Shown here one piece after another: positions 1 through 49,893 of a stretch of DNA of 49,893 bases (positions within the stretch are counted from its first letter, which is position 1; each line of letters begins with the position of its first letter). The notes under the pieces are model-generated. The model saw only the letters and a program-made list of their open reading frames with translations, was not told where the DNA came from and did not search any database. The stretch comes from a bacterium (lineage in GTDB: Bacteria > Hydrothermota > UBA3072 > JAPDKE01): contig JAPDKE010000035.1 of the NCBI GenBank assembly GCA_029258725.1, positions 1-49,893 on the forward strand, in the 5' to 3' direction. The position numbers were made by a program, and so were the translations under genes.

Positions 1-163
1 CCTCGTCAATGAACTTTTTGACCACCTTGTAGTTGACATCCGCCTCAAGCAATGCCCGGCGGACCTCCCGGAGCCCCTCCTGAATGTTTTTCTCCGTCAG
101 TTTCCCGCGCCCGGTGAACTATTTGAAAGCCTGATTGAGCTTTTCCGTCAGTTGGTCAACCAT
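1..163 (-). pseudogene. ffh: Ffh (SRP54) N-terminus, cut by window edge, with in-frame stop
   Basis: On the minus strand an ATG at 163-161 follows a GGAGG site. The translation is the start of the SRP54 N domain: MVDQLTEKLNQAFK, a stop, then [15 protein letters not shown], followed by a stretch ending in [20 protein letters not shown] at the window edge. In the family this continues unbroken, so the TAG at 121-119 (codon 15) replaces what is normally a lysine codon; AAG to TAG is one base. The frame stays open and well conserved on both sides of the stop. The protein would be the GTPase of the signal recognition particle, partner of FtsY, also encoded in this window. This stretch looks richer in GC than the genes after it. 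A sequencing or assembly error near a contig end is as likely as real inactivation, since ffh is normally essential. Confidence 0.8.
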
Positions 164-266
164 TTTTTCCTCCACAGCGATGTTCTTACAGTCTAACAAT
201 ATATTCCCGGACACGGAAATTTCCAGATTTTTCAACACAGTCAGCGCACATTTTCTCAAAAAACTC

Positions 267-294
267 TTGACAAAACGGGCGGCAGGTTTACTTT
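267..294 (+). promoter_or_regulatory. Sigma-70 promoter of tRNA-Met and tyrS
   Basis: TTGACA at 267-272, 16-bp spacer, TACTTT at 289-294. Transcription would start near 301, six bases before the tRNA. It is divergent from ffh. Confidence 0.65.
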
Positions 295-306
295 TGGAAA
301 ATGAGA

Positions 307-380
307 GGCGGCGTAGCTCAACTGGTTAGAGCAGCGGAATCATAATCCGCGTGTTGGGGGTTCGAGTCCCTCCGCCGCCA
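307..380 (+). tRNA. tRNA-Met (CAT), elongator type
   Basis: The cloverleaf folds fully: acceptor stem GGCGGCG (307-313) pairs with CGCCGCC (373-379), with A380 as discriminator base. The anticodon stem GCGGA/TCCGC encloses loop ATCATAA, giving anticodon CAT. The T arm carries GGTTCGAGTCC. The 3' CCA is not encoded, because TTT follows. Sequence around the D arm and loop resembles elongator Met rather than initiator or lysidine-modified Ile2 tRNA, but this cannot be settled by eye. The tRNA lies 19 bp upstream of tyrS and probably shares its transcript. Confidence 0.93.
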
Positions 381-399
381 TTTAAAATTTTTTAAGAAT

Positions 400-1605
400 A
401 TGGTTGAGCAGTTTGAACTGATAAAGAAAAGGACAGCAGAGATAGTTCCTGAGGAGGAGTTGAAGGAAAAATTAAAAAAAGGAAGACCCCTCAGGGTCAA
501 ACTCGGAATTGATGCATCGGGTCCCGACATTCACCTTGGATTTGCAGTTGTTCTCAGGAAATTAAGACAGTTCCAGGACCTCGGGCATACTGCAATTCTC
601 ATTGTTGGAGACTTCACGGCAAAAATCGGTGACCCATCAGGCCGTTCAAAAACACGACCCCAGCTTACAGATGAAGAAGTAAAGAAAAACATGGAGAGGT
701 ACAGGGAGCAGATATTCAAAATTCTGAGGGAAGACAGGGTTGAGTTTGTTTACAATTCTCACTGGCTTTCAAAACTCACTGCCGAAGATGTTGTAAAACT
801 CAGTGCAAAATACACGGTTGCCAGGATGCTTGAAAGGGATGATTTTAAAAAGAGATTTAAGGATGGGAATCCCATAGCAATACATGAATTCCTGTATCCT
901 CTTTTCCAGGCATACGATTCTGTCGTTGTGAGGTCAGATGTTGAACTTGGTGGAACTGACCAGAAGTTCAATCTCATGGTTGCAAGGGAGATTCAGAGAG
1001 AATTCGGGCAGGAACCAGAGGTTGCTGTTCTCATGCCCATTCTTGAAGGGCTTGATGGAAAGTTAAAGATGAGCAAATCCTACGGGAACTACATAGGAAT
1101 TACAGAGCCTCCAAAGGAGATGTTCGGGAAGGTTATGTCCATCCCGGATTCTCTTATACTGAGATATTATGAATTATGCCTGGACCTTCCGGATGAAGAA
1201 CTTGAGAGGATAAAAAGAAAGCTGGAAAATCCAGAAGTGAATCCAAGAGATTTAAAGTTTGAACTTGCAAAGAGAATTGTTGCCCTTTATCACTCAAAAG
1301 AAGATGCAGAGAGGGCAGCGGAGGAGTTTGAGAGGGTATTCAGACATAAAAAACTGCCGGAAGAGATGGAAGAGTATGTTCTTCACTGGAAGGACGAAAA
1401 AATATGGATTGTGAAACTCTTAACCTTAACAGGGCTTGCCTCAAGTGGAAGTGAGGCAAGAAGACTCATCAAAGGAGGGGCTGTGAGTGTGGATGGGGAG
1501 AGGATTATGGATATTAATATTGAGATCCCTGTGAGGGATATGGTACTCAGGGTAGGTAAAAGAAGATTTTTGAGAATAAGGAAAGGGGGAGATGCGGAAA
1601 AATGA
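400..1605 (+). CDS. tyrS: Tyrosyl-tRNA synthetase
   Basis: Charges tRNA-Tyr with tyrosine in the cytoplasm. The 401-residue protein has the class I signatures: the HIGH-type motif HLGF at residues 45-48, the YDSVVVRSDVELGGTDQKFN tyrosine/ATP site region near residues 170-190, and KMSKS near residues 223-227. An S4 RNA-binding domain follows at about 335-385 (LASSGSEARRLIKGGAVSVD). Length fits the bacterial TyrS2 (TyrZ) form. The ATG is 19 bp after tRNA-Met with no clear Shine-Dalgarno site. The 3' end overlaps the probable start of the next gene (1592), suggesting co-transcription. Confidence 0.97.
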   Translation: MVEQFELIKKRTAEIVPEEELKEKLKKGRPLRVKLGIDASGPDIHLGFAVVLRKLRQFQDLGHTAILIVGDFTAKIGDPSGRSKTRPQLTDEEVKKNMERYREQIFKILREDRVEFVYNSHWLSKLTAEDVVKLSAKYTVARMLERDDFKKRFKDGNPIAIHEFLYPLFQAYDSVVVRSDVELGGTDQKFNLMVAREIQREFGQEPEVAVLMPILEGLDGKLKMSKSYGNYIGITEPPKEMFGKVMSIPDSLILRYYELCLDLPDEELERIKRKLENPEVNPRDLKFELAKRIVALYHSKEDAERAAEEFERVFRHKKLPEEMEEYVLHWKDEKIWIVKLLTLTGLASSGSEARRLIKGGAVSVDGERIMDINIEIPVRDMVLRVGKRRFLRIRKGGDAEK

Positions 1606-2286
1606 ACGGCTTCTGAAGTTTCTCCGGTTTTTAAAGGAACTTCTTATCTCATTCCCTACCATTTTGCTTACATGTTTATAAGGAGCAAGGCTAATGGAAA
1701 TCCAGAAGTGGCATTCCTTCATGCCCACCAGATAATTTCCATTGAAAAGAAACTCCATATTTTCTGGGAACTTCAACTGCAGAATTGGATATTGAAAAAG
1801 GCGTGGCTTGTTCACCTCATGAACGGGATTTATACCTTCTGCTATCATCCCTTTATTCTTGCTGTGATGATGTGGATTTACATCCAGAGAGAAGAAGAGT
1901 TTCCTCTCGCAAGGAATGGCTTTTTTCTTGTTGGTGGTATAGCCCTGATATTTTTCTGGTTATATCCCACTGCTCCACCCCGTTTTATGGAAGAGTACGG
2001 CTTCACGGACACAATTTCTCTCTTCCTTGTCTATCATCATTCAGCAGGTTTCCGTTTTTACAATTCCTATGCTGCAATGCCAAGTCTTCACTTCGGATGG
2101 GCGCTCTTTGCAGGAATTATGCTTTTTATGTTTTCCAGGAAGCGTACTCTAAGAACTCTGGGAATTCTCATTCCCTTTCTTCAGTTTGTTGCTATAATAG
2201 CGACAGGCAACCATTTTTTCCTTGATGCCTTTGGAGGAATGGCAATCGTACTGTGTGGAGTGGGGTATGTTAAACTCAAAACTTGA
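1592..2286 (+). CDS. PAP2-superfamily phosphatase/phosphotransferase, apparent 1-base frameshift
   Basis: Integral membrane protein of the PAP2 (inositolphosphotransferase-like) superfamily. Phosphatase motifs are PSLHFGW and, later, TGNHFFLDAFGG, with several hydrophobic segments. An uninterrupted frame exists only from ATG 1672 (204 residues). An ATG at 1592, overlapping the end of tyrS, opens in another frame with MRKNERLLKFLRFLKELLIS and stops just after 1672. Adding one T near 1668 (CTTAC to CTTTAC) joins the two frames and creates the tyrosine expected in this family's first helix (ILLYMFIRSKANGNPE). Total length 695 is one short of a multiple of three, as expected for a lost base. It could be a sequencing error or a real mutation. 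The substrate is not predictable; a lipid phosphate is likely. Confidence 0.75.
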
Positions 2287-2310
2287 CTTCGGGTAAAAAG
2301 AAAATAAAAT
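2283..2310 (+). promoter_or_regulatory. Sigma-70 promoter of the LVIVD protein; -35 contains upstream stop codon
   Basis: TTGACT at 2283-2288, 16-bp spacer, TAAAAT at 2305-2310. The TGA inside the -35 (2284-2286) is the stop codon of the PAP2 gene. Confidence 0.6.
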
Positions 2311-2329
2311 AGAAAAAAGGAGGTGTGAG

Positions 2330-4135
2330 ATGCTATGGTTGCTCTTTATTCCCGGGTATAATCCTGATGTTTCATGGGATAGGGGTTATGGGTTTGAGTT
2401 TATGGAGGAAGGGGGATTTTCTGTAAAGGAGTCGTTGGTTCCTTTTTCCGGTTTTGATTCTCTCAATGTTTCTTTTGTTGGCAACTGGCCCTTTGGTCCT
2501 GCTTATGCCGTTACAGTGGACACGACAAGAAATCTTATTTTTCTTGGTTCAGGAGGAGGGGTATATGTTCTTGATGGAGATAATCCTGAAAGCCTTTGGT
2601 ATGTCGGTGAGATACACACAAGAGGTGATGTAGATGGTCTCTTTTACGATGGAAACACTCAGAGGCTTTACATTGCTGATGGTCCGGGAGGTCTTGAGAT
2701 ATGGGATGTATCCACTCCGTCTGTTCCTCAGAAAATTGGAAGATATTTTACTCCGGGCTATGCAAGGGGTGTTTTTGTTTCAGGCAACTATGCCTATGTG
2801 GCGGATGGTAATTCAGGCTTAAGGGTTATAGACATATCCAATCCTTCTTCTCCCTATGAGGTTGGTTCTTACGATACCCCGGGCTATGCATGGGATGTTT
2901 TTGTTTCTGACAACTATGCATATGTGGCGGATTGGGATGCAGGTTTAAGGGTAATAGACATTTCCGACCTTTCTTCTCCCTATGAGGTTGGTTCTTACGA
3001 TACCCCGGGCTGGGCAAAGGGTATTTTTGTTTCAGGCAACTATGCCTATGTGGCGGATGGATATTCAGGTTTAAGGGTAATAGACATTTCCGACCTTTCT
3101 TCTCCCTATGAGGTTGGTTCTTACGATACCCCGGGCCGGGCATTGGGTGTTTTTGTTTCAGGCAACTATGCCTATGTGGCGGATTATTGGGCAGGTTTAA
3201 GGGTAATAGACATATCCGACCCTCCCTCCCCCTATGAGGTTGGTTCTTACGATACCCCGGGCTATGCAAAGGGTGTTTTTGTTTCTGACAACTATGCATA
3301 TGTGGCGGATGGATATTCAGGTTTAAGGGTAATAGACATTTCCGACCTTTCTTCTCCCTATGAGGTTGGTTCTTACGATACCCCGGGCTGGGCAAAGGGT
3401 ATTTTTGTTTCAGGCAACTATGCCTATGTGGCGGATGGTGGTTCAGGTTTAAGGGTAATAGACATATCCAATCCTTCTTCTCCCTATGAGGTTGGTTCTT
3501 ACGATACCCCGGGCTATGCATGGGATGTTTTTGTTTCTGACAACTATGCCTATGTGGCAGATGAGAATGCAGGTTTAAGGGTGATAGACATTTCCGACCC
3601 TTTTTCTCCTTTTGAGGTTGGTTCTTACGATACCCCGGGCCAGGCATATGGTGTTTTTGTTTCAGGCAACTATGCATATGTGGCAGATGGGGATTCAGGT
3701 TTAAGGGTGATAGACATTTCCGACCCTTCCTCTCCCCAAGAGGTTGGTTATTATGATACCCCGGGCTGGGCATGGGGTGTTTTTGTTTCTGACAACTATG
3801 CATATGTGGCGGATGGGTGGACAGGACTTCAAATTTATCTCTTTACTCCCCAGGGTATTTCTTTGCCTGAGAAACCCGCCTTCTTTGACTTTTCCGTTGG
3901 TTCTGTGTTCTCCAGGGGTTCCATTGCAGTGCGGTTTTCTCTTCCCCATGCAACTCATGTAAATCTTGAAATCTACGATGTTCTTGGGCGTGTGGTGAAG
4001 AAAATACTGGATAGGGATATGAAACCTGGAATGTATAAAATGGACTGTGATTTTAATGGTGCTCCTGGTGTTTACTTTGTAAGGTTTACTGCTGGTTCCT
4101 ATGAATACACGGAGAAAGTGATGGTGGTGAGGTGA
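2330..4135 (+). CDS. LVIVD-repeat beta-propeller protein with secretion-type C-terminal domain
   Basis: Probably an exported or surface protein. The start follows GGAGG. The N-terminus (MLWLLFIPGYNPDVSW) is only weakly hydrophobic and not a convincing signal peptide. Residues about 142-500 are tandem 42-residue units of the LVIVD type, each with the core NYAYVAD, then GLRVIDISD, then EVGSYDT, which should fold as propeller blades. The last about 85 residues (FDFSVGSVFSRGSIAVRF..., LEIYDVLGRVVKKI, GVYFVRF, ending EKVMVVR) resemble the type IX secretion sorting / FlgD-like Ig domains common in FCB-group and WOR-3-type bacteria. The gene has its own promoter and is followed by a decayed IS110 element. 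Ligand and role are unknown. Confidence 0.85.
   Translation: MLWLLFIPGYNPDVSWDRGYGFEFMEEGGFSVKESLVPFSGFDSLNVSFVGNWPFGPAYAVTVDTTRNLIFLGSGGGVYVLDGDNPESLWYVGEIHTRGDVDGLFYDGNTQRLYIADGPGGLEIWDVSTPSVPQKIGRYFTPGYARGVFVSGNYAYVADGNSGLRVIDISNPSSPYEVGSYDTPGYAWDVFVSDNYAYVADWDAGLRVIDISDLSSPYEVGSYDTPGWAKGIFVSGNYAYVADGYSGLRVIDISDLSSPYEVGSYDTPGRALGVFVSGNYAYVADYWAGLRVIDISDPPSPYEVGSYDTPGYAKGVFVSDNYAYVADGYSGLRVIDISDLSSPYEVGSYDTPGWAKGIFVSGNYAYVADGGSGLRVIDISNPSSPYEVGSYDTPGYAWDVFVSDNYAYVADENAGLRVIDISDPFSPFEVGSYDTPGQAYGVFVSGNYAYVADGDSGLRVIDISDPSSPQEVGYYDTPGWAWGVFVSDNYAYVADGWTGLQIYLFTPQGISLPEKPAFFDFSVGSVFSRGSIAVRFSLPHATHVNLEIYDVLGRVVKKILDRDMKPGMYKMDCDFNGAPGVYFVRFTAGSYEYTEKVMVVR
2753..3840 (+). repeat. Tandem 126-bp coding repeats (eight full units and one partial)
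   Basis: Exact 126-bp period inside the LVIVD gene. Units start at 2753, 2879, 3005, 3131, 3257, 3383, 3509 and 3635, with a ninth partial unit from 3761. DNA identity between central units is very high (for example the shared GGTTCTTACGATACCCCGGG), indicating recent duplication or gene conversion. Units 2-3 and 5-6 are especially alike. A diverged ancestor-like unit precedes the block. Confidence 0.95.
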
Positions 4136-4190
4136 GGAGAGGAGAAAAATATGTTTTGAAAAGGAAGATATTAAAAAGGAGTCAGCTATG

Positions 4191-4895
4191 TTAATTAAGG
4201 AGGTGAAGGTTGGAAGTAGCATTTTTCTGGAGCAGGGTATAGATGATGCGTGCGAGTTTACTGGCGGTTGCGATGATAGCCTGTTTTGGGGCGAGATGTT
4301 CTCGTTTTTTGAGGTAATAGGCTTTGAGGGTGGGGTTCTGGAGGATGCAGGACATACTCATGAGGTAGAGGGTTCTTTTCAGGTGGGGGTTTCTTCTTTT
4401 GGAGATTCTGGATTTCCCTTCTGTTTCACAGATGAAGTAGATGGCAAGTGTTTTGTTTATGTCGGGTATGGAGCGGAGAATCCGGAGTTTTTCTTTTACA
4501 GGGTCATTTATCCCTATGGATTTATCGGTAAGGGAGATAATTTCTTCTATGGTGATGCAGGGTTTGGCTCCGCGTGTTTTGAATATTCTTCTCCATATTT
4601 TTCCTGCGGATGGGAAGTGGGAGAGGAAGGTAAGGATTCTTTTACTTTTGAGGTTGACGTTCTGGATTTCGGGGAAGAGGCTGTGCAGTTCCTGTCTTAT
4701 CTGGTTCTGGAGCCTTGCGTTTTCTCTTGCGAGTTTTTCTCTTTCTCGTGCGATGGGTTTGAGTTTTGGGGTGGTGGTATCCGGGAGTTCTCTTCCGTTA
4801 AAGAGGACTGTTTCTTGCTTGACGATTTTCCCGCTATGGTTTACGATGGAGTATGTAAAGGAATCTTTGCTTATGTCGATGCCTATGTAGTGCAT
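4191..4895 (-). pseudogene. IS110-family transposase, internally deleted
   Basis: Starts at ATG 4895 after an AAGGAGG site. The N-terminus MHYIGIDISKDSFTYSIV matches the first strand of the DEDD RuvC-like domain, but the segment holding the other DEDD acidic residues is missing: homology jumps to the linker region (AREREKLARENARLQNQIRQ). The second domain is also shortened: LRSIPDINKTLAIYFICE runs straight into GKSRISKRRNPHLKRTLYLM, skipping the conserved region between. It is 234 residues against roughly 320-400 for the family, with the reading frame intact through both deletions. It must be catalytically dead. A longer frame running upstream to 5111 would translate the element's non-coding end and is not the true start. 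Confidence 0.8.
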
Positions 4896-5111
4896 GATGT
4901 CCTCCTTGGTTTTTTGGGGGTGAGTGGGAGATTTTCCTTCCCTCTCATCCTCCATCTTCACGCGGGCTTTTTGCCCAATCAACTTATGGGAGATAGGGAA
5001 GGAGGGGATATCACTCCTTTTCGGGTTCACAGACCCAAGGTGCATGGTATCCCCTCTCCCTGTTTTGTATGTGTCCCCCAGGTTTCTATCATGCCCTTTA
5101 AACATACCCAT
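4896..5111 (-). ncRNA. Possible IS110 bridge-RNA region
   Basis: In IS110-group elements the recombinase gene is preceded by a non-coding end that encodes a structured bridge RNA choosing donor and target DNA. This interval has that position and about that length, and is GC-richer with several short complementary stretches. I did not derive a specific fold, so the call rests on position and family knowledge only. Confidence 0.3.
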
Positions 5112-5131
5112 AATTCAACGTAGGAGGGAAG

Positions 5132-5812
5132 ATGAAGAAGTGTTTCTTTTTGGCCTTTGTTTTCTTCTGGGGATGTCCGGTGGAGGATATGATATTGCTG
5201 GATAACTCCACCTGGATATCCAGGGAGGCAATTGAGGAAATTGCCGCAAGCTGTGATATTCCTCCTGGAACCTACATGATTACATACACTTCTGATGTTT
5301 TTTATGCCTCTGAGATTCCGGTAAAAAAGGTGATAATTCTGACCTCTGATGGACCCATGGTAATAGGTGAAGGAGACACACTTACCATGGAAATGGAAGG
5401 AAGACTCCTTGCCTTCTTTCTGGACATATATCCCAATGATAACTACGGAGAGGGTGTATTGCGGATGGAGGGCGATGGAAGTGTGTATTTCCTCACAGTT
5501 TCAGGCGTGTACAATGTGCTGAATGTTGGAGATTATGTTGAATACTTCTCGGCGGTAAGGATTTCTCCCGGAGACTATGTTTTGTCTTTTTCCTCAGACC
5601 TGGAGAGCGGGGGAAGGGAGATAAAAAGGGTTCTTCTTTACAACACCACAGACAATGACCCTTATGGATGGTTCTGGGTGCTCAACGAGGGGGAAGAGAA
5701 GGAGATTACGGTAACAGGTGAGGGTCTGGATGCAGAGTATCTTTATGGAACGGTCATTGCAACAGAGGAACCTTCGGGAAGGGGAGAGGTAAGGATAGAG
5801 AGACTGCCATGA
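5132..5812 (+). CDS. Putative lipoprotein of unknown function
   Basis: 226 residues starting MKKCFFLAFVFFWGCPVED: a short hydrophobic signal ending in a lipobox (FFWGC), so a signal peptidase II lipoprotein with the mature end at Cys15. The rest is beta-rich and acidic, with two similar-looking halves around PPGTYMITYTSDVFYASEI and SPGDYVLSFSSDLESGGREI, each followed by IKRV/VKKV and an aspartate-rich strand; this suggests an internal duplication of a beta domain. No family recognised. A good Shine-Dalgarno site (GTAGGAGGGAAG) precedes the ATG. It overlaps the next gene by 4 bp, so the two are probably translated together. Confidence 0.75.
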   Translation: MKKCFFLAFVFFWGCPVEDMILLDNSTWISREAIEEIAASCDIPPGTYMITYTSDVFYASEIPVKKVIILTSDGPMVIGEGDTLTMEMEGRLLAFFLDIYPNDNYGEGVLRMEGDGSVYFLTVSGVYNVLNVGDYVEYFSAVRISPGDYVLSFSSDLESGGREIKRVLLYNTTDNDPYGWFWVLNEGEEKEITVTGEGLDAEYLYGTVIATEEPSGRGEVRIERLP

Positions 5813-6267
5813 TATTTCTTCTCTCCCTTGTCTGGGTTGAGATAAGGATTTTTTCGGAAGATACGATACTGGTTCATCTGCCTGGTGAAGCACTGAAAAA
5901 ATTTAAAATAACGCTTGATGAAGGTGATACCCTGAAAGGAGAGGAGATTTACCGGGAATTTGAAAAGGCAAGGATGGGGAGGGAGTTCCTCACCATTCAG
6001 GATAAGGATAAAAGGATGGTATTTGTGAAAAAGGACGAAAAAGATGTGGTGAAAAGAGGAACGCCTCCACGACATGTGAAGATAGAAATAACCGGCGAGG
6101 AAAATCTGGAAATAAAATGGCCTCTTGAGTTTATACCTTTTCTATCCTTTATTCCGGGATTTACCGAAGAAGAAAGCCTGAAAGAATCCATTAAAAAGAT
6201 AGAAGGAACTTTTGAACTTTTAAAAATTCTTTCTAAAGGAAAGAAGATAACAGTCAGACTTGAATAA
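5809..6267 (+). CDS. Hypothetical protein, probably exported
   Basis: 152 residues, start overlapping the lipoprotein stop (ATGA). A short hydrophobic N-terminus (MIFLLSLVWVEIRIFS) may be a signal or first strand. It is followed by charged beta/alpha sequence (KFKITLDEGDTLKGEEIYREF) and a C-terminal part with a hydrophobic patch (PLEFIPFLSFIPGF). No recognised domain. Coupling to the lipoprotein suggests a shared envelope role. It ends 1 bp before the convergent PHP gene, leaving no room for a terminator. Confidence 0.6.
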   Translation: MIFLLSLVWVEIRIFSEDTILVHLPGEALKKFKITLDEGDTLKGEEIYREFEKARMGREFLTIQDKDKRMVFVKKDEKDVVKRGTPPRHVKIEITGEENLEIKWPLEFIPFLSFIPGFTEEESLKESIKKIEGTFELLKILSKGKKITVRLE

Positions 6268-6268
6268 A

Positions 6269-7018
6269 TCACGGAATCCAGAGGCTCAATCCCAGGGAGT
6301 TAATAAGCCTTAATCCCTCCTCTATTCCGTATCCGAGATGACACTCCCTGTGGGCATCAGAGCCCAGGGTTACATACCTTCCACCAAGTTCCTTATAAAG
6401 TTCAAGTATCTCTCCTGAAGGATATGGTTCACCCGGAGGCTGCCTCAAACCGGATGTATTCACCTCAAGCACCATTCCCTGTTTTATAACCTCCTCAAGC
6501 ACCTCAACCACAATATCCCTATTCTCCTCAAAAACTTCTACCGGGTCTTTTTCCATGTGTTTTTTATAATAATCAAAATGCCCCACAACATCAAAAAGAC
6601 CACTCTTCACAAGTTTTAAAAGAATCTCAAAATACTCCCTGAAAGACCCCCCCTCCCTTTCCTGTTTCCTCACCCACTCACTTATAAAGTAATCCCCCAC
6701 TGCATGGATGGAACCTATTGTGAAGTCAAAGTCTTTATCTTTGAGATAGTTACGTATGGTTTCCTCAAGCTGTGGTTCATATCCAATCTCTCCACCAAGC
6801 AGAAGTTTCATCCCTGTCTTTTTTCTCAAATCTTCCACAAGTTCTTTTACCTTCTCGTAATCAAAATCTCCATATGCAGGGTCTTTTGGATTGAATTCTA
6901 TGTGGTCTGTGAAGGCAATGGTCTTAAATCCCTTTTTCTCCATTATCTTTACAACCCTTTCGGGGTCATTTTCTGAATCATGGGAAAAGTTTTTTGTATG
7001 GAGGTGGAGGTCAATCAT
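6269..7018 (-). CDS. PHP-domain phosphatase (histidinol-phosphatase/HisJ-like)
   Basis: 249-residue metal-dependent phosphoesterase of the PHP family. The first metal motif is MIDLHLHT (HxH), followed by FTDHIEF, GGEIGYE, IGSIHAVGDYF, VVGHFDYY, VLEVNTS and GSDAHRECHLGYG; these histidines and acids form the trinuclear metal site. The best-known relatives convert histidinol phosphate to histidinol, but no other his gene is nearby, so the substrate is open. It overlaps ftsY by 4 bp and is the last gene of the minus-strand operon starting at 9711. Confidence 0.8.
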   Translation of the reverse strand: MIDLHLHTKNFSHDSENDPERVVKIMEKKGFKTIAFTDHIEFNPKDPAYGDFDYEKVKELVEDLRKKTGMKLLLGGEIGYEPQLEETIRNYLKDKDFDFTIGSIHAVGDYFISEWVRKQEREGGSFREYFEILLKLVKSGLFDVVGHFDYYKKHMEKDPVEVFEENRDIVVEVLEEVIKQGMVLEVNTSGLRQPPGEPYPSGEILELYKELGGRYVTLGSDAHRECHLGYGIEEGLRLINSLGLSLWIP

Positions 7019-7884
7019 CCCAGAAGTGCTTTAACGAATTCCTCCGGGTTGAAGGGGATTAAATCGTCTTCTCCCTCACCAACCCCTATGTACCTTACCG
7101 GGACTCCAATTTCCTTCACCACATGCACGACAATTCCACCCTTTGCAGTCCCATCAAGTTTTGTAAGAACAATCCCTGAAAGACCGAGTGCCTCGTGAAA
7201 ACTCTTTGCCTGATTGAGTGCATTCTGTCCGGTTGTTCCATCAACCACAAGGACTATCTCATGGGGAGCATCGGGATTTTTCTTTGAGAGGACCCTCTTT
7301 ATCTTCTTCATCTCCTCCATCAGTGGATGCTTGGTGTGAAGCCTTCCAGCAGTATCTATCAGCAACTCATCCATTCCCCGATGGAGGGCAGCCTCATATG
7401 CGTCAAATGCCACTGCTCCCGGGTCTGCACCATACTGGGAAAGGACAATGTCCGCTCCGACACGCTCTGCCCATATTTTCAGCTGTTCCTGTGCTCCTGT
7501 CCGGTATGTGTCACATGCAGCAAAGAGGACCCTTTTTCCCTCTTTTCTCAGCATCTTTCCTATTTTCCCTATGGTTGTGGTCTTCCCGACCCCATTCACA
7601 CCCACAAACATCCATACCCTTGGCTTTCCCTCTTTTTCTTTAACCTCAACCCCCTCCAGGATGGAAATAAGAATTTCTTTTATCCTGTCCATGTATTTTT
7701 CAGGGGGAATTTTTCTCAATTCCTCAAGAATGTTTTCCGTGAGTTCAACCCCAAGGTCCCCCTCGTAAAGGACCTCCTCAATCTCCTCAAGGAGTTGAGG
7801 GTCCCTGCGTGTGATTATCCTTCTTAACCTATCTCCGAGCCTTTGTCTTGCCCTTGCGAGTCCCTGAAAGAGTTTCTTTATCAC
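7015..7884 (-). CDS. ftsY: Signal recognition particle receptor FtsY
   Basis: GTPase that docks SRP-bound ribosomes at the membrane. 289 residues: N domain about 1-75 (LFQGLARARQRLGDRL), then the G domain with the P-loop GVNGVGKTT at 95-103, DTYRTGAQEQL, DTAGRLHT, TKLDGTAKGG and the C-terminal YIGVGEGEDDLIPFN. It lacks the long acidic N-terminal extension of enterobacterial FtsY, as in many bacteria. The start is GTG at 7884 with AAAAGGTG context; it overlaps the 3' end of the glycosyltransferase gene by 56 bp. Partner of Ffh, whose 5' end is at the window start. Confidence 0.95.
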   Translation of the reverse strand: MIKKLFQGLARARQRLGDRLRRIITRRDPQLLEEIEEVLYEGDLGVELTENILEELRKIPPEKYMDRIKEILISILEGVEVKEKEGKPRVWMFVGVNGVGKTTTIGKIGKMLRKEGKRVLFAACDTYRTGAQEQLKIWAERVGADIVLSQYGADPGAVAFDAYEAALHRGMDELLIDTAGRLHTKHPLMEEMKKIKRVLSKKNPDAPHEIVLVVDGTTGQNALNQAKSFHEALGLSGIVLTKLDGTAKGGIVVHVVKEIGVPVRYIGVGEGEDDLIPFNPEEFVKALLG

Positions 7885-8803
7885 CTTTTAATTCCCTTTC
7901 CAGTCTTTCAAACCTTTCTCCCAGGAAGCATATTGCCTCTGCAAGAAATCCCATGACAAACAAAAGAAGCCCTGCAAGAACAAGGAGTGTAACAAGATAG
8001 AGTAAAGGACGGTATCCATGATGAAACACAAATCTCATTATGATTGCATAAATCCCAACAAGAACTCCCAGAATGAGAGAGATTCCCCCGGCAGTCCCGA
8101 AAAGGAGCATGGGTTTTTTCATGAACGATACCTGGAATTTCACGGATATTAAATCGAGGAGTCCTATTACGATTCTTCCCTTTCCCCTGTACTTTGATTC
8201 TCCATAAAGCCTCGGATGGAGTGTTACCGGAACCTCCCCTGCCTTGAATCCCTTATCCACTGCAAGGGAAACTATGTACCTGTGCCAGTCCTTTCTTAAA
8301 TTTATTTCCTCCAGAACCTCCCTTTTCAGTGCTTTTATTGCATTCTGGTCGTGGACAGGAATCCGGAATAAAATTCTTGAAAGCAGATTGTACACCCAGG
8401 ATACAAATTTTTTCTCATATTTCCCTTTTTTCCATCCCGTCACTATGTCGTATCCCTCCTCCATCTTATCCAGAAGCAGGGGAATCTCAAGCGGGTCATA
8501 CTGGAGGTCCGCATCGAGAATGACAAGTACTTCTCCTTTGGAATTTTCAAGTCCTGTCAGAATTGCCTCTGTTTTTCCCATATTTTTTCTGTGTCTCACG
8601 ACCCTCACCCATGAATATTTTTTCTCAATCTTCTTTCCCTCCCTGTACGTTCCATCGGTTGAACCATCGTCCACGAGCACAACCTCATATTTCCTCTTTT
8701 TATCTTTCTTTACAAGTTCCTTTATTCTTTCAAAAAGAGGGAGAATGTTTTTCTCCTCATTGTATGCAGGAACAATTATTGAGACATTCTTTCTCTGAAC
8801 CAT
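7829..8803 (-). CDS. Family 2 glycosyltransferase (polyprenyl-phosphate type), membrane-anchored
   Basis: 324 residues. The N-terminal GT-A domain has VPAYNEEKNI, VDDGSTDGT and the metal-binding LDADLQYDP, as in DPM1/DpmA-like enzymes that move a sugar onto polyprenyl phosphate. Two transmembrane helices follow at roughly residues 235-300 (LLFGTAGGISLILGVLVGIY and PLLYLVTLLVLAGLLLFVMG), then a basic tail. It overlaps the upstream UDP-sugar gene by 28 bp, so a role in making or attaching envelope glycans from that nucleotide sugar is likely. Acceptor and sugar are not predictable. Confidence 0.88.
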   Translation of the reverse strand: MVQRKNVSIIVPAYNEEKNILPLFERIKELVKKDKKRKYEVVLVDDGSTDGTYREGKKIEKKYSWVRVVRHRKNMGKTEAILTGLENSKGEVLVILDADLQYDPLEIPLLLDKMEEGYDIVTGWKKGKYEKKFVSWVYNLLSRILFRIPVHDQNAIKALKREVLEEINLRKDWHRYIVSLAVDKGFKAGEVPVTLHPRLYGESKYRGKGRIVIGLLDLISVKFQVSFMKKPMLLFGTAGGISLILGVLVGIYAIIMRFVFHHGYRPLLYLVTLLVLAGLLLFVMGFLAEAICFLGERFERLERELKGDKETLSGTRKGKTKARR

Positions 8804-9711
8804 TCTATCGTCTCCTTCAATCCCTTTTCAAATGGAACTTTTGGCTCCCACCCCAGAACTTCCTTTGCCCTGCTTATATCCGGTCTTCTCTTCTTCGGGT
8901 CGTCAGGAGGGAGGGGACGATATTCTATTTTCTCTTCCCTTCCTGTTACCTTCAGGATGATTTTTGCAACATCTATTATCCGGTACTCCTCGGGATTTCC
9001 GAGATTTACAGGCAGATGATAATCCGAACGCATGAGTTTTATTATTCCATCCACCATGTCGGAGATGTAACAGAAGCTCCTTGTCTGGGTTCCGTCTCCG
9101 TAGACCGTGAGAGGCTCATCCCTCAAAGCCTGCATTATGAAGTTCGGGATAACCCTCCCATCATCATCCCTCATCCTTGGTCCGTAGGTGTTGAATATCC
9201 TTGCAATTTTTGTATCCATACCATATTTTCTGTGAAATGCCATGACAAGTGCCTCTCCAAATCTCTTTGATTCGTCATACATGGACCTCTCACCAATGGG
9301 ATTCACATTTCCCCAGTATTCCTCTCTCTGTGGATGTTCCTCAGGGTCACCATAAATTTCGGATGTTGAAGTAAAGAGAAATCTTGCCCTGGTTTTTCTT
9401 GCAAGCTCAAGCATTTGATACGTTCCAAGAGAGCCTGTAAGGAGGGTCTCAATTGCATATTTAGTGTAAAAAACAGGGCTTGCTGCTGATGCGAGGTGAT
9501 AAATTTCTGAAATTCCGTCAGGATAGTCATAGGGATCATTCACATCATGTTCAATAAATGTAAAAGAAGGGCGGGAAAGAAGATGCTCAATGTTTTCTCT
9601 CTTTCCCGTGAGAAAGTTATCAATACCTATCACTTCATTTCCTTCATCCAGCAGTCTCTCTGCCAGATGAGAGCCTATGAATCCTGCAACTCCGGTTACA
9701 AGAACCTTCAC
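8776..9711 (-). CDS. NAD-dependent UDP-sugar decarboxylase/epimerase (UXS-like)
   Basis: Extended short-chain dehydrogenase, 311 residues from GTG 9711. Rossmann motif VTGVAGFIGSHLAERLL, then IYHLASAASPVFY, STSEIYGDPEEHPQ, the YxxxK catalytic pair in MYDESKRFGEAL, RIFNTYGPRMRDDDGRVIPN and YGDGTQTRSFCYISD. These closely match UDP-glucuronate decarboxylases (UDP-xylose synthases); a 4-epimerase is the alternative. A longer frame begins with a TTG at 9747, but that TTG is the first three bases of the -35 box. The GTG at 9711 lies 7 bp after the -10 and gives the proper N-terminus MKVLVTG, so the mRNA is probably leaderless. First gene of the operon with GT2, ftsY and PHP. Confidence 0.88.
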   Translation of the reverse strand: MKVLVTGVAGFIGSHLAERLLDEGNEVIGIDNFLTGKRENIEHLLSRPSFTFIEHDVNDPYDYPDGISEIYHLASAASPVFYTKYAIETLLTGSLGTYQMLELARKTRARFLFTSTSEIYGDPEEHPQREEYWGNVNPIGERSMYDESKRFGEALVMAFHRKYGMDTKIARIFNTYGPRMRDDDGRVIPNFIMQALRDEPLTVYGDGTQTRSFCYISDMVDGIIKLMRSDYHLPVNLGNPEEYRIIDVAKIILKVTGREEKIEYRPLPPDDPKKRRPDISRAKEVLGWEPKVPFEKGLKETIEWFRERMSQ

Positions 9712-9718
9712 GACGGTG

Positions 9719-9747
9719 AGTATAATAGAAAAAACAGGGTTTGTCAA
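9719..9747 (-). promoter_or_regulatory. Sigma-70 promoter, leaderless, for the UXS-GT2-ftsY-PHP operon
   Basis: Minus strand: TTGACA at 9747-9742, 17-bp spacer, TATACT at 9724-9719, GTG start at 9711. The start site would coincide with the start codon. Confidence 0.7.
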
Positions 9748-9751
9748 ATGA

Positions 9752-9780
9752 TTGAATCCTTGAAAAGCAAGCCTTATCCT
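9752..9780 (+). promoter_or_regulatory. Sigma-70 promoter for the mscL operon
   Basis: TTGAAT at 9752-9757, 17-bp spacer, TATCCT at 9775-9780; back to back with the divergent UXS promoter. Leader of about 25 bases with a GGAGGTGA site. Confidence 0.45.
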
Positions 9781-9809
9781 CCTAAAATCGTGAAAAAAAG
9801 GAGGTGAGG

Positions 9810-10259
9810 ATGTTTTTCAAAAACATAATTAAGGAATTCAGGGATTTTGCAATAAGGGGAAATGTTCTTGACATGGCGGTGGGGATAATCATAGGGACGG
9901 CATTCAATAAAATTGTCTCTTCCCTCATAAATGACATAATCATGCCCCCATTCGGTCTCTTGCTTGGTAAGGTTGACTTCTCCAATCTCTTCATAAACCT
10001 CTCAGGTACCCCTTACACCTCTCTTGCCGAGGCAAAGGCTGCGGGTGCACCCACCATAAACTATGGAATTTTCATAAACCACCTCATTCATTTCTTCATT
10101 GTCTCCTTCGTCATGTTTCTGTTTGTTCGCCAGATTAACCGGTTCAGGAGAAAGAAAGAGGAGGAAAAACCAAAAACAAAGACCTGCCCCTTTTGCTGTT
10201 CCACCATTCCGGTTAATGCAAAAAGATGCCCGTACTGCACATCAAATCTTGAGGCATGA
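9810..10259 (+). CDS. mscL: Large-conductance mechanosensitive channel MscL with C-terminal zinc ribbon
   Basis: Pentameric membrane channel that opens under osmotic downshock. 149 residues from ATG 9810, chosen because AAAGGAGGTGAGG precedes it; a GTG six bases earlier lies inside that site. The MscL signature [12 protein letters not shown] is present here as [20 protein letters not shown], then TM1 ([20 protein letters not shown]), a periplasmic loop, and TM2 ([19 protein letters not shown]). The tail [20 protein letters not shown] adds a CxxC...CxxC zinc ribbon in place of the usual helical bundle end. Overlaps the DNA ligase start by 4 bp. Confidence 0.95.
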
Positions 10260-11725
10260 AACTCAGGAAATTTGTTGAGGTCTGGAAAAAACTGAGGGAA
10301 ACCACATCAAAGAAGGAGAAAATACAGATTTTGAAAGAAACCCTGAGGAAGGCATCCCTTCCAGAAAAAATCGCCTTGGTGAAAATTCTTGGAGAAAGAG
10401 TTGCCCCATCCATAACCCATCTCCCTCCTCCTGTACCTGTTTTCTTTAAGGAAGAACTTACGCTTGAGGAACTGGTAACTACCCTTGAGGGAATGAAGAA
10501 GACAGCGAAAAGAACAGAAAGAGAGAAGATTGTGGGGGAATTGCTTTACAGGATGAACCGGGAAGAGAGGGAGTTCTTTTTGCACCTTCTATCCGGTGAA
10601 CCTGAGTGCGGGGTAAGGGAGGGGATGCTGCTTGAAGCACTTGGGGAGGTTTATGGGAAAAAGAAGGAGGAGATGGAGGAAGTTTTCCTGAGAGAAGGAA
10701 CCCTTGAAAGGGTTATATTGTATCTTGAGGGGAAGGGAGGGGAGGTACTCTTTTCTCCCTTAAAACCCATGCTTGCATCCTCCCTCCATTCCTTTGAGGA
10801 AATTCCTTTCCTGGAATTTTATGTTGAATACAAAATAGATGGAATAAGGGCGCAGGTCCATTCTGATGGAAAGAGGGTGAAAATATTTTCAAGAAATCTC
10901 AGGGATATAACCGGTGAATTTCCTGAACTTCACTCCCTTTTTACGGGAAAAGGGGAGTTTATTCTTGATGGTGAGATATTCATTCCCAGGATAACGTTCC
11001 AGGAACTGATGAGGAAGGATAAGGAAAAAACGCACACAATAAGAATTTTTGACATAATCTATTTCAACGGGGAGATGCTTGATAAAAGAGAACTCAGGGA
11101 AAGAAGGAAAATGCTTGAAGCCCTTTTTCCCGAACTTGTGATACCTTACGTTCTTACGAGGAAAAAAGAAGATGCGGAAAGATTCTTTAAACAGGCATTG
11201 AAGGAAGGATTTGAGGGGGTTATGATAAAGGACCCGCATTCCTTTTACATTCCGGGAAGAAGAGGAAGCCACTGGTTAAAGATAAAAAGGCTTTACACGG
11301 TTGACCTGGTTGTTATCGGGGCGGAATGGGGTCATGGGAGGAGAAAGAAATGGCTCTCAAACTACTACCTTGCGTGCTGGGATGAGGAGAGGAAGAGGCT
11401 TCTCCATCTTGGAAAAACCTTCAAGGGGCTTTCTGACGAGGAGTTTGAGGTGATGACGCAGAGACTTCTCTCAATGGTTGTTAAGGATGAGGGATGGAGG
11501 GTGTGGGTTCAACCAGGGGTTGTCTGTGAGGTGGAGTTTGAGGAATTGCAGCGAAGCCCGAAGTATGACTCTGGATATGCCCTTAGATTTGCAAGGATAA
11601 AAAGGATAAGGGAGGATAAGGAAATATGGGAGGCAGACACAATAAAGGAGGTTCTCTCCGTATCGGGGTTCTGGGATCGGTCCACCGGGACATCCTCGGA
11701 CAGGAAGAGTACTTCGGAGGGATAG
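10256..11725 (+). CDS. lig: ATP-dependent DNA ligase, archaeal type
   Basis: Seals nicks using ATP. 489 residues: N-terminal alpha-helical DNA-binding domain (about 1-160, with [14 protein letters not shown]), the adenylation domain with motif I YKIDGIR (nucleophile Lys193), [15 protein letters not shown] (motif Ia/III), [15 protein letters not shown] (motif IV), HWLKIKR (motif V), and a C-terminal OB domain ([18 protein letters not shown]) ending [20 protein letters not shown]. The family normally ends soon after EADTI, so the last about 20 residues are extra and overlap the next gene by 100 bp. Archaeal-type ligase in a bacterium suggests old lateral transfer. Co-transcribed with mscL. Confidence 0.93.
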
Positions 11726-12489
11726 TTTACAATCTTCTTCCCCTTTCAGGACTCGAAACCTATCCCATAACATGGGCAGGGAGGGATAAAAAAGAGGAGT
11801 TTGAGGAGTTACTTTCTGTGCTCGGTATGAAAAAAGATGGGATTTTTTACTGTGAAAAATTCAACCGGAATACACTCATATACCACGGTGAGGAGAGGGA
11901 TGAGATACTTGAGGCAAATGCACCAAAGATTTCGCAGGAGCAGATTGATTTTGCACGCTCCATGGACTTTTTACTTGTGAATTTCATAAGGGGAGATGAA
12001 CTCACCCAGGAGGAGTTTGCATCCCTTGCGGGGGACGGAAGGATGGTTGATGTTCATTCTTTAACCCTGGGGGTGGACGAAAGAGGGAGAAGATACCCCA
12101 GGGAGATAAAAGAGTGGTTTGATGTTATTGTTCTTTTTCCTTTTGTTCAGGGTAACCAAAGGGAACTTCATCTTTTAACCGGGGAGTCGGGAGAGAGGGC
12201 GATAAGAAAACTCATGAACGCGGGGGTTGAGGCAGTTTTCATGACCATGGGGAAGAAAGGGGTGTTGCTTGGATACAAAGGAAAAACACTTTACATACCT
12301 GCCCGTGAAAGGGAAGGAGACCCAACAGGTGCAGGGGATATATTTTCCGGGGCATTTATAAGGAGATACATACAGACAGGGGATGTTTACCTTTCTGTGC
12401 TCTTTGCAGTTAAGATTGCATCATGCTCCATAGGACCTGAGGGACCCATGAAGAAGTTTGAGATAATAAAATCTTTACTTGGTCAATAA
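11626..12489 (+). CDS. PfkB-family carbohydrate/nucleoside kinase
   Basis: 287-residue ribokinase-fold kinase. The N-terminus ([24 protein letters not shown]) has the substrate-binding strands; the C-terminal signature DPTGAGDIFSGAF carries the catalytic Asp and anion hole. Middle part FPFVQGNQRELHLLTG matches the usual NxxE region in degenerate form. The substrate is unknown. The start is uncertain: ATG 11626 lies within the ligase gene, while AAAGGAGG at 11646-11652 precedes RIGVLG, where no ATG, GTG or TTG occurs in frame. The 11626 start is therefore kept. Last large gene of the mscL-lig unit. Confidence 0.8.
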   Translation: MGGRHNKGGSLRIGVLGSVHRDILGQEEYFGGIVYNLLPLSGLETYPITWAGRDKKEEFEELLSVLGMKKDGIFYCEKFNRNTLIYHGEERDEILEANAPKISQEQIDFARSMDFLLVNFIRGDELTQEEFASLAGDGRMVDVHSLTLGVDERGRRYPREIKEWFDVIVLFPFVQGNQRELHLLTGESGERAIRKLMNAGVEAVFMTMGKKGVLLGYKGKTLYIPAREREGDPTGAGDIFSGAFIRRYIQTGDVYLSVLFAVKIASCSIGPEGPMKKFEIIKSLLGQ

Positions 12490-12581
12490 AATTTTACACT
12501 CCCCTTTATTTCCCCTTTGAACCTCAATAACCTGTGCTGGCATTTTATTTGCATATCTTTTTAAAAAAAGGAGGTGGTACC

Positions 12582-12659
12582 ATGATGGAAATAGCCGTTC
12601 TGTGTGCAGTGGTGTTCCTTGTCCTGATTCTGAGTCTTTACGAGGTGGCGCATGGATAA
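12582..12659 (+). CDS. 25-residue single-pass membrane microprotein
   Basis: MMEIAVLCAVVFLVLILSLY followed by five residues ending VAHG. The ATG pair at 12582/12585 follows a near-perfect AAAAGGAGGTG site at ideal spacing, unusual for chance in a short gap. The whole peptide is one hydrophobic helix with a short polar end. It stops 1 bp before the convergent KOW gene. It resembles KdpF-like or other regulatory microproteins only in style; no homology is claimed. The preceding 92 bp (12490-12581) hold nothing else I recognise. Confidence 0.55.
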   Translation: MMEIAVLCAVVFLVLILSLYEVAHG

Positions 12660-12660
12660 T

Positions 12661-13782
12661 TTACTCCTCTATTATCTCAACATTGGCACGAGGAAGGACT
12701 ATCTTCCTTCCATCCTCAAGTGTTACTTCAAGCACCCTCACCCTTGATTCTGTTTCTATAACCTGAAGCTCCGGAGGAAGTGCGCTCACCTTTCCTATGA
12801 AACCGAAGTAGGGCTCTCTTATTATTCTGACAAGGTCTCCAACCTCAAGTCCCTTTGCTTCTTTTTCTTCCACCTCCTCAGCCCTTACACCCTCAAGAGG
12901 AATAACAACCTCCGGTCTCATCACACCCGCCCTTATCTGTGTTGCACCATTTATTGATGCCCTCTTACCCTCGTGCATGGTCAAGAGCTTAAACGCCTTT
13001 TCCGACATATTAAGTCTTCCAAACCCCTCTGTTATGATGAGCGTTATTCCCTTCTGCTCATTTCCCGTTATTGCAACCCCTATCTCATATCCAAGGAAGT
13101 CCTTGAGGTCCTTGTCGTCTATTCCTCCAACAACAAGTCCCTTTGCCCCCACAGAAACTGCCTTGTTCAGTGCATCTGCTGTTACAAAAGAACCACCTAT
13201 GAGAACCTTCCCCCTGCAGGATTCATCAATTATATCCGGAGTCACAACATCCGAGGGCTTGTCCACAATCTTCTTTATCTCTCCCTTTGCCTCACCGCCT
13301 ATCCCGAAAATTCCCTGAACGAAAGTTGCTGTGGTCTCAACCACAACTCCCTCATTCTCTATGACCTCTGCAATCTTTCCCTTTATGTATGCATCTATCT
13401 GAACGGGTAAAGGAGGTTCTCTAAGTATTACCTGCCCTGTAACCTCCGAAACTGACTCAACCGTTCCCTTTACAGGAGATTTTATCTGTGTTTTGAAGAG
13501 TCCGAAAAATCCCTTTGATTCTGCAATGGGCTCATCCTTTTCAACAGGGTCTCCTTCCTTCTTCAGCATGAACTGCCTTATCTCATCGGGCATTATCCCG
13601 AGTTTTCCCGCAACATTTACCGTGTGAACATCTCCTGGAAGTTCTGTTTTTGCCACAATGGTGTCCGCATCAACCTCATCTCCCACCTTAACGAGAACCT
13701 CTCCCTTTATCGGAAGTTTCCTTTCCTTCCTTACAATTGTTTTTTCCGTTACCTTCAAACCCGGTGTATATGCATGTGCCAT
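12661..13782 (-). CDS. Barrel-sandwich/KOW-domain protein of unknown function
   Basis: 373 residues. The N-terminal third has lipoyl/barrel-sandwich-like segments: ERKLPIKGEVLVKVGDEVDA, LGIMPDEIRQFMLKKEGDPV and KSPVKGTVESVSEVTGQVI, like the biotinyl or RnfC-type sandwich folds. The middle is a glycine-rich alpha/beta stretch (CRGKVLIGGSFVTADALNKA, GAKGLVVGGIDDKDL). The C-terminus is KOW/SH3-like (GLEVGDLVRIIREPYFGFIG...). No lysine in the usual swinging-arm context is evident. I believe similar proteins occur in candidate phyla without a known role. A good AGGAGG site precedes ATG 13782, 13 bp after the phosphatase gene, so the pair form an operon. Confidence 0.6.
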   Translation of the reverse strand: MAHAYTPGLKVTEKTIVRKERKLPIKGEVLVKVGDEVDADTIVAKTELPGDVHTVNVAGKLGIMPDEIRQFMLKKEGDPVEKDEPIAESKGFFGLFKTQIKSPVKGTVESVSEVTGQVILREPPLPVQIDAYIKGKIAEVIENEGVVVETTATFVQGIFGIGGEAKGEIKKIVDKPSDVVTPDIIDESCRGKVLIGGSFVTADALNKAVSVGAKGLVVGGIDDKDLKDFLGYEIGVAITGNEQKGITLIITEGFGRLNMSEKAFKLLTMHEGKRASINGATQIRAGVMRPEVVIPLEGVRAEEVEEKEAKGLEVGDLVRIIREPYFGFIGKVSALPPELQVIETESRVRVLEVTLEDGRKIVLPRANVEIIEE

Positions 13783-13795
13783 ATCTCCTCCTTTT

Positions 13796-14422
13796 TTATA
13801 CCCTTTCTATAACAAAGTCCTCAAGATGTTTTGTTTCGTTTAAAAGAACAAGGGTGAAACCTCTTTCAGGGGAATATTCCATAACACTGTAGGATGCAGT
13901 GTCAACCCTGAATTTCCAGAAGTAGTTTTCAAAAAGTCCAAGGCATGCCGCTATTAAGGGCTTTAAGACAGCCCTGTGGGTTACAACGGCAAAGGTTTCA
14001 TGGGGTTCTTCCTCAACGATTTTCCTCAATGCCTCAAAGGACCTGCGCTGAACCTCAGGAAGGGGCTCCATCCCTTCCCTTCTGAGTTTTTCCGGTTCAC
14101 TCACCCAGATTTTCCATTCCTCCGGATACAGGTTCTTTATCTCCTCCTTTTTCCTTCCCTCCCAGTCTCCGAGGTATATATTGTTGAAGCCCTCATGAGG
14201 AATAACGGGTATCTTTCCATCAGCCACGATTTCCGCGGTTTTCACTGCCCTTGATAGAGGGCTTGTGTATATTGCATCTATTTTGAATTCTTTGAGTGCA
14301 TCCCTTAATGCCTCTGCCTGTTTTATGCCATTTTCATTCAGCGGGAAGTCATACCTTCCCCTGAAGTATCCTTCCCTGTTCCCTTTACATTCTCCATGCC
14401 TTATTAGAATTATGGTCTTCAT
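13796..14422 (-). CDS. Histidine phosphatase (phosphoglycerate mutase-like)
   Basis: 208 residues. Catalytic motif LIRHGECKGN at the N-terminus, followed by YTSPLSRAVKTAEIV, LGDWEGR and the second histidine in VVTHRAVLK, all typical of the PhoE/CobC/PGAM branch. Substrate unknown. The start is ATG 14422: an upstream ATG at 14434 lies inside the -10 box, and 14422 is 7 bp downstream of it, giving a leaderless message that begins MKTIILIRHGE. First gene of a two-gene unit with the KOW protein. Confidence 0.85.
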   Translation of the reverse strand: MKTIILIRHGECKGNREGYFRGRYDFPLNENGIKQAEALRDALKEFKIDAIYTSPLSRAVKTAEIVADGKIPVIPHEGFNNIYLGDWEGRKKEEIKNLYPEEWKIWVSEPEKLRREGMEPLPEVQRRSFEALRKIVEEEPHETFAVVTHRAVLKPLIAACLGLFENYFWKFRVDTASYSVMEYSPERGFTLVLLNETKHLEDFVIERV

Positions 14423-14429
14423 GGTTTTT

Positions 14430-14457
14430 ATCATACAGAGAAAAACAAAAAAGTCAA
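14430..14457 (-). promoter_or_regulatory. Sigma-70 promoter, leaderless, for the histidine phosphatase
   Basis: Minus strand: TTGACT at 14457-14452, 16-bp spacer, TATGAT at 14435-14430, ATG at 14422. Confidence 0.7.
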
Positions 14458-14475
14458 CTTTATTTTAATAAGCCC

Positions 14476-14503
14476 TTGCAAAATTCATCGTTTCTGTTAA
14501 ACT
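14476..14503 (+). promoter_or_regulatory. Sigma-70 promoter, leaderless, for the epimerase-hyp operon
   Basis: TTGCAA at 14476-14481, 16-bp spacer, TAAACT at 14498-14503, ATG at 14510. Divergent from the phosphatase promoter, with 18 bp between the two -35 boxes. Confidence 0.6.
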
Positions 14504-14509
14504 TCTCCC

Positions 14510-15430
14510 ATGAGGTGCATGGTCACCGGTGGGGCAGGTTTCATAGGTTCACATGTAGCCAGGGCGCTGAAGGAGGAAGGACACGAAGTCCTGGTAGTTG
14601 ATGACCTTTCCTTTGGAAAAAGAGAGAATATCCCCGAGATAGACCTGGAGGTTGTGGATATAAGGGATGAGAAAATCCACGGGATATTCCGGGATTTTTC
14701 TCCCCATTATGTTTTTCACCTTGCAGCCCAGATTGACGTGAGGCGTTCACTTAGAGAACCTGAGGTTGATGCAGCCATAAACATTCTTGGAACCTTAAAT
14801 CTTATAAAGGCTTCAATCTCTACCGGGGCAGAGAAATTTATCTTTGCCTCAACAGGTGGTGCGATATATGGAGCCGTTGAAAATGCAACCGAGAAAAGCC
14901 CTCCCAGGCCTGAATGTCCATATGGAGTTGCAAAACTCACATGCGAACACTACCTCAGGAACTTTTACCTGTGGGAGGGGCTTCCCTTCACCGCCCTCAG
15001 GCTTGCAAATGTTTATGGACCGCGCCAGGAACCACGTGGAGAGGCAGGAGTTGTTGCAATATTTTCCCTTCACATAAAGGAAAATAAAAGACCAAAACTC
15101 TTTGGATATGGAAAACTCATAAGGGACTATGTCTATGTTGAGGATGTTGTCAGGGCATTTATTCTTTCCATGGAAAAGGGGGATGGGGAGATAATAAACA
15201 TAGGAACCGGGAAAAAGACAACCAATGGCGAACTATGGGAACTCATGAAAAAACTTTCAGGAACGCAACTTGAACCAATCCTGGAGGAGAAGAAAAAGGG
15301 AGAGATTGATTTTTATTCACTCTCCATAGAAAAGGCAAAGAGGGTTCTGGGATGGGAGCCTCAATATTCACTTGAAGAGGGACTTAAAAAAACACTTGAA
15401 TACTTTGGGGTATGCACGAGGGTTCAATAG
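14510..15430 (+). CDS. NAD-dependent nucleotide-sugar epimerase/dehydratase (GalE-like)
   Basis: 306-residue extended SDR. Rossmann motif VTGGAGFIGSHVARAL, FHLAAQIDVRRSL, STGGAIYG, catalytic YxxxK in CPYGVAKLTCEHYL, ALRLANVYGPRQEP, and the C-terminal NIGTGKKT. It most resembles UDP-glucose 4-epimerases of the archaeal/thermophile group; the exact sugar is not assignable. Leaderless promoter immediately upstream. Its 3' end overlaps hypA by 19 bp, so a cell-envelope gene leads an operon that continues into hydrogenase-maturation genes. Confidence 0.87.
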   Translation: MRCMVTGGAGFIGSHVARALKEEGHEVLVVDDLSFGKRENIPEIDLEVVDIRDEKIHGIFRDFSPHYVFHLAAQIDVRRSLREPEVDAAINILGTLNLIKASISTGAEKFIFASTGGAIYGAVENATEKSPPRPECPYGVAKLTCEHYLRNFYLWEGLPFTALRLANVYGPRQEPRGEAGVVAIFSLHIKENKRPKLFGYGKLIRDYVYVEDVVRAFILSMEKGDGEIINIGTGKKTTNGELWELMKKLSGTQLEPILEEKKKGEIDFYSLSIEKAKRVLGWEPQYSLEEGLKKTLEYFGVCTRVQ

Positions 15431-15777
15431 CAAGAGGAATAATAGAGGTTGTGGAAAGGGAGGCGCAGGAACTCACAGAGGTTCTGAAGGTAAGGGTGAG
15501 GATAGGGAAACTCCATGCGGTTGTTCCCGACGCCCTCACCTTCTTTTTTGATGTTATGAAGCAGGGAAAACTCAAAAATGCGGTCCTTGAAATAGAGGAA
15601 GTTCCGGTAAAAGGAAAGTGCAACCGGTGTGGTAAGGAGTTTGAGATAAATGAACCCCTTTTCTTATGTCCCCTTTGTGGTTCAGGGGACGTTGAGATAA
15701 AACAGGGCCAGGAAATGCATGTTGTGTGTATAGAAGGAAGAAAGGAGGATGGGGATGGAAAAAATAAAGGTTCTTGA
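15412..15777 (+). CDS. hypA: Hydrogenase nickel-incorporation protein HypA
   Basis: Metallochaperone delivering nickel to [NiFe]-hydrogenase precursors with HypB. 121 residues: N-terminal MHEGSIARGI supplies the Met1-His2-Glu3 nickel site, and the zinc domain has CNRCG...CPLCG. Length is normal for the family. The ATG lies inside the epimerase gene; the end overlaps hypB. No hydrogenase subunits or hypC/D/E/F lie in the window. Confidence 0.93.
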   Translation: MHEGSIARGIIEVVEREAQELTEVLKVRVRIGKLHAVVPDALTFFFDVMKQGKLKNAVLEIEEVPVKGKCNRCGKEFEINEPLFLCPLCGSGDVEIKQGQEMHVVCIEGRKEDGDGKNKGS

Positions 15778-16414
15778 AAAGATACTCAGCGCAAACGACA
15801 GGATAGCAGAAAATTTGAGGAGGGAACTAAAAGAGAAGCGCATACTCCTTGTAAACATCATGGGTTCACCTGGGTGTGGCAAGACATCGGTGATTGAAAG
15901 AACAATAAAGGAAATGAAGGATTTGAAATTTGGGGTGATAGAGGGAGATATTGAGACGACAATGGACAGTGAGAGGCTTTCCTCCCTCGGGATTCCGGTA
16001 TCCCAGATAAACACGGGTCCCTTTGGAGGGGACTGCCATCTTGAGTCAGCATGGGTATCCGGGGCGTTTGAAAAGCTTAATTCTGAGGGATTGAACATCG
16101 TATTTATTGAAAACATAGGGAACCTGGTGTGTCCTGCCGAGTTTGATACCGGAGCGCATGTGAATGTTGTTGTTTTAAGCACTCCAGAGGGTGAGGACAA
16201 GCCATTAAAGTATCCTTTAATGTTCAGAACCTCCCATGTGATGCTTATAAACAAAATTGACCTTGCAGTGTATCTTGATGTGAGGGTTGAAAAAATGAAG
16301 GAGAATGCAAGAAAGATAAACCCGGGCCTTGTAGTATTTGAGATTTCTGCGAAAACGGGTGAGGGATTTTCTGCGTGGGAGGAGTTTTTAAGAGATAGAT
16401 GGAAGAACTTGTAA
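15755..16414 (+). CDS. hypB: Hydrogenase maturation GTPase HypB
   Basis: GTPase that powers nickel insertion. 219 residues from ATG 15755, preferred over ATG 15749 because the latter abuts the AAGGAGG site. Contains Walker A GSPGCGKTS, EGDIETTMDSERL, the metal-site region GGDCHLES, IENIGNLVCPAEFD and NKIDL. No histidine-rich N-terminal nickel store is present. The stop overlaps the ECF sigma gene by 16 bp. Confidence 0.93.
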   Translation: MEKIKVLEKILSANDRIAENLRRELKEKRILLVNIMGSPGCGKTSVIERTIKEMKDLKFGVIEGDIETTMDSERLSSLGIPVSQINTGPFGGDCHLESAWVSGAFEKLNSEGLNIVFIENIGNLVCPAEFDTGAHVNVVVLSTPEGEDKPLKYPLMFRTSHVMLINKIDLAVYLDVRVEKMKENARKINPGLVVFEISAKTGEGFSAWEEFLRDRWKNL

Positions 16415-16932
16415 AAAGGGCTAAGGAAGGGGACTTTTCAGCATTTGAGGAGATTTTTTTGAGGGAGAAGGATTACGTTTACTCCCTTCTTCTGAGGTTG
16501 CTTGACCACGAAGAGGATGTAAAGGATGCCTTCCAGGATGTTTTTATAAAGGTTTACAGGGGCCTTCCGAAACTCAAGAACACATCTTCTTTTAAAAACT
16601 GGCTTTATAAAATAGTGGTGAATACTGCCAGGAACTACATGAAGCCAGAAAGCATATCCCTTGAGGAGATAAAGGTTGAAAAACTTGCTGACATATCAGG
16701 GGACCCGCACAGACTGCTTGAGAACAAAAAACTAAGAGAATTTCTTGAAAGGGCAATAAAAAAACTGCCTGAAAAGTACAGAATTCCGTTTGTCTTGAGG
16801 GATATTGAGAAACTTCCGGTAAAGGAGATAGCAGAGATACTCGGAATATCAGAAAATCTTGTTAAGGTGAGGGTTCACAGGGCAAGGATGTTTTTAAGGG
16901 AGGAAGTATCAGGATTCCTCACGGAGGGGTGA
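16399..16932 (+). CDS. ECF-type sigma-70 family factor
   Basis: 177 residues with region 2 (EEDVKDAFQDVFIKVYRGLP and FKNWLYKIVVNTARNY) and region 4 (LPEKYRIPFVLRDIEKLPVK, EIAEILGISENLVKVRVHRA). It lacks regions 1 and 3, as expected of ECF factors. No anti-sigma gene follows: the next gene is convergent and overlaps its last 14 bp. It is translationally tied to hypB, so its expression follows the hyp operon. Confidence 0.92.
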   Translation: MEELVKRAKEGDFSAFEEIFLREKDYVYSLLLRLLDHEEDVKDAFQDVFIKVYRGLPKLKNTSSFKNWLYKIVVNTARNYMKPESISLEEIKVEKLADISGDPHRLLENKKLREFLERAIKKLPEKYRIPFVLRDIEKLPVKEIAEILGISENLVKVRVHRARMFLREEVSGFLTEG

Positions 16933-17851
16933 ATTTTTTTCCGTTGAACGAGAAAGATGCAACACCCCTGAAGGATTTTCCCTCCTTTACAAAAACCTCA
17001 ATTTTCCCTTTCTCAACCGGAACTGAGAAACTCACGGGTAAGGCAGTGTAAAAGAGATCTCCACTTTTCAATGCGCACTCCTTTTCTGTTTCTCCTTCAA
17101 GCACATAAACCCATTCCTTCCTCAGAATAGCCCTTATTTCCTTCCCCCGGTATGTGAGCTCTTCACCCACAAATATTTCTGTCTCTATGGTATACGGTCT
17201 TCCCTTTCCTCCTCCGTATCCAACCTCAACTTTGTGATTCCCGGGCAATAAGGGAATCTCTGCCACGGTTCCACTTCCCGATACCTGAAGAACATCGTCA
17301 ACAAACACCGCCCAGTCAGGTCTTTCCATCCATATTGAAAGGACGTATCCCATTTTTAGTTCAACACACATGGATTTTATCTCCACTCTCTTTCCACCAA
17401 ATACCTGAGTGACGTAATAGGTTGCATTCACGGAATCAAACCATATCCCAACACCCAGTCTGTTGAATTCGGGTGAGAGGATGTTTTTTCTGTGGGGAGG
17501 GGAGTTCATCCAGTCCTTTACAGCCCCCGGGGCAACCTCCGGTGCACGGTAGTTTTTCGCAAAGTATATGTTTTCTCCAACAGGAAGGTATGGAAAACCC
17601 GCAAGGAATGCCCTTTTTTGCGGAGTTTTGAGGCTCTCAACCGGAGAGGCGTGGGAAAAGTAATTTTTCTCAGCCATTTCCTTTGAATGCTGCCTCGCCG
17701 CATGTGCAAGAAGGGAATCCCATACAAGGGGCTTCAGTCCATGTTTTATTCTCTCTTTATTTGTGAGTTCAAAAACCTCCCTTTCCATCCCCGGGAGTTC
17801 GGGCGGGATGTTTAAGAGAGGTCGATAACAGAAGGAGAGAAGGAATATCAC
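16919..17851 (-). CDS. Exported CAP/SCP-domain protein
   Basis: 310 residues. A short hydrophobic N-terminus (MIFLLSFCYRPLL) is a likely signal. The CAP (cysteine-rich secretory/antigen 5/PR-1) domain spans about 25-150: FELTNKERIKHGLKPLVWD, AARQHSKEMAEKNYFSH, GENIYFAKN, WMNSPPHRKNILSPEFN and YYVTQVFG, with the conserved His and Glu residues. The C-terminal half is beta-rich, with an Ig/transglutaminase-like look, and of unknown role. Overlaps the GH130 gene start by 4 bp. Confidence 0.85.
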   Translation of the reverse strand: MIFLLSFCYRPLLNIPPELPGMEREVFELTNKERIKHGLKPLVWDSLLAHAARQHSKEMAEKNYFSHASPVESLKTPQKRAFLAGFPYLPVGENIYFAKNYRAPEVAPGAVKDWMNSPPHRKNILSPEFNRLGVGIWFDSVNATYYVTQVFGGKRVEIKSMCVELKMGYVLSIWMERPDWAVFVDDVLQVSGSGTVAEIPLLPGNHKVEVGYGGGKGRPYTIETEIFVGEELTYRGKEIRAILRKEWVYVLEGETEKECALKSGDLFYTALPVSFSVPVEKGKIEVFVKEGKSFRGVASFSFNGKKFTPP

Positions 17852-18972
17852 CTTTTTCCGTGTTCAAGCAGGTATTTTACGAGTTTATCAACATCAAAAC
17901 TCAGCACAACCACATACCTGTCCCCGGCTCCGCAGTAAAGAACAGCCTTTTTATCCTTTACCACGCATCCAACAGGGAATATAACATTGGGGACATCAAC
18001 AGGATACTTTTCATTTCCCTCAAGTTCGTATGGATGTGAGGGGACATAAACCGGATAAACCCCCCGTGCCTTTATTTTCCACGGATTTTCAGGGTCAAGC
18101 AGTGCACAGCATACCGAATAGCACCTCTCCTGCGGTTCAATTCCGTAAATTTCTGCAATCTCCTTTTCTATGCTTCCAACTGCATGGTATATGAAAAGGA
18201 TTCCCTCTTCTGTGAAAATCGGGGGTGTTCCCGGTCCTATCTTTTCCCTTTCATGGGGAAGTTCTCCTGCCTTTATTAAAAGGTATTTTTCCTTTTCCTG
18301 GTAAAGTTTTTTCCATGTGTCCTCATGTTCCTTCGGGGAGAAAACAGGAGAGAAGTCAAAAAGAGGGAAAAGGTAGATATCCGGATGGAATCTCATGAAG
18401 ATGTAGTGTTTTCCGTTATGGAAAAATGGAATTGCATTTCTTGAGTCAAAGAGGGAAATTATCCCGCAGTATTCTATCTCCCGGAAGTTGCCTGTCTTAT
18501 AAAACGCAACCCTGTCTCCACCCGTTCCCTTGAATGGGGGTTTTACCTTTCCACATCCCGTAAGGATATAAATGTCATGGTACGGGGTTATTCTTATATC
18601 CTCTATCCCGTATGAGAAATCAGGGGTTTTTCCCTCAATGGTTATTCCCGATTTCCTGAAGCGAATTCCATCTTCACTTTCCAGAACATATACCCTGGAC
18701 ACATAGTTTTCAAATCCGTATCTCTCTATTCCAAGTTTCTCATCGTAAAACTTGATTCTGGTGTAATTCTTATGACATCTGGGCAGGAGATATATTTTAT
18801 TTTCATGGAGGACAGCCCCACCGTTAAATACCGCTCCCTTTTTAACTTCCCCTCCTTCCTCCCATGTGAGTCCTATATCCTCGGGTTTCACCACAGGATT
18901 TTCATGTAGGTGATGCATGACAAATTTATCCTTTATTATCTCACCATCCTCTGCAAGTTCAAACACCTTCAT
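17848..18972 (-). CDS. GH130-like glycoside phosphorylase/hydrolase
   Basis: 374 residues predicted to form a five-bladed propeller of the GH130 type: FNGGAVLHENKIYLLPR, YVLESEDGIRF, YGIEDIRITP (the conserved ED-R element), FDSRNAIPFFHNGKHYIFMR, PGTPPIFTEEGILFIYHAV and NVIFPVGCVVKDKKAVLYCG. Family members act on beta-mannosides, often by phosphorolysis. It sits between a GT4 glycosyltransferase (14-bp overlap) and the CAP protein (4-bp overlap), suggesting turnover or synthesis of a mannose-containing glycan. Substrate is inferred only from the family. Confidence 0.75.
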   Translation of the reverse strand: MKVFELAEDGEIIKDKFVMHHLHENPVVKPEDIGLTWEEGGEVKKGAVFNGGAVLHENKIYLLPRCHKNYTRIKFYDEKLGIERYGFENYVSRVYVLESEDGIRFRKSGITIEGKTPDFSYGIEDIRITPYHDIYILTGCGKVKPPFKGTGGDRVAFYKTGNFREIEYCGIISLFDSRNAIPFFHNGKHYIFMRFHPDIYLFPLFDFSPVFSPKEHEDTWKKLYQEKEKYLLIKAGELPHEREKIGPGTPPIFTEEGILFIYHAVGSIEKEIAEIYGIEPQERCYSVCCALLDPENPWKIKARGVYPVYVPSHPYELEGNEKYPVDVPNVIFPVGCVVKDKKAVLYCGAGDRYVVVLSFDVDKLVKYLLEHGKR

Positions 18973-20074
18973 TGTAAACCTCCAGGTGCCTTTTTGCCGT
19001 TGTTTCCCATGAGGTTTTTTCTTTGTAATCCTCCACCCTTTCTTTTACATATCTTTCAAAATCCCTGTCAGTAAAAAGTCTCAAAAGGACACCTGCAAGT
19101 CCCTCTGCATTGTATGGGAGAACGAGCAGTTCATCGGATATGTTTTTGAGTTCCTCAAATTTTGGAATCCTGGATGCAACCACCGGTTTCCCCGCACCTA
19201 TTGCAAGGTGGAAGGAGCCTGATGCAGACCTGTCCTCTTCATAATAGGGGAAGAGAACAACATCACATGCACCAAAGGCATAGGTTACATCCTCCTCCGG
19301 AATAAATCCTTTGTAAAATATTACCCTTTCTTCAAGATTGTCTTTTTTCATCTTATCCAGCAGGAACTCAACATATTCCTTATGCTCTGGCTTTGCACTG
19401 GGTGCAATCCATCCTCCTATGAAGAGGTATGCATCAACTTTTGAAAGGAGCATTTTCAGGGCATCCATTGCTATGTGAATGCACTTGTGGGGTTTTATAA
19501 ATCCAAAAATAAGCATTATTTTCCCCTTTTCAGGGAGTCCGAATTTTTTTCTTGATTCAACCGGATCCTCATGGGTTATTCTCGTTCCATGTGGAATAAC
19601 ATGGATTTTTTGGAGCGGGATACCGAGTCTTTCAAGGATTGCGCGCTGGGTTTCAAGGTGAACTATTACTCTATCTGCAAGGGATGCAATCCTTCCTGCA
19701 TACTTCTCGTCCACATCGTATCTTTCACAGAACTGTGCGGGTCTTATGCAGTGTATGGTGATTACTTTTTTCTTTTTGACTCTTTCAAGCAGTGAGGGGA
19801 GTCTCTCATCAAAGCTGTAAATGCTGTATTCATGCTGAATGTGGAGGACATCTATGTCTTCGGTGAGGGGAAGTATTTTTTCAGGATAGTCTTCGTTTCT
19901 GTTCCATGCGGGTATTACCTCAAGGTTTTCTTCCCTTTTTGACTCCGCAAGGTCTTCCGCAATTATCTTTACAGATATATCAGGATTTTTGAGCATTGCA
20001 CGGACCAGGTAGTCCGTGTAGGTTGCTATTCCACATCGCTGGGGAAGGTAGGTTGAAACAATCCCCACTTTCAT
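18959..20074 (-). CDS. GT4-family glycosyltransferase
   Basis: 371 residues from ATG 20074. N-terminal MKVGIVSTYLPQRCGIATYT with a GxGxxTY-type donor loop, IQHEYSIYSF, and C-terminal GFIKPHKCIHIAMDAL, YKGFIPEEDVTYAFGACDVV and the EEDRSASGSFHLAIGAGKPV nucleotide-sugar site. A longer frame to 20146 would run across the promoter. The chosen ATG lies 6 bp after a -10 box, so the mRNA is leaderless. First gene of the GT4-GH130-CAP operon. Confidence 0.9.
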   Translation of the reverse strand: MKVGIVSTYLPQRCGIATYTDYLVRAMLKNPDISVKIIAEDLAESKREENLEVIPAWNRNEDYPEKILPLTEDIDVLHIQHEYSIYSFDERLPSLLERVKKKKVITIHCIRPAQFCERYDVDEKYAGRIASLADRVIVHLETQRAILERLGIPLQKIHVIPHGTRITHEDPVESRKKFGLPEKGKIMLIFGFIKPHKCIHIAMDALKMLLSKVDAYLFIGGWIAPSAKPEHKEYVEFLLDKMKKDNLEERVIFYKGFIPEEDVTYAFGACDVVLFPYYEEDRSASGSFHLAIGAGKPVVASRIPKFEELKNISDELLVLPYNAEGLAGVLLRLFTDRDFERYVKERVEDYKEKTSWETTAKRHLEVYNEGV

Positions 20075-20080
20075 ATTTGA

Positions 20081-20109
20081 AATATAAAGGTAAGAGAATA
20101 AAAAGTCAA
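20081..20109 (-). promoter_or_regulatory. Sigma-70 promoter, leaderless, for the GT4 operon
   Basis: Minus strand: TTGACT at 20109-20104, 17-bp spacer, TATATT at 20086-20081, ATG at 20074. Confidence 0.7.
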
Positions 20110-20190
20110 TAAATTTAACCTTAATCTTTTTACCCTGATGCCTCAAGCAAAGAAGAAGGGAACTTTATAGTCCCATCCTTAAGGGATAAT

Positions 20191-20368
20191 TCACCAGGTT
20201 GCTCCCTGCTCTATAAGTTTTGCAGGCCTCTCTTCGGTCTCTTTCTGAGCCTCTGCCAGTTCAGCAACGGTTATCTCAGGTTTTGCATGTCTTTCTTCAC
20301 TTCTTTTGTGGAATTCAATAAGCATCCTCTCATCCACTATGGAGGTTATGCCCTCAAAGACCCGGGGT
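20191..20368 (-). pseudogene. Possible remnant of a PDDEXK/DUF3782-type coiled-coil protein
   Basis: The 294-bp gap 20075-20368 between the GT4 start and the barrel gene's stop codon holds, besides the promoter, a minus-strand frame ending ITVAELAEAQKETEERPAKL and a stop. This repeat-like heptad style (LAEAQKRTEER) is typical of restriction-like PDDEXK proteins with a long coiled coil. No nuclease domain remains and there is no proper start. Coincidence cannot be excluded. Confidence 0.25.
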
Positions 20369-21421
20369 TTAAAATATAATTCCTCCACGGGCAAAGGGAA
20401 TGGAGACAAGAAGGGAGGTGTAATGGTAGGGATGCCCGGTGTAATCTTCAGCAGGAAACCGAAATTCGGTACGGGAGAGAGATATACAAAAGGTCTTGAG
20501 GGGGAAAGAGATTTCATATTTGAGGTATTTTAAGTGTGTGAAACCTCCTCTCAGTTTGTCCCGAATATAGGTGTGGTAAAGAAAGGAAAAGCGCATGGGT
20601 TGAAAGATTATCTGAACAGCCCCTGCAATACCAAAAAAGTTTGGAGTCTCATACATATAATGGTCAAACCAGTAATTCTCCAGGGGAAGAAAGGTAAGAA
20701 GGTGTTGCTGGAGAGAGGGGTACCTTACATTATGATAGTATTCCATGGAAAGCCAGGTGATAAGGTGTGAGAATTTCCTTCTTGCTTTTATTCTTACTTC
20801 CACTGCATGCACTTTATTTTCACGTTGATAAAAATACTTAAAAGATGGGGCAAAGGTAATATTTTTAAAAGACCTTTCAAGTGCATAGCGGACGGCATAG
20901 GTCTGGTAGGAGGGACTCCGCGTTTCAAAGAAAGGCGACACCTCTCCCACAATTTTTCCTGCGGAAATTCCTCCTGCAAGAGGATGGTGAAGAGAAACGA
21001 AGAAAGAATGTGTTTTGAAAAATTCTTTAGATTCAACGATACTGTCGTCTTCCAGATAGGTTGACAAAAACTCTCCATACCATATTTCCATCCCTGCACC
21101 GAAGGTTAAACCTTTATAAGTTTTAAAGGCAGAGGCAAGTTTAAGGAAAAAAATATCTGTAAAAATTGAAGGAGAACAATAATATCCAAATCCTTCAATC
21201 CCGAACTTCCTGCTGGTCCATGCTCCTCCAATCCCTCCACCTGGTACATCCTCGGATAAGAACATTGTTTTTGCTCTTTCTCCATAGATTGAAAAATACG
21301 ATGGATGATAAATGAGGGAAGCCTCTATTTCTCCAGAATACCAGGGGGAGGTGGAGAACCACTCCTCCACCGTCATGAGCTCAGGCAGTCTCCAGGGGTA
21401 GAAGAAGAGTAAGGTGACCAT
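20369..21421 (-). CDS. Predicted outer-membrane beta-barrel protein, unknown function
   Basis: 350 residues, rich in aromatic residues and alternating strands (FGIEGFGYYCSPSIFTDIFF, KGLTFGAGMEIWYGEF, FSFLYHTYIRDKLRGG), ending SLLVSIPFARGGIIF with a terminal phenylalanine, as is common for outer-membrane barrels. The N-terminus (MVTLLFFYPWRLPEL) is a short hydrophobic start rather than a classic signal. No family recognised. Leaderless promoter upstream, divergent from the methyltransferase. Confidence 0.65.
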   Translation of the reverse strand: MVTLLFFYPWRLPELMTVEEWFSTSPWYSGEIEASLIYHPSYFSIYGERAKTMFLSEDVPGGGIGGAWTSRKFGIEGFGYYCSPSIFTDIFFLKLASAFKTYKGLTFGAGMEIWYGEFLSTYLEDDSIVESKEFFKTHSFFVSLHHPLAGGISAGKIVGEVSPFFETRSPSYQTYAVRYALERSFKNITFAPSFKYFYQRENKVHAVEVRIKARRKFSHLITWLSMEYYHNVRYPSLQQHLLTFLPLENYWFDHYMYETPNFFGIAGAVQIIFQPMRFSFLYHTYIRDKLRGGFTHLKYLKYEISFPLKTFCISLSRTEFRFPAEDYTGHPYHYTSLLVSIPFARGGIIF

Positions 21422-21429
21422 CGTAAGTT

Positions 21430-21458
21430 ATTGTAGACTAAAAACTTAATCCTGTCAA
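21430..21458 (-). promoter_or_regulatory. Sigma-70 promoter, nearly leaderless, for the barrel protein
   Basis: Minus strand: TTGACA at 21458-21453, 17-bp spacer, TACAAT at 21435-21430, ATG at 21421 (8 bp downstream). Confidence 0.7.
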
Positions 21459-21485
21459 GGTATCCAAAAGGAAAGGAATTGTATC

Positions 21486-21514
21486 TTGATTTTTCATTTT
21501 CCACCTTATAGAAT
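21486..21514 (+). promoter_or_regulatory. Sigma-70 promoter, nearly leaderless, for the restriction-modification pair
   Basis: TTGATT at 21486-21491, 17-bp spacer, TAGAAT at 21509-21514, ATG at 21524 (9 bp downstream). Confidence 0.55.
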
Positions 21515-21523
21515 AAAACTGCA

Positions 21524-22759
21524 ATGAAAAAAATACATGCCAGGATCATCATAGGGGATAGCAGGAAAATGCAGGAGGTGGAAGACGAAAGCATAGATTT
21601 AATCATCACCTCGCCTCCCTACTGGCATATTAAGGATTATGGAGTAAAAAGACAGATAGGATACGGTCAGAGTCTTCATGAATATCTGAAAGACCTCTAT
21701 CGGGTATGGCAGGAATGCTATCGTGTCCTCAGACGTGGCAGGAGGCTGTGCATCAATACCGGAGACCAGTTTGCACGTGCTATAATCTACGGGAGATACA
21801 GAATCATCCCTCTACATGCAGAGATTATTGCACAGTGTGAAAAAATAGGATTTGATTACATGGGTGCGATTATCTGGCAGAAGAAAACAACCATGAATAC
21901 CACAGGAGGAGCAAATATAATGGGTTCATATCCATATCCTCCCAATGGAATGGTGGAAATAGACTATGAATTCATACTCATTTTTAAAAAACCCGGAAAA
22001 ATCCGTAAAATTCCTGAAGAGATTAAGAAAATCTCAAAATTAAGTAAAGAAGAATGGAAAGAATACTTCTATGGACACTGGAACTTTGGGGGAGCAAAAC
22101 AGATAGGACATGAAGCAATGTTTCCTGATGAACTCCCAAGAAGACTTATAAAGATGTTCAGTTTTGTTGGTGAAACGATACTTGACCCTTTCCTCGGTAG
22201 CGGAACCACTTTGAAGGTTGCATTAGAACTGGGAAGAAGTGGTATAGGGTATGAGATAAATGAGGAATTTTTAAAAATAATAAAAGAGAAACTGGGACTC
22301 CATGGAAAACTGCGATTTGAACAGGTTGAAATAATAAAAAGAGACACCGAACCTGAAATTCCTGAGGTGGATTATATCCCGGGGATTAAGGATGCAAAAC
22401 CCATGATAGATCCAAAAAAATTCAGATTTAAAAATGAAAGACTTTACAGGGTCGTGGAAATAATAGATGAATCCACCATAAGACTTGATACAGGCCTGAA
22501 GGTAAAATTTCTCGGAGTAAATGTGCACAAAAAGGAGGAAACCCTCAAATATCTGAAAGAATATGTGTTGAGAAAAGAGGTCTTCCTGCGTTACGAAAAT
22601 GGGACTGTTAAGAATGAAGATACAGTGGAGGCGTATGTATACTTAAAAAATAAAATCTTTGTGAATGCCTATCTTATAAAGTCAGGGCTTGCAAAGGCGG
22701 AGAGGAAAAAGAGGTACACGATGATGAAAAAATTTGTTGAACTGGAAGGAGCGGGGTGA
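21524..22759 (+). CDS. Beta-class DNA methyltransferase fused to a degenerate nuclease-like domain
   Basis: Modification enzyme of a type II system. 411 residues. Motif IV is TSPPYW (about residues 31-36); the SAM-binding motif DPFLGSGTT comes later (about 222-230), the order of beta-class enzymes; SPPY favours N4-cytosine or N6-adenine methylation. After residue about 300 the protein continues with a staphylococcal-nuclease-like stretch (VKFLGVNVHKKEETLKYLKE, EAYVYLKNKIFVNAYLIKSG) in which the usual GIDTPE and DRYGR catalytic residues are absent, so it is probably a DNA-binding or structural module. It ends 3 bp before the endonuclease gene. Confidence 0.88.
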   Translation: MKKIHARIIIGDSRKMQEVEDESIDLIITSPPYWHIKDYGVKRQIGYGQSLHEYLKDLYRVWQECYRVLRRGRRLCINTGDQFARAIIYGRYRIIPLHAEIIAQCEKIGFDYMGAIIWQKKTTMNTTGGANIMGSYPYPPNGMVEIDYEFILIFKKPGKIRKIPEEIKKISKLSKEEWKEYFYGHWNFGGAKQIGHEAMFPDELPRRLIKMFSFVGETILDPFLGSGTTLKVALELGRSGIGYEINEEFLKIIKEKLGLHGKLRFEQVEIIKRDTEPEIPEVDYIPGIKDAKPMIDPKKFRFKNERLYRVVEIIDESTIRLDTGLKVKFLGVNVHKKEETLKYLKEYVLRKEVFLRYENGTVKNEDTVEAYVYLKNKIFVNAYLIKSGLAKAERKKRYTMMKKFVELEGAG

Positions 22760-22762
22760 ACC

Positions 22763-23428
22763 ATGGCAAAGGAATGGATACTTAACCTGGCAACCAACAG
22801 ATGGAGTCTGAATAAGAAAAGCAGTGTGGGGCCTGTATCTCAGTGGATACGAGAATGTGCGCCAAAAACAATGGAGGAGTGGGAAAGCTTTTATTACACC
22901 AGACTTTCAGAATTTTTGAAAAAGAAAGGTATTTCAATCCCTCCGGAGGAGTATTTGCAGGAACTGGGAAGAAAACTTTATGTAAAGATTACCGAGGTGA
23001 TTCAGGCCGAAATAGAGGAGGTAACAGAGGAAGATTGTATGGAATACATACGTAATCTTGTGATAAATCGTACCTATGAAGGATACCTTACTGAAATTAA
23101 AACAATCTATGGAAAACTGGAAAAATTACTGGGAGTTAAGATATACCCAGCTCCTGATGAATGGGATAGGCTTTACAACGTTGATTTTTATATACCCGTA
23201 GGTCCCAGCTTCATCGGTCTGCAGATAAAACCTATTACCTATGAGCAGACTCCTGAAATTCATAAATGGAAAAAATGGATGGAGAATACACATCGGAAAT
23301 TTGAGAAAAAACAGGGAGGAAAAGTATTTATTATTTTTTCTATCAAAAAGAATAACCGGAAAGAAATCTACAACCCGGAAGTAATAGAGGAGATAAAGAA
23401 GGAGATGGAAAAGTTAAAGTCCTCTTAG
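22763..23428 (+). CDS. MjaI-like type II restriction endonuclease
   Basis: 221 residues. The N-terminus ATNRWSLNKKSSVGPVSQWI and EEWESFYYTRL match my recollection of the MjaI endonuclease family. A PDDEXK-like core is suggested by VDFYIPVGPSFIGLQIKP (D...Q-x-K form) near residues 140-160. Family members paired with N4-cytosine methyltransferases cut CTAG, so CTAG is the predicted site here; CTAG is almost missing from the window. Directly downstream of its methyltransferase; its 3' end overlaps convergent topA by 4 bp. Confidence 0.78.
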   Translation: MAKEWILNLATNRWSLNKKSSVGPVSQWIRECAPKTMEEWESFYYTRLSEFLKKKGISIPPEEYLQELGRKLYVKITEVIQAEIEEVTEEDCMEYIRNLVINRTYEGYLTEIKTIYGKLEKLLGVKIYPAPDEWDRLYNVDFYIPVGPSFIGLQIKPITYEQTPEIHKWKKWMENTHRKFEKKQGGKVFIIFSIKKNNRKEIYNPEVIEEIKKEMEKLKSS

Positions 23429-25578
23429 TTATTCTCTTTCTCCTTCTCCCCGCACGAGGGACAAACCAGGTATTTTCCTTTTTTAACCCTGTAAGGATGA
23501 CCACAGGCAGGACAGGGAGAGGAAACGGGCTCGTTAAACAGAACCTTTCCACACTCAGGATTACTGCAGACCCAGTATTTTTTCTTTTTCCTGGACACCT
23601 TCTCCACGAATTCTCCCTTCCCGCACTCACACTTAACCCCTGTTGTGAACGGTTTTTTGAAATTGCATTCAGGATAGGAAGAACATGCAACAAACTTTCC
23701 AAATTTCCCGGTCTTTACGACCAGAGGAGAACCACACTCAGGACACACCTCCCCTGTCTTTTCCTCATCCAGCGGTTCTGTGTATTTGCATTCCGGAAAT
23801 CTTGAACAGGAAAGAAACTTCCCGAATTTCCCCCATTTTATCACCATCGGACTTCCACACAGCTTGCACCGCTTTTCAGTCTCAACCTCTATCTCCTTTT
23901 TCAATTCCTTTCTCTTTTCCTCAAGTTCATCCAGTTTTTTTGAGAAGGGAGAGTAAAACTCCTCAAGCACCTTCCTCCACTCAATCTTCCCTTCCTCAAT
24001 CCTGTCAAGTTCCTCCTCCATCTTTGCCGTGAATTCCACGTTGAATATCTCCGGGAATTTCTCCACAAGAAACTTATTCACCACCCTCCCAAGTTCCTGG
24101 GGGACGAGATATCCATTCTCCTTCTTCACATATCCCCTCTCAAGAATGGTGGATACAATGGTTGCATAGGTTGACGGTCTCCCAATTCCCTTCTCCTCAA
24201 GTTCCTTTATGAGTGTCCCTTCCGTGTATCTTGGTTTTGGCTTTGTGAATTCCTGTTTTTTCTCCACCTTTATGAGTTTTACCTCCTCCCCTTCCTTTAA
24301 CTCCGGAAGTTTGCTTTTTTCTTTCTCCTCCTTTCCATAAATCTTCATGAAGCCCTCAAAGACAAGTTGCTGGCTCTGTGCCGTGAATAAAAATTTCCCT
24401 CCCTCAAGTTCAACCTTCCTCACCGCATATTCAGCATCCCGTGCCTGAGAGGCAAGAAATCTTTTCCATATGAGTGAATAAAGCCTGTACTGGTCCCGGG
24501 TGAGATAATCTTTAACTGCCTCAGGGGTTCTTTCAACAGAAGTTGGTCTTATTGCCTCATGCGCCCCCTGTGCAGTTTCTTTTGTCTTGTATTCCCTGGG
24601 TTTTTCCGGCAGGAATTCCTTTCCGAGGTGCTCCTCTATAAATTTTCTTGCCTCATTCTTTGCCTTATCCGCAACCCTCACGGCATCTGTTCTGTGATAG
24701 GTTATGAGCCCAACCCTCTCGCCCCCTATGTCCACCCCCTCAAAGAGTTGCTGTGCGAGTTGCATGGTGTACTTTGCAGGGAATTTTAACTTTCTTGAGG
24801 CATCCTGCTGGAGGGTTGAGGTTATGTAAGGGGGTGGGGGAGAGACCTTTTTCTTCCTCTCCTGAAACTTCTTAACCCTGTAAGTTTCTTTTTTTATCTC
24901 CTCCTCAATCTTTTCCGCCTCATCTTTGTTCTTAATCTCCACCTTCTTACCATCTATTTTTGAAAGTCTTGCCTTAAATTCTTCCTTATTTTTGAAAATC
25001 CCTTCTATTATCCAGTATTCCTGAGGAACAAATTTTTCTATCTCCTCCTCTCTTTCACACACCAGCCTCAGGGCAACGCTCTGGACCCTTCCTGCTGATA
25101 GCCCCTTTTTTATTATCTTCCAGAGCAAAGGGGAAACCCTGTATCCAACAAGTCTGTCAAGAATCCTTCTCGCCTGCTGGGATAAAACCTTGTTTTTGTC
25201 TATCTCCCCCGGGGTTTTTACCGCCTCCTTAACCGCCTCGGGTGTTATCTCGTAAAAAAGAACCCTTTTTACCCTTTCAGGTGATGCAATCTCCTGCGCA
25301 ACATGAAACGCAATCGCTTCTCCTTCTCTATCCGGGTCTGTTGCAATGAATATGTCATCCGCCTCTTTCGCCTCCTTTTTCAACTCCTCAACTATCTTTT
25401 TCTTTCCCTTGATGAGAATGTACCGGGGAAGAAATCCCCTTTCTATATCCACCCCCAGACTCTTCTCGGGAAGGTCCTTAATGTGTCCCATCGTTGCCCG
25501 CACCCGGAATCCAGGGAGATAGCGGGAAATGGTCTTCGCCTTTGTTGGAGACTCCACTATAAGCAACTTCTTCTTCAT
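23425..25578 (-). CDS. topA: DNA topoisomerase I (type IA)
   Basis: Relaxes negative supercoils. About 717 residues. Toprim domain at the N-terminus (LLIVESPTKAKTISRYLPG, ATDPDREGEAIAFH), the type IA core with SAGRVQSVALRLVCERE and the catalytic tyrosine in LITYHRTDAVRV, and IGRPSTYATIVSTILERGYV. The C-terminus holds four zinc-ribbon modules (CKLCG...CSRFPEC, CPECG...CSSYPEC, CECG...CSNPEC, CPACG...CPSCG). Start is ATG 25578 or GTG 25581, 5-8 bp after the -10 box, giving a leaderless mRNA. Confidence 0.97.
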   Translation of the reverse strand: MKKKLLIVESPTKAKTISRYLPGFRVRATMGHIKDLPEKSLGVDIERGFLPRYILIKGKKKIVEELKKEAKEADDIFIATDPDREGEAIAFHVAQEIASPERVKRVLFYEITPEAVKEAVKTPGEIDKNKVLSQQARRILDRLVGYRVSPLLWKIIKKGLSAGRVQSVALRLVCEREEEIEKFVPQEYWIIEGIFKNKEEFKARLSKIDGKKVEIKNKDEAEKIEEEIKKETYRVKKFQERKKKVSPPPPYITSTLQQDASRKLKFPAKYTMQLAQQLFEGVDIGGERVGLITYHRTDAVRVADKAKNEARKFIEEHLGKEFLPEKPREYKTKETAQGAHEAIRPTSVERTPEAVKDYLTRDQYRLYSLIWKRFLASQARDAEYAVRKVELEGGKFLFTAQSQQLVFEGFMKIYGKEEKEKSKLPELKEGEEVKLIKVEKKQEFTKPKPRYTEGTLIKELEEKGIGRPSTYATIVSTILERGYVKKENGYLVPQELGRVVNKFLVEKFPEIFNVEFTAKMEEELDRIEEGKIEWRKVLEEFYSPFSKKLDELEEKRKELKKEIEVETEKRCKLCGSPMVIKWGKFGKFLSCSRFPECKYTEPLDEEKTGEVCPECGSPLVVKTGKFGKFVACSSYPECNFKKPFTTGVKCECGKGEFVEKVSRKKKKYWVCSNPECGKVLFNEPVSSPCPACGHPYRVKKGKYLVCPSCGEKEKENN

Positions 25579-25586
25579 CACGGGGA

Positions 25587-25615
25587 ATTATAATAACGAA
25601 AGGGAAAATTGACAA
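25587..25615 (-). promoter_or_regulatory. Sigma-70 promoter, leaderless, for topA
   Basis: Minus strand: TTGTCA at 25615-25610, 17-bp spacer, TATAAT at 25592-25587, start codon at 25581 or 25578. Confidence 0.7.
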
Positions 25616-25629
25616 GAGGAAAAAACCCC

Positions 25630-25657
25630 TTGCATTTTTCGTTTATTTCCGTATATT
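25630..25657 (+). promoter_or_regulatory. Sigma-70 promoter for the AbiE-type pair
   Basis: TTGCAT at 25630-25635, 16-bp spacer, TATATT at 25652-25657; about 22-base leader with AAGGAAAC before ATG 25686. Divergent from topA. Confidence 0.5.
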
Positions 25658-25685
25658 ATAAAAAAATATAACATAAGGAAACGAT

Positions 25686-26303
25686 ATGAAGTTTCTTGAG
25701 TTTGTGGATAGATATGGAAAACTTGGAGTTATACATACGAATGAGGTGCTTTCCTTTTCCTCCAGTCCTGCTGTTTTGAGGGTGCAGTTATCCCTCTGGA
25801 GGAAGAAGGGGTATCTTGTTGCTCTCCGGAAGGGCGTTTATCTTATTTCCTCACGTTTTCTTCCCCGATCCGTGCCCCTGTTTTACATTTCCAATGAACT
25901 TGTTTCTCCTTCGTATGTGAGTCTTGAGTCCGCTCTTTCTTATTATGGTCTCATTCCCGAAACAACCCATGGGATAGTTGCTGTAACAACCAGAAAGACC
26001 ACAAAAATTAAGAATAAAGTTGGGATTTTCTACTACCACCATGTTAAGCCCTCACTCTTCCGTGACTTCGTGAGGATAGAGATGGATGGATACAGGATAA
26101 ACATTGCACTGCCTGAGAAGGCTCTCCTGGATTATTTTTATCTCAGGAATCTCAAACCCGAAGAACTGGGAGGTCTCAGGCTCCAGAACCTGGAAACTCT
26201 GGATGTCAGGCGTTTAATTTCCCTTTCCACCTTATATCCTCAACGGGTGAAAAAACTTGCAGATAGGTTAAAGAATGAAATCACTGCTTCATCAGGTTCT
26301 TGA
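25686..26303 (+). CDS. AbiEi-family antitoxin (type IV toxin-antitoxin)
   Basis: 205 residues. N-terminal winged helix (HTNEVLSFSSSPAVLRVQLS, LWRKKGYLVALRKGVYLIS) followed by the AbiEi C-terminal domain (PSYVSLESALSYYGLIPETT, VTTRKTTKIKNKVGIFYYHH, ALPEKALLDYFYL). Members neutralise the AbiEii nucleotidyltransferase and repress their own promoter through the winged helix. It overlaps the toxin gene by 29 bp. Confidence 0.85.
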   Translation: MKFLEFVDRYGKLGVIHTNEVLSFSSSPAVLRVQLSLWRKKGYLVALRKGVYLISSRFLPRSVPLFYISNELVSPSYVSLESALSYYGLIPETTHGIVAVTTRKTTKIKNKVGIFYYHHVKPSLFRDFVRIEMDGYRINIALPEKALLDYFYLRNLKPEELGGLRLQNLETLDVRRLISLSTLYPQRVKKLADRLKNEITASSGS

Positions 26304-27075
26304 ACCCTGGAGAAAAAGGGATAGAATCTTTCAGGTAAATATTGTTAAGGAATTTCTTCAGGAGGTTATTCTCCACTATCTTTCGCGAAAGGGTTATGGA
26401 AGGTATCTTACATTTGAAGGAGGAACCTGCCTCAGATTTGTGTATGGATTGAGGAGATTCTCAGAAGACCTGGATTTTTCCATGAGGGAGGAAACGGATA
26501 TTGAAGGTTTGATCTCAGGCATAAAGAAAGAACTTGAACTCCAGGGGTATGAAGTGGAAGTAAAGAAAGGAGGGAAAGGGAATGTAAAAAGGTATTTTTA
26601 CAAATTTCCAGGGTTACTTCATTACTGCAACATCCCCTCTCAGAAAGAAGAAAAGGTATCCGTGCTTCTGGAAATAGACACAAACCCACCTTGGGGAGGA
26701 AGGATAGAAGAAACGCTTCTCAATCGCAATTTTCTTTTCACGGTTATTCATTATGACCTTCCCGCACTGATGGCAAAGAAGATACACGCAATTCTTTTCC
26801 GTGGATTTGAAAAGGGAAGGGATTATTATGACCTTCTCTGGTTGCTTACCAAGGATATAACCCCCGATATTGATTTACTGAATAATGCCTGTAAGCAAAC
26901 CAGTCCTGACTTTTCTCTTATCACTCCGAAAAACTGGAAAAGATTACTTGCTGACCATCTGGAAAAGAAAGACATGAGAAAAATCAAAATGGATGTTCTG
27001 CCTTTTCTGGAAATACCGGAAGATGCCGACCTCCTGGAAAAAGAAATATTTATGAAACTCCTGAGAGAAATTTGA
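26275..27075 (+). CDS. AbiEii-family nucleotidyltransferase toxin
   Basis: 266 residues. The nucleotidyltransferase signature is FEGGTCLRFVYGLRRFSEDL followed by DFS (GGT...DxD), with later YFYKFPGLLHY, LEIDTNPPW and MAKKIHAILFRGFEKGRDYY, which carries the KxxA-type and R-DYYDL elements. Family members block growth by nucleotidyl transfer (some modify tRNA acceptor ends). Its stop codon TGA lies inside the -35 box of the next promoter. Confidence 0.87.
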   Translation: MKSLLHQVLEPWRKRDRIFQVNIVKEFLQEVILHYLSRKGYGRYLTFEGGTCLRFVYGLRRFSEDLDFSMREETDIEGLISGIKKELELQGYEVEVKKGGKGNVKRYFYKFPGLLHYCNIPSQKEEKVSVLLEIDTNPPWGGRIEETLLNRNFLFTVIHYDLPALMAKKIHAILFRGFEKGRDYYDLLWLLTKDITPDIDLLNNACKQTSPDFSLITPKNWKRLLADHLEKKDMRKIKMDVLPFLEIPEDADLLEKEIFMKLLREI

Positions 27076-27100
27076 CATGAATAAAAATAAGTTTTAAACT
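27072..27100 (+). promoter_or_regulatory. Sigma-70 promoter of the TPR gene; -35 contains upstream stop codon
   Basis: TTGACA at 27072-27077, 17-bp spacer, TAAACT at 27095-27100. TGA 27073-27075 is the AbiEii stop. The start ATG 27113 follows with a very short leader and GGGAG. Confidence 0.65.
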
Positions 27101-27112
27101 CTGAAGGGAGCA

Positions 27113-28375
27113 ATGGAAATGGAATCAAGAGATAAAATCAAAAAACTCTATCTCACCGCCCTCATGGGAAGGGCAAAAATGTTTTTCAGGGTGGGGGAGT
27201 ATGAGAGGGCTCTGGAGGATATAAGAACTGGAATGATGTCCTCCAGAAAATGGGGAGAAAAGAAGGAACATGCGGATTTTCTGCTATGGATGGGAAATAT
27301 CTGCACCTCCACCGGAAAGTACACCCAAGGGATTGAAAACATTGAAAGGGCAAGAAAAATATACCGGGAACTGAAAAATTCCGAAGGGGAAATTGAATGC
27401 AATATGGATATTGCGGTAATATGGACACTTAAAGGGGATTATGAAAAAGGGCTTGGTTTTTATAATAGGGCATTAAGAGATGGGGGAGAGAAAATAGAAA
27501 AAATCGCAGGAATAATATACAACAACATGGGGTATCTTTACTGGAGCATGGGAAACTACCGCAGGGCTCTTGAGTGTTTTGAGAAATCACTGAAAATCGC
27601 AAGGAAGGAGAAAAATCTCTACAGCGAGGCAATAAGACTGAACAACATAGGTGCTATATACCATGCACTTGGGGAAAGGGAAAAGGCACTGGAGTGCTAT
27701 GAGGAGGCAATGAAAATAGAGAAAATAGTGGGTAATAAACATGGAATCTCCAGAATACTCACCAACATCGGGTCAATTTACCGGGAACTTGGAGAAAGAG
27801 GGAAGGCTCTCTCACATCATATAAAGTCTCTCAGATTAAAAGAGGAAATGGGGGATAAGAAGGGCATGGCGGTGAGTTACAATAACCTTGGAGCAATTTA
27901 CAGGGAGATGAAGAAATGGAAAAAGGCGGAGGAGATGTACCGGAAGTCTCTCTCCATCGCAGAGGAAATCAACCTGAAGGATCTCATGCTGAGGGTATGC
28001 GTGAACCTGGGCTTGCTTTACTTAGAAAAGAAACGGCTGGATGAGGCAGAAAGGTTCATAAAGGAAGCAGATAAAATTGCAAAGGAGATGGACTCGTCTT
28101 CTGGAAAAGCGAGGGTACTTTATGCATGGGGAAGACTTTATGGAGAGAGAGGGAATATGAAAAAGGCAGAGGAATTCCTTAAAATGGCGGGGGATAAATT
28201 TAAAGAGATAGGAGATGCCATAGGTGAAGGAGAGGTCTATTACTGGTATGCAAAACTTCTCGGGAAAGGAGAATTTCTTAAAAAGGCGGAGAAGATATTT
28301 GATAGAATAAATCACCACGAATGGAAGAGAAAGGTTGAGGAATTGAAAAGCAGAGGAGGTGGAGATGCTCCGTGA
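27113..28375 (+). CDS. Tetratricopeptide-repeat protein
   Basis: 420 residues made almost wholly of TPR/Sel-like helical pairs of about 40 residues: YNNMGYLYWSMGNYRRALEC, LNNIGAIYHALGEREKALEC, LTNIGSIYRELGERGKALSH, YNNLGAIYREMKKWKKAEEM and further units. The arrangement resembles the LGN/Rap/kinesin-light-chain class used for protein-protein contact. No signal peptide or output domain is seen, so it is probably a cytoplasmic scaffold or regulator. The methyltransferase overlaps its 3' end. Confidence 0.88.
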   Translation: MEMESRDKIKKLYLTALMGRAKMFFRVGEYERALEDIRTGMMSSRKWGEKKEHADFLLWMGNICTSTGKYTQGIENIERARKIYRELKNSEGEIECNMDIAVIWTLKGDYEKGLGFYNRALRDGGEKIEKIAGIIYNNMGYLYWSMGNYRRALECFEKSLKIARKEKNLYSEAIRLNNIGAIYHALGEREKALECYEEAMKIEKIVGNKHGISRILTNIGSIYRELGERGKALSHHIKSLRLKEEMGDKKGMAVSYNNLGAIYREMKKWKKAEEMYRKSLSIAEEINLKDLMLRVCVNLGLLYLEKKRLDEAERFIKEADKIAKEMDSSSGKARVLYAWGRLYGERGNMKKAEEFLKMAGDKFKEIGDAIGEGEVYYWYAKLLGKGEFLKKAEKIFDRINHHEWKRKVEELKSRGGGDAP

Positions 28376-29093
28376 TTTTGAGGATGCCCATGGACACGCA
28401 ATTTATGATTACTTTAAAAAGAAAACAGGATATGAGATAATAGAAAGAGACGATGGATACGTGGATATCTCAGGAGGACCTGCAGCATATTTTCGGGAAT
28501 ACAGGGACTGGGGAAAGCACGAAAAAGAGGCAATGAAACGGGTTAAGGGAAGGGTCCTTGATATAGGATGTGGTGCGGGAAGGCACGCGCTTTATCTTCA
28601 AAATAAAGGCTTTGAGGTTGTGGGGGTGGATATATCTCCTCTTGCAATAAAGGTCTGTAAGGAAAGAGGACTTAGATATGCTGAGGTTCTTTCCATAACA
28701 CAGGTATCTTCTAAACTCGGGAAATTTGACACAATTCTCATGCTTGGAAACAACTTTGGTCTTTTTGAAAACCCGAGAAGGGCAGGATGGCTGTTGCGGC
28801 GGTTCAAATCCATAACGAGTAAAAATGCAAGGATTATTGCAGAGACAAGAGACCCATACGCAACGGATAACCCGGACCACCTTTCCTATCACGAATTGAA
28901 CAGAAAAAGGGGAAGAATGCCGGGGCAGGTGAGGATAAGGGTGAGATACAGGAGATATGCAACCCCCTGGTTTGACTATCTTCTGGTTTCAAAATCCGAG
29001 ATGCAGGAAATCCTTGAAGGAACAGGGTGGAGGATAAAAGAATTTATTGATGGAAAGGAGGGAATGTACATAGCAGTGATTGAGAAAAGTTGA
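28365..29093 (+). CDS. Class I SAM-dependent methyltransferase
   Basis: 242 residues from ATG 28365, which follows AGAGGAGGTGGAG; a GTG six bases earlier lies in that site. Motif I VLDIGCGAGRHALYLQ and motif II VVGVDISPLAI define the SAM pocket; FDTILMLGNNFGLFE is the motif IV region. The substrate is unknown. Similar proteins in the databases are simply called methyltransferases. Overlaps the TPR gene by 11 bp. Confidence 0.85.
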   Translation: MLRDFEDAHGHAIYDYFKKKTGYEIIERDDGYVDISGGPAAYFREYRDWGKHEKEAMKRVKGRVLDIGCGAGRHALYLQNKGFEVVGVDISPLAIKVCKERGLRYAEVLSITQVSSKLGKFDTILMLGNNFGLFENPRRAGWLLRRFKSITSKNARIIAETRDPYATDNPDHLSYHELNRKRGRMPGQVRIRVRYRRYATPWFDYLLVSKSEMQEILEGTGWRIKEFIDGKEGMYIAVIEKS

Positions 29094-29118
29094 CATCTTT
29101 CCCTCTTTTTCCTATATT
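29090..29118 (+). promoter_or_regulatory. Sigma-70 promoter of the SurA-like gene; -35 contains upstream stop codon
   Basis: TTGACA at 29090-29095, 17-bp spacer, TATATT at 29113-29118. TGA 29091-29093 ends the methyltransferase gene. AGGAGG at 29135-29140 precedes ATG 29147. Confidence 0.75.
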
Positions 29119-29146
29119 AACCCCAAAAAGAAAAAGGAGGAAGAGA

Positions 29147-30883
29147 ATGAGGATAATGCAGCGTTTGAGAGAAAAAATGGCAATCTTTCTCTGGATAATA
29201 GCTGTTGTCTTCATCCTCTTTATCTTTTTCGACTTTGGAAGGAACATCATGATGGGGAAAAGGAGCAAGGTTGCCCAGGGTATTATAGGAATGGTGGGCA
29301 AAATCCCTCTTTCCTATAAGGAGTTTTCAAGAAGGGTATCGGAGAGAATGAACCGGTTTCCCACCGGCTCCATCGGTCCCGACCCCAGGATTGAAAGGGC
29401 GGTATCGGACCAGGTATTCAACGAGATGGTGGTGAGAACCCTTGTGAGTGAAGAACTTGAACGTATGGGAATAAAGATAACCCCACAGGTTATTCTTGAG
29501 GCGGTAAAAACAAACCCTCCACCAGAGGTCCTTCAGGACTCAACCTTCTGGAAGGAAGGAAGATTTGACTATGAAAAATACCTTGAACTCTTAAGAAGCC
29601 CGCAGGCAAGACCCTTTGTCGCAAAATACATTGACGCGGTCCAGCACCTTCTTCCCCAGCAACTTGCGCAGACCCAGATAGGTGCACTTGTGAGGGTCAC
29701 CAGGTCTGAGGTTTTAAAGAGAATTGCAGAGAGTATGAGAAAACTTGAAATAGAATACCTTTTCTTTGACTATCGGGATTATGCCCCTTCCTCCATCCCG
29801 GATGAGGAACTCAGGGCATACTATGAAGCAAATCGTGAAAAGTTCAAAATCCCTGAGACCATCGTCCTGAAATACGTTGTCTTCCCTCTTGCCCCTGGAG
29901 GAGAGGAAGAGAACCTGGTAAAGGAAGATGCGGAATTTATCGTGAACCAGTGGAAAAGAGGAACCCCGTTTGAGGAACTCGCAAGGACCTACTCCCAGGA
30001 ACCCCAGAGCGCCCAGCGTGGAGGGGATATAGGATGGCAGAAAAAGGAAGACTTCCAGGATAAGGATATGGCAAAGTTTGTGTTCAGGATAAAGAAGGGT
30101 GGAGTGGATATTTATAAGGGTAAAGATGGATACTACATCTTTTATGTTGAGGATAAAAAGAGAAACGAGGTCAGACTCAAATACATCTTCCTCTCCCTTC
30201 ATCCCTCCATGGAGCGGTATCTTGATGTGAGAAGAAAGGCGGAGAATTTCATAAACTCCATGAAGGAGGTTGGGGAGGTTGCACTTTCAGGAATGGAGGT
30301 GAAGGAAATAAAGGTTGAACGTGGAAAGACCCCGGAACTTCCCGTGAGTTTTGGAGACTTCCTTGATAAACCCGAGGTGGGGAAGATATCACGTCCGCTT
30401 CCAGGAGCAGATGGAATATACGTTTTCTGGATAGACAGAATAGAGCCTGAAAGAATCCCTCCCTTTGAAGAGGTCAGGGATAAAGTTGCCTTTGAGGTTT
30501 CAAAAGAAAAGGGAATAGAGAACGCATGGAAGATGGCAATGCAGGTTAGAAGGAATCTGAAAGAAATGAAAAAGGTTAAAGGAGCAAAGTACGGGAAGGT
30601 CATCACCACCCTGAGTGAGCCTGCACTTCCCTCCGAGACAATTGGCGCAGCCCTGGCAGGTGGAAAGGGAAGAATTTCTCCTCCTGTGAAGACCGATGAG
30701 GGAGTTTATATTGTTTCTTTGAAATCAGTAAAGGATCCCTCTGAAGATGAGATAAAGGAGAAGGTGTCCGAGTTTTATCAGGAACTTATAACCGAAAAGA
30801 AAAACCTCTTTTTCACCGGGTGGTTGAGATACTTGAGGGAAAAACATCCAGTGGAGGACTACAGGTATGAACTTGAGATATAA
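29147..30883 (+). CDS. SurA/PpiD-like periplasmic peptidyl-prolyl isomerase
   Basis: 578 residues from ATG 29147; a longer frame begins with the TTG of the -35 box and is rejected. One N-terminal transmembrane anchor (MAIFLWIIAVVFILFIFFDF), then a SurA_N-type helical chaperone region, and a parvulin domain about residues 225-335 (TIVLKYVVFPLAPGG, FEELARTYSQEPQSAQRGGD, IGWQKKEDF). A second degenerate parvulin-like segment follows (ISRPLPGADGIYVFWIDRIE). Likely folds outer-membrane or exported proteins. Its end overlaps rfaE1 by 17 bp. Confidence 0.87.
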   Translation: MRIMQRLREKMAIFLWIIAVVFILFIFFDFGRNIMMGKRSKVAQGIIGMVGKIPLSYKEFSRRVSERMNRFPTGSIGPDPRIERAVSDQVFNEMVVRTLVSEELERMGIKITPQVILEAVKTNPPPEVLQDSTFWKEGRFDYEKYLELLRSPQARPFVAKYIDAVQHLLPQQLAQTQIGALVRVTRSEVLKRIAESMRKLEIEYLFFDYRDYAPSSIPDEELRAYYEANREKFKIPETIVLKYVVFPLAPGGEEENLVKEDAEFIVNQWKRGTPFEELARTYSQEPQSAQRGGDIGWQKKEDFQDKDMAKFVFRIKKGGVDIYKGKDGYYIFYVEDKKRNEVRLKYIFLSLHPSMERYLDVRRKAENFINSMKEVGEVALSGMEVKEIKVERGKTPELPVSFGDFLDKPEVGKISRPLPGADGIYVFWIDRIEPERIPPFEEVRDKVAFEVSKEKGIENAWKMAMQVRRNLKEMKKVKGAKYGKVITTLSEPALPSETIGAALAGGKGRISPPVKTDEGVYIVSLKSVKDPSEDEIKEKVSEFYQELITEKKNLFFTGWLRYLREKHPVEDYRYELEI

Positions 30884-31841
30884 GGAAATACTGGGAAACT
30901 TTCAGGGAAAGAGAATACTCATCATCGGAGATGTTATGCTTGATGAGTATCTTATAGGAGAGGTGGAGCGGATTTCTCCAGAGGCACCGGTCCCGGTTGT
31001 TGAACTGAAAGACCATGTATGGAGGATAGGGGGTGCCGGAAACGTTGCAAACAACGTTCTTTCTCTTGGAGGGATTCCCTTCCTGCTTGGGATAATAGGG
31101 GATGACAGGGAAGGGGAGATTTTTTATTCCTTACTTGTGGAAAAGGGGCTTGATACATCCGGACTTATAAAAACAGAAAGACCAACCATAACAAAAACCC
31201 GTGTAATTGCCCATTCCCAGCAACTTGTAAGGATAGATAAAGAAATAAGGGACCCTGTGGATAAGGAAACAGAGGATGAAATGGTAAAGCGCGCGGAGAG
31301 ACTGATGGAGAATGTGGATGCGGTTCTTTTTGAGGATTACGATAAGGGAACAATAACCCCGGGGATAATAGAGAGGGTGAAGGAACTTGCAAAGAAGAAA
31401 GGAATACTCATTACGGTTGACCCGAAAATCCGGAATTTCTTCAACTACACCTCTGTTTCCCTCTTCAAGCCAAATGAAAAGGAGATACAGCTTGCCTTTG
31501 GAAGGAAGGCAGAGACAGAGGAAGAGATAATGGAACTTGGAAGGCAACTGAGGGAAAGAATAAAAAGCCCTGTCCTTCTTACCAGGGGTAAACACGGAAT
31601 GGTTTTATTTGATAACGATGGGGAATACGTCATTCCATCCCATGCAAGAGAGGTCTACGATGTTACAGGAGCAGGGGATACCGTGATTGCGACCGTAACC
31701 CTTGCAATGGTTGCGGGTGCATCTTTAAGGGAGGCAAGTTATCTCTCCTCCATCGCTGCAGGAATAGAAGTGGGCAAGTTTGGGGCAGCAACCGTTACTC
31801 CCGAGGAGATTGAGGAGGAACTGAATGGGGAAGGTGGTTGA
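30867..31841 (+). CDS. rfaE1: D-glycero-beta-D-manno-heptose-7-phosphate kinase
   Basis: PfkB-family kinase of the ADP-heptose pathway for lipopolysaccharide core. 324 residues: [59 protein letters not shown] and the catalytic [17 protein letters not shown]. It corresponds to the N-terminal half of E. coli HldE. The separate adenylyltransferase gene follows with a 17-bp overlap, so the pathway enzymes are split. Indicates an outer membrane with heptose-containing glycolipid. Confidence 0.93.
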
Positions 31842-32307
31842 TAGAAAGGAGATAGAAAAAATATGTGAGGAGGAGAGAAAGAAGGGGAAAAAGATAGTAT
31901 TCACCAACGGCTGTTTTGACTTAATCCACAGAGGGCACATTGAATATCTCAAAAAGGCAAAGTCCTACGGAGATGTTCTCGTTATCGGGCTCAATACCGA
32001 TGATTCGGTAAGGAGAATAAAAGGGGAGAAAAGGCCCATAATTCCTGAAAACGACAGGGCTTTTATTCTTTCCTCATTTTACTTTGTTGACTATGTGGTC
32101 CTTTTTGATGAAGACACCCCCCTTAATCTCATTCTCCAGGTAAAACCGGATGTCCTTGTCAAGGGAGGGGATTATAAAAAACATGAAATTGTTGGTGCAC
32201 GGGAGGTTGAGGGATGGGGGGGAGAGGTTGTGATAATTCCATACATAAAAGGACAGTCCACATCAGGAATAATAGAAAGAATAGTAAAAAGGTTCTGCAA
32301 TGAATAA
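31825..32307 (+). CDS. rfaE2: D-glycero-beta-D-manno-heptose 1-phosphate adenylyltransferase
   Basis: 160 residues corresponding to the C-terminal half of HldE. The nucleotidyltransferase motif is [17 protein letters not shown] (HxGH form), with [35 protein letters not shown] and the C-terminal [12 protein letters not shown]. Makes ADP-heptose with the kinase upstream. The stop overlaps the next gene by 8 bp. Confidence 0.93.
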
Positions 32308-33952
32308 ACTCAGGAAAATTCTCTCCGAAATAGATGGGAAGGGATACGGGGGATACAAAAGACTTAAAGGAACCCATACCTTCAAAAACTTCACCCTTGA
32401 AATCACACACGTCCAGCCAGACCCCTACGCCCCTCCATCAAGAATGATAATAAAAATCCCGTTGAACCACACAGGATTCCCTCGTGAATTATACAGCAAT
32501 CCTTCAAGAAAGAAGGGGTTTGTTGATTATTTAACAAGGCTTTTTGGAAAAGAAAATAAAAATCCATATATAAGACCTGCAAGGTGCGGGCAGGAGATTC
32601 TTTTGAGGTCTTCTGTTGGGCTTTCCGGGGGAGTTTTATCCTTCAGGTTCAGGGTTGAACTTCCTGCTGCGGGAAGGAGGATTCTTGGAAAGGAGGCGGA
32701 ACGGATTTTCTTCAGGGATTTGCCTGCTCTGGTTGAAAAGGTTTTCTTTTACCGGAATGTTCCTCAGGATGAATTGAAAAGACATGTTGAACTCTGTGAG
32801 GACCAGGATTTTCTCAGGGAGAAACTCGGAGAGGAAGGGTGGGTTGCGTTTGTTGGGAATGGTGCGGTTCTTCCCAGGAGAAGCGGGATAGATGTTAAAC
32901 CAATGGAAAATGCAGTGAGATTTATTTCTCCTCCCTCCATGAGGGTGAGGTTTAAACTTCCATCGGGGAGGGATGTTGAGGGAATGGGGATAAGGGAGGG
33001 GATTACGATAATATGCGGTGGTGGATTTCATGGAAAGTCCACTCTGCTTGAGGCAATAGAACTCGGGGTTTACAATCACATAGAGGGCGACGGAAGGGAG
33101 TGGGTGATAACAAGGGAAGATGCGGTGAAGATAAGGGCAGAGGATGGGAGATACATAGAAAAGGTTGATATTTCTCCCTTTATCTCAAACCTTCCACTTG
33201 GAAAGGACACCCGCAGGTTTTCAACCCCTGATGCAAGTGGCTCAACCTCCCAGGCGGCAAACATAATGGAGGCACTTGAACTCGGGTCAGGGCTCCTGCT
33301 CATAGATGAGGATACAACCGCAACCAACCTGATGATAAGGGACAGAAGAATGCAGCATGTTGTGGGAAAGGAAAAGGAACCAATAACACCATTTATAGAC
33401 CGGATAAGGGAACTCTGGGAAAGGTTTAATGTTTCTGTTATAATGATAACCGGGGGTCTTGGGGACTATTTTGAGGTGGCGGACAGGGTTATTGCGATGG
33501 AGGAGTATGTGCCGCATGAGATAACGGAAAAGGCAAGGGAGGTTGTAAGGAATTATCCATCCGGAAGAAAGGTTGAGGTGCCCGAGCCATTCAAAATGCC
33601 CGAAGGGAGGAAAATTAAAAAAGAATCGGTAAATCCGGTGAAGGGGAAAAAGATAAAGATAGATGCAAGGGGAAAGGAGACCCTTGTTTTTGGAAGGGAG
33701 GTGATAGACCTTTCATGCATTGAGCAGGTGGTGGATGTGGGGCAGGTAAAGGCGATAGGAGATATAATCTATTATGCGGTGAAAAAATACTCCGGCCTTC
33801 CATTGAAAGAAATGCTTGAGCGTGCAATTGAGGATACGGTTAAGGAAGAATTCCAGAATCTCCGGTATCCTGACTCCTGCGATTATTCACTTCCCAGGAT
33901 TTACGAAGTGGGGGCAGCCCTGAATCGCCTGCGGACACTGAAGGTTATATAG
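32300..33952 (+). CDS. ABC-class ATPase (COG3044-like), unknown function
   Basis: 550 residues. The P-loop [20 protein letters not shown] is followed by a signature-like [18 protein letters not shown] and Walker [15 protein letters not shown], the pattern of the COG3044 predicted ABC-class ATPases; there is no membrane domain. The first about 230 residues form the family's own N-terminal domain. Biological role unknown. Its last 52 bp overlap the convergent YfhO-like gene, yet the conserved C-terminal [10 protein letters not shown] is in that overlap, so the overlap is real. Confidence 0.85.
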
Positions 33953-35991
33953 GCAAGAGAGATAAGAAGGGTGAGGAAAGTTACCATTCTTCCAAGAATA
34001 AATGGCGGGGAATAGAACCGGAGTATTACTCTGTGCTTTCCAGGAGTAAGCGGGATTCCACGGAATGAGTAATGTGCAGGGATTATCCTTCCCTCATTTC
34101 CATCCACCCACACCTTCCACGAAGGATAGTAATGCTCGGAAAGGAAAAGAACACCGGGTTTTTCAGTATAAACCTCAAGTTCAATCTCGTTTTTTTCGTA
34201 TTTCAAAAATTTAACCCGGGATTCACCCTCCCCCTCACTTTTTATCCCGGGGTCCTCTTCAAGGATGAGGGTGGTTCTGTAATCAATGGATGCAACATCC
34301 TGAGGGGATGGATTTTTCATAACCTTCCATCTGTAAAACATTTTTGCCCTGGGAAGGGGGTCGGGATTTTCCCTGAGATTTCCACTTTCATCCACGTAGT
34401 ATCTCACATTGTAAACATCAAGATAAACGCTTTCAGGCATGCTCTTTTTTGCCTCAAGGAATCTCAGCAATCTCAAGGGGGTCAACCCCTGAAGGGTGAA
34501 GACAGGGTAAAAGCAGCCTGCATTTCTGGGATAGAGCAGTATTCCCTTCCTTCTTCCATTCACCCTGAAAATTCCCTCTTTTGAGAGGAAGTATCTTATG
34601 GCAGGTGTTGGGGAATAGTAGGTGTACCAGTTTACTCTGTCATCAAAACTTCCCCAGGATGCATAAAACAGGTCAAAGAGGAGGAAGGGTATGAAGAGGA
34701 ATTTGAGTTTTCTTTCCACTAAGAGCCAGGAGATGACCGCAAAAATGAGAAATATAAATGGAGGAACTCCACCCGCAGGGGAGAAGGGAAGGGTTATGAG
34801 GAAGAGAACCCCGGCAAATACCAGCCATCCTGTTTTCTTTTTCTTTCCTCCCCCATCCACTCCCAGTGCTGCAAGCACGGATAGGGAAAATGCAAAGAAA
34901 AACATGTACTTTGAAGGTCCCCTGAAGCGGTGGAGGAATGGGACAAGATACAGAAGATAATATATTCCTCCATACTTTCCCATCCCTATCCACGCAAGCA
35001 CAGGAAGTGAAACACCGAAGAACCTTACGTATCTTTCTTTCTTCCATCTTCCAAGGGAAAGTAATGCAAGGAGAAGTGTGAGTATTCCCGAATACATCCC
35101 CTTCTCCCAGTAGGTCCAGTATCCCTCACCGGGTATGAGTATCCTTCCTCCCTGTCCTGTTACCTTTCCAAAGTAATGGGGCATAAAGAGGGTTAAGAAT
35201 CTTACAGGTCTCAGGGAGTTCTCACACGCAGCCTTATAGTTCCAGGCTGCACGGGTGGTGTAGAGTGAGAATTCGTATGTAGGAAGAACCTGTATTGCGG
35301 AAATTCCTGCTCCAACCACCATGAAAATTCCCCATAAGAAAACAACCCTTTTCCATCCATAATCCCTTCCATGATAGAGGACAAAGGCAAGTAAAAACAG
35401 AACCGCCATCATGGGGAACTGGGGATATCCTGCAAGAACAGAAATTCCCCAGATTATCCCTCCCGCACATGCAAAGAGTGGCTTTCCTTCACGAATGGAG
35501 CGCAAAAGGAAGTAAAAGTAAAGGGGAAGATAGACCATTGAATTCATCACCACAGGCTGGACACTCCTCAAGATAAGCTGGGATGTAAACATGAAGGAGA
35601 CGGCTCCGAGGTAGGAGGGGAAGGTTTTTCTGGTAAGATAAAAAAGAAACAGAAACATGAATATTCCTGCAAGGGAGATATGGAATACAACGGTGTATTC
35701 TGCTGCAATCGGGGAAAGTTTACCATCACGCACGAACAGGGTTAAAAGCCATGTTACAGGATAGAAAAGGGCTGTCTGGATGTCGTGGAGAAATGGATAT
35801 CCACCAAGGAGGTAGGGTTGCCATAATGGAAGTTCACCATGCCTCATTGAAACTGCAACGAAGTTTCGCTGGGGGTAAAAGAGTTCCCTTGCATCGTCCC
35901 AGAGGAATGTTTTTCCTGTTAAAACAGGAAAGTAAAGGGGTAGAGGGAGAAAGAAGAAGGAAAGGATTAAAAGTGCTTTTTTACCCTTCAT
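33901..35991 (-). CDS. YfhO-like multi-spanning membrane protein
   Basis: 696 residues. A first TM (ALLILSFFFLPLPLYFPVL), the loop motif LWDDARELFYPQRNF, then about ten further TM helices to near residue 430, and a soluble C-terminal part with VLFLSEHYYPSWKVWVDGNE, PLTPGKHRVILRFYSPP and a last TM. The YPGWKV/YYPSWKVWVDG motif is typical of YfhO-family proteins thought to glycosylate cell-surface polymers using polyprenyl-phosphate sugars. It fits with the flippase-like gene it overlaps by 4 bp. Confidence 0.85.
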   Translation of the reverse strand: MKGKKALLILSFFFLPLPLYFPVLTGKTFLWDDARELFYPQRNFVAVSMRHGELPLWQPYLLGGYPFLHDIQTALFYPVTWLLTLFVRDGKLSPIAAEYTVVFHISLAGIFMFLFLFYLTRKTFPSYLGAVSFMFTSQLILRSVQPVVMNSMVYLPLYFYFLLRSIREGKPLFACAGGIIWGISVLAGYPQFPMMAVLFLLAFVLYHGRDYGWKRVVFLWGIFMVVGAGISAIQVLPTYEFSLYTTRAAWNYKAACENSLRPVRFLTLFMPHYFGKVTGQGGRILIPGEGYWTYWEKGMYSGILTLLLALLSLGRWKKERYVRFFGVSLPVLAWIGMGKYGGIYYLLYLVPFLHRFRGPSKYMFFFAFSLSVLAALGVDGGGKKKKTGWLVFAGVLFLITLPFSPAGGVPPFIFLIFAVISWLLVERKLKFLFIPFLLFDLFYASWGSFDDRVNWYTYYSPTPAIRYFLSKEGIFRVNGRRKGILLYPRNAGCFYPVFTLQGLTPLRLLRFLEAKKSMPESVYLDVYNVRYYVDESGNLRENPDPLPRAKMFYRWKVMKNPSPQDVASIDYRTTLILEEDPGIKSEGEGESRVKFLKYEKNEIELEVYTEKPGVLFLSEHYYPSWKVWVDGNEGRIIPAHYSFRGIPLTPGKHRVILRFYSPPFILGRMVTFLTLLISLAYITFSVRRRFRAAPTS

Positions 35992-36959
35992 TCCCTTATC
36001 TCCTTTATCTTTCCAAATGAAATCCCCTCCGTGTAAAGGAAGACAAGACCGGTGATAACGACCACGATGAACTGGGAGAAGTGGAGGAGGGTTGCATAAC
36101 TGAGTGCCACCTCTTTCTTAACCCCGAAAACTGCAAGTCCGAGCCATACAAAGTAGTGGAAGGTCCCTATGAAACCAGGAGACGATGGAATCATTATTCC
36201 TATGGTGAATACCACGGTTGTGAGATATGCCGCATGTACCGGGAGTTTGAGGTCGTAGGCAAAGAAGAGGACATAAAGGAAAAATCCAGTTATTCCCCAG
36301 ACTGCAAGGGAGTAAAGAAAGGAGGGAAAAAGAAGGCGCGGGTTTCTCATAACTTCAAGTCCGGATGAAAACGACTGAATGAGTCTTTTTCCCTTTTCTC
36401 TTGCCTTTTCTGGAAGAATCACAAGCAATTTTTCAAAAAATCCGGGAACGTAAAGAAGGAGAAGCAGAAGAAAAAGAACCGCAAGATAAATTGCAAGTGC
36501 TGTTATTCCCATCCGTGCAAACTTTCCGGGAAAGGGATGAATGAAAAGAACCACAAGCCCTATGAGGAGAAGGGTCAATCCATCAAGAACCCTTTCAAAA
36601 ACAATTGTCGCAAATGCTGCACTCTTGGGGATTTTTGCCTTTTCACCGGCAACGTATGCCCTTATAAACTCCCCTGCCCTTGCAGGTAAAAGATAGTTTC
36701 CCATAAAGCCTATCATGAGAGGTGGGAAGAGGTAGTTTGGGGAAAGGTCCTTTACCGGCAGAAGGAGGTATCTCCACCTGAAGGCTCTTAAGTAAAAAGC
36801 AAGGAATGTAAGGGCACATACGGGGATAAGATAGAAATAATTTGCGGTTTTGAAAGCCTCCCCGAGTTCGGGAAAGTTTACCTTTCTCAGGGCAAGGAAG
36901 ATAAAAAGTATACTTATTCCTGTGCCCAGGAGGATTTTTAAGATGTTTTTCCTGTCCAT
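35988..36959 (-). CDS. Flippase-like (LPG synthase TM/UPF0104) membrane protein
   Basis: 323 residues with about eight TM helices. Family hallmarks are LRAFRWRYLLLPV, PLMIGFMGNYLLPARAGEFI, RAYVAGEKAKIPKSAAFATI, VFERVLDGLTLL and IPSSPGFIGTFHYFVW. Members include the membrane half of lysylphosphatidylglycerol synthases and many lipid or glycolipid flippase-like proteins. The synthase domain is absent, so the role is probably lipid-linked glycan handling with the YfhO-like protein. Confidence 0.85.
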   Translation of the reverse strand: MDRKNILKILLGTGISILFIFLALRKVNFPELGEAFKTANYFYLIPVCALTFLAFYLRAFRWRYLLLPVKDLSPNYLFPPLMIGFMGNYLLPARAGEFIRAYVAGEKAKIPKSAAFATIVFERVLDGLTLLLIGLVVLFIHPFPGKFARMGITALAIYLAVLFLLLLLLYVPGFFEKLLVILPEKAREKGKRLIQSFSSGLEVMRNPRLLFPSFLYSLAVWGITGFFLYVLFFAYDLKLPVHAAYLTTVVFTIGIMIPSSPGFIGTFHYFVWLGLAVFGVKKEVALSYATLLHFSQFIVVVITGLVFLYTEGISFGKIKEIRE

Positions 36960-37171
36960 TCCTTCAGCTGGTCTATCACTAAGGAAAGAGGCAGCAAAAC
37001 CACGTATCCTGCAACAAGGAGTATTGGGGCAAGGGTTATTGAGCCCCTTGCCAGGTATATGTATCCAATGAGGATGGAGAGGATTGATACCCCGAAAAGC
37101 GTCCAGTTTTTCCAGGTGAATTCAAGTTTACTCTTCCTTTGTGTTTCCTTCTTTTTCTTCTTTTTTGCCAT
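36938..37171 (-). CDS. Small two-TM membrane protein (DUF3098-like)
   Basis: 77 residues: a strongly basic start (MAKKKKKKETQRKSKLEFTW), then two TM helices (WTLFGVSILSILIGYIYLA and LAPILLVAGYVVLLPLSLVI) and a short tail. It resembles the DUF3098 family known from Bacteroidetes and relatives. It overlaps the lipoprotein gene upstream by 44 bp and the flippase gene by 22 bp, both in other frames, so it is fully embedded in the operon. Confidence 0.65.
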   Translation of the reverse strand: MAKKKKKKETQRKSKLEFTWKNWTLFGVSILSILIGYIYLARGSITLAPILLVAGYVVLLPLSLVIDQLKEWTGKTS

Positions 37172-38651
37172 CTGAACCTCCCAGGGTTACGGGTGTGTAT
37201 TTCCCTCTTGCTATGATATAAAGGGGAACCTTTCTTTCAGGATGTTTATCCTCCGGTGAGAACCCTGCAACAAGGGAGCCTGCGGGTTTTTTCTTTAAAA
37301 TGCTCATGAGAATTTCTCCGGCATCCCATCCGAGCCCAACATACCGGGTGGGCTCCTCCCCGTATTTTTCATGATAAAGCTTGACAAACGCAGGGTCAGG
37401 GTTATAGGGGAGGGATGCACATACCACCCCTTCAAGGTATTTTTTCCCTGTTTTTGTAACCACATCCTCCCCATACCAGCCATCCCCACCAAAGACCTGA
37501 TACCCAACCTGATAGTATTTGAGTTCCGGGGCTATGAGTGCAACTTCTTCAGGATATGCAGGAATGAATATTGCCTCAGGAGATGCTTCTCTTATTCTTT
37601 TAATCTCATTTCTGAAGTCTGCCTTTCCTGGTTTATATGGTATTCTTATGGCAATTTCTCCTCCCATATCCTCAACGGTGGATGAAAAGTATTCCTCCAT
37701 TATTCTTCCATACGTGTTGTAAGGGTAAAGAATCGCAAATTTTTTAAATCCTCTTGATATTGCAAACCTTGCAAGTGCCTTTGCCTCTGCCTCAAGGGAG
37801 CGGTTCACGATGGTTATGTAAGGATTGAGTGTTTCAATGTCAACATTGCTTGCGGTGGGGGAGACGAAGGGAATGCGGTAAAACTCTGCAAATGCCGCAA
37901 CGGTTAAGAGGGTCCAGTTGAATAAGGGACCAATTATTCCCTTTACTCCTTTCTCTATGAGTTCCTTTGCTCCCATGTATGCCTTTATCTCATCTCCTCC
38001 GGTATCGTAATACTCCAGTTCCACCTCACCCTCAAGCCTCAACTCTATTCCCCTTCTCACCTCCTCACCAAACCCGGCGTATTTTCCCGATAGTGGGAGA
38101 AGAACCCCTATTCTTGGGATTTCTCCCTTTCTGGTTATGTACTTTCTCACCTTCCTTGCATAATAGGACTCGGGATACCTATCAACGAGCAGTTTGAAAA
38201 GTGCATGGCTTTTCTTTGTATTTTTTTCATCCATGTACTTTTTTCCTGCAAGGTAAATGTAAAGGGTGAAGAGTTCCGGAATGTCCGGATGTTTTTTTCC
38301 TGTTTTTTCGAGGGTTGAGGGAGACAGGAAGTCTGAGATGGAAAGCAGTCTCTTTTTTGCCTCGTAAACCTTCCCTTTAAGTGCCGTGGAGTAATGCAAA
38401 GCCGCCCTGTCATAATCCTTCCTTTTTTCATAAATCAGCCCTATGTAATACTCAGCCCGGTAGCCTGAAGGATGCCCTTTACACGACTTTGCAAGTTTAT
38501 AAAAGAGGGAAAGGGCTTCATCCTCCTTCCCTTCTTTATAAAGCGCCACTGCCTTCTTCTCCATCGCCTCCACATCCTGTGGAGGTCTTTTAATAATATC
38601 CTTCCTTATGCATCCTGCCAGCAGCAGGAACAAAAGAATCCATTTCCTCAT
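37128..38651 (-). CDS. LpoA-like lipoprotein: TPR plus periplasmic-binding domain
   Basis: 507 residues. Signal with lipobox MRKWILLFLLLAGC. Residues about 25-165 are TPR-like (ALYKEGKEDEALSLFYKLAK, GLIYEKRKDYDRAALHYSTA). From about 175 comes a type I periplasmic-binding/Leu-Ile-Val-like domain (IGVLLPLSGKYAGFGEEVRR, GVKGIIGPLFNW, FVSPTASNVDIETLNPYI, FAILYPYNTYGRIMEEYF). The TPR plus binding-domain architecture is that of LpoA, the activator of penicillin-binding proteins. No ABC permease is nearby, supporting that over transport. First gene of a four-gene minus operon, leaderless. Confidence 0.83.
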   Translation of the reverse strand: MRKWILLFLLLAGCIRKDIIKRPPQDVEAMEKKAVALYKEGKEDEALSLFYKLAKSCKGHPSGYRAEYYIGLIYEKRKDYDRAALHYSTALKGKVYEAKKRLLSISDFLSPSTLEKTGKKHPDIPELFTLYIYLAGKKYMDEKNTKKSHALFKLLVDRYPESYYARKVRKYITRKGEIPRIGVLLPLSGKYAGFGEEVRRGIELRLEGEVELEYYDTGGDEIKAYMGAKELIEKGVKGIIGPLFNWTLLTVAAFAEFYRIPFVSPTASNVDIETLNPYITIVNRSLEAEAKALARFAISRGFKKFAILYPYNTYGRIMEEYFSSTVEDMGGEIAIRIPYKPGKADFRNEIKRIREASPEAIFIPAYPEEVALIAPELKYYQVGYQVFGGDGWYGEDVVTKTGKKYLEGVVCASLPYNPDPAFVKLYHEKYGEEPTRYVGLGWDAGEILMSILKKKPAGSLVAGFSPEDKHPERKVPLYIIARGKYTPVTLGGSDGKKEEKEGNTKEE

Positions 38652-38659
38652 ACACCTTC

Positions 38660-38688
38660 ATTATAGGGAATTCCCCGAAACCTGTCAA
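38660..38688 (-). promoter_or_regulatory. Sigma-70 promoter, nearly leaderless, for the LpoA-YfhO operon
   Basis: Minus strand: TTGACA at 38688-38683, 17-bp spacer, TATAAT at 38665-38660, ATG at 38651 (8 bp downstream). Perfect consensus. Confidence 0.85.
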
Positions 38689-38748
38689 CATTTTACAGAC
38701 CATATCCAGGAAGCCCCCAAACCCCGCCTGAAAACACAATTTTCCCAA

Positions 38749-38775
38749 TGTGACCGATTTCAAAACCATGTCACA
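38749..38775. promoter_or_regulatory. Inverted repeat TGTGAC-N15-GTCACA upstream of cas6
   Basis: Arms at 38749-38754 and 38770-38775, 42 bp before the cas6 -35 box and in the 201-bp gap between two divergent operons. The 15-base spacing does not match CRP (TGTGA-N6-TCACA). It could be an operator for an unknown dimeric regulator. The rest of the gap shows only the two promoters. Confidence 0.3.
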
Positions 38776-38817
38776 GTTATCTAACCTGAAATTTTCCACT
38801 AAAAACTATAAAAACTC

Positions 38818-38846
38818 TTGACAAAAATTCTAAAATGTGGTATAAT
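38818..38846 (+). promoter_or_regulatory. Consensus sigma-70 promoter of the cas operon, leaderless
   Basis: TTGACA at 38818-38823, 17-bp spacer, TATAAT at 38841-38846, cas6 ATG at 38853. Both hexamers are perfect, so the locus should be strongly expressed unless repressed. Confidence 0.88.
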
Positions 38847-38852
38847 AAAGAT

Positions 38853-39650
38853 ATGAGGTTAAAGGTATATTTTGGAGACGAAAGCGAAAAAGTAAGGATT
38901 GGAATGGATTACAGGAGGGCTTTTCTTTCCTTTATAAAGAAAGCATTTTCTCAGACGCCCTACATGGAGGATATATTTCAGGAAAAGAAGGCAAGGGAAT
39001 TTGTGTTCTCGGCATTTCTGGGAAAGGGAATGAAGGCGGATGGAGAAAAACTGGAAGTCTCTCCTCCCTTTGAACTCTACTTTTCGAGTGGGGCTCCCTT
39101 TATTGTTTCTGCCTTTTACAATGGGGTAATGGAGTTAAAGAAAAAGGGGGAAGGGATTGAACTTGAGGGGAAGAAGTTCGGGATATCGAGGGTGGAGGTT
39201 TTAAGGCCAAAGAAATTTACTTCCAGTTTTGTGATATTCAAAACTCTCGGAATATGTGTGTTAACAGACCCTGATGCTTCCCGTGATGATTTCGAAAAAT
39301 TCTATGTAATACCGGAAAGAGAAGATTTTAAGGAGATTTTGAGGAAAAGGATTATAGAAAAATATGAATTTATAATGGGCAGTAAGATTCCGGATGAAAG
39401 AATAAACTTTTTGCCTGTATCCCGGGATTTACTGGAGCCTCTCATAAGGAGTGGAGCGGTGGCGCCCTCTTTCTGGAAGAAGTCACTCGTCCCGGTGAGG
39501 GTGAGGCACTATGGCGGGTACGTTCGCGGATGGAGAGGGGTGTTTGGACTGGAGGCGCATCCTGTGGTCCTTCAGTTTGTTTACGACTACGGGCTTGGAG
39601 TAAAAACAGGCCAGGGATTTGGGATGCTTGAATGTGTGATGGAGGCTTAA
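38853..39650 (+). CDS. cas6: CRISPR pre-crRNA endoribonuclease Cas6
   Basis: Cuts CRISPR transcripts within each repeat. 265 residues from ATG 38853; an upstream in-frame ATG at 38835 is between the -35 and -10 boxes and cannot be used. RAMP-fold protein ending with the family's glycine-rich loop GLGVKTGQGFGMLECV (about 247-262). The N-terminal region MRLKVYFGDESEKVRIGMDY matches the first ferredoxin-like strand. Expected to leave an 8-base 5' handle, AUUUAAAU, on each crRNA. Followed within 2 bp by the toxin-antitoxin pair. Confidence 0.9.
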   Translation: MRLKVYFGDESEKVRIGMDYRRAFLSFIKKAFSQTPYMEDIFQEKKAREFVFSAFLGKGMKADGEKLEVSPPFELYFSSGAPFIVSAFYNGVMELKKKGEGIELEGKKFGISRVEVLRPKKFTSSFVIFKTLGICVLTDPDASRDDFEKFYVIPEREDFKEILRKRIIEKYEFIMGSKIPDERINFLPVSRDLLEPLIRSGAVAPSFWKKSLVPVRVRHYGGYVRGWRGVFGLEAHPVVLQFVYDYGLGVKTGQGFGMLECVMEA

Positions 39651-39652
39651 TC

Positions 39653-40000
39653 ATGGTAAAGCAACATGGGAGGCACGGAGTGAGAAAAAAGGGGAATGCG
39701 GTTTTGCCGGAAAAATTGAAGGGAACTTTATGGAGTTATGATATAAGCAAAATTGATATTGAAAGGGACAAGAAAATAATCATAGAGAATGTATTGAACC
39801 ATGGAACCGATGATGAAATACTGTGGGTCCTGAGGGTTTATAGTAAAGAGGATATCGTCTCAGTTTTGAAAAATCCTTCACGGGGATCATGGGACAGAAA
39901 GTCTTTAAACTTCTGGCTCTTTTTATTCAACGTAAAAATAGAGAGGGAAAAATATGAAAGGGCGCTTAGAGAAGTCTTTGTTAGAGCCGGTTCACACTGA
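39653..40000 (+). CDS. Probable antitoxin (DUF6922-like) inside the cas operon
   Basis: 115 residues from ATG 39653, 7 bp after GGAGG that lies in the end of cas6. Core LWSYDISKIDIERDKKIIIE, NHGTDDEILWVLRVYSKEDI and WDRKSLNFWLFLFNVK resemble small DUF6922-type proteins that are usually encoded just upstream of AbiEii-like nucleotidyltransferases. A basic N-terminus (KQHGRHGVRKKGN) may bind nucleic acid. It overlaps the toxin gene by 47 bp. It is not a known Cas protein. The antitoxin role is inferred from the pairing. Confidence 0.65.
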   Translation: MVKQHGRHGVRKKGNAVLPEKLKGTLWSYDISKIDIERDKKIIIENVLNHGTDDEILWVLRVYSKEDIVSVLKNPSRGSWDRKSLNFWLFLFNVKIEREKYERALREVFVRAGSH

Positions 40001-40622
40001 TGTTTTAACATCGGAGCAGAGAGATATTTTAAAAATTCTAGGGTTTACCAGAAAACTGGATTTTTATCTCGCGGGAGGAACGGGCCTTGCTTTATATCTT
40101 GCACACAGAACATCGATTGATTTTGATTTTTATTCCTTCCGCAAATTTAAAGACCTCTCCCGATATTTCAAAGAGGGTGAGATAATAATGGATTCAGAAG
40201 ATACATTTGAGATAAAGGTGAAAAACACAAATCTATCTTTCTTTTATTATCCTTATAAACTTATAAGAAGGCTAAATTCATTTAAAGAAATTTATGTTGC
40301 CTCTATTGAAGACATATCCGCAATGAAAATAATTGCGATTGTGCAGAGAGGAAATTTCAGAGATTTTATCGATATTTATTTTTTAATTAAAAAATTTGGA
40401 TTGAAAAGCATTATAAACTGGACGAAACAAAAATATTCAGGTTATTCCACTTTTTTAATATTAAAAGGTCTTACTTATTTTGAAGATGCTGATAGAACAG
40501 CCATTGAAGATGAGAAAAGAATAAAGATTTTTGAAAAGATAACCTGGCGTGAGATTAAAAAGTTTATAGGGGAGGAGGTAAGAAAATATGCAGAGGAACT
40601 CAAAGGGGGAGAAGATGAATGA
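39954..40622 (+). CDS. AbiEii/AbiGii-like nucleotidyltransferase toxin inside the cas operon
   Basis: 222 residues. The nucleotidyltransferase site is YLAGGTGLALYLAHRTSIDF followed by DFYS (GGT...DxD), with a later AMKIIAIVQRGNFRDFIDIY element as in AbiEii-type toxins. Very AT-rich codon use, more so than cas6 before it. It contains one of only three CTAG sites found in the window (40038). The stop overlaps the cas8 start by 8 bp, so cas8 translation is coupled to it. Position between cas6 and cas8 matches that of CreTA modules in haloarchaeal I-B loci. Confidence 0.8.
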   Translation: MKGRLEKSLLEPVHTDVLTSEQRDILKILGFTRKLDFYLAGGTGLALYLAHRTSIDFDFYSFRKFKDLSRYFKEGEIIMDSEDTFEIKVKNTNLSFFYYPYKLIRRLNSFKEIYVASIEDISAMKIIAIVQRGNFRDFIDIYFLIKKFGLKSIINWTKQKYSGYSTFLILKGLTYFEDADRTAIEDEKRIKIFEKITWREIKKFIGEEVRKYAEELKGGEDE

Positions 40623-41748
40623 GAAGATAACCCTTTACCCCTCCAACTGGCTCTACAACGCAGGGGTGGTGGGGTTTTTGAGGGTGGTGGAGTTTGGAGA
40701 TAATGAAATAAATAAATTTTTTCATGAAGATGGAAAAGTAGAGTTTAGCAAAAACATAATAAGGGAAAGTTATCAACTGATTTTTGATTACCATCAGCAA
40801 AGACTTCAGGAGAAATTTTCCATTGTAGGAAAAAATCGTAGATATCCTAATTATATTCAGAAGAGTCAAGAAGAATTCTTTCAAACATATTATATAGAAG
40901 CCTTAACTCATTTAGAAGAGAATAGAAGAAGGATTTGTAACTGGTGCAAAGGATATTTTATTCCTTCAGATATTATTGAAGAACTTGAAACAAAATTTCC
41001 TACTGGAAGAAGCGGACTTATTAAGTTCATGACCCAGAGAGAGAAGTTCCAGGGAATACATTTTTCCGGACTCGGTGCAGCGTTTACAGAAATGCCCAAT
41101 GCGTTCTGGAATCTTGAATTTTCTGCTCCTATATGCCATTTATGTTCTTACTTAATTATTTTTCACCATCTTTCCTTTATTAAGATTGAAAAAAATCATG
41201 AAATCTTCATCAATACTCCTCATTTTGGTTTAACATGGGATTTGAATAAGTTTGTGGAAGAAATTCTTAAAAGAGGAGAATATGAGGCAAGGAGGCTCCT
41301 TGGCTCTTCCCTAATTGAATGGGCGATAAAAAGAAGAGTTCTACTTGGTGCATGGACGATGATGAATATTGAAGTAATAGTTAAGAGAAGTGTCCAAACA
41401 GTTCCGGGAAAATATGAAGATGTTATTGATTATTTTGACCTTCCTTATCACATAACACGAATCTTGCTTGACCATGAAGTTGCAAGTTTAATTAAAAGAA
41501 TTAACGAGGAAAAAATATTTGACCTGATTGTAAGTGGAAAATTTTCCGAACTTGAAAAAGCCAGTTATTTTGTTTTGAGAGGAATTTTGAAATTGAAAAA
41601 TAACCAAGACATAAATGAAAATGACCCTCTTACCACATATATAAGAAGATATAAAGATGTAAAACATCTTATGAGAGTTTCGGAACTCTTGCCCGAACTT
41701 TATGCGAAAATTTTAAAAGTTTTAAAACAAGCAAAAGGAGGTTCATGA
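40615..41748 (+). CDS. cas8b: Cascade large subunit Cas8b1/Cst1
   Basis: 377 residues from ATG 40615. Begins ITLYPSNWLYNAGVVGFLRV, the usual Cst1 opening. Two CxxC pairs, C108/C111 (ICNWCKGYF) and C174/C177 (ICHLCSYLI), define the CXXC-CXXC Cas family and probably bind zinc. Shorter than many Cas8 proteins (about 450-600). Expected to recognise the PAM and anchor the crRNA handle. The next gene starts within its stop (ATG ATG at 41745/41748). Confidence 0.87.
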   Translation: MNEKITLYPSNWLYNAGVVGFLRVVEFGDNEINKFFHEDGKVEFSKNIIRESYQLIFDYHQQRLQEKFSIVGKNRRYPNYIQKSQEEFFQTYYIEALTHLEENRRRICNWCKGYFIPSDIIEELETKFPTGRSGLIKFMTQREKFQGIHFSGLGAAFTEMPNAFWNLEFSAPICHLCSYLIIFHHLSFIKIEKNHEIFINTPHFGLTWDLNKFVEEILKRGEYEARRLLGSSLIEWAIKRRVLLGAWTMMNIEVIVKRSVQTVPGKYEDVIDYFDLPYHITRILLDHEVASLIKRINEEKIFDLIVSGKFSELEKASYFVLRGILKLKNNQDINENDPLTTYIRRYKDVKHLMRVSELLPELYAKILKVLKQAKGGS

Positions 41749-42062
41749 TGGAAGAAAGACATATAAACACTCTTGTGAAAAAAATAAAAGAAGCGGGAAA
41801 AAATACTCCCCCTGATGTTGTAACAGCAATAAACGATATTGGGTTCAGACTTCTGGAACAGGTGAGGTTGAACAACAAAGAAAACGTTTTTTACCTTTTA
41901 CTGCGATGCTTTAAAGCCAAAGAACAGAAATTCCCTGATGACCTTATAGAGGTATTTAAACCAGAAAATGAGAGATATTTTAAAACGCTTGTCTTTACTT
42001 TTCTTGCTTCAGTTCTGGAAAGAAAACAAGCCAGAACAGAAACAGAAGGAGGTGAATCATGA
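41745..42062 (+). CDS. Small all-helical Cas-operon protein, candidate stand-alone Cas11
   Basis: 105 residues, helical throughout (HINTLVKKIKEAGKNTPPDV, FRLLEQVRLNNKENVFYLLL, YFKTLVFTFLASVLERKQAR). A strong AAAGGAGG precedes the ATG. It lies between cas8 and cas7, overlapping both by 4 bp. Size, helicity and place suit the small subunit (Cas11) of Cascade. In type I-B, Cas11 is usually made from an internal start inside cas8, and the short Cas8 here could mean that part has become its own gene. No sequence homology is claimed. Confidence 0.6.
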   Translation: MMEERHINTLVKKIKEAGKNTPPDVVTAINDIGFRLLEQVRLNNKENVFYLLLRCFKAKEQKFPDDLIEVFKPENERYFKTLVFTFLASVLERKQARTETEGGES

Positions 42063-43345
42063 AAAAGGCCATAACAATAACAATTTTGTTTGAAGCAGAT
42101 GCCCTTAACAGGGATGAGAAGGTTGGAAATGTGTTATCCATAAAGAAGCTTACCAGAGGATGGGGAGAGACATATTCCTTCATATCAAGACCTGCGATAA
42201 GGCATTATCTATGGGTGACATTGAATAAAATGACTCCTGAGAGATGGAAAGCAACTCCTGTTAGAGAAACCCAAGGAGAAGGAAGGAAAAAGGTCATTCA
42301 ATTTGAAATTTGTGACGATGAAGGAAAGGAAGTAAAAAATACTATTATTAACTCAGCAGAACTAGACATTTTTGGGTATATGGTAACTATTGCAAAAGGA
42401 GGAGAAGAAAGAGGAGATAATTTAACTCGTAAAGCACCTTTAGGAATTACAAAAGCTGTATCTTTAGAAAAATGGGAAGGAGATATGGGGTTGTATGCTA
42501 ACCATGAATTGGTTAAAAGAGCTTTAATGCAAGGAAAAGAAGCGACTCCTGATATTTATAACAATGAAGAGCAAAAAGCACTTTATAAAGTTTCCTTTAC
42601 TTTAGATGTAGAAAAAATAGGAATAGATGAATGGCTGATAAAACAGCATACTTATAGGAATAACAAAGATTTAGAAATTACCTTACCTCATAATCATACC
42701 CTCGTGCTAAAAAATGTGGTGAAAATAGGTAACAACTCCTATAAGTTTGAAGATAAAGAAGGAAAAATCGTTATCGAGGATTATAAATTGAAATTTGAAC
42801 ATAAAGACTCAGACCGCATCAAAGATGTTCTGGATGCCATCTACAACGGTCTTTATTACCACTCCTCTGGTGAATGTCCAGGTATTGTTCCCCTATTTCT
42901 CATTGCAGGAATTGTTAAGGTTCCTGTTCCTGTTTTTCACTCCTTTGTGGATATTGAATTCTACAAAAAGAACCACCGACCGAAATTTAAAATAAGAGAA
43001 AACCTGCTGAGAAACGCTATATCAAACGGATGGATAGAGAATGAAGGAGATAAAAAACTCATCTTCGTAGAGGCGAGAGAACCTGAAGCGCTTTCCGAGG
43101 ACTTCATCGCAAGTAATTCTATTACAACAAACTGGGAGCAATTTGTGAATAAGTACCTTTTACAAGGAGAAGAAAAGGAAGCAATTGAAGAAACAATGGA
43201 AGGGAAGAGAAAAGGAAAAAGAGGAAGAAAGAAAAAAGAAACAACAAGAGAAAAAACAACAAAAAGAAGAAGTAAGAAGGAGGCAGAAACTCCTGAAAAA
43301 AGAAAAAGGGGAAGAAGAGGAAGAAAAAGGAAAAAAGAAGAATGA
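42059..43345 (+). CDS. cas7: Cascade backbone Cas7/Cst2 with a polybasic C-terminal tail
   Basis: 428 residues. The Cst2/DevR-type start reads ITITILFEADALNRDEKVGN, KKLTRGWGETYSFISRPAIR, and YMVTIAKGGEERGDNLTRKA is the expected GY(M)F-type strand. GLYYHSSGECPGIVPLFLIA follows. It would bind crRNA as the repeated backbone. The last 48 residues (381-428) are a low-complexity tail with 27 Lys/Arg, including KRGRKKK and KRGRRGRKRKK, unlike the normal family end. The coding strand there is an almost pure purine run. Cas5 follows after 99 bp, a gap with no clear feature other than a GGAGA site. Confidence 0.88.
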   Translation: MKKAITITILFEADALNRDEKVGNVLSIKKLTRGWGETYSFISRPAIRHYLWVTLNKMTPERWKATPVRETQGEGRKKVIQFEICDDEGKEVKNTIINSAELDIFGYMVTIAKGGEERGDNLTRKAPLGITKAVSLEKWEGDMGLYANHELVKRALMQGKEATPDIYNNEEQKALYKVSFTLDVEKIGIDEWLIKQHTYRNNKDLEITLPHNHTLVLKNVVKIGNNSYKFEDKEGKIVIEDYKLKFEHKDSDRIKDVLDAIYNGLYYHSSGECPGIVPLFLIAGIVKVPVPVFHSFVDIEFYKKNHRPKFKIRENLLRNAISNGWIENEGDKKLIFVEAREPEALSEDFIASNSITTNWEQFVNKYLLQGEEKEAIEETMEGKRKGKRGRKKKETTREKTTKRRSKKEAETPEKRKRGRRGRKRKKEE

Positions 43346-43444
43346 GGGATAGTTTACCTAACACCTGGCGAGGTTGTACATAAGATAAAATGACCTGGGA
43401 AAAACCTGAAAAAAAACATATAAGAGAAAAAAGGAGACGGAAAG

Positions 43445-44344
43445 ATGAAGGTTTTAAGATTAAAAATCTATCAGCCTCATGCGCACTATAGAATACCCTT
43501 TACCTTCAGGAGAAGGCATACCTATCCCATACCTCCTTATTCTACCGTAATAGGTCTTATATGCAATGTCCTGGGAGTAAAAGGACCGATTGAAAATCCG
43601 GAAGAATATAAAATCGAAGACCTTGATATTACCTTCAAAGATTTCGCAAATGACCTCTATCTTGCTATTTATGGAAAGTTTGAGTCAATGACGAGGGAAT
43701 ATATATGGTTCAGGAATTTATCTCTTACAGCAAAAGGAGGGCATCTTTCTAGGTTTGGTTCTCCAGCAAACAGAGTGGTGGACGGGATTCCGGAACATCC
43801 CGGGGGACAGGTACCTACAAGAATTGATGTGCTTGAAGAGGTTAATCTCATTATTTATATTGCCCACAAAAAGGAGAAAGTTATAGAAAAGTTGGCGAAT
43901 ATATTCCGAAATCCAGAAAAGAGACTTTATCCTTTACATCTCGGAAGGGCGGAAGACTGGATTGTTTTTAATGGAGAACCAGAAGATGCTATAAAGATTA
44001 TTGAAATCAACGAAGAAAAGGAACCAATATATGGTAGGTTGAAAGATTATGATTATTCCTGGATTCCAGACCCTGAAAGAGGGAAAGATTTTGTAGATGA
44101 TAAATTTTATAATTCTGAGTTTAAAGATTTCTTTAGAAAAGTCCATGGCAGTTCTCATCTCATAACCTCGTTTTATCATATCAGGAACGGAGTAAGGGTT
44201 TTTGAACATATCCCGGTTAAACTTTTCGAAGGAGGTGATTTTCCAATGCGTTTTGGAAAGCCTTTTAGATTCCTAAAAGATGAAGAACTTGAAACCCCTC
44301 TTTTCTTTGCAAAGATGAAATATCCGGAGGTGTACGATGAGTGA
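43445..44344 (+). CDS. cas5: Cascade subunit Cas5 (Cas5b/t type)
   Basis: 299 residues. N-terminal RAMP strand MKVLRLKIYQPHAHYRIPFT, then the Cas5 landmark TYPIPPYSTVIGLICNVLGV (PxPxTVxGLI form), and GRAEDWIV later. Caps the 5' handle of the crRNA next to Cas8. Length is somewhat above the usual 220-260, because of an insertion around EEKEPIYGRLKDYDYSWIPD. GGAGACGGAAAG precedes the ATG. Contains a CTAG site at 43749. Ends overlapping cas3 by 8 bp. Confidence 0.87.
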   Translation: MKVLRLKIYQPHAHYRIPFTFRRRHTYPIPPYSTVIGLICNVLGVKGPIENPEEYKIEDLDITFKDFANDLYLAIYGKFESMTREYIWFRNLSLTAKGGHLSRFGSPANRVVDGIPEHPGGQVPTRIDVLEEVNLIIYIAHKKEKVIEKLANIFRNPEKRLYPLHLGRAEDWIVFNGEPEDAIKIIEINEEKEPIYGRLKDYDYSWIPDPERGKDFVDDKFYNSEFKDFFRKVHGSSHLITSFYHIRNGVRVFEHIPVKLFEGGDFPMRFGKPFRFLKDEELETPLFFAKMKYPEVYDE

Positions 44345-46982
44345 AATATGGGCAAAAAGACCTGAAAAGGATGGAAGGATAATTACTTTAAGAGACCATG
44401 TGATGGATATTTTAAAGAGTGTGGAATCCTTAATGGAGTGTTCGTTTATAAAATCTTTATTTGAAAACCGGAGTAAATACGGGTTAAAAATTAAAAAAGA
44501 AGACTTTGAAAGACTCCTTAAATACGCTGGGTTTTTCCACGACCTTGGCAAAGTTTCTCCTCACTTTCAGATAAGAAAACTAAAAAATGAAGGCTTTGAA
44601 CCCGATATTCCTGATTTTCCAGATGTAAGGCATAACATCCTTTCTCTGTTTTTTATAAATAAAGATAAAGTAAGGGAAATATGTAGGGAAAAAGAAAATT
44701 TATATGCAACATTTTTATCAGCAGTTGCCTTCCATCACTGGAAAAAGGACGAAAAAGAATATATTCTCCATATCAATGAAAAGCTCATTAAAGCATGTAG
44801 GATTTTGTTGCAGGAAGAAAGCGGTGAAAAAACTTTGGGAGACAGGCTTGCAGAAAAATTAAAAGAACATTTTAATGGTTTTGACAAGTTAAACAATGAA
44901 AATCCTGATGAGTTGATTTCTTTTGATAAAGACCTTGCAAAGCATATTGCAGACGAAGGAAATTTAATAAGTGCCGATATTATCCCTCCCTATACTCTTT
45001 ATTTTCTACCCAAGAGATTAAAAGCCCAATATGAAAAAGGAATCGATCTTAATTTATGGGTATTCCTTGCAGGATTTTTAATGAGGGTAGACCATTTTGC
45101 TTCAATGGTGGAAAGTAAAGAAGATAAAGAAATTGATACTGTATATATTGAGAGAAAAATCGATGAAAAGATAGATGTCTTGGAAAGACTGAAAGAAAAA
45201 AAAGGCTTAACTGATGAACAATTATGGCAAAAACACATTCTGGAAAAAGACAAAAATATTATTTTGATTGCTCCCACAGGTATAGGAAAAACCGAGTTTG
45301 CCTTTGCATGGGGAGAGGGCGAAAAATTCTTCTATACTCTGCCTTTGAGGGTTGCGACAAATCAGATATTTGATAGAGCATGTGAATATTTTAACGAGGA
45401 TAAGAAGCAAAATAAAGACCCTTATATTGAGGGAAATGTCGGACTTTTACATTCCGACGCAGACCTCTACTTAATTGAGAAAAGTGAAATTTCAAAGGAT
45501 AATTCAAGCGATGGTGAGACTTTAAAAATACTTGAACTCGCAAAATATTTCTCTTTACCAGTGAATATCTGTACAGGAGACCAGATTTTCCCTGCTGGTT
45601 TAAAGTATCCGGGGTATGAGAAGGTATATGCGACCTTGGGATACTCAAAGCTTATTATTGACGAAGTTCAGGCTTATGACCCGAGGGCATGTGCCATAGT
45701 GGTTAAAATGATTGAGGATATTGTTTCTCTTGGAGGGAAGTTCTTACTTATGACAGCAACGTTGCCGGAATTTGTCAGAAAATATCTGAAAGAAAGGGAA
45801 ATTATTGGGAGGAGAGAGATTTTAGACCTTTATGATAATAAAATAAAGCCAGACCTTATGAGACACAAAATAAGAATAGAGAACAGAGATATTGCATCAA
45901 AGGAGGTGATTGAGGAGATTATAAAAAAAGCCGGGGAAGACAAAAGAATTCTTGTGATTTTAAATACAGTGAAAAAGGCAGAGAGAGTTTTCGAAAAAAT
46001 AAAGTCGGTTATGGAAGAGAAAAGGAAGGATATTTTCGTTGAGATACTTCATTCCAGGCTTACCATGAATAAGAGGAAGAGAAGGGAAAAAAGACTGGAG
46101 GAGGAATTCAAAAATCCAAAACCTATGAATGAGAAGCAACCAAAAATCCTTGTGGCTACTCAGGTTGTAGAGGCCTCTTTGGATATAGATGCGGACTATC
46201 TTTTCACAGAGATATGCCCAATGGATTCCTTGATTCAGCGTATGGGAAGGGTAATGAGGAGGATAAATTTGATAACAGGGGAAATTAAAGGTACAGAAAA
46301 GGAATTTAATTATAAAGATTTTTATAAAAGAGATAAAGAAGCAAATGTAATTGTTTACACACAACATAAGGAAGACAACAAGGAATTTTTGGAATCGGGA
46401 AGGGGATATGTATATGAAATAGACCTTCTGTGTCTTACACTTGGAAAATTGCTTAAGAAGGATCTGAAAGAAATTGCAGATGCGGATGAGAAAAAGTACC
46501 GTGATTTTATAAATAGAAAAATCAAGGAATACAGAAAAGACATTAAAGATGAAATTATTGAGGTTCCTGAAAAAGACAAAAATGAATGGGTTTGTGAAGT
46601 TTATGAAAGCCTCAATACGAATTCTCAATATTTCCAGAAATTTTATGGAACTTTACCTATTTTAGAGGCGGGATATGTCTCAGAAAACCAGAAAGAAGCC
46701 CATGAGATTTTCCGGGAGATTTATACACTGCCTGTGATAGAAGAAAAGTGTTTGGAAAGACTATATGAGAAAATAGAAAAGAAAAACAACATAGATTGGT
46801 TATGGTTTAAAAGAGAAATCATTGCTGAATTTGTAATTCATGAACATCGATGGAAGTATAAAGAATCTCAACTGGAAAGTTTGTGGGAAAGAATTAAGGA
46901 TAAAGTGCCATCGGAAAACGCTGAGAAACTTAAAAAATATTGTAGAGGTATATATGTGGTTAAGGCGGATAAAAAGCAATGA
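44337..46982 (+). CDS. cas3: CRISPR helicase-nuclease Cas3
   Basis: 881 residues: an N-terminal HD nuclease domain (FFHDLGKVSPHF, His68-Asp69; FPDVRHNILSLFF; SAVAFHHWKK) followed by a superfamily 2 helicase. Walker A LIAPTGIGKTEFAFAWG is near residue 315, motif II is LIIDEVQAYDPRA near 440, and motif III is LMTATLP near 473. The C-terminal RecA domain has ATQVVEASLDIDADYLFTEI and LIQRMGRVMRR. Degrades the non-target strand once Cascade has bound. Typical I-B Cas3 with HD and helicase fused. Confidence 0.95.
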   Translation: MSEIWAKRPEKDGRIITLRDHVMDILKSVESLMECSFIKSLFENRSKYGLKIKKEDFERLLKYAGFFHDLGKVSPHFQIRKLKNEGFEPDIPDFPDVRHNILSLFFINKDKVREICREKENLYATFLSAVAFHHWKKDEKEYILHINEKLIKACRILLQEESGEKTLGDRLAEKLKEHFNGFDKLNNENPDELISFDKDLAKHIADEGNLISADIIPPYTLYFLPKRLKAQYEKGIDLNLWVFLAGFLMRVDHFASMVESKEDKEIDTVYIERKIDEKIDVLERLKEKKGLTDEQLWQKHILEKDKNIILIAPTGIGKTEFAFAWGEGEKFFYTLPLRVATNQIFDRACEYFNEDKKQNKDPYIEGNVGLLHSDADLYLIEKSEISKDNSSDGETLKILELAKYFSLPVNICTGDQIFPAGLKYPGYEKVYATLGYSKLIIDEVQAYDPRACAIVVKMIEDIVSLGGKFLLMTATLPEFVRKYLKEREIIGRREILDLYDNKIKPDLMRHKIRIENRDIASKEVIEEIIKKAGEDKRILVILNTVKKAERVFEKIKSVMEEKRKDIFVEILHSRLTMNKRKRREKRLEEEFKNPKPMNEKQPKILVATQVVEASLDIDADYLFTEICPMDSLIQRMGRVMRRINLITGEIKGTEKEFNYKDFYKRDKEANVIVYTQHKEDNKEFLESGRGYVYEIDLLCLTLGKLLKKDLKEIADADEKKYRDFINRKIKEYRKDIKDEIIEVPEKDKNEWVCEVYESLNTNSQYFQKFYGTLPILEAGYVSENQKEAHEIFREIYTLPVIEEKCLERLYEKIEKKNNIDWLWFKREIIAEFVIHEHRWKYKESQLESLWERIKDKVPSENAEKLKKYCRGIYVVKADKKQ

Positions 46983-47018
46983 GGAAGGAATACTGAAACA
47001 AAAGGACAAGAAAATAAA

Positions 47019-47540
47019 ATGAGCAGGGTTGACCTCTACGGTTACAAAATCACTGGGCTACAGGTTGCCTATTATATCGTTTGTAAGAGAAAACTGTGGC
47101 TTTTCACGCATGGATTGGGGATGGAGAAATTCTCCGATTACGTGACGATGGGAAAACTTATAAGTGAGGAATCCTTTAAGAGGAAAAAACCAAAAGAGGT
47201 GGAGATAGGGGAGAGTGCCAGAATTGATTTTCTTAAAATAGGGGACGAGGTGGTTGTCCATGAGGTGAAAAAATCAAAGAAACTGGAGGAAGCACACATC
47301 TGGCAGGTGAAGTATTATATATGGGTGTTGAAGCGAGAAGGAGTGAACTGTAAAAGTGGTGTCATCCATTATCCCAGAGCCATGAGAAAAATAGATGTGG
47401 AGTTCAACGAAGAAGACGAAAGAAGGATTGAAGAGGCTATTGAGAAAATGAGGGAGATAATAGAGATGGAGAAGCCACCTCCTGTTGTAAAGAAAGGATA
47501 CTGCAGAAAATGTGCATATTATGATTTTTGTTTCGTTTAA
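47019..47540 (+). CDS. cas4: CRISPR adaptation nuclease Cas4
   Basis: 173 residues, PDDEXK exonuclease with an iron-sulfur cluster. Cluster cysteines are C22 (VCKRKLWLF) and C162, C165, C171 (YCRKCAYYDFC). The nuclease core is ARIDFLKIGDEVVVHEVKKS, KKLEEAHIWQVKYY. Trims prespacers and sets PAM orientation with Cas1-Cas2. It starts 36 bp after cas3 with only a weak AAGGA site; cas1 follows after 3 bp. Confidence 0.93.
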   Translation: MSRVDLYGYKITGLQVAYYIVCKRKLWLFTHGLGMEKFSDYVTMGKLISEESFKRKKPKEVEIGESARIDFLKIGDEVVVHEVKKSKKLEEAHIWQVKYYIWVLKREGVNCKSGVIHYPRAMRKIDVEFNEEDERRIEEAIEKMREIIEMEKPPPVVKKGYCRKCAYYDFCFV

Positions 47541-47543
47541 GCC

Positions 47544-48515
47544 ATGGGAAGGAACTACTATATTTTTTCAAACGGTAGATTGAGAAGGAAACAGAATACG
47601 CTGTTTCTTGAAAAGGAAGACGGAAAGCATCCCATTCCTGTGGAGGATGTGGATCAGATTTTTGTATTTGGAGAACTTGACTTCAATTCAAAGGCGCTTG
47701 TGTTTCTTGCACAGCATGGCATAGTGCTTCATGTATTCAACTATTATGGATATTACTCCGGAAGTTTTTATCCCCGTGAAGAAATGGTATCCGGGACCCT
47801 TGTGGTAAAGCAGGTGGAACATTATCTTAATCTCCAGAAAAGGATGATCCTCGCACGAAAATTTGTTGAAGGAGCGGTACACAATCTTAAAAGGAACCTG
47901 GAAAAGCGAGAGGGGTTTGAGGGTGAGATAGAAAGAATAAAGGAAATCTCGGGAAGAATAGAGCAAGTTCCCACTCCTCAGGAACTTATGGGAGTGGAGG
48001 CGAATATAAGAAGAATCTATTATTCCACATGGGAGAGAATCACAGGATGGGAATTTGAGGAAAGAACCATGAGACCTCCCCAAAATCCTTTAAATGCCTT
48101 GATTTCGTTCGGCAATTCACTGGTGTATGCTCTGGTGTTGAGGGAGATTTATATGACGGCTCTCAATCCTTCCGTGAGTTATCTGCACGAGCCTTCAGAA
48201 AGAAGATTTTCTCTTGCTCTTGATGTGGCGGAGGTTTTCAAACCGGTGCTTGTTGACAGGCTGATTTTTAAACTTATCAATCTTGGTGAATTGAAAGAGG
48301 AAGATTTCTTAAAAGAATTAAATTACGCATATCTTAATGAGAAAGGAAGAAAGATTTTTGTAAGTGCTTTTGATGAAATGCTGGAGAAAACGGTGGTTCA
48401 CAGGGCTTTGCGAAGGAAGGTGAAATATAAGAATTTCATAAGGCTTGAACTTTACAAACTTATAAAGCACATCCTGGGTGAAGAGGAATATAAACCTTTA
48501 AAAGTATGGTGGTGA
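47544..48515 (+). CDS. cas1: CRISPR integrase Cas1
   Basis: 323 residues of the type I-B Cas1 group. Metal-site residues are visible: E152 (GVEANIRRIYY), H215 (VSYLHEPSERR) and D227 (FSLALDVAEVFKPVLVDRL). The N-terminal beta domain begins MGRNYYIFSNGRLRRKQNTL. Integrates spacers at the leader end of the array downstream. No Shine-Dalgarno site precedes it, so translation is likely coupled to cas4. Confidence 0.96.
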   Translation: MGRNYYIFSNGRLRRKQNTLFLEKEDGKHPIPVEDVDQIFVFGELDFNSKALVFLAQHGIVLHVFNYYGYYSGSFYPREEMVSGTLVVKQVEHYLNLQKRMILARKFVEGAVHNLKRNLEKREGFEGEIERIKEISGRIEQVPTPQELMGVEANIRRIYYSTWERITGWEFEERTMRPPQNPLNALISFGNSLVYALVLREIYMTALNPSVSYLHEPSERRFSLALDVAEVFKPVLVDRLIFKLINLGELKEEDFLKELNYAYLNEKGRKIFVSAFDEMLEKTVVHRALRRKVKYKNFIRLELYKLIKHILGEEEYKPLKVWW

Positions 48516-48519
48516 TGAA

Positions 48520-48801
48520 ATGAAGGTGATTCTTGTATATGACATCTCTACAGAAGACGAAGAATCACAGAGGAGATTGAGAAGGGTTCTTCAGGTGGCA
48601 AGAAGATATCTTCATCATGTGCAGAAATCGGTTTTTGAGGGAGATTTAACTCCGGGACAGATTGCAAGGTTAAAAAGAGATGTATTAAGAGAGGTGCATG
48701 AAGAAAAAGATAGCGTGATACTGTACATTCTTCCGGAAGGGGTAAAAGTAAAGCGGGAAATACTCACCCAGATTGAAGACCCTACCAGAAACATTATTTA
48801 A
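48520..48801 (+). CDS. cas2: CRISPR adaptation protein Cas2
   Basis: 93 residues with the ferredoxin-like fold start MKVILVYDISTEDEESQRRL (catalytic-position Asp8), HHVQKSVFEGDLTPGQI and VILYILPEGVKVKRE. Bridges the Cas1 dimers. Starts 4 bp after cas1. Its stop is 79 bp before the first repeat. Confidence 0.95.
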   Translation: MKVILVYDISTEDEESQRRLRRVLQVARRYLHHVQKSVFEGDLTPGQIARLKRDVLREVHEEKDSVILYILPEGVKVKREILTQIEDPTRNII

Positions 48802-48844
48802 CATGCAAAACCGGAGGTTTGACGCAAAATCTTCTTTCCAACCC

Positions 48845-48873
48845 TTTACAATCCTCCTTCTTTTCTTTATACT
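48845..48873 (+). promoter_or_regulatory. CRISPR array promoter in the short leader
   Basis: TTTACA at 48845-48850, 17-bp spacer, TATACT at 48868-48873. Transcription would begin at 48880-48881, the first base of repeat 1. The entire leader between cas2 and the array is only 79 bp (48802-48880) and pyrimidine-rich. Confidence 0.6.
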
Positions 48874-48880
48874 CTCTACC

Positions 48881-49886
48881 GTTGCAATCGCCCAATGGGG
48901 AATTTAAATATATTTAAAATTTCATATCTTTCTCCTGTTAATAAAGTTGCAATCGCCCAATGGGGAATTTAAATGTATCATAAAGTCGGTGAAAAGCCAC
49001 GGTTCTTACGTTGCAATCGCCCAATGGGGAATTTAAATCTTGAGCAGGGGGAGAAGAATGAGTAAATCCTGGGAGTTGCAATCGCCCAATGGGGAATTTA
49101 AATTTGTTTATTACTATCTTTTTCATCTTTCACCTCCTTGTTGCAATCGCCCAATGGGGAATTTAAATTTCGATCTGAAAGCACTCTTATTAAGGTTGCA
49201 AGTAGTTGCAATCGCCCAATGGGGAATTTAAATCTGGAATAAACATGTCGTAGTCTCTTACGAATTTCTGGTTGCAATCGCCCAATGGGGAATTTAAATT
49301 TTTTCTATACTTTTGAAAAAACCAGGAGGAAGAAGAGTTGCAATCGCCCAATGGGGAATTTAAATAATAGTGATATAAAAGAAAAAGTAAAAGAATTCTA
49401 TGGTTGCAATCGCCCAATGGGGAATTTAAATATTCCCCGCAGTTTAGAAAAGAAGGTTAAAGAAGGGGTTGCAATCGCCCAATGGGGAATTTAAATTCTT
49501 CCTGCGATTCCCACTATCACTCCCTGGGAGGGTTGCAATCGCCCAATGGGGAATTTAAATTAACCTTCGCCAGCCCCACAAAGATGAAGTAATATAAGTT
49601 GCAATCGCCCAATGGGGAATTTAAATCTAAAAAATCTCAAAATGTTTATATTTTTAAAGTTGTTGCAATCGCCCAATGGGGAATTTAAATTTTTTATGTT
49701 GAAAATATCTTTGTGAAGCATATAGAGTTGCAATCGCCCAATGGGGAATTTAAATTGGTATAATAGTTACCAAGTTAACTGGACTCAAGCAGGTTGCAAT
49801 CGCCCAATGGGGAATTTAAATCAAAAGGGATGGACATGGGAGGTTCTCTCTGAGCTTGTTGCAATCGCCCAATGGGGAATTTAAAT
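48881..49886 (+). CRISPR. Type I-B CRISPR array, 16 identical 29-bp repeats, runs off the window
   Basis: The repeat begins GTTGCAATCG and ends GGAATTTAAAT. Repeat starts: 48881, 48946, 49010, 49075, 49140, 49205, 49271, 49337, 49403, 49468, 49532, 49598, 49662, 49727, 49793 and 49858. I see no mismatch in any copy. There are 15 full spacers of 35-37 bp and seven bases of a sixteenth at the edge. Absence of degenerate repeats means the leader-distal end is not in view. Orientation is plus, as cas2 and the leader are upstream and the repeat ends in the ATTTAAAT expected to be the 8-base crRNA handle. The repeat has only a weak CCC/GGG stem. No spacer was seen to match elsewhere in the window. 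Confidence 0.99.
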
Positions 49887-49893
49887 TTTGAAC

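Follow-up and report, generated by a model that had tools for sequence, protein, structure and literature searches.

Organization of the type I-B cas operon

By combining domain and profile searches with re-reading of the sequence, we found that the window, that is the whole stretch of 49,893 nucleotides analyzed here, carries a complete type I-B operon, arranged as cas6, DUF6922, AbiEii, cas8b, cas11b, cas7, cas5, cas3, cas4, cas1 and cas2, followed by a CRISPR array. The features are the following:

38818 to 38846, plus strand: candidate sigma-70 promoter TTGACA-17-TATAAT ahead of cas6, with a TG preceding the second hexamer
38835 to 39650, plus strand: cas6 (domain searches)
39653 to 40000, plus strand: DUF6922 gene, presumed antitoxin, 115 aa (PF21956, E 7.7e-16)
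39954 to 40622, plus strand: AbiEii/DUF1814 nucleotidyltransferase gene, presumed toxin, 222 aa (PF08843, E 3.2e-12, above cut-off)
40615 to 41748, plus strand: cas8b, large subunit (PADLOC Cas8b, E 1.9e-103)
41745 to 42062, plus strand: cas11b, small subunit (profile match)
42059 to 43345, plus strand: cas7, Cst2/DevR (domain searches)
43445 to 44344, plus strand: cas5 (domain searches)
44337 to 46982, plus strand: cas3 (domain searches)
47019 to 47540, plus strand: cas4 (domain searches)
47544 to 48515, plus strand: cas1 (domain searches)
48520 to 48801, plus strand: cas2 (open reading frame; a homologue 61% identical in genome G058 sits between cas1 and the array)
48881 to 49893, plus strand: CRISPR array of 16 identical repeats, running to the window end and cut there

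Both toxin-antitoxin (TA)-type genes lie within the cas operon and on its strand. DUF6922 starts after a gap of 2 bp from cas6 and overlaps AbiEii by 47 bp, and AbiEii overlaps cas8b by 8 bp; for the pair, the open reading frames and the re-read sequence thereby reproduce the genes, coordinates, strand and overlaps given in a preliminary description of this DNA. ATG 40615 is the most likely start of cas8b, with 40588 as alternative start, and cas6 probably has its true start at ATG 38853, given that the -10 box occupies 38841-38846.

A motif scan of the operon indicated that the hexamer pair at 38818-38846 is the sole perfect TTGACA-17-TATAAT on the operon strand, and internal promoter candidates in the operon did not exceed the level of shuffled sequences. 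These observations are consistent with the earlier proposal of one promoter for the cas genes and the pair, and this promoter presumably drives cas6, the pair and the downstream cas genes. A second perfect TTGACA-17-TATAAT lies on the minus strand at 38660-38688; it points away from the cas operon and precedes a 507-aa open reading frame (37128-38651, minus strand). We also noticed that Cas7 ends in a C-terminal tail of about 60 residues (43160-43345) in which Lys and Arg are very abundant.

Predicted properties of the two proteins

The presumed toxin was scored for the AbiEii motif pattern (hG[G/S], R and DhD, K...R, +DxxD), and motifs I to IV are all intact (G41G42, R52, D56-F-D58, K125...R132 and R136-D137-F-I-D140). 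Mutagenesis of AbiEii has shown that all four motifs are required for toxicity (PMC3985639). By using Foldseek on the structural model of the window toxin (pLDDT 94), we found matches to H. pylori JHP933 (E 1e-7), to MenT1 from the MenAT1 complex (E 6.5e-4) and to MenT4 (E 1.3e-3), all with a probability of 1.00. Residue S54, two positions before D56, the first Asp of motif II, is Ser in 112 of the 113 family members and Thr in the remaining one.

The DUF6922 protein was modelled as all-helical (pLDDT 88), and a fold search with this model returned no match with E < 1 and neither a DNA-binding nor a known antitoxin fold. A relationship to Pumilio repeats was considered and discarded, the sequence matches being weak and without further support. 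The literature searched held no mention of DUF6922 and no toxicity or neutralisation data for any DUF6922-AbiEii pair. Family membership, intact motifs and fold match nevertheless argue for a protein pair of the TA type, as had been claimed, in which the nucleotidyltransferase would be the toxin and DUF6922 its antitoxin.

Distribution of the pair outside cas operons

We scanned 84,980 species (GTDB), each represented by a single genome, and read the best 80 loci, which come from many phyla and in most of which DUF6922 adjoins the toxin. Over all loci, 92 DUF6922-AbiEii pairs were counted, nearly all outside CRISPR and with the antitoxin first in 82 of them. Pairs outside cas operons are usually solitary, with a median upstream gap of 168 bp (20 bp or less in only 9 of 78), while a few pairs in non-cas operons are packed as tightly as the embedded ones. 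Judging from these sequences, the pair is a widespread, horizontally mobile TA-like module, and DUF6922 is a very widespread, unstudied presumed antitoxin that we propose as a partner for AbiEii toxins.

The genome of the window itself holds a second DUF6922-AbiEii pair, decayed and outside the cas locus (L169; G000 contig 10, 9003-9582). Viral contigs were searched as a source of the toxin; nine stretches fitted the pattern and no relative was confirmed among them.

Recurrence of the pair within cas operons of the phylum

The phylum sample comprised 147 genomes (WOR-3/Stahlbacteria), mostly drafts or MAGs, and the numbers of embedded pairs are small. The toxin family was found in 46 of these genomes and the Cas7/DevR family in 28. 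In 7 genomes from 6 families (about 7 of the 29 Cas7-bearing loci), AbiEii lies within a cas operon on the operon strand, and three slots are used (cas6|cas8, cas7|cas5 and cas3|cas4). Recurrence beyond close relatives is therefore borne out, with at least four separate entries as detailed below.

The window pair occupies cas6|cas8. In G044, the toxin follows cas6, and the first 70 bp of a second contig repeat the toxin 3' end without mismatch and are followed by cas8b and the rest; this operon was joined across the two contigs by inference, and one contig continues past the toxin into a different gene. In G001, a bin with 9% contamination in which the pair is cut by a contig end, the toxin 3' end is followed by cas8b, cas7, cas5 and cas3. 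The pairs of G072, G038 and G075 occupy cas7|cas5, although cas5 can no longer be identified in G038, where the locus has decayed, and that of G058 occupies cas3|cas4. Upstream gaps of the embedded pairs are +2, -4, -11, 0 and -4 bp (the last being an ATGA overlap), with +156 bp in G044. Operons of the same kind that are free of the pair at those junctions also exist (L186 and L035).

We then compared these numbers with expectation. First, about 0.04 pairs were expected in the 29 Cas7-bearing phylum loci and 7 were found, which is more than chance would give; the enrichment persists (p 3e-5) if all pairs are assumed to be confined to 5% of the genome. Second, no toxin lay within 100 kb of Cas7 on the same contig in 388 Bacillota and 395 Chloroflexota genomes (about 140 Cas7 loci), a control in which Cas7 was recognized by PF01905 only, other cas types were left out and position lists were compared by eye; restricted to PF01905 loci, 7 of 29 against 0 of about 140 gives p ~2e-6. 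Third, only one of the best 80 GTDB loci lies in a cas operon, and it comes from the same phylum as the window. Among the phyla sampled, embedding is confined to this one, which we counted against the explanation that we favor below.

Other genes are nested in cas operons of the phylum. In one type I-A operon, cas8a and cas7 flank a DUF433-DUF5615 pair (L181 of G018, 9151-9656), nested with slight overlaps and predicted to encode an antitoxin and a PIN-like toxin; it is a second protein TA in a cas operon of the phylum, unrelated to DUF6922-AbiEii. The same slot of another type I-A operon holds a gene for a minimal nucleotidyltransferase (MNT) of 96 aa (L179; G058 contig 40, 4795-5085). An AAA_14/DUF4143 ATPase gene stands between the embedded toxin and cas5 in G072 (L136, 1374-2333), and genes for a YhcG-type PDDEXK nuclease (3275-4198) and a YgjP-like metallopeptidase (2137-2760) are found among the cas genes of G001 (L171).

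Independent entries into cas operons

In the toxin tree, the window toxin groups with non-cas relatives and the G044 toxin with others, while the toxins of G058, G038, G072 and G075 form one clade that includes a single non-cas member (4 of 5 in cas operons), referred to here as the resident clade. Over 177 bp, the G001 toxin fragment shares 98% identity with a non-cas copy from the G001 bin, and the match extends no further than the toxin stop codon. Together, the tree groups and the G001 fragment indicate at least four entries. A single origin of the embedded toxins, or one ancestral insertion in the phylum, was rejected when the six embedded toxins were constrained together (p-AU 1.5e-8). 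The Cas7 tree does not display a single gain either, and the Cas7 proteins of the resident clade are not one group, so that the module has moved from one I-B lineage to another as well.

Fate of the embedded toxins

In the window and in G044, the toxin retains every essential residue. In the resident clade, the GG of motif I is changed to SE in G072, and the first Asp of motif II to Gly in G038, a locus in which cas8 and other genes are also broken. In G075, in-frame deletions affect motifs I, III and IV of the toxin, and motif II has an Asp to Ala change. The G058 toxin, with the neighbouring cas genes intact, has lost its C-terminus by a frameshift within a poly-A stretch, which may reflect an assembly error. 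The DUF6922 frame is open in all four. An essential residue is broken in 3 of 6 embedded toxins compared to 7 of 106 non-embedded ones (p 0.009, in a test made after the lesions had been seen).

These open frames bear on the idea that the resident-clade pair, its catalytically dead nucleotidyltransferase included, has been exapted into the I-B operon in a structural or regulatory role. That the G075 frames stay open after in-frame deletions, that DUF6922 is intact in G075 and G072, and that the clade is mostly found in cas operons would all fit. However, cas5 of G075 starts 4 nt past the toxin stop, so that the open frames may be kept for cas5 and translational coupling alone can explain them. 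Also, the G058 toxin is frameshifted and the pair is absent from most I-B loci of the phylum. We therefore regard such exaptation as improbable.

The main rival to our favored explanation is a passenger without benefit, that is a generic TA module which landed in the cas operons of this phylum and was kept, neutral or decaying, until its toxin was inactivated. The loss of catalytic residues in three of the four resident-clade toxins and the C-terminal frameshift of the fourth, the decay of the second pair in the genome of the window, and the scatter of entries across slots and clades are all as such a passenger would have it, and a neutral passenger would leave almost the same traces as addiction. 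Yet the window and G044 toxins retain all motifs, the enrichment in cas operons is strong (7 against 0.04 expected, and still significant under the 5% assumption), and the cas operons of the phylum harbor further protein TA genes. Since enrichment and nesting of other TA genes point to some bias of retention or of entry, we consider the passenger reading rather unlikely.

Proposed control by Cascade or Cas6

The preliminary description had proposed that the pair may be the protein equivalent of CreTA, with a toxin controlled through intact Cascade or through Cas6. In such a guard, which would also resemble CrePA, Cas proteins would hold the toxin off and the toxin would strike upon their inhibition or loss. 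The cas6|cas8 position is that of CreTA, the pair lies on the cas transcript and the association with type I operons is repeated. On the other side, the toxin has its own partner gene inside and outside CRISPR loci, several slots and I-B lineages are involved, and embedded toxins lose catalytic residues. Moreover, no CreA-like repeat above shuffled sequences was detected in 38600-48850 (the best reached 17 of 29, with a shuffle mean of 17.6), and no spacer of the array in the window matches the window sequence. Control of the toxin by Cascade or Cas6 is thus not supported, and we judge it highly improbable.

The tight overlaps had also been taken to argue against passive insertion. This argument does not hold, since three slots are used and a few non-cas pairs are equally tight; a promoterless insertion must look so to keep the downstream cas genes translated. 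The overlaps therefore do not demonstrate a functional link, and the slot varies, so that the likeness to CreTA is one of position between cas6 and cas8.

A proposed mobile cassette tied to cas transcription

As a whole, we lean towards a mobile, promoterless nucleotidyltransferase TA cassette that would be addictive through shared cas transcription and later often inactivated. The AbiEii/MenT-type nucleotidyltransferase would halt translation, with nucleotide addition to the 3' ends of tRNAs as its most likely activity, and the small helical DUF6922 protein would silence it. The pair would have entered at a gene junction of the cas operon as a two-gene cassette without promoter, breaking no cas gene, and would now be transcribed from the cas6 promoter with its translation coupled to cas6 and cas8b. 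The supply of antitoxin would depend on the presence and transcription of the operon; a cell that lost or silenced the operon would release the toxin, which would make the cas locus addictive. Such addiction would act on gene presence and transcription, Cascade and crRNA taking no part. Over longer times, the host would inactivate the toxin, mostly by frame-preserving lesions that leave the downstream cas genes translated.

A bolder version is that TA pairs gain from recurrent recruitment to the type I cas operons of the phylum. They would then be transcription-level CRISPR guards, in which loss of cas transcription or its shut-off by phage frees a tRNA-modifying toxin, and the dead-toxin pair of the oldest clade would be a working I-B accessory. 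We think this quite unlikely.

The independent insertions of this well-defined TA family, which span three slots and include intact as well as inactivated toxins alongside unoccupied sites, offer a system for testing CRISPR maintenance, and this insertion set can separate an addictive guard from a passenger and from an exapted part.

Comparison with known systems

CreTA and CrePA are RNA-guided, and the pair corresponds to neither. CreTA shares with the window pair the position between cas6 and cas8 in I-B loci, by the account of the preliminary description, and the idea of CRISPR addiction. However, both of its parts are RNA and Cascade represses the toxin, whereas the window has two proteins without a repeat-like element. 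CrePA likewise couples a protein toxin to CRISPR-Cas, but its toxin is of the KilA-N type and is kept repressed by Cascade together with a crRNA-like CreA, in contrast to an AbiEii nucleotidyltransferase without CreA-like element here (reviewed in PMC12737573).

With AbiE, a type IV TA composed of AbiEi and AbiEii (PMC3985639), the pair has in common the toxin family, the four motifs and a bicistronic organization with the toxin second. The AbiE partner is AbiEi with an N-terminal winged helix (COG5340), unlike the small DUF6922 protein, which is predicted to be all-helical. Unlike in AbiE, autoregulation of the pair is improbable, as it lacks its own promoter. In a type IV system such as AbiE, the toxin protein and the antitoxin protein do not interact physically.

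Toxins of the MenT group extend the acceptor ends of tRNAs by adding nucleotides (PMC10435456). In MenT1, the antitoxin induces phosphorylation of a Thr that lies two positions ahead of the initial Asp of motif II, and this modification silences the toxin (PMC11375011). MenAT of M. tuberculosis resembles the window pair in the predicted nucleotidyltransferase fold and in having a small unrelated antitoxin (MenA1), and in both toxins a Ser or Thr precedes this Asp of motif II by two positions (T39/D41 in MenT1, S54/D56 in the window). We saw no relation between DUF6922 and MenA, and MenAT is not linked to CRISPR.

In a survey from 2009, TA systems were not strongly associated with CRISPR loci, and MNT-HEPN modules were described that had inserted into metabolic operons (PMC2701414). 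The closest precedent is provided by the vapBC pairs interspersed in the cas gene cassettes of Sulfolobales, which were suggested to help retain CRISPR-Cas in the population (PMC4390879). Both are protein TA pairs within cas cassettes, and the same maintenance idea applies to both. The differences are that vapBC has a PIN RNase as toxin and a distinct antitoxin family, in a review example that is archaeal type III-D, whereas an AbiEii nucleotidyltransferase is paired with DUF6922 in a bacterial I-B operon here, and that the DUF6922-AbiEii pair is tightly coupled without a promoter of its own. Protein TA within cas cassettes was thus already known from vapBC of Sulfolobales, and what is new is the presence of AbiEii-DUF6922 in bacterial type I-B operons.
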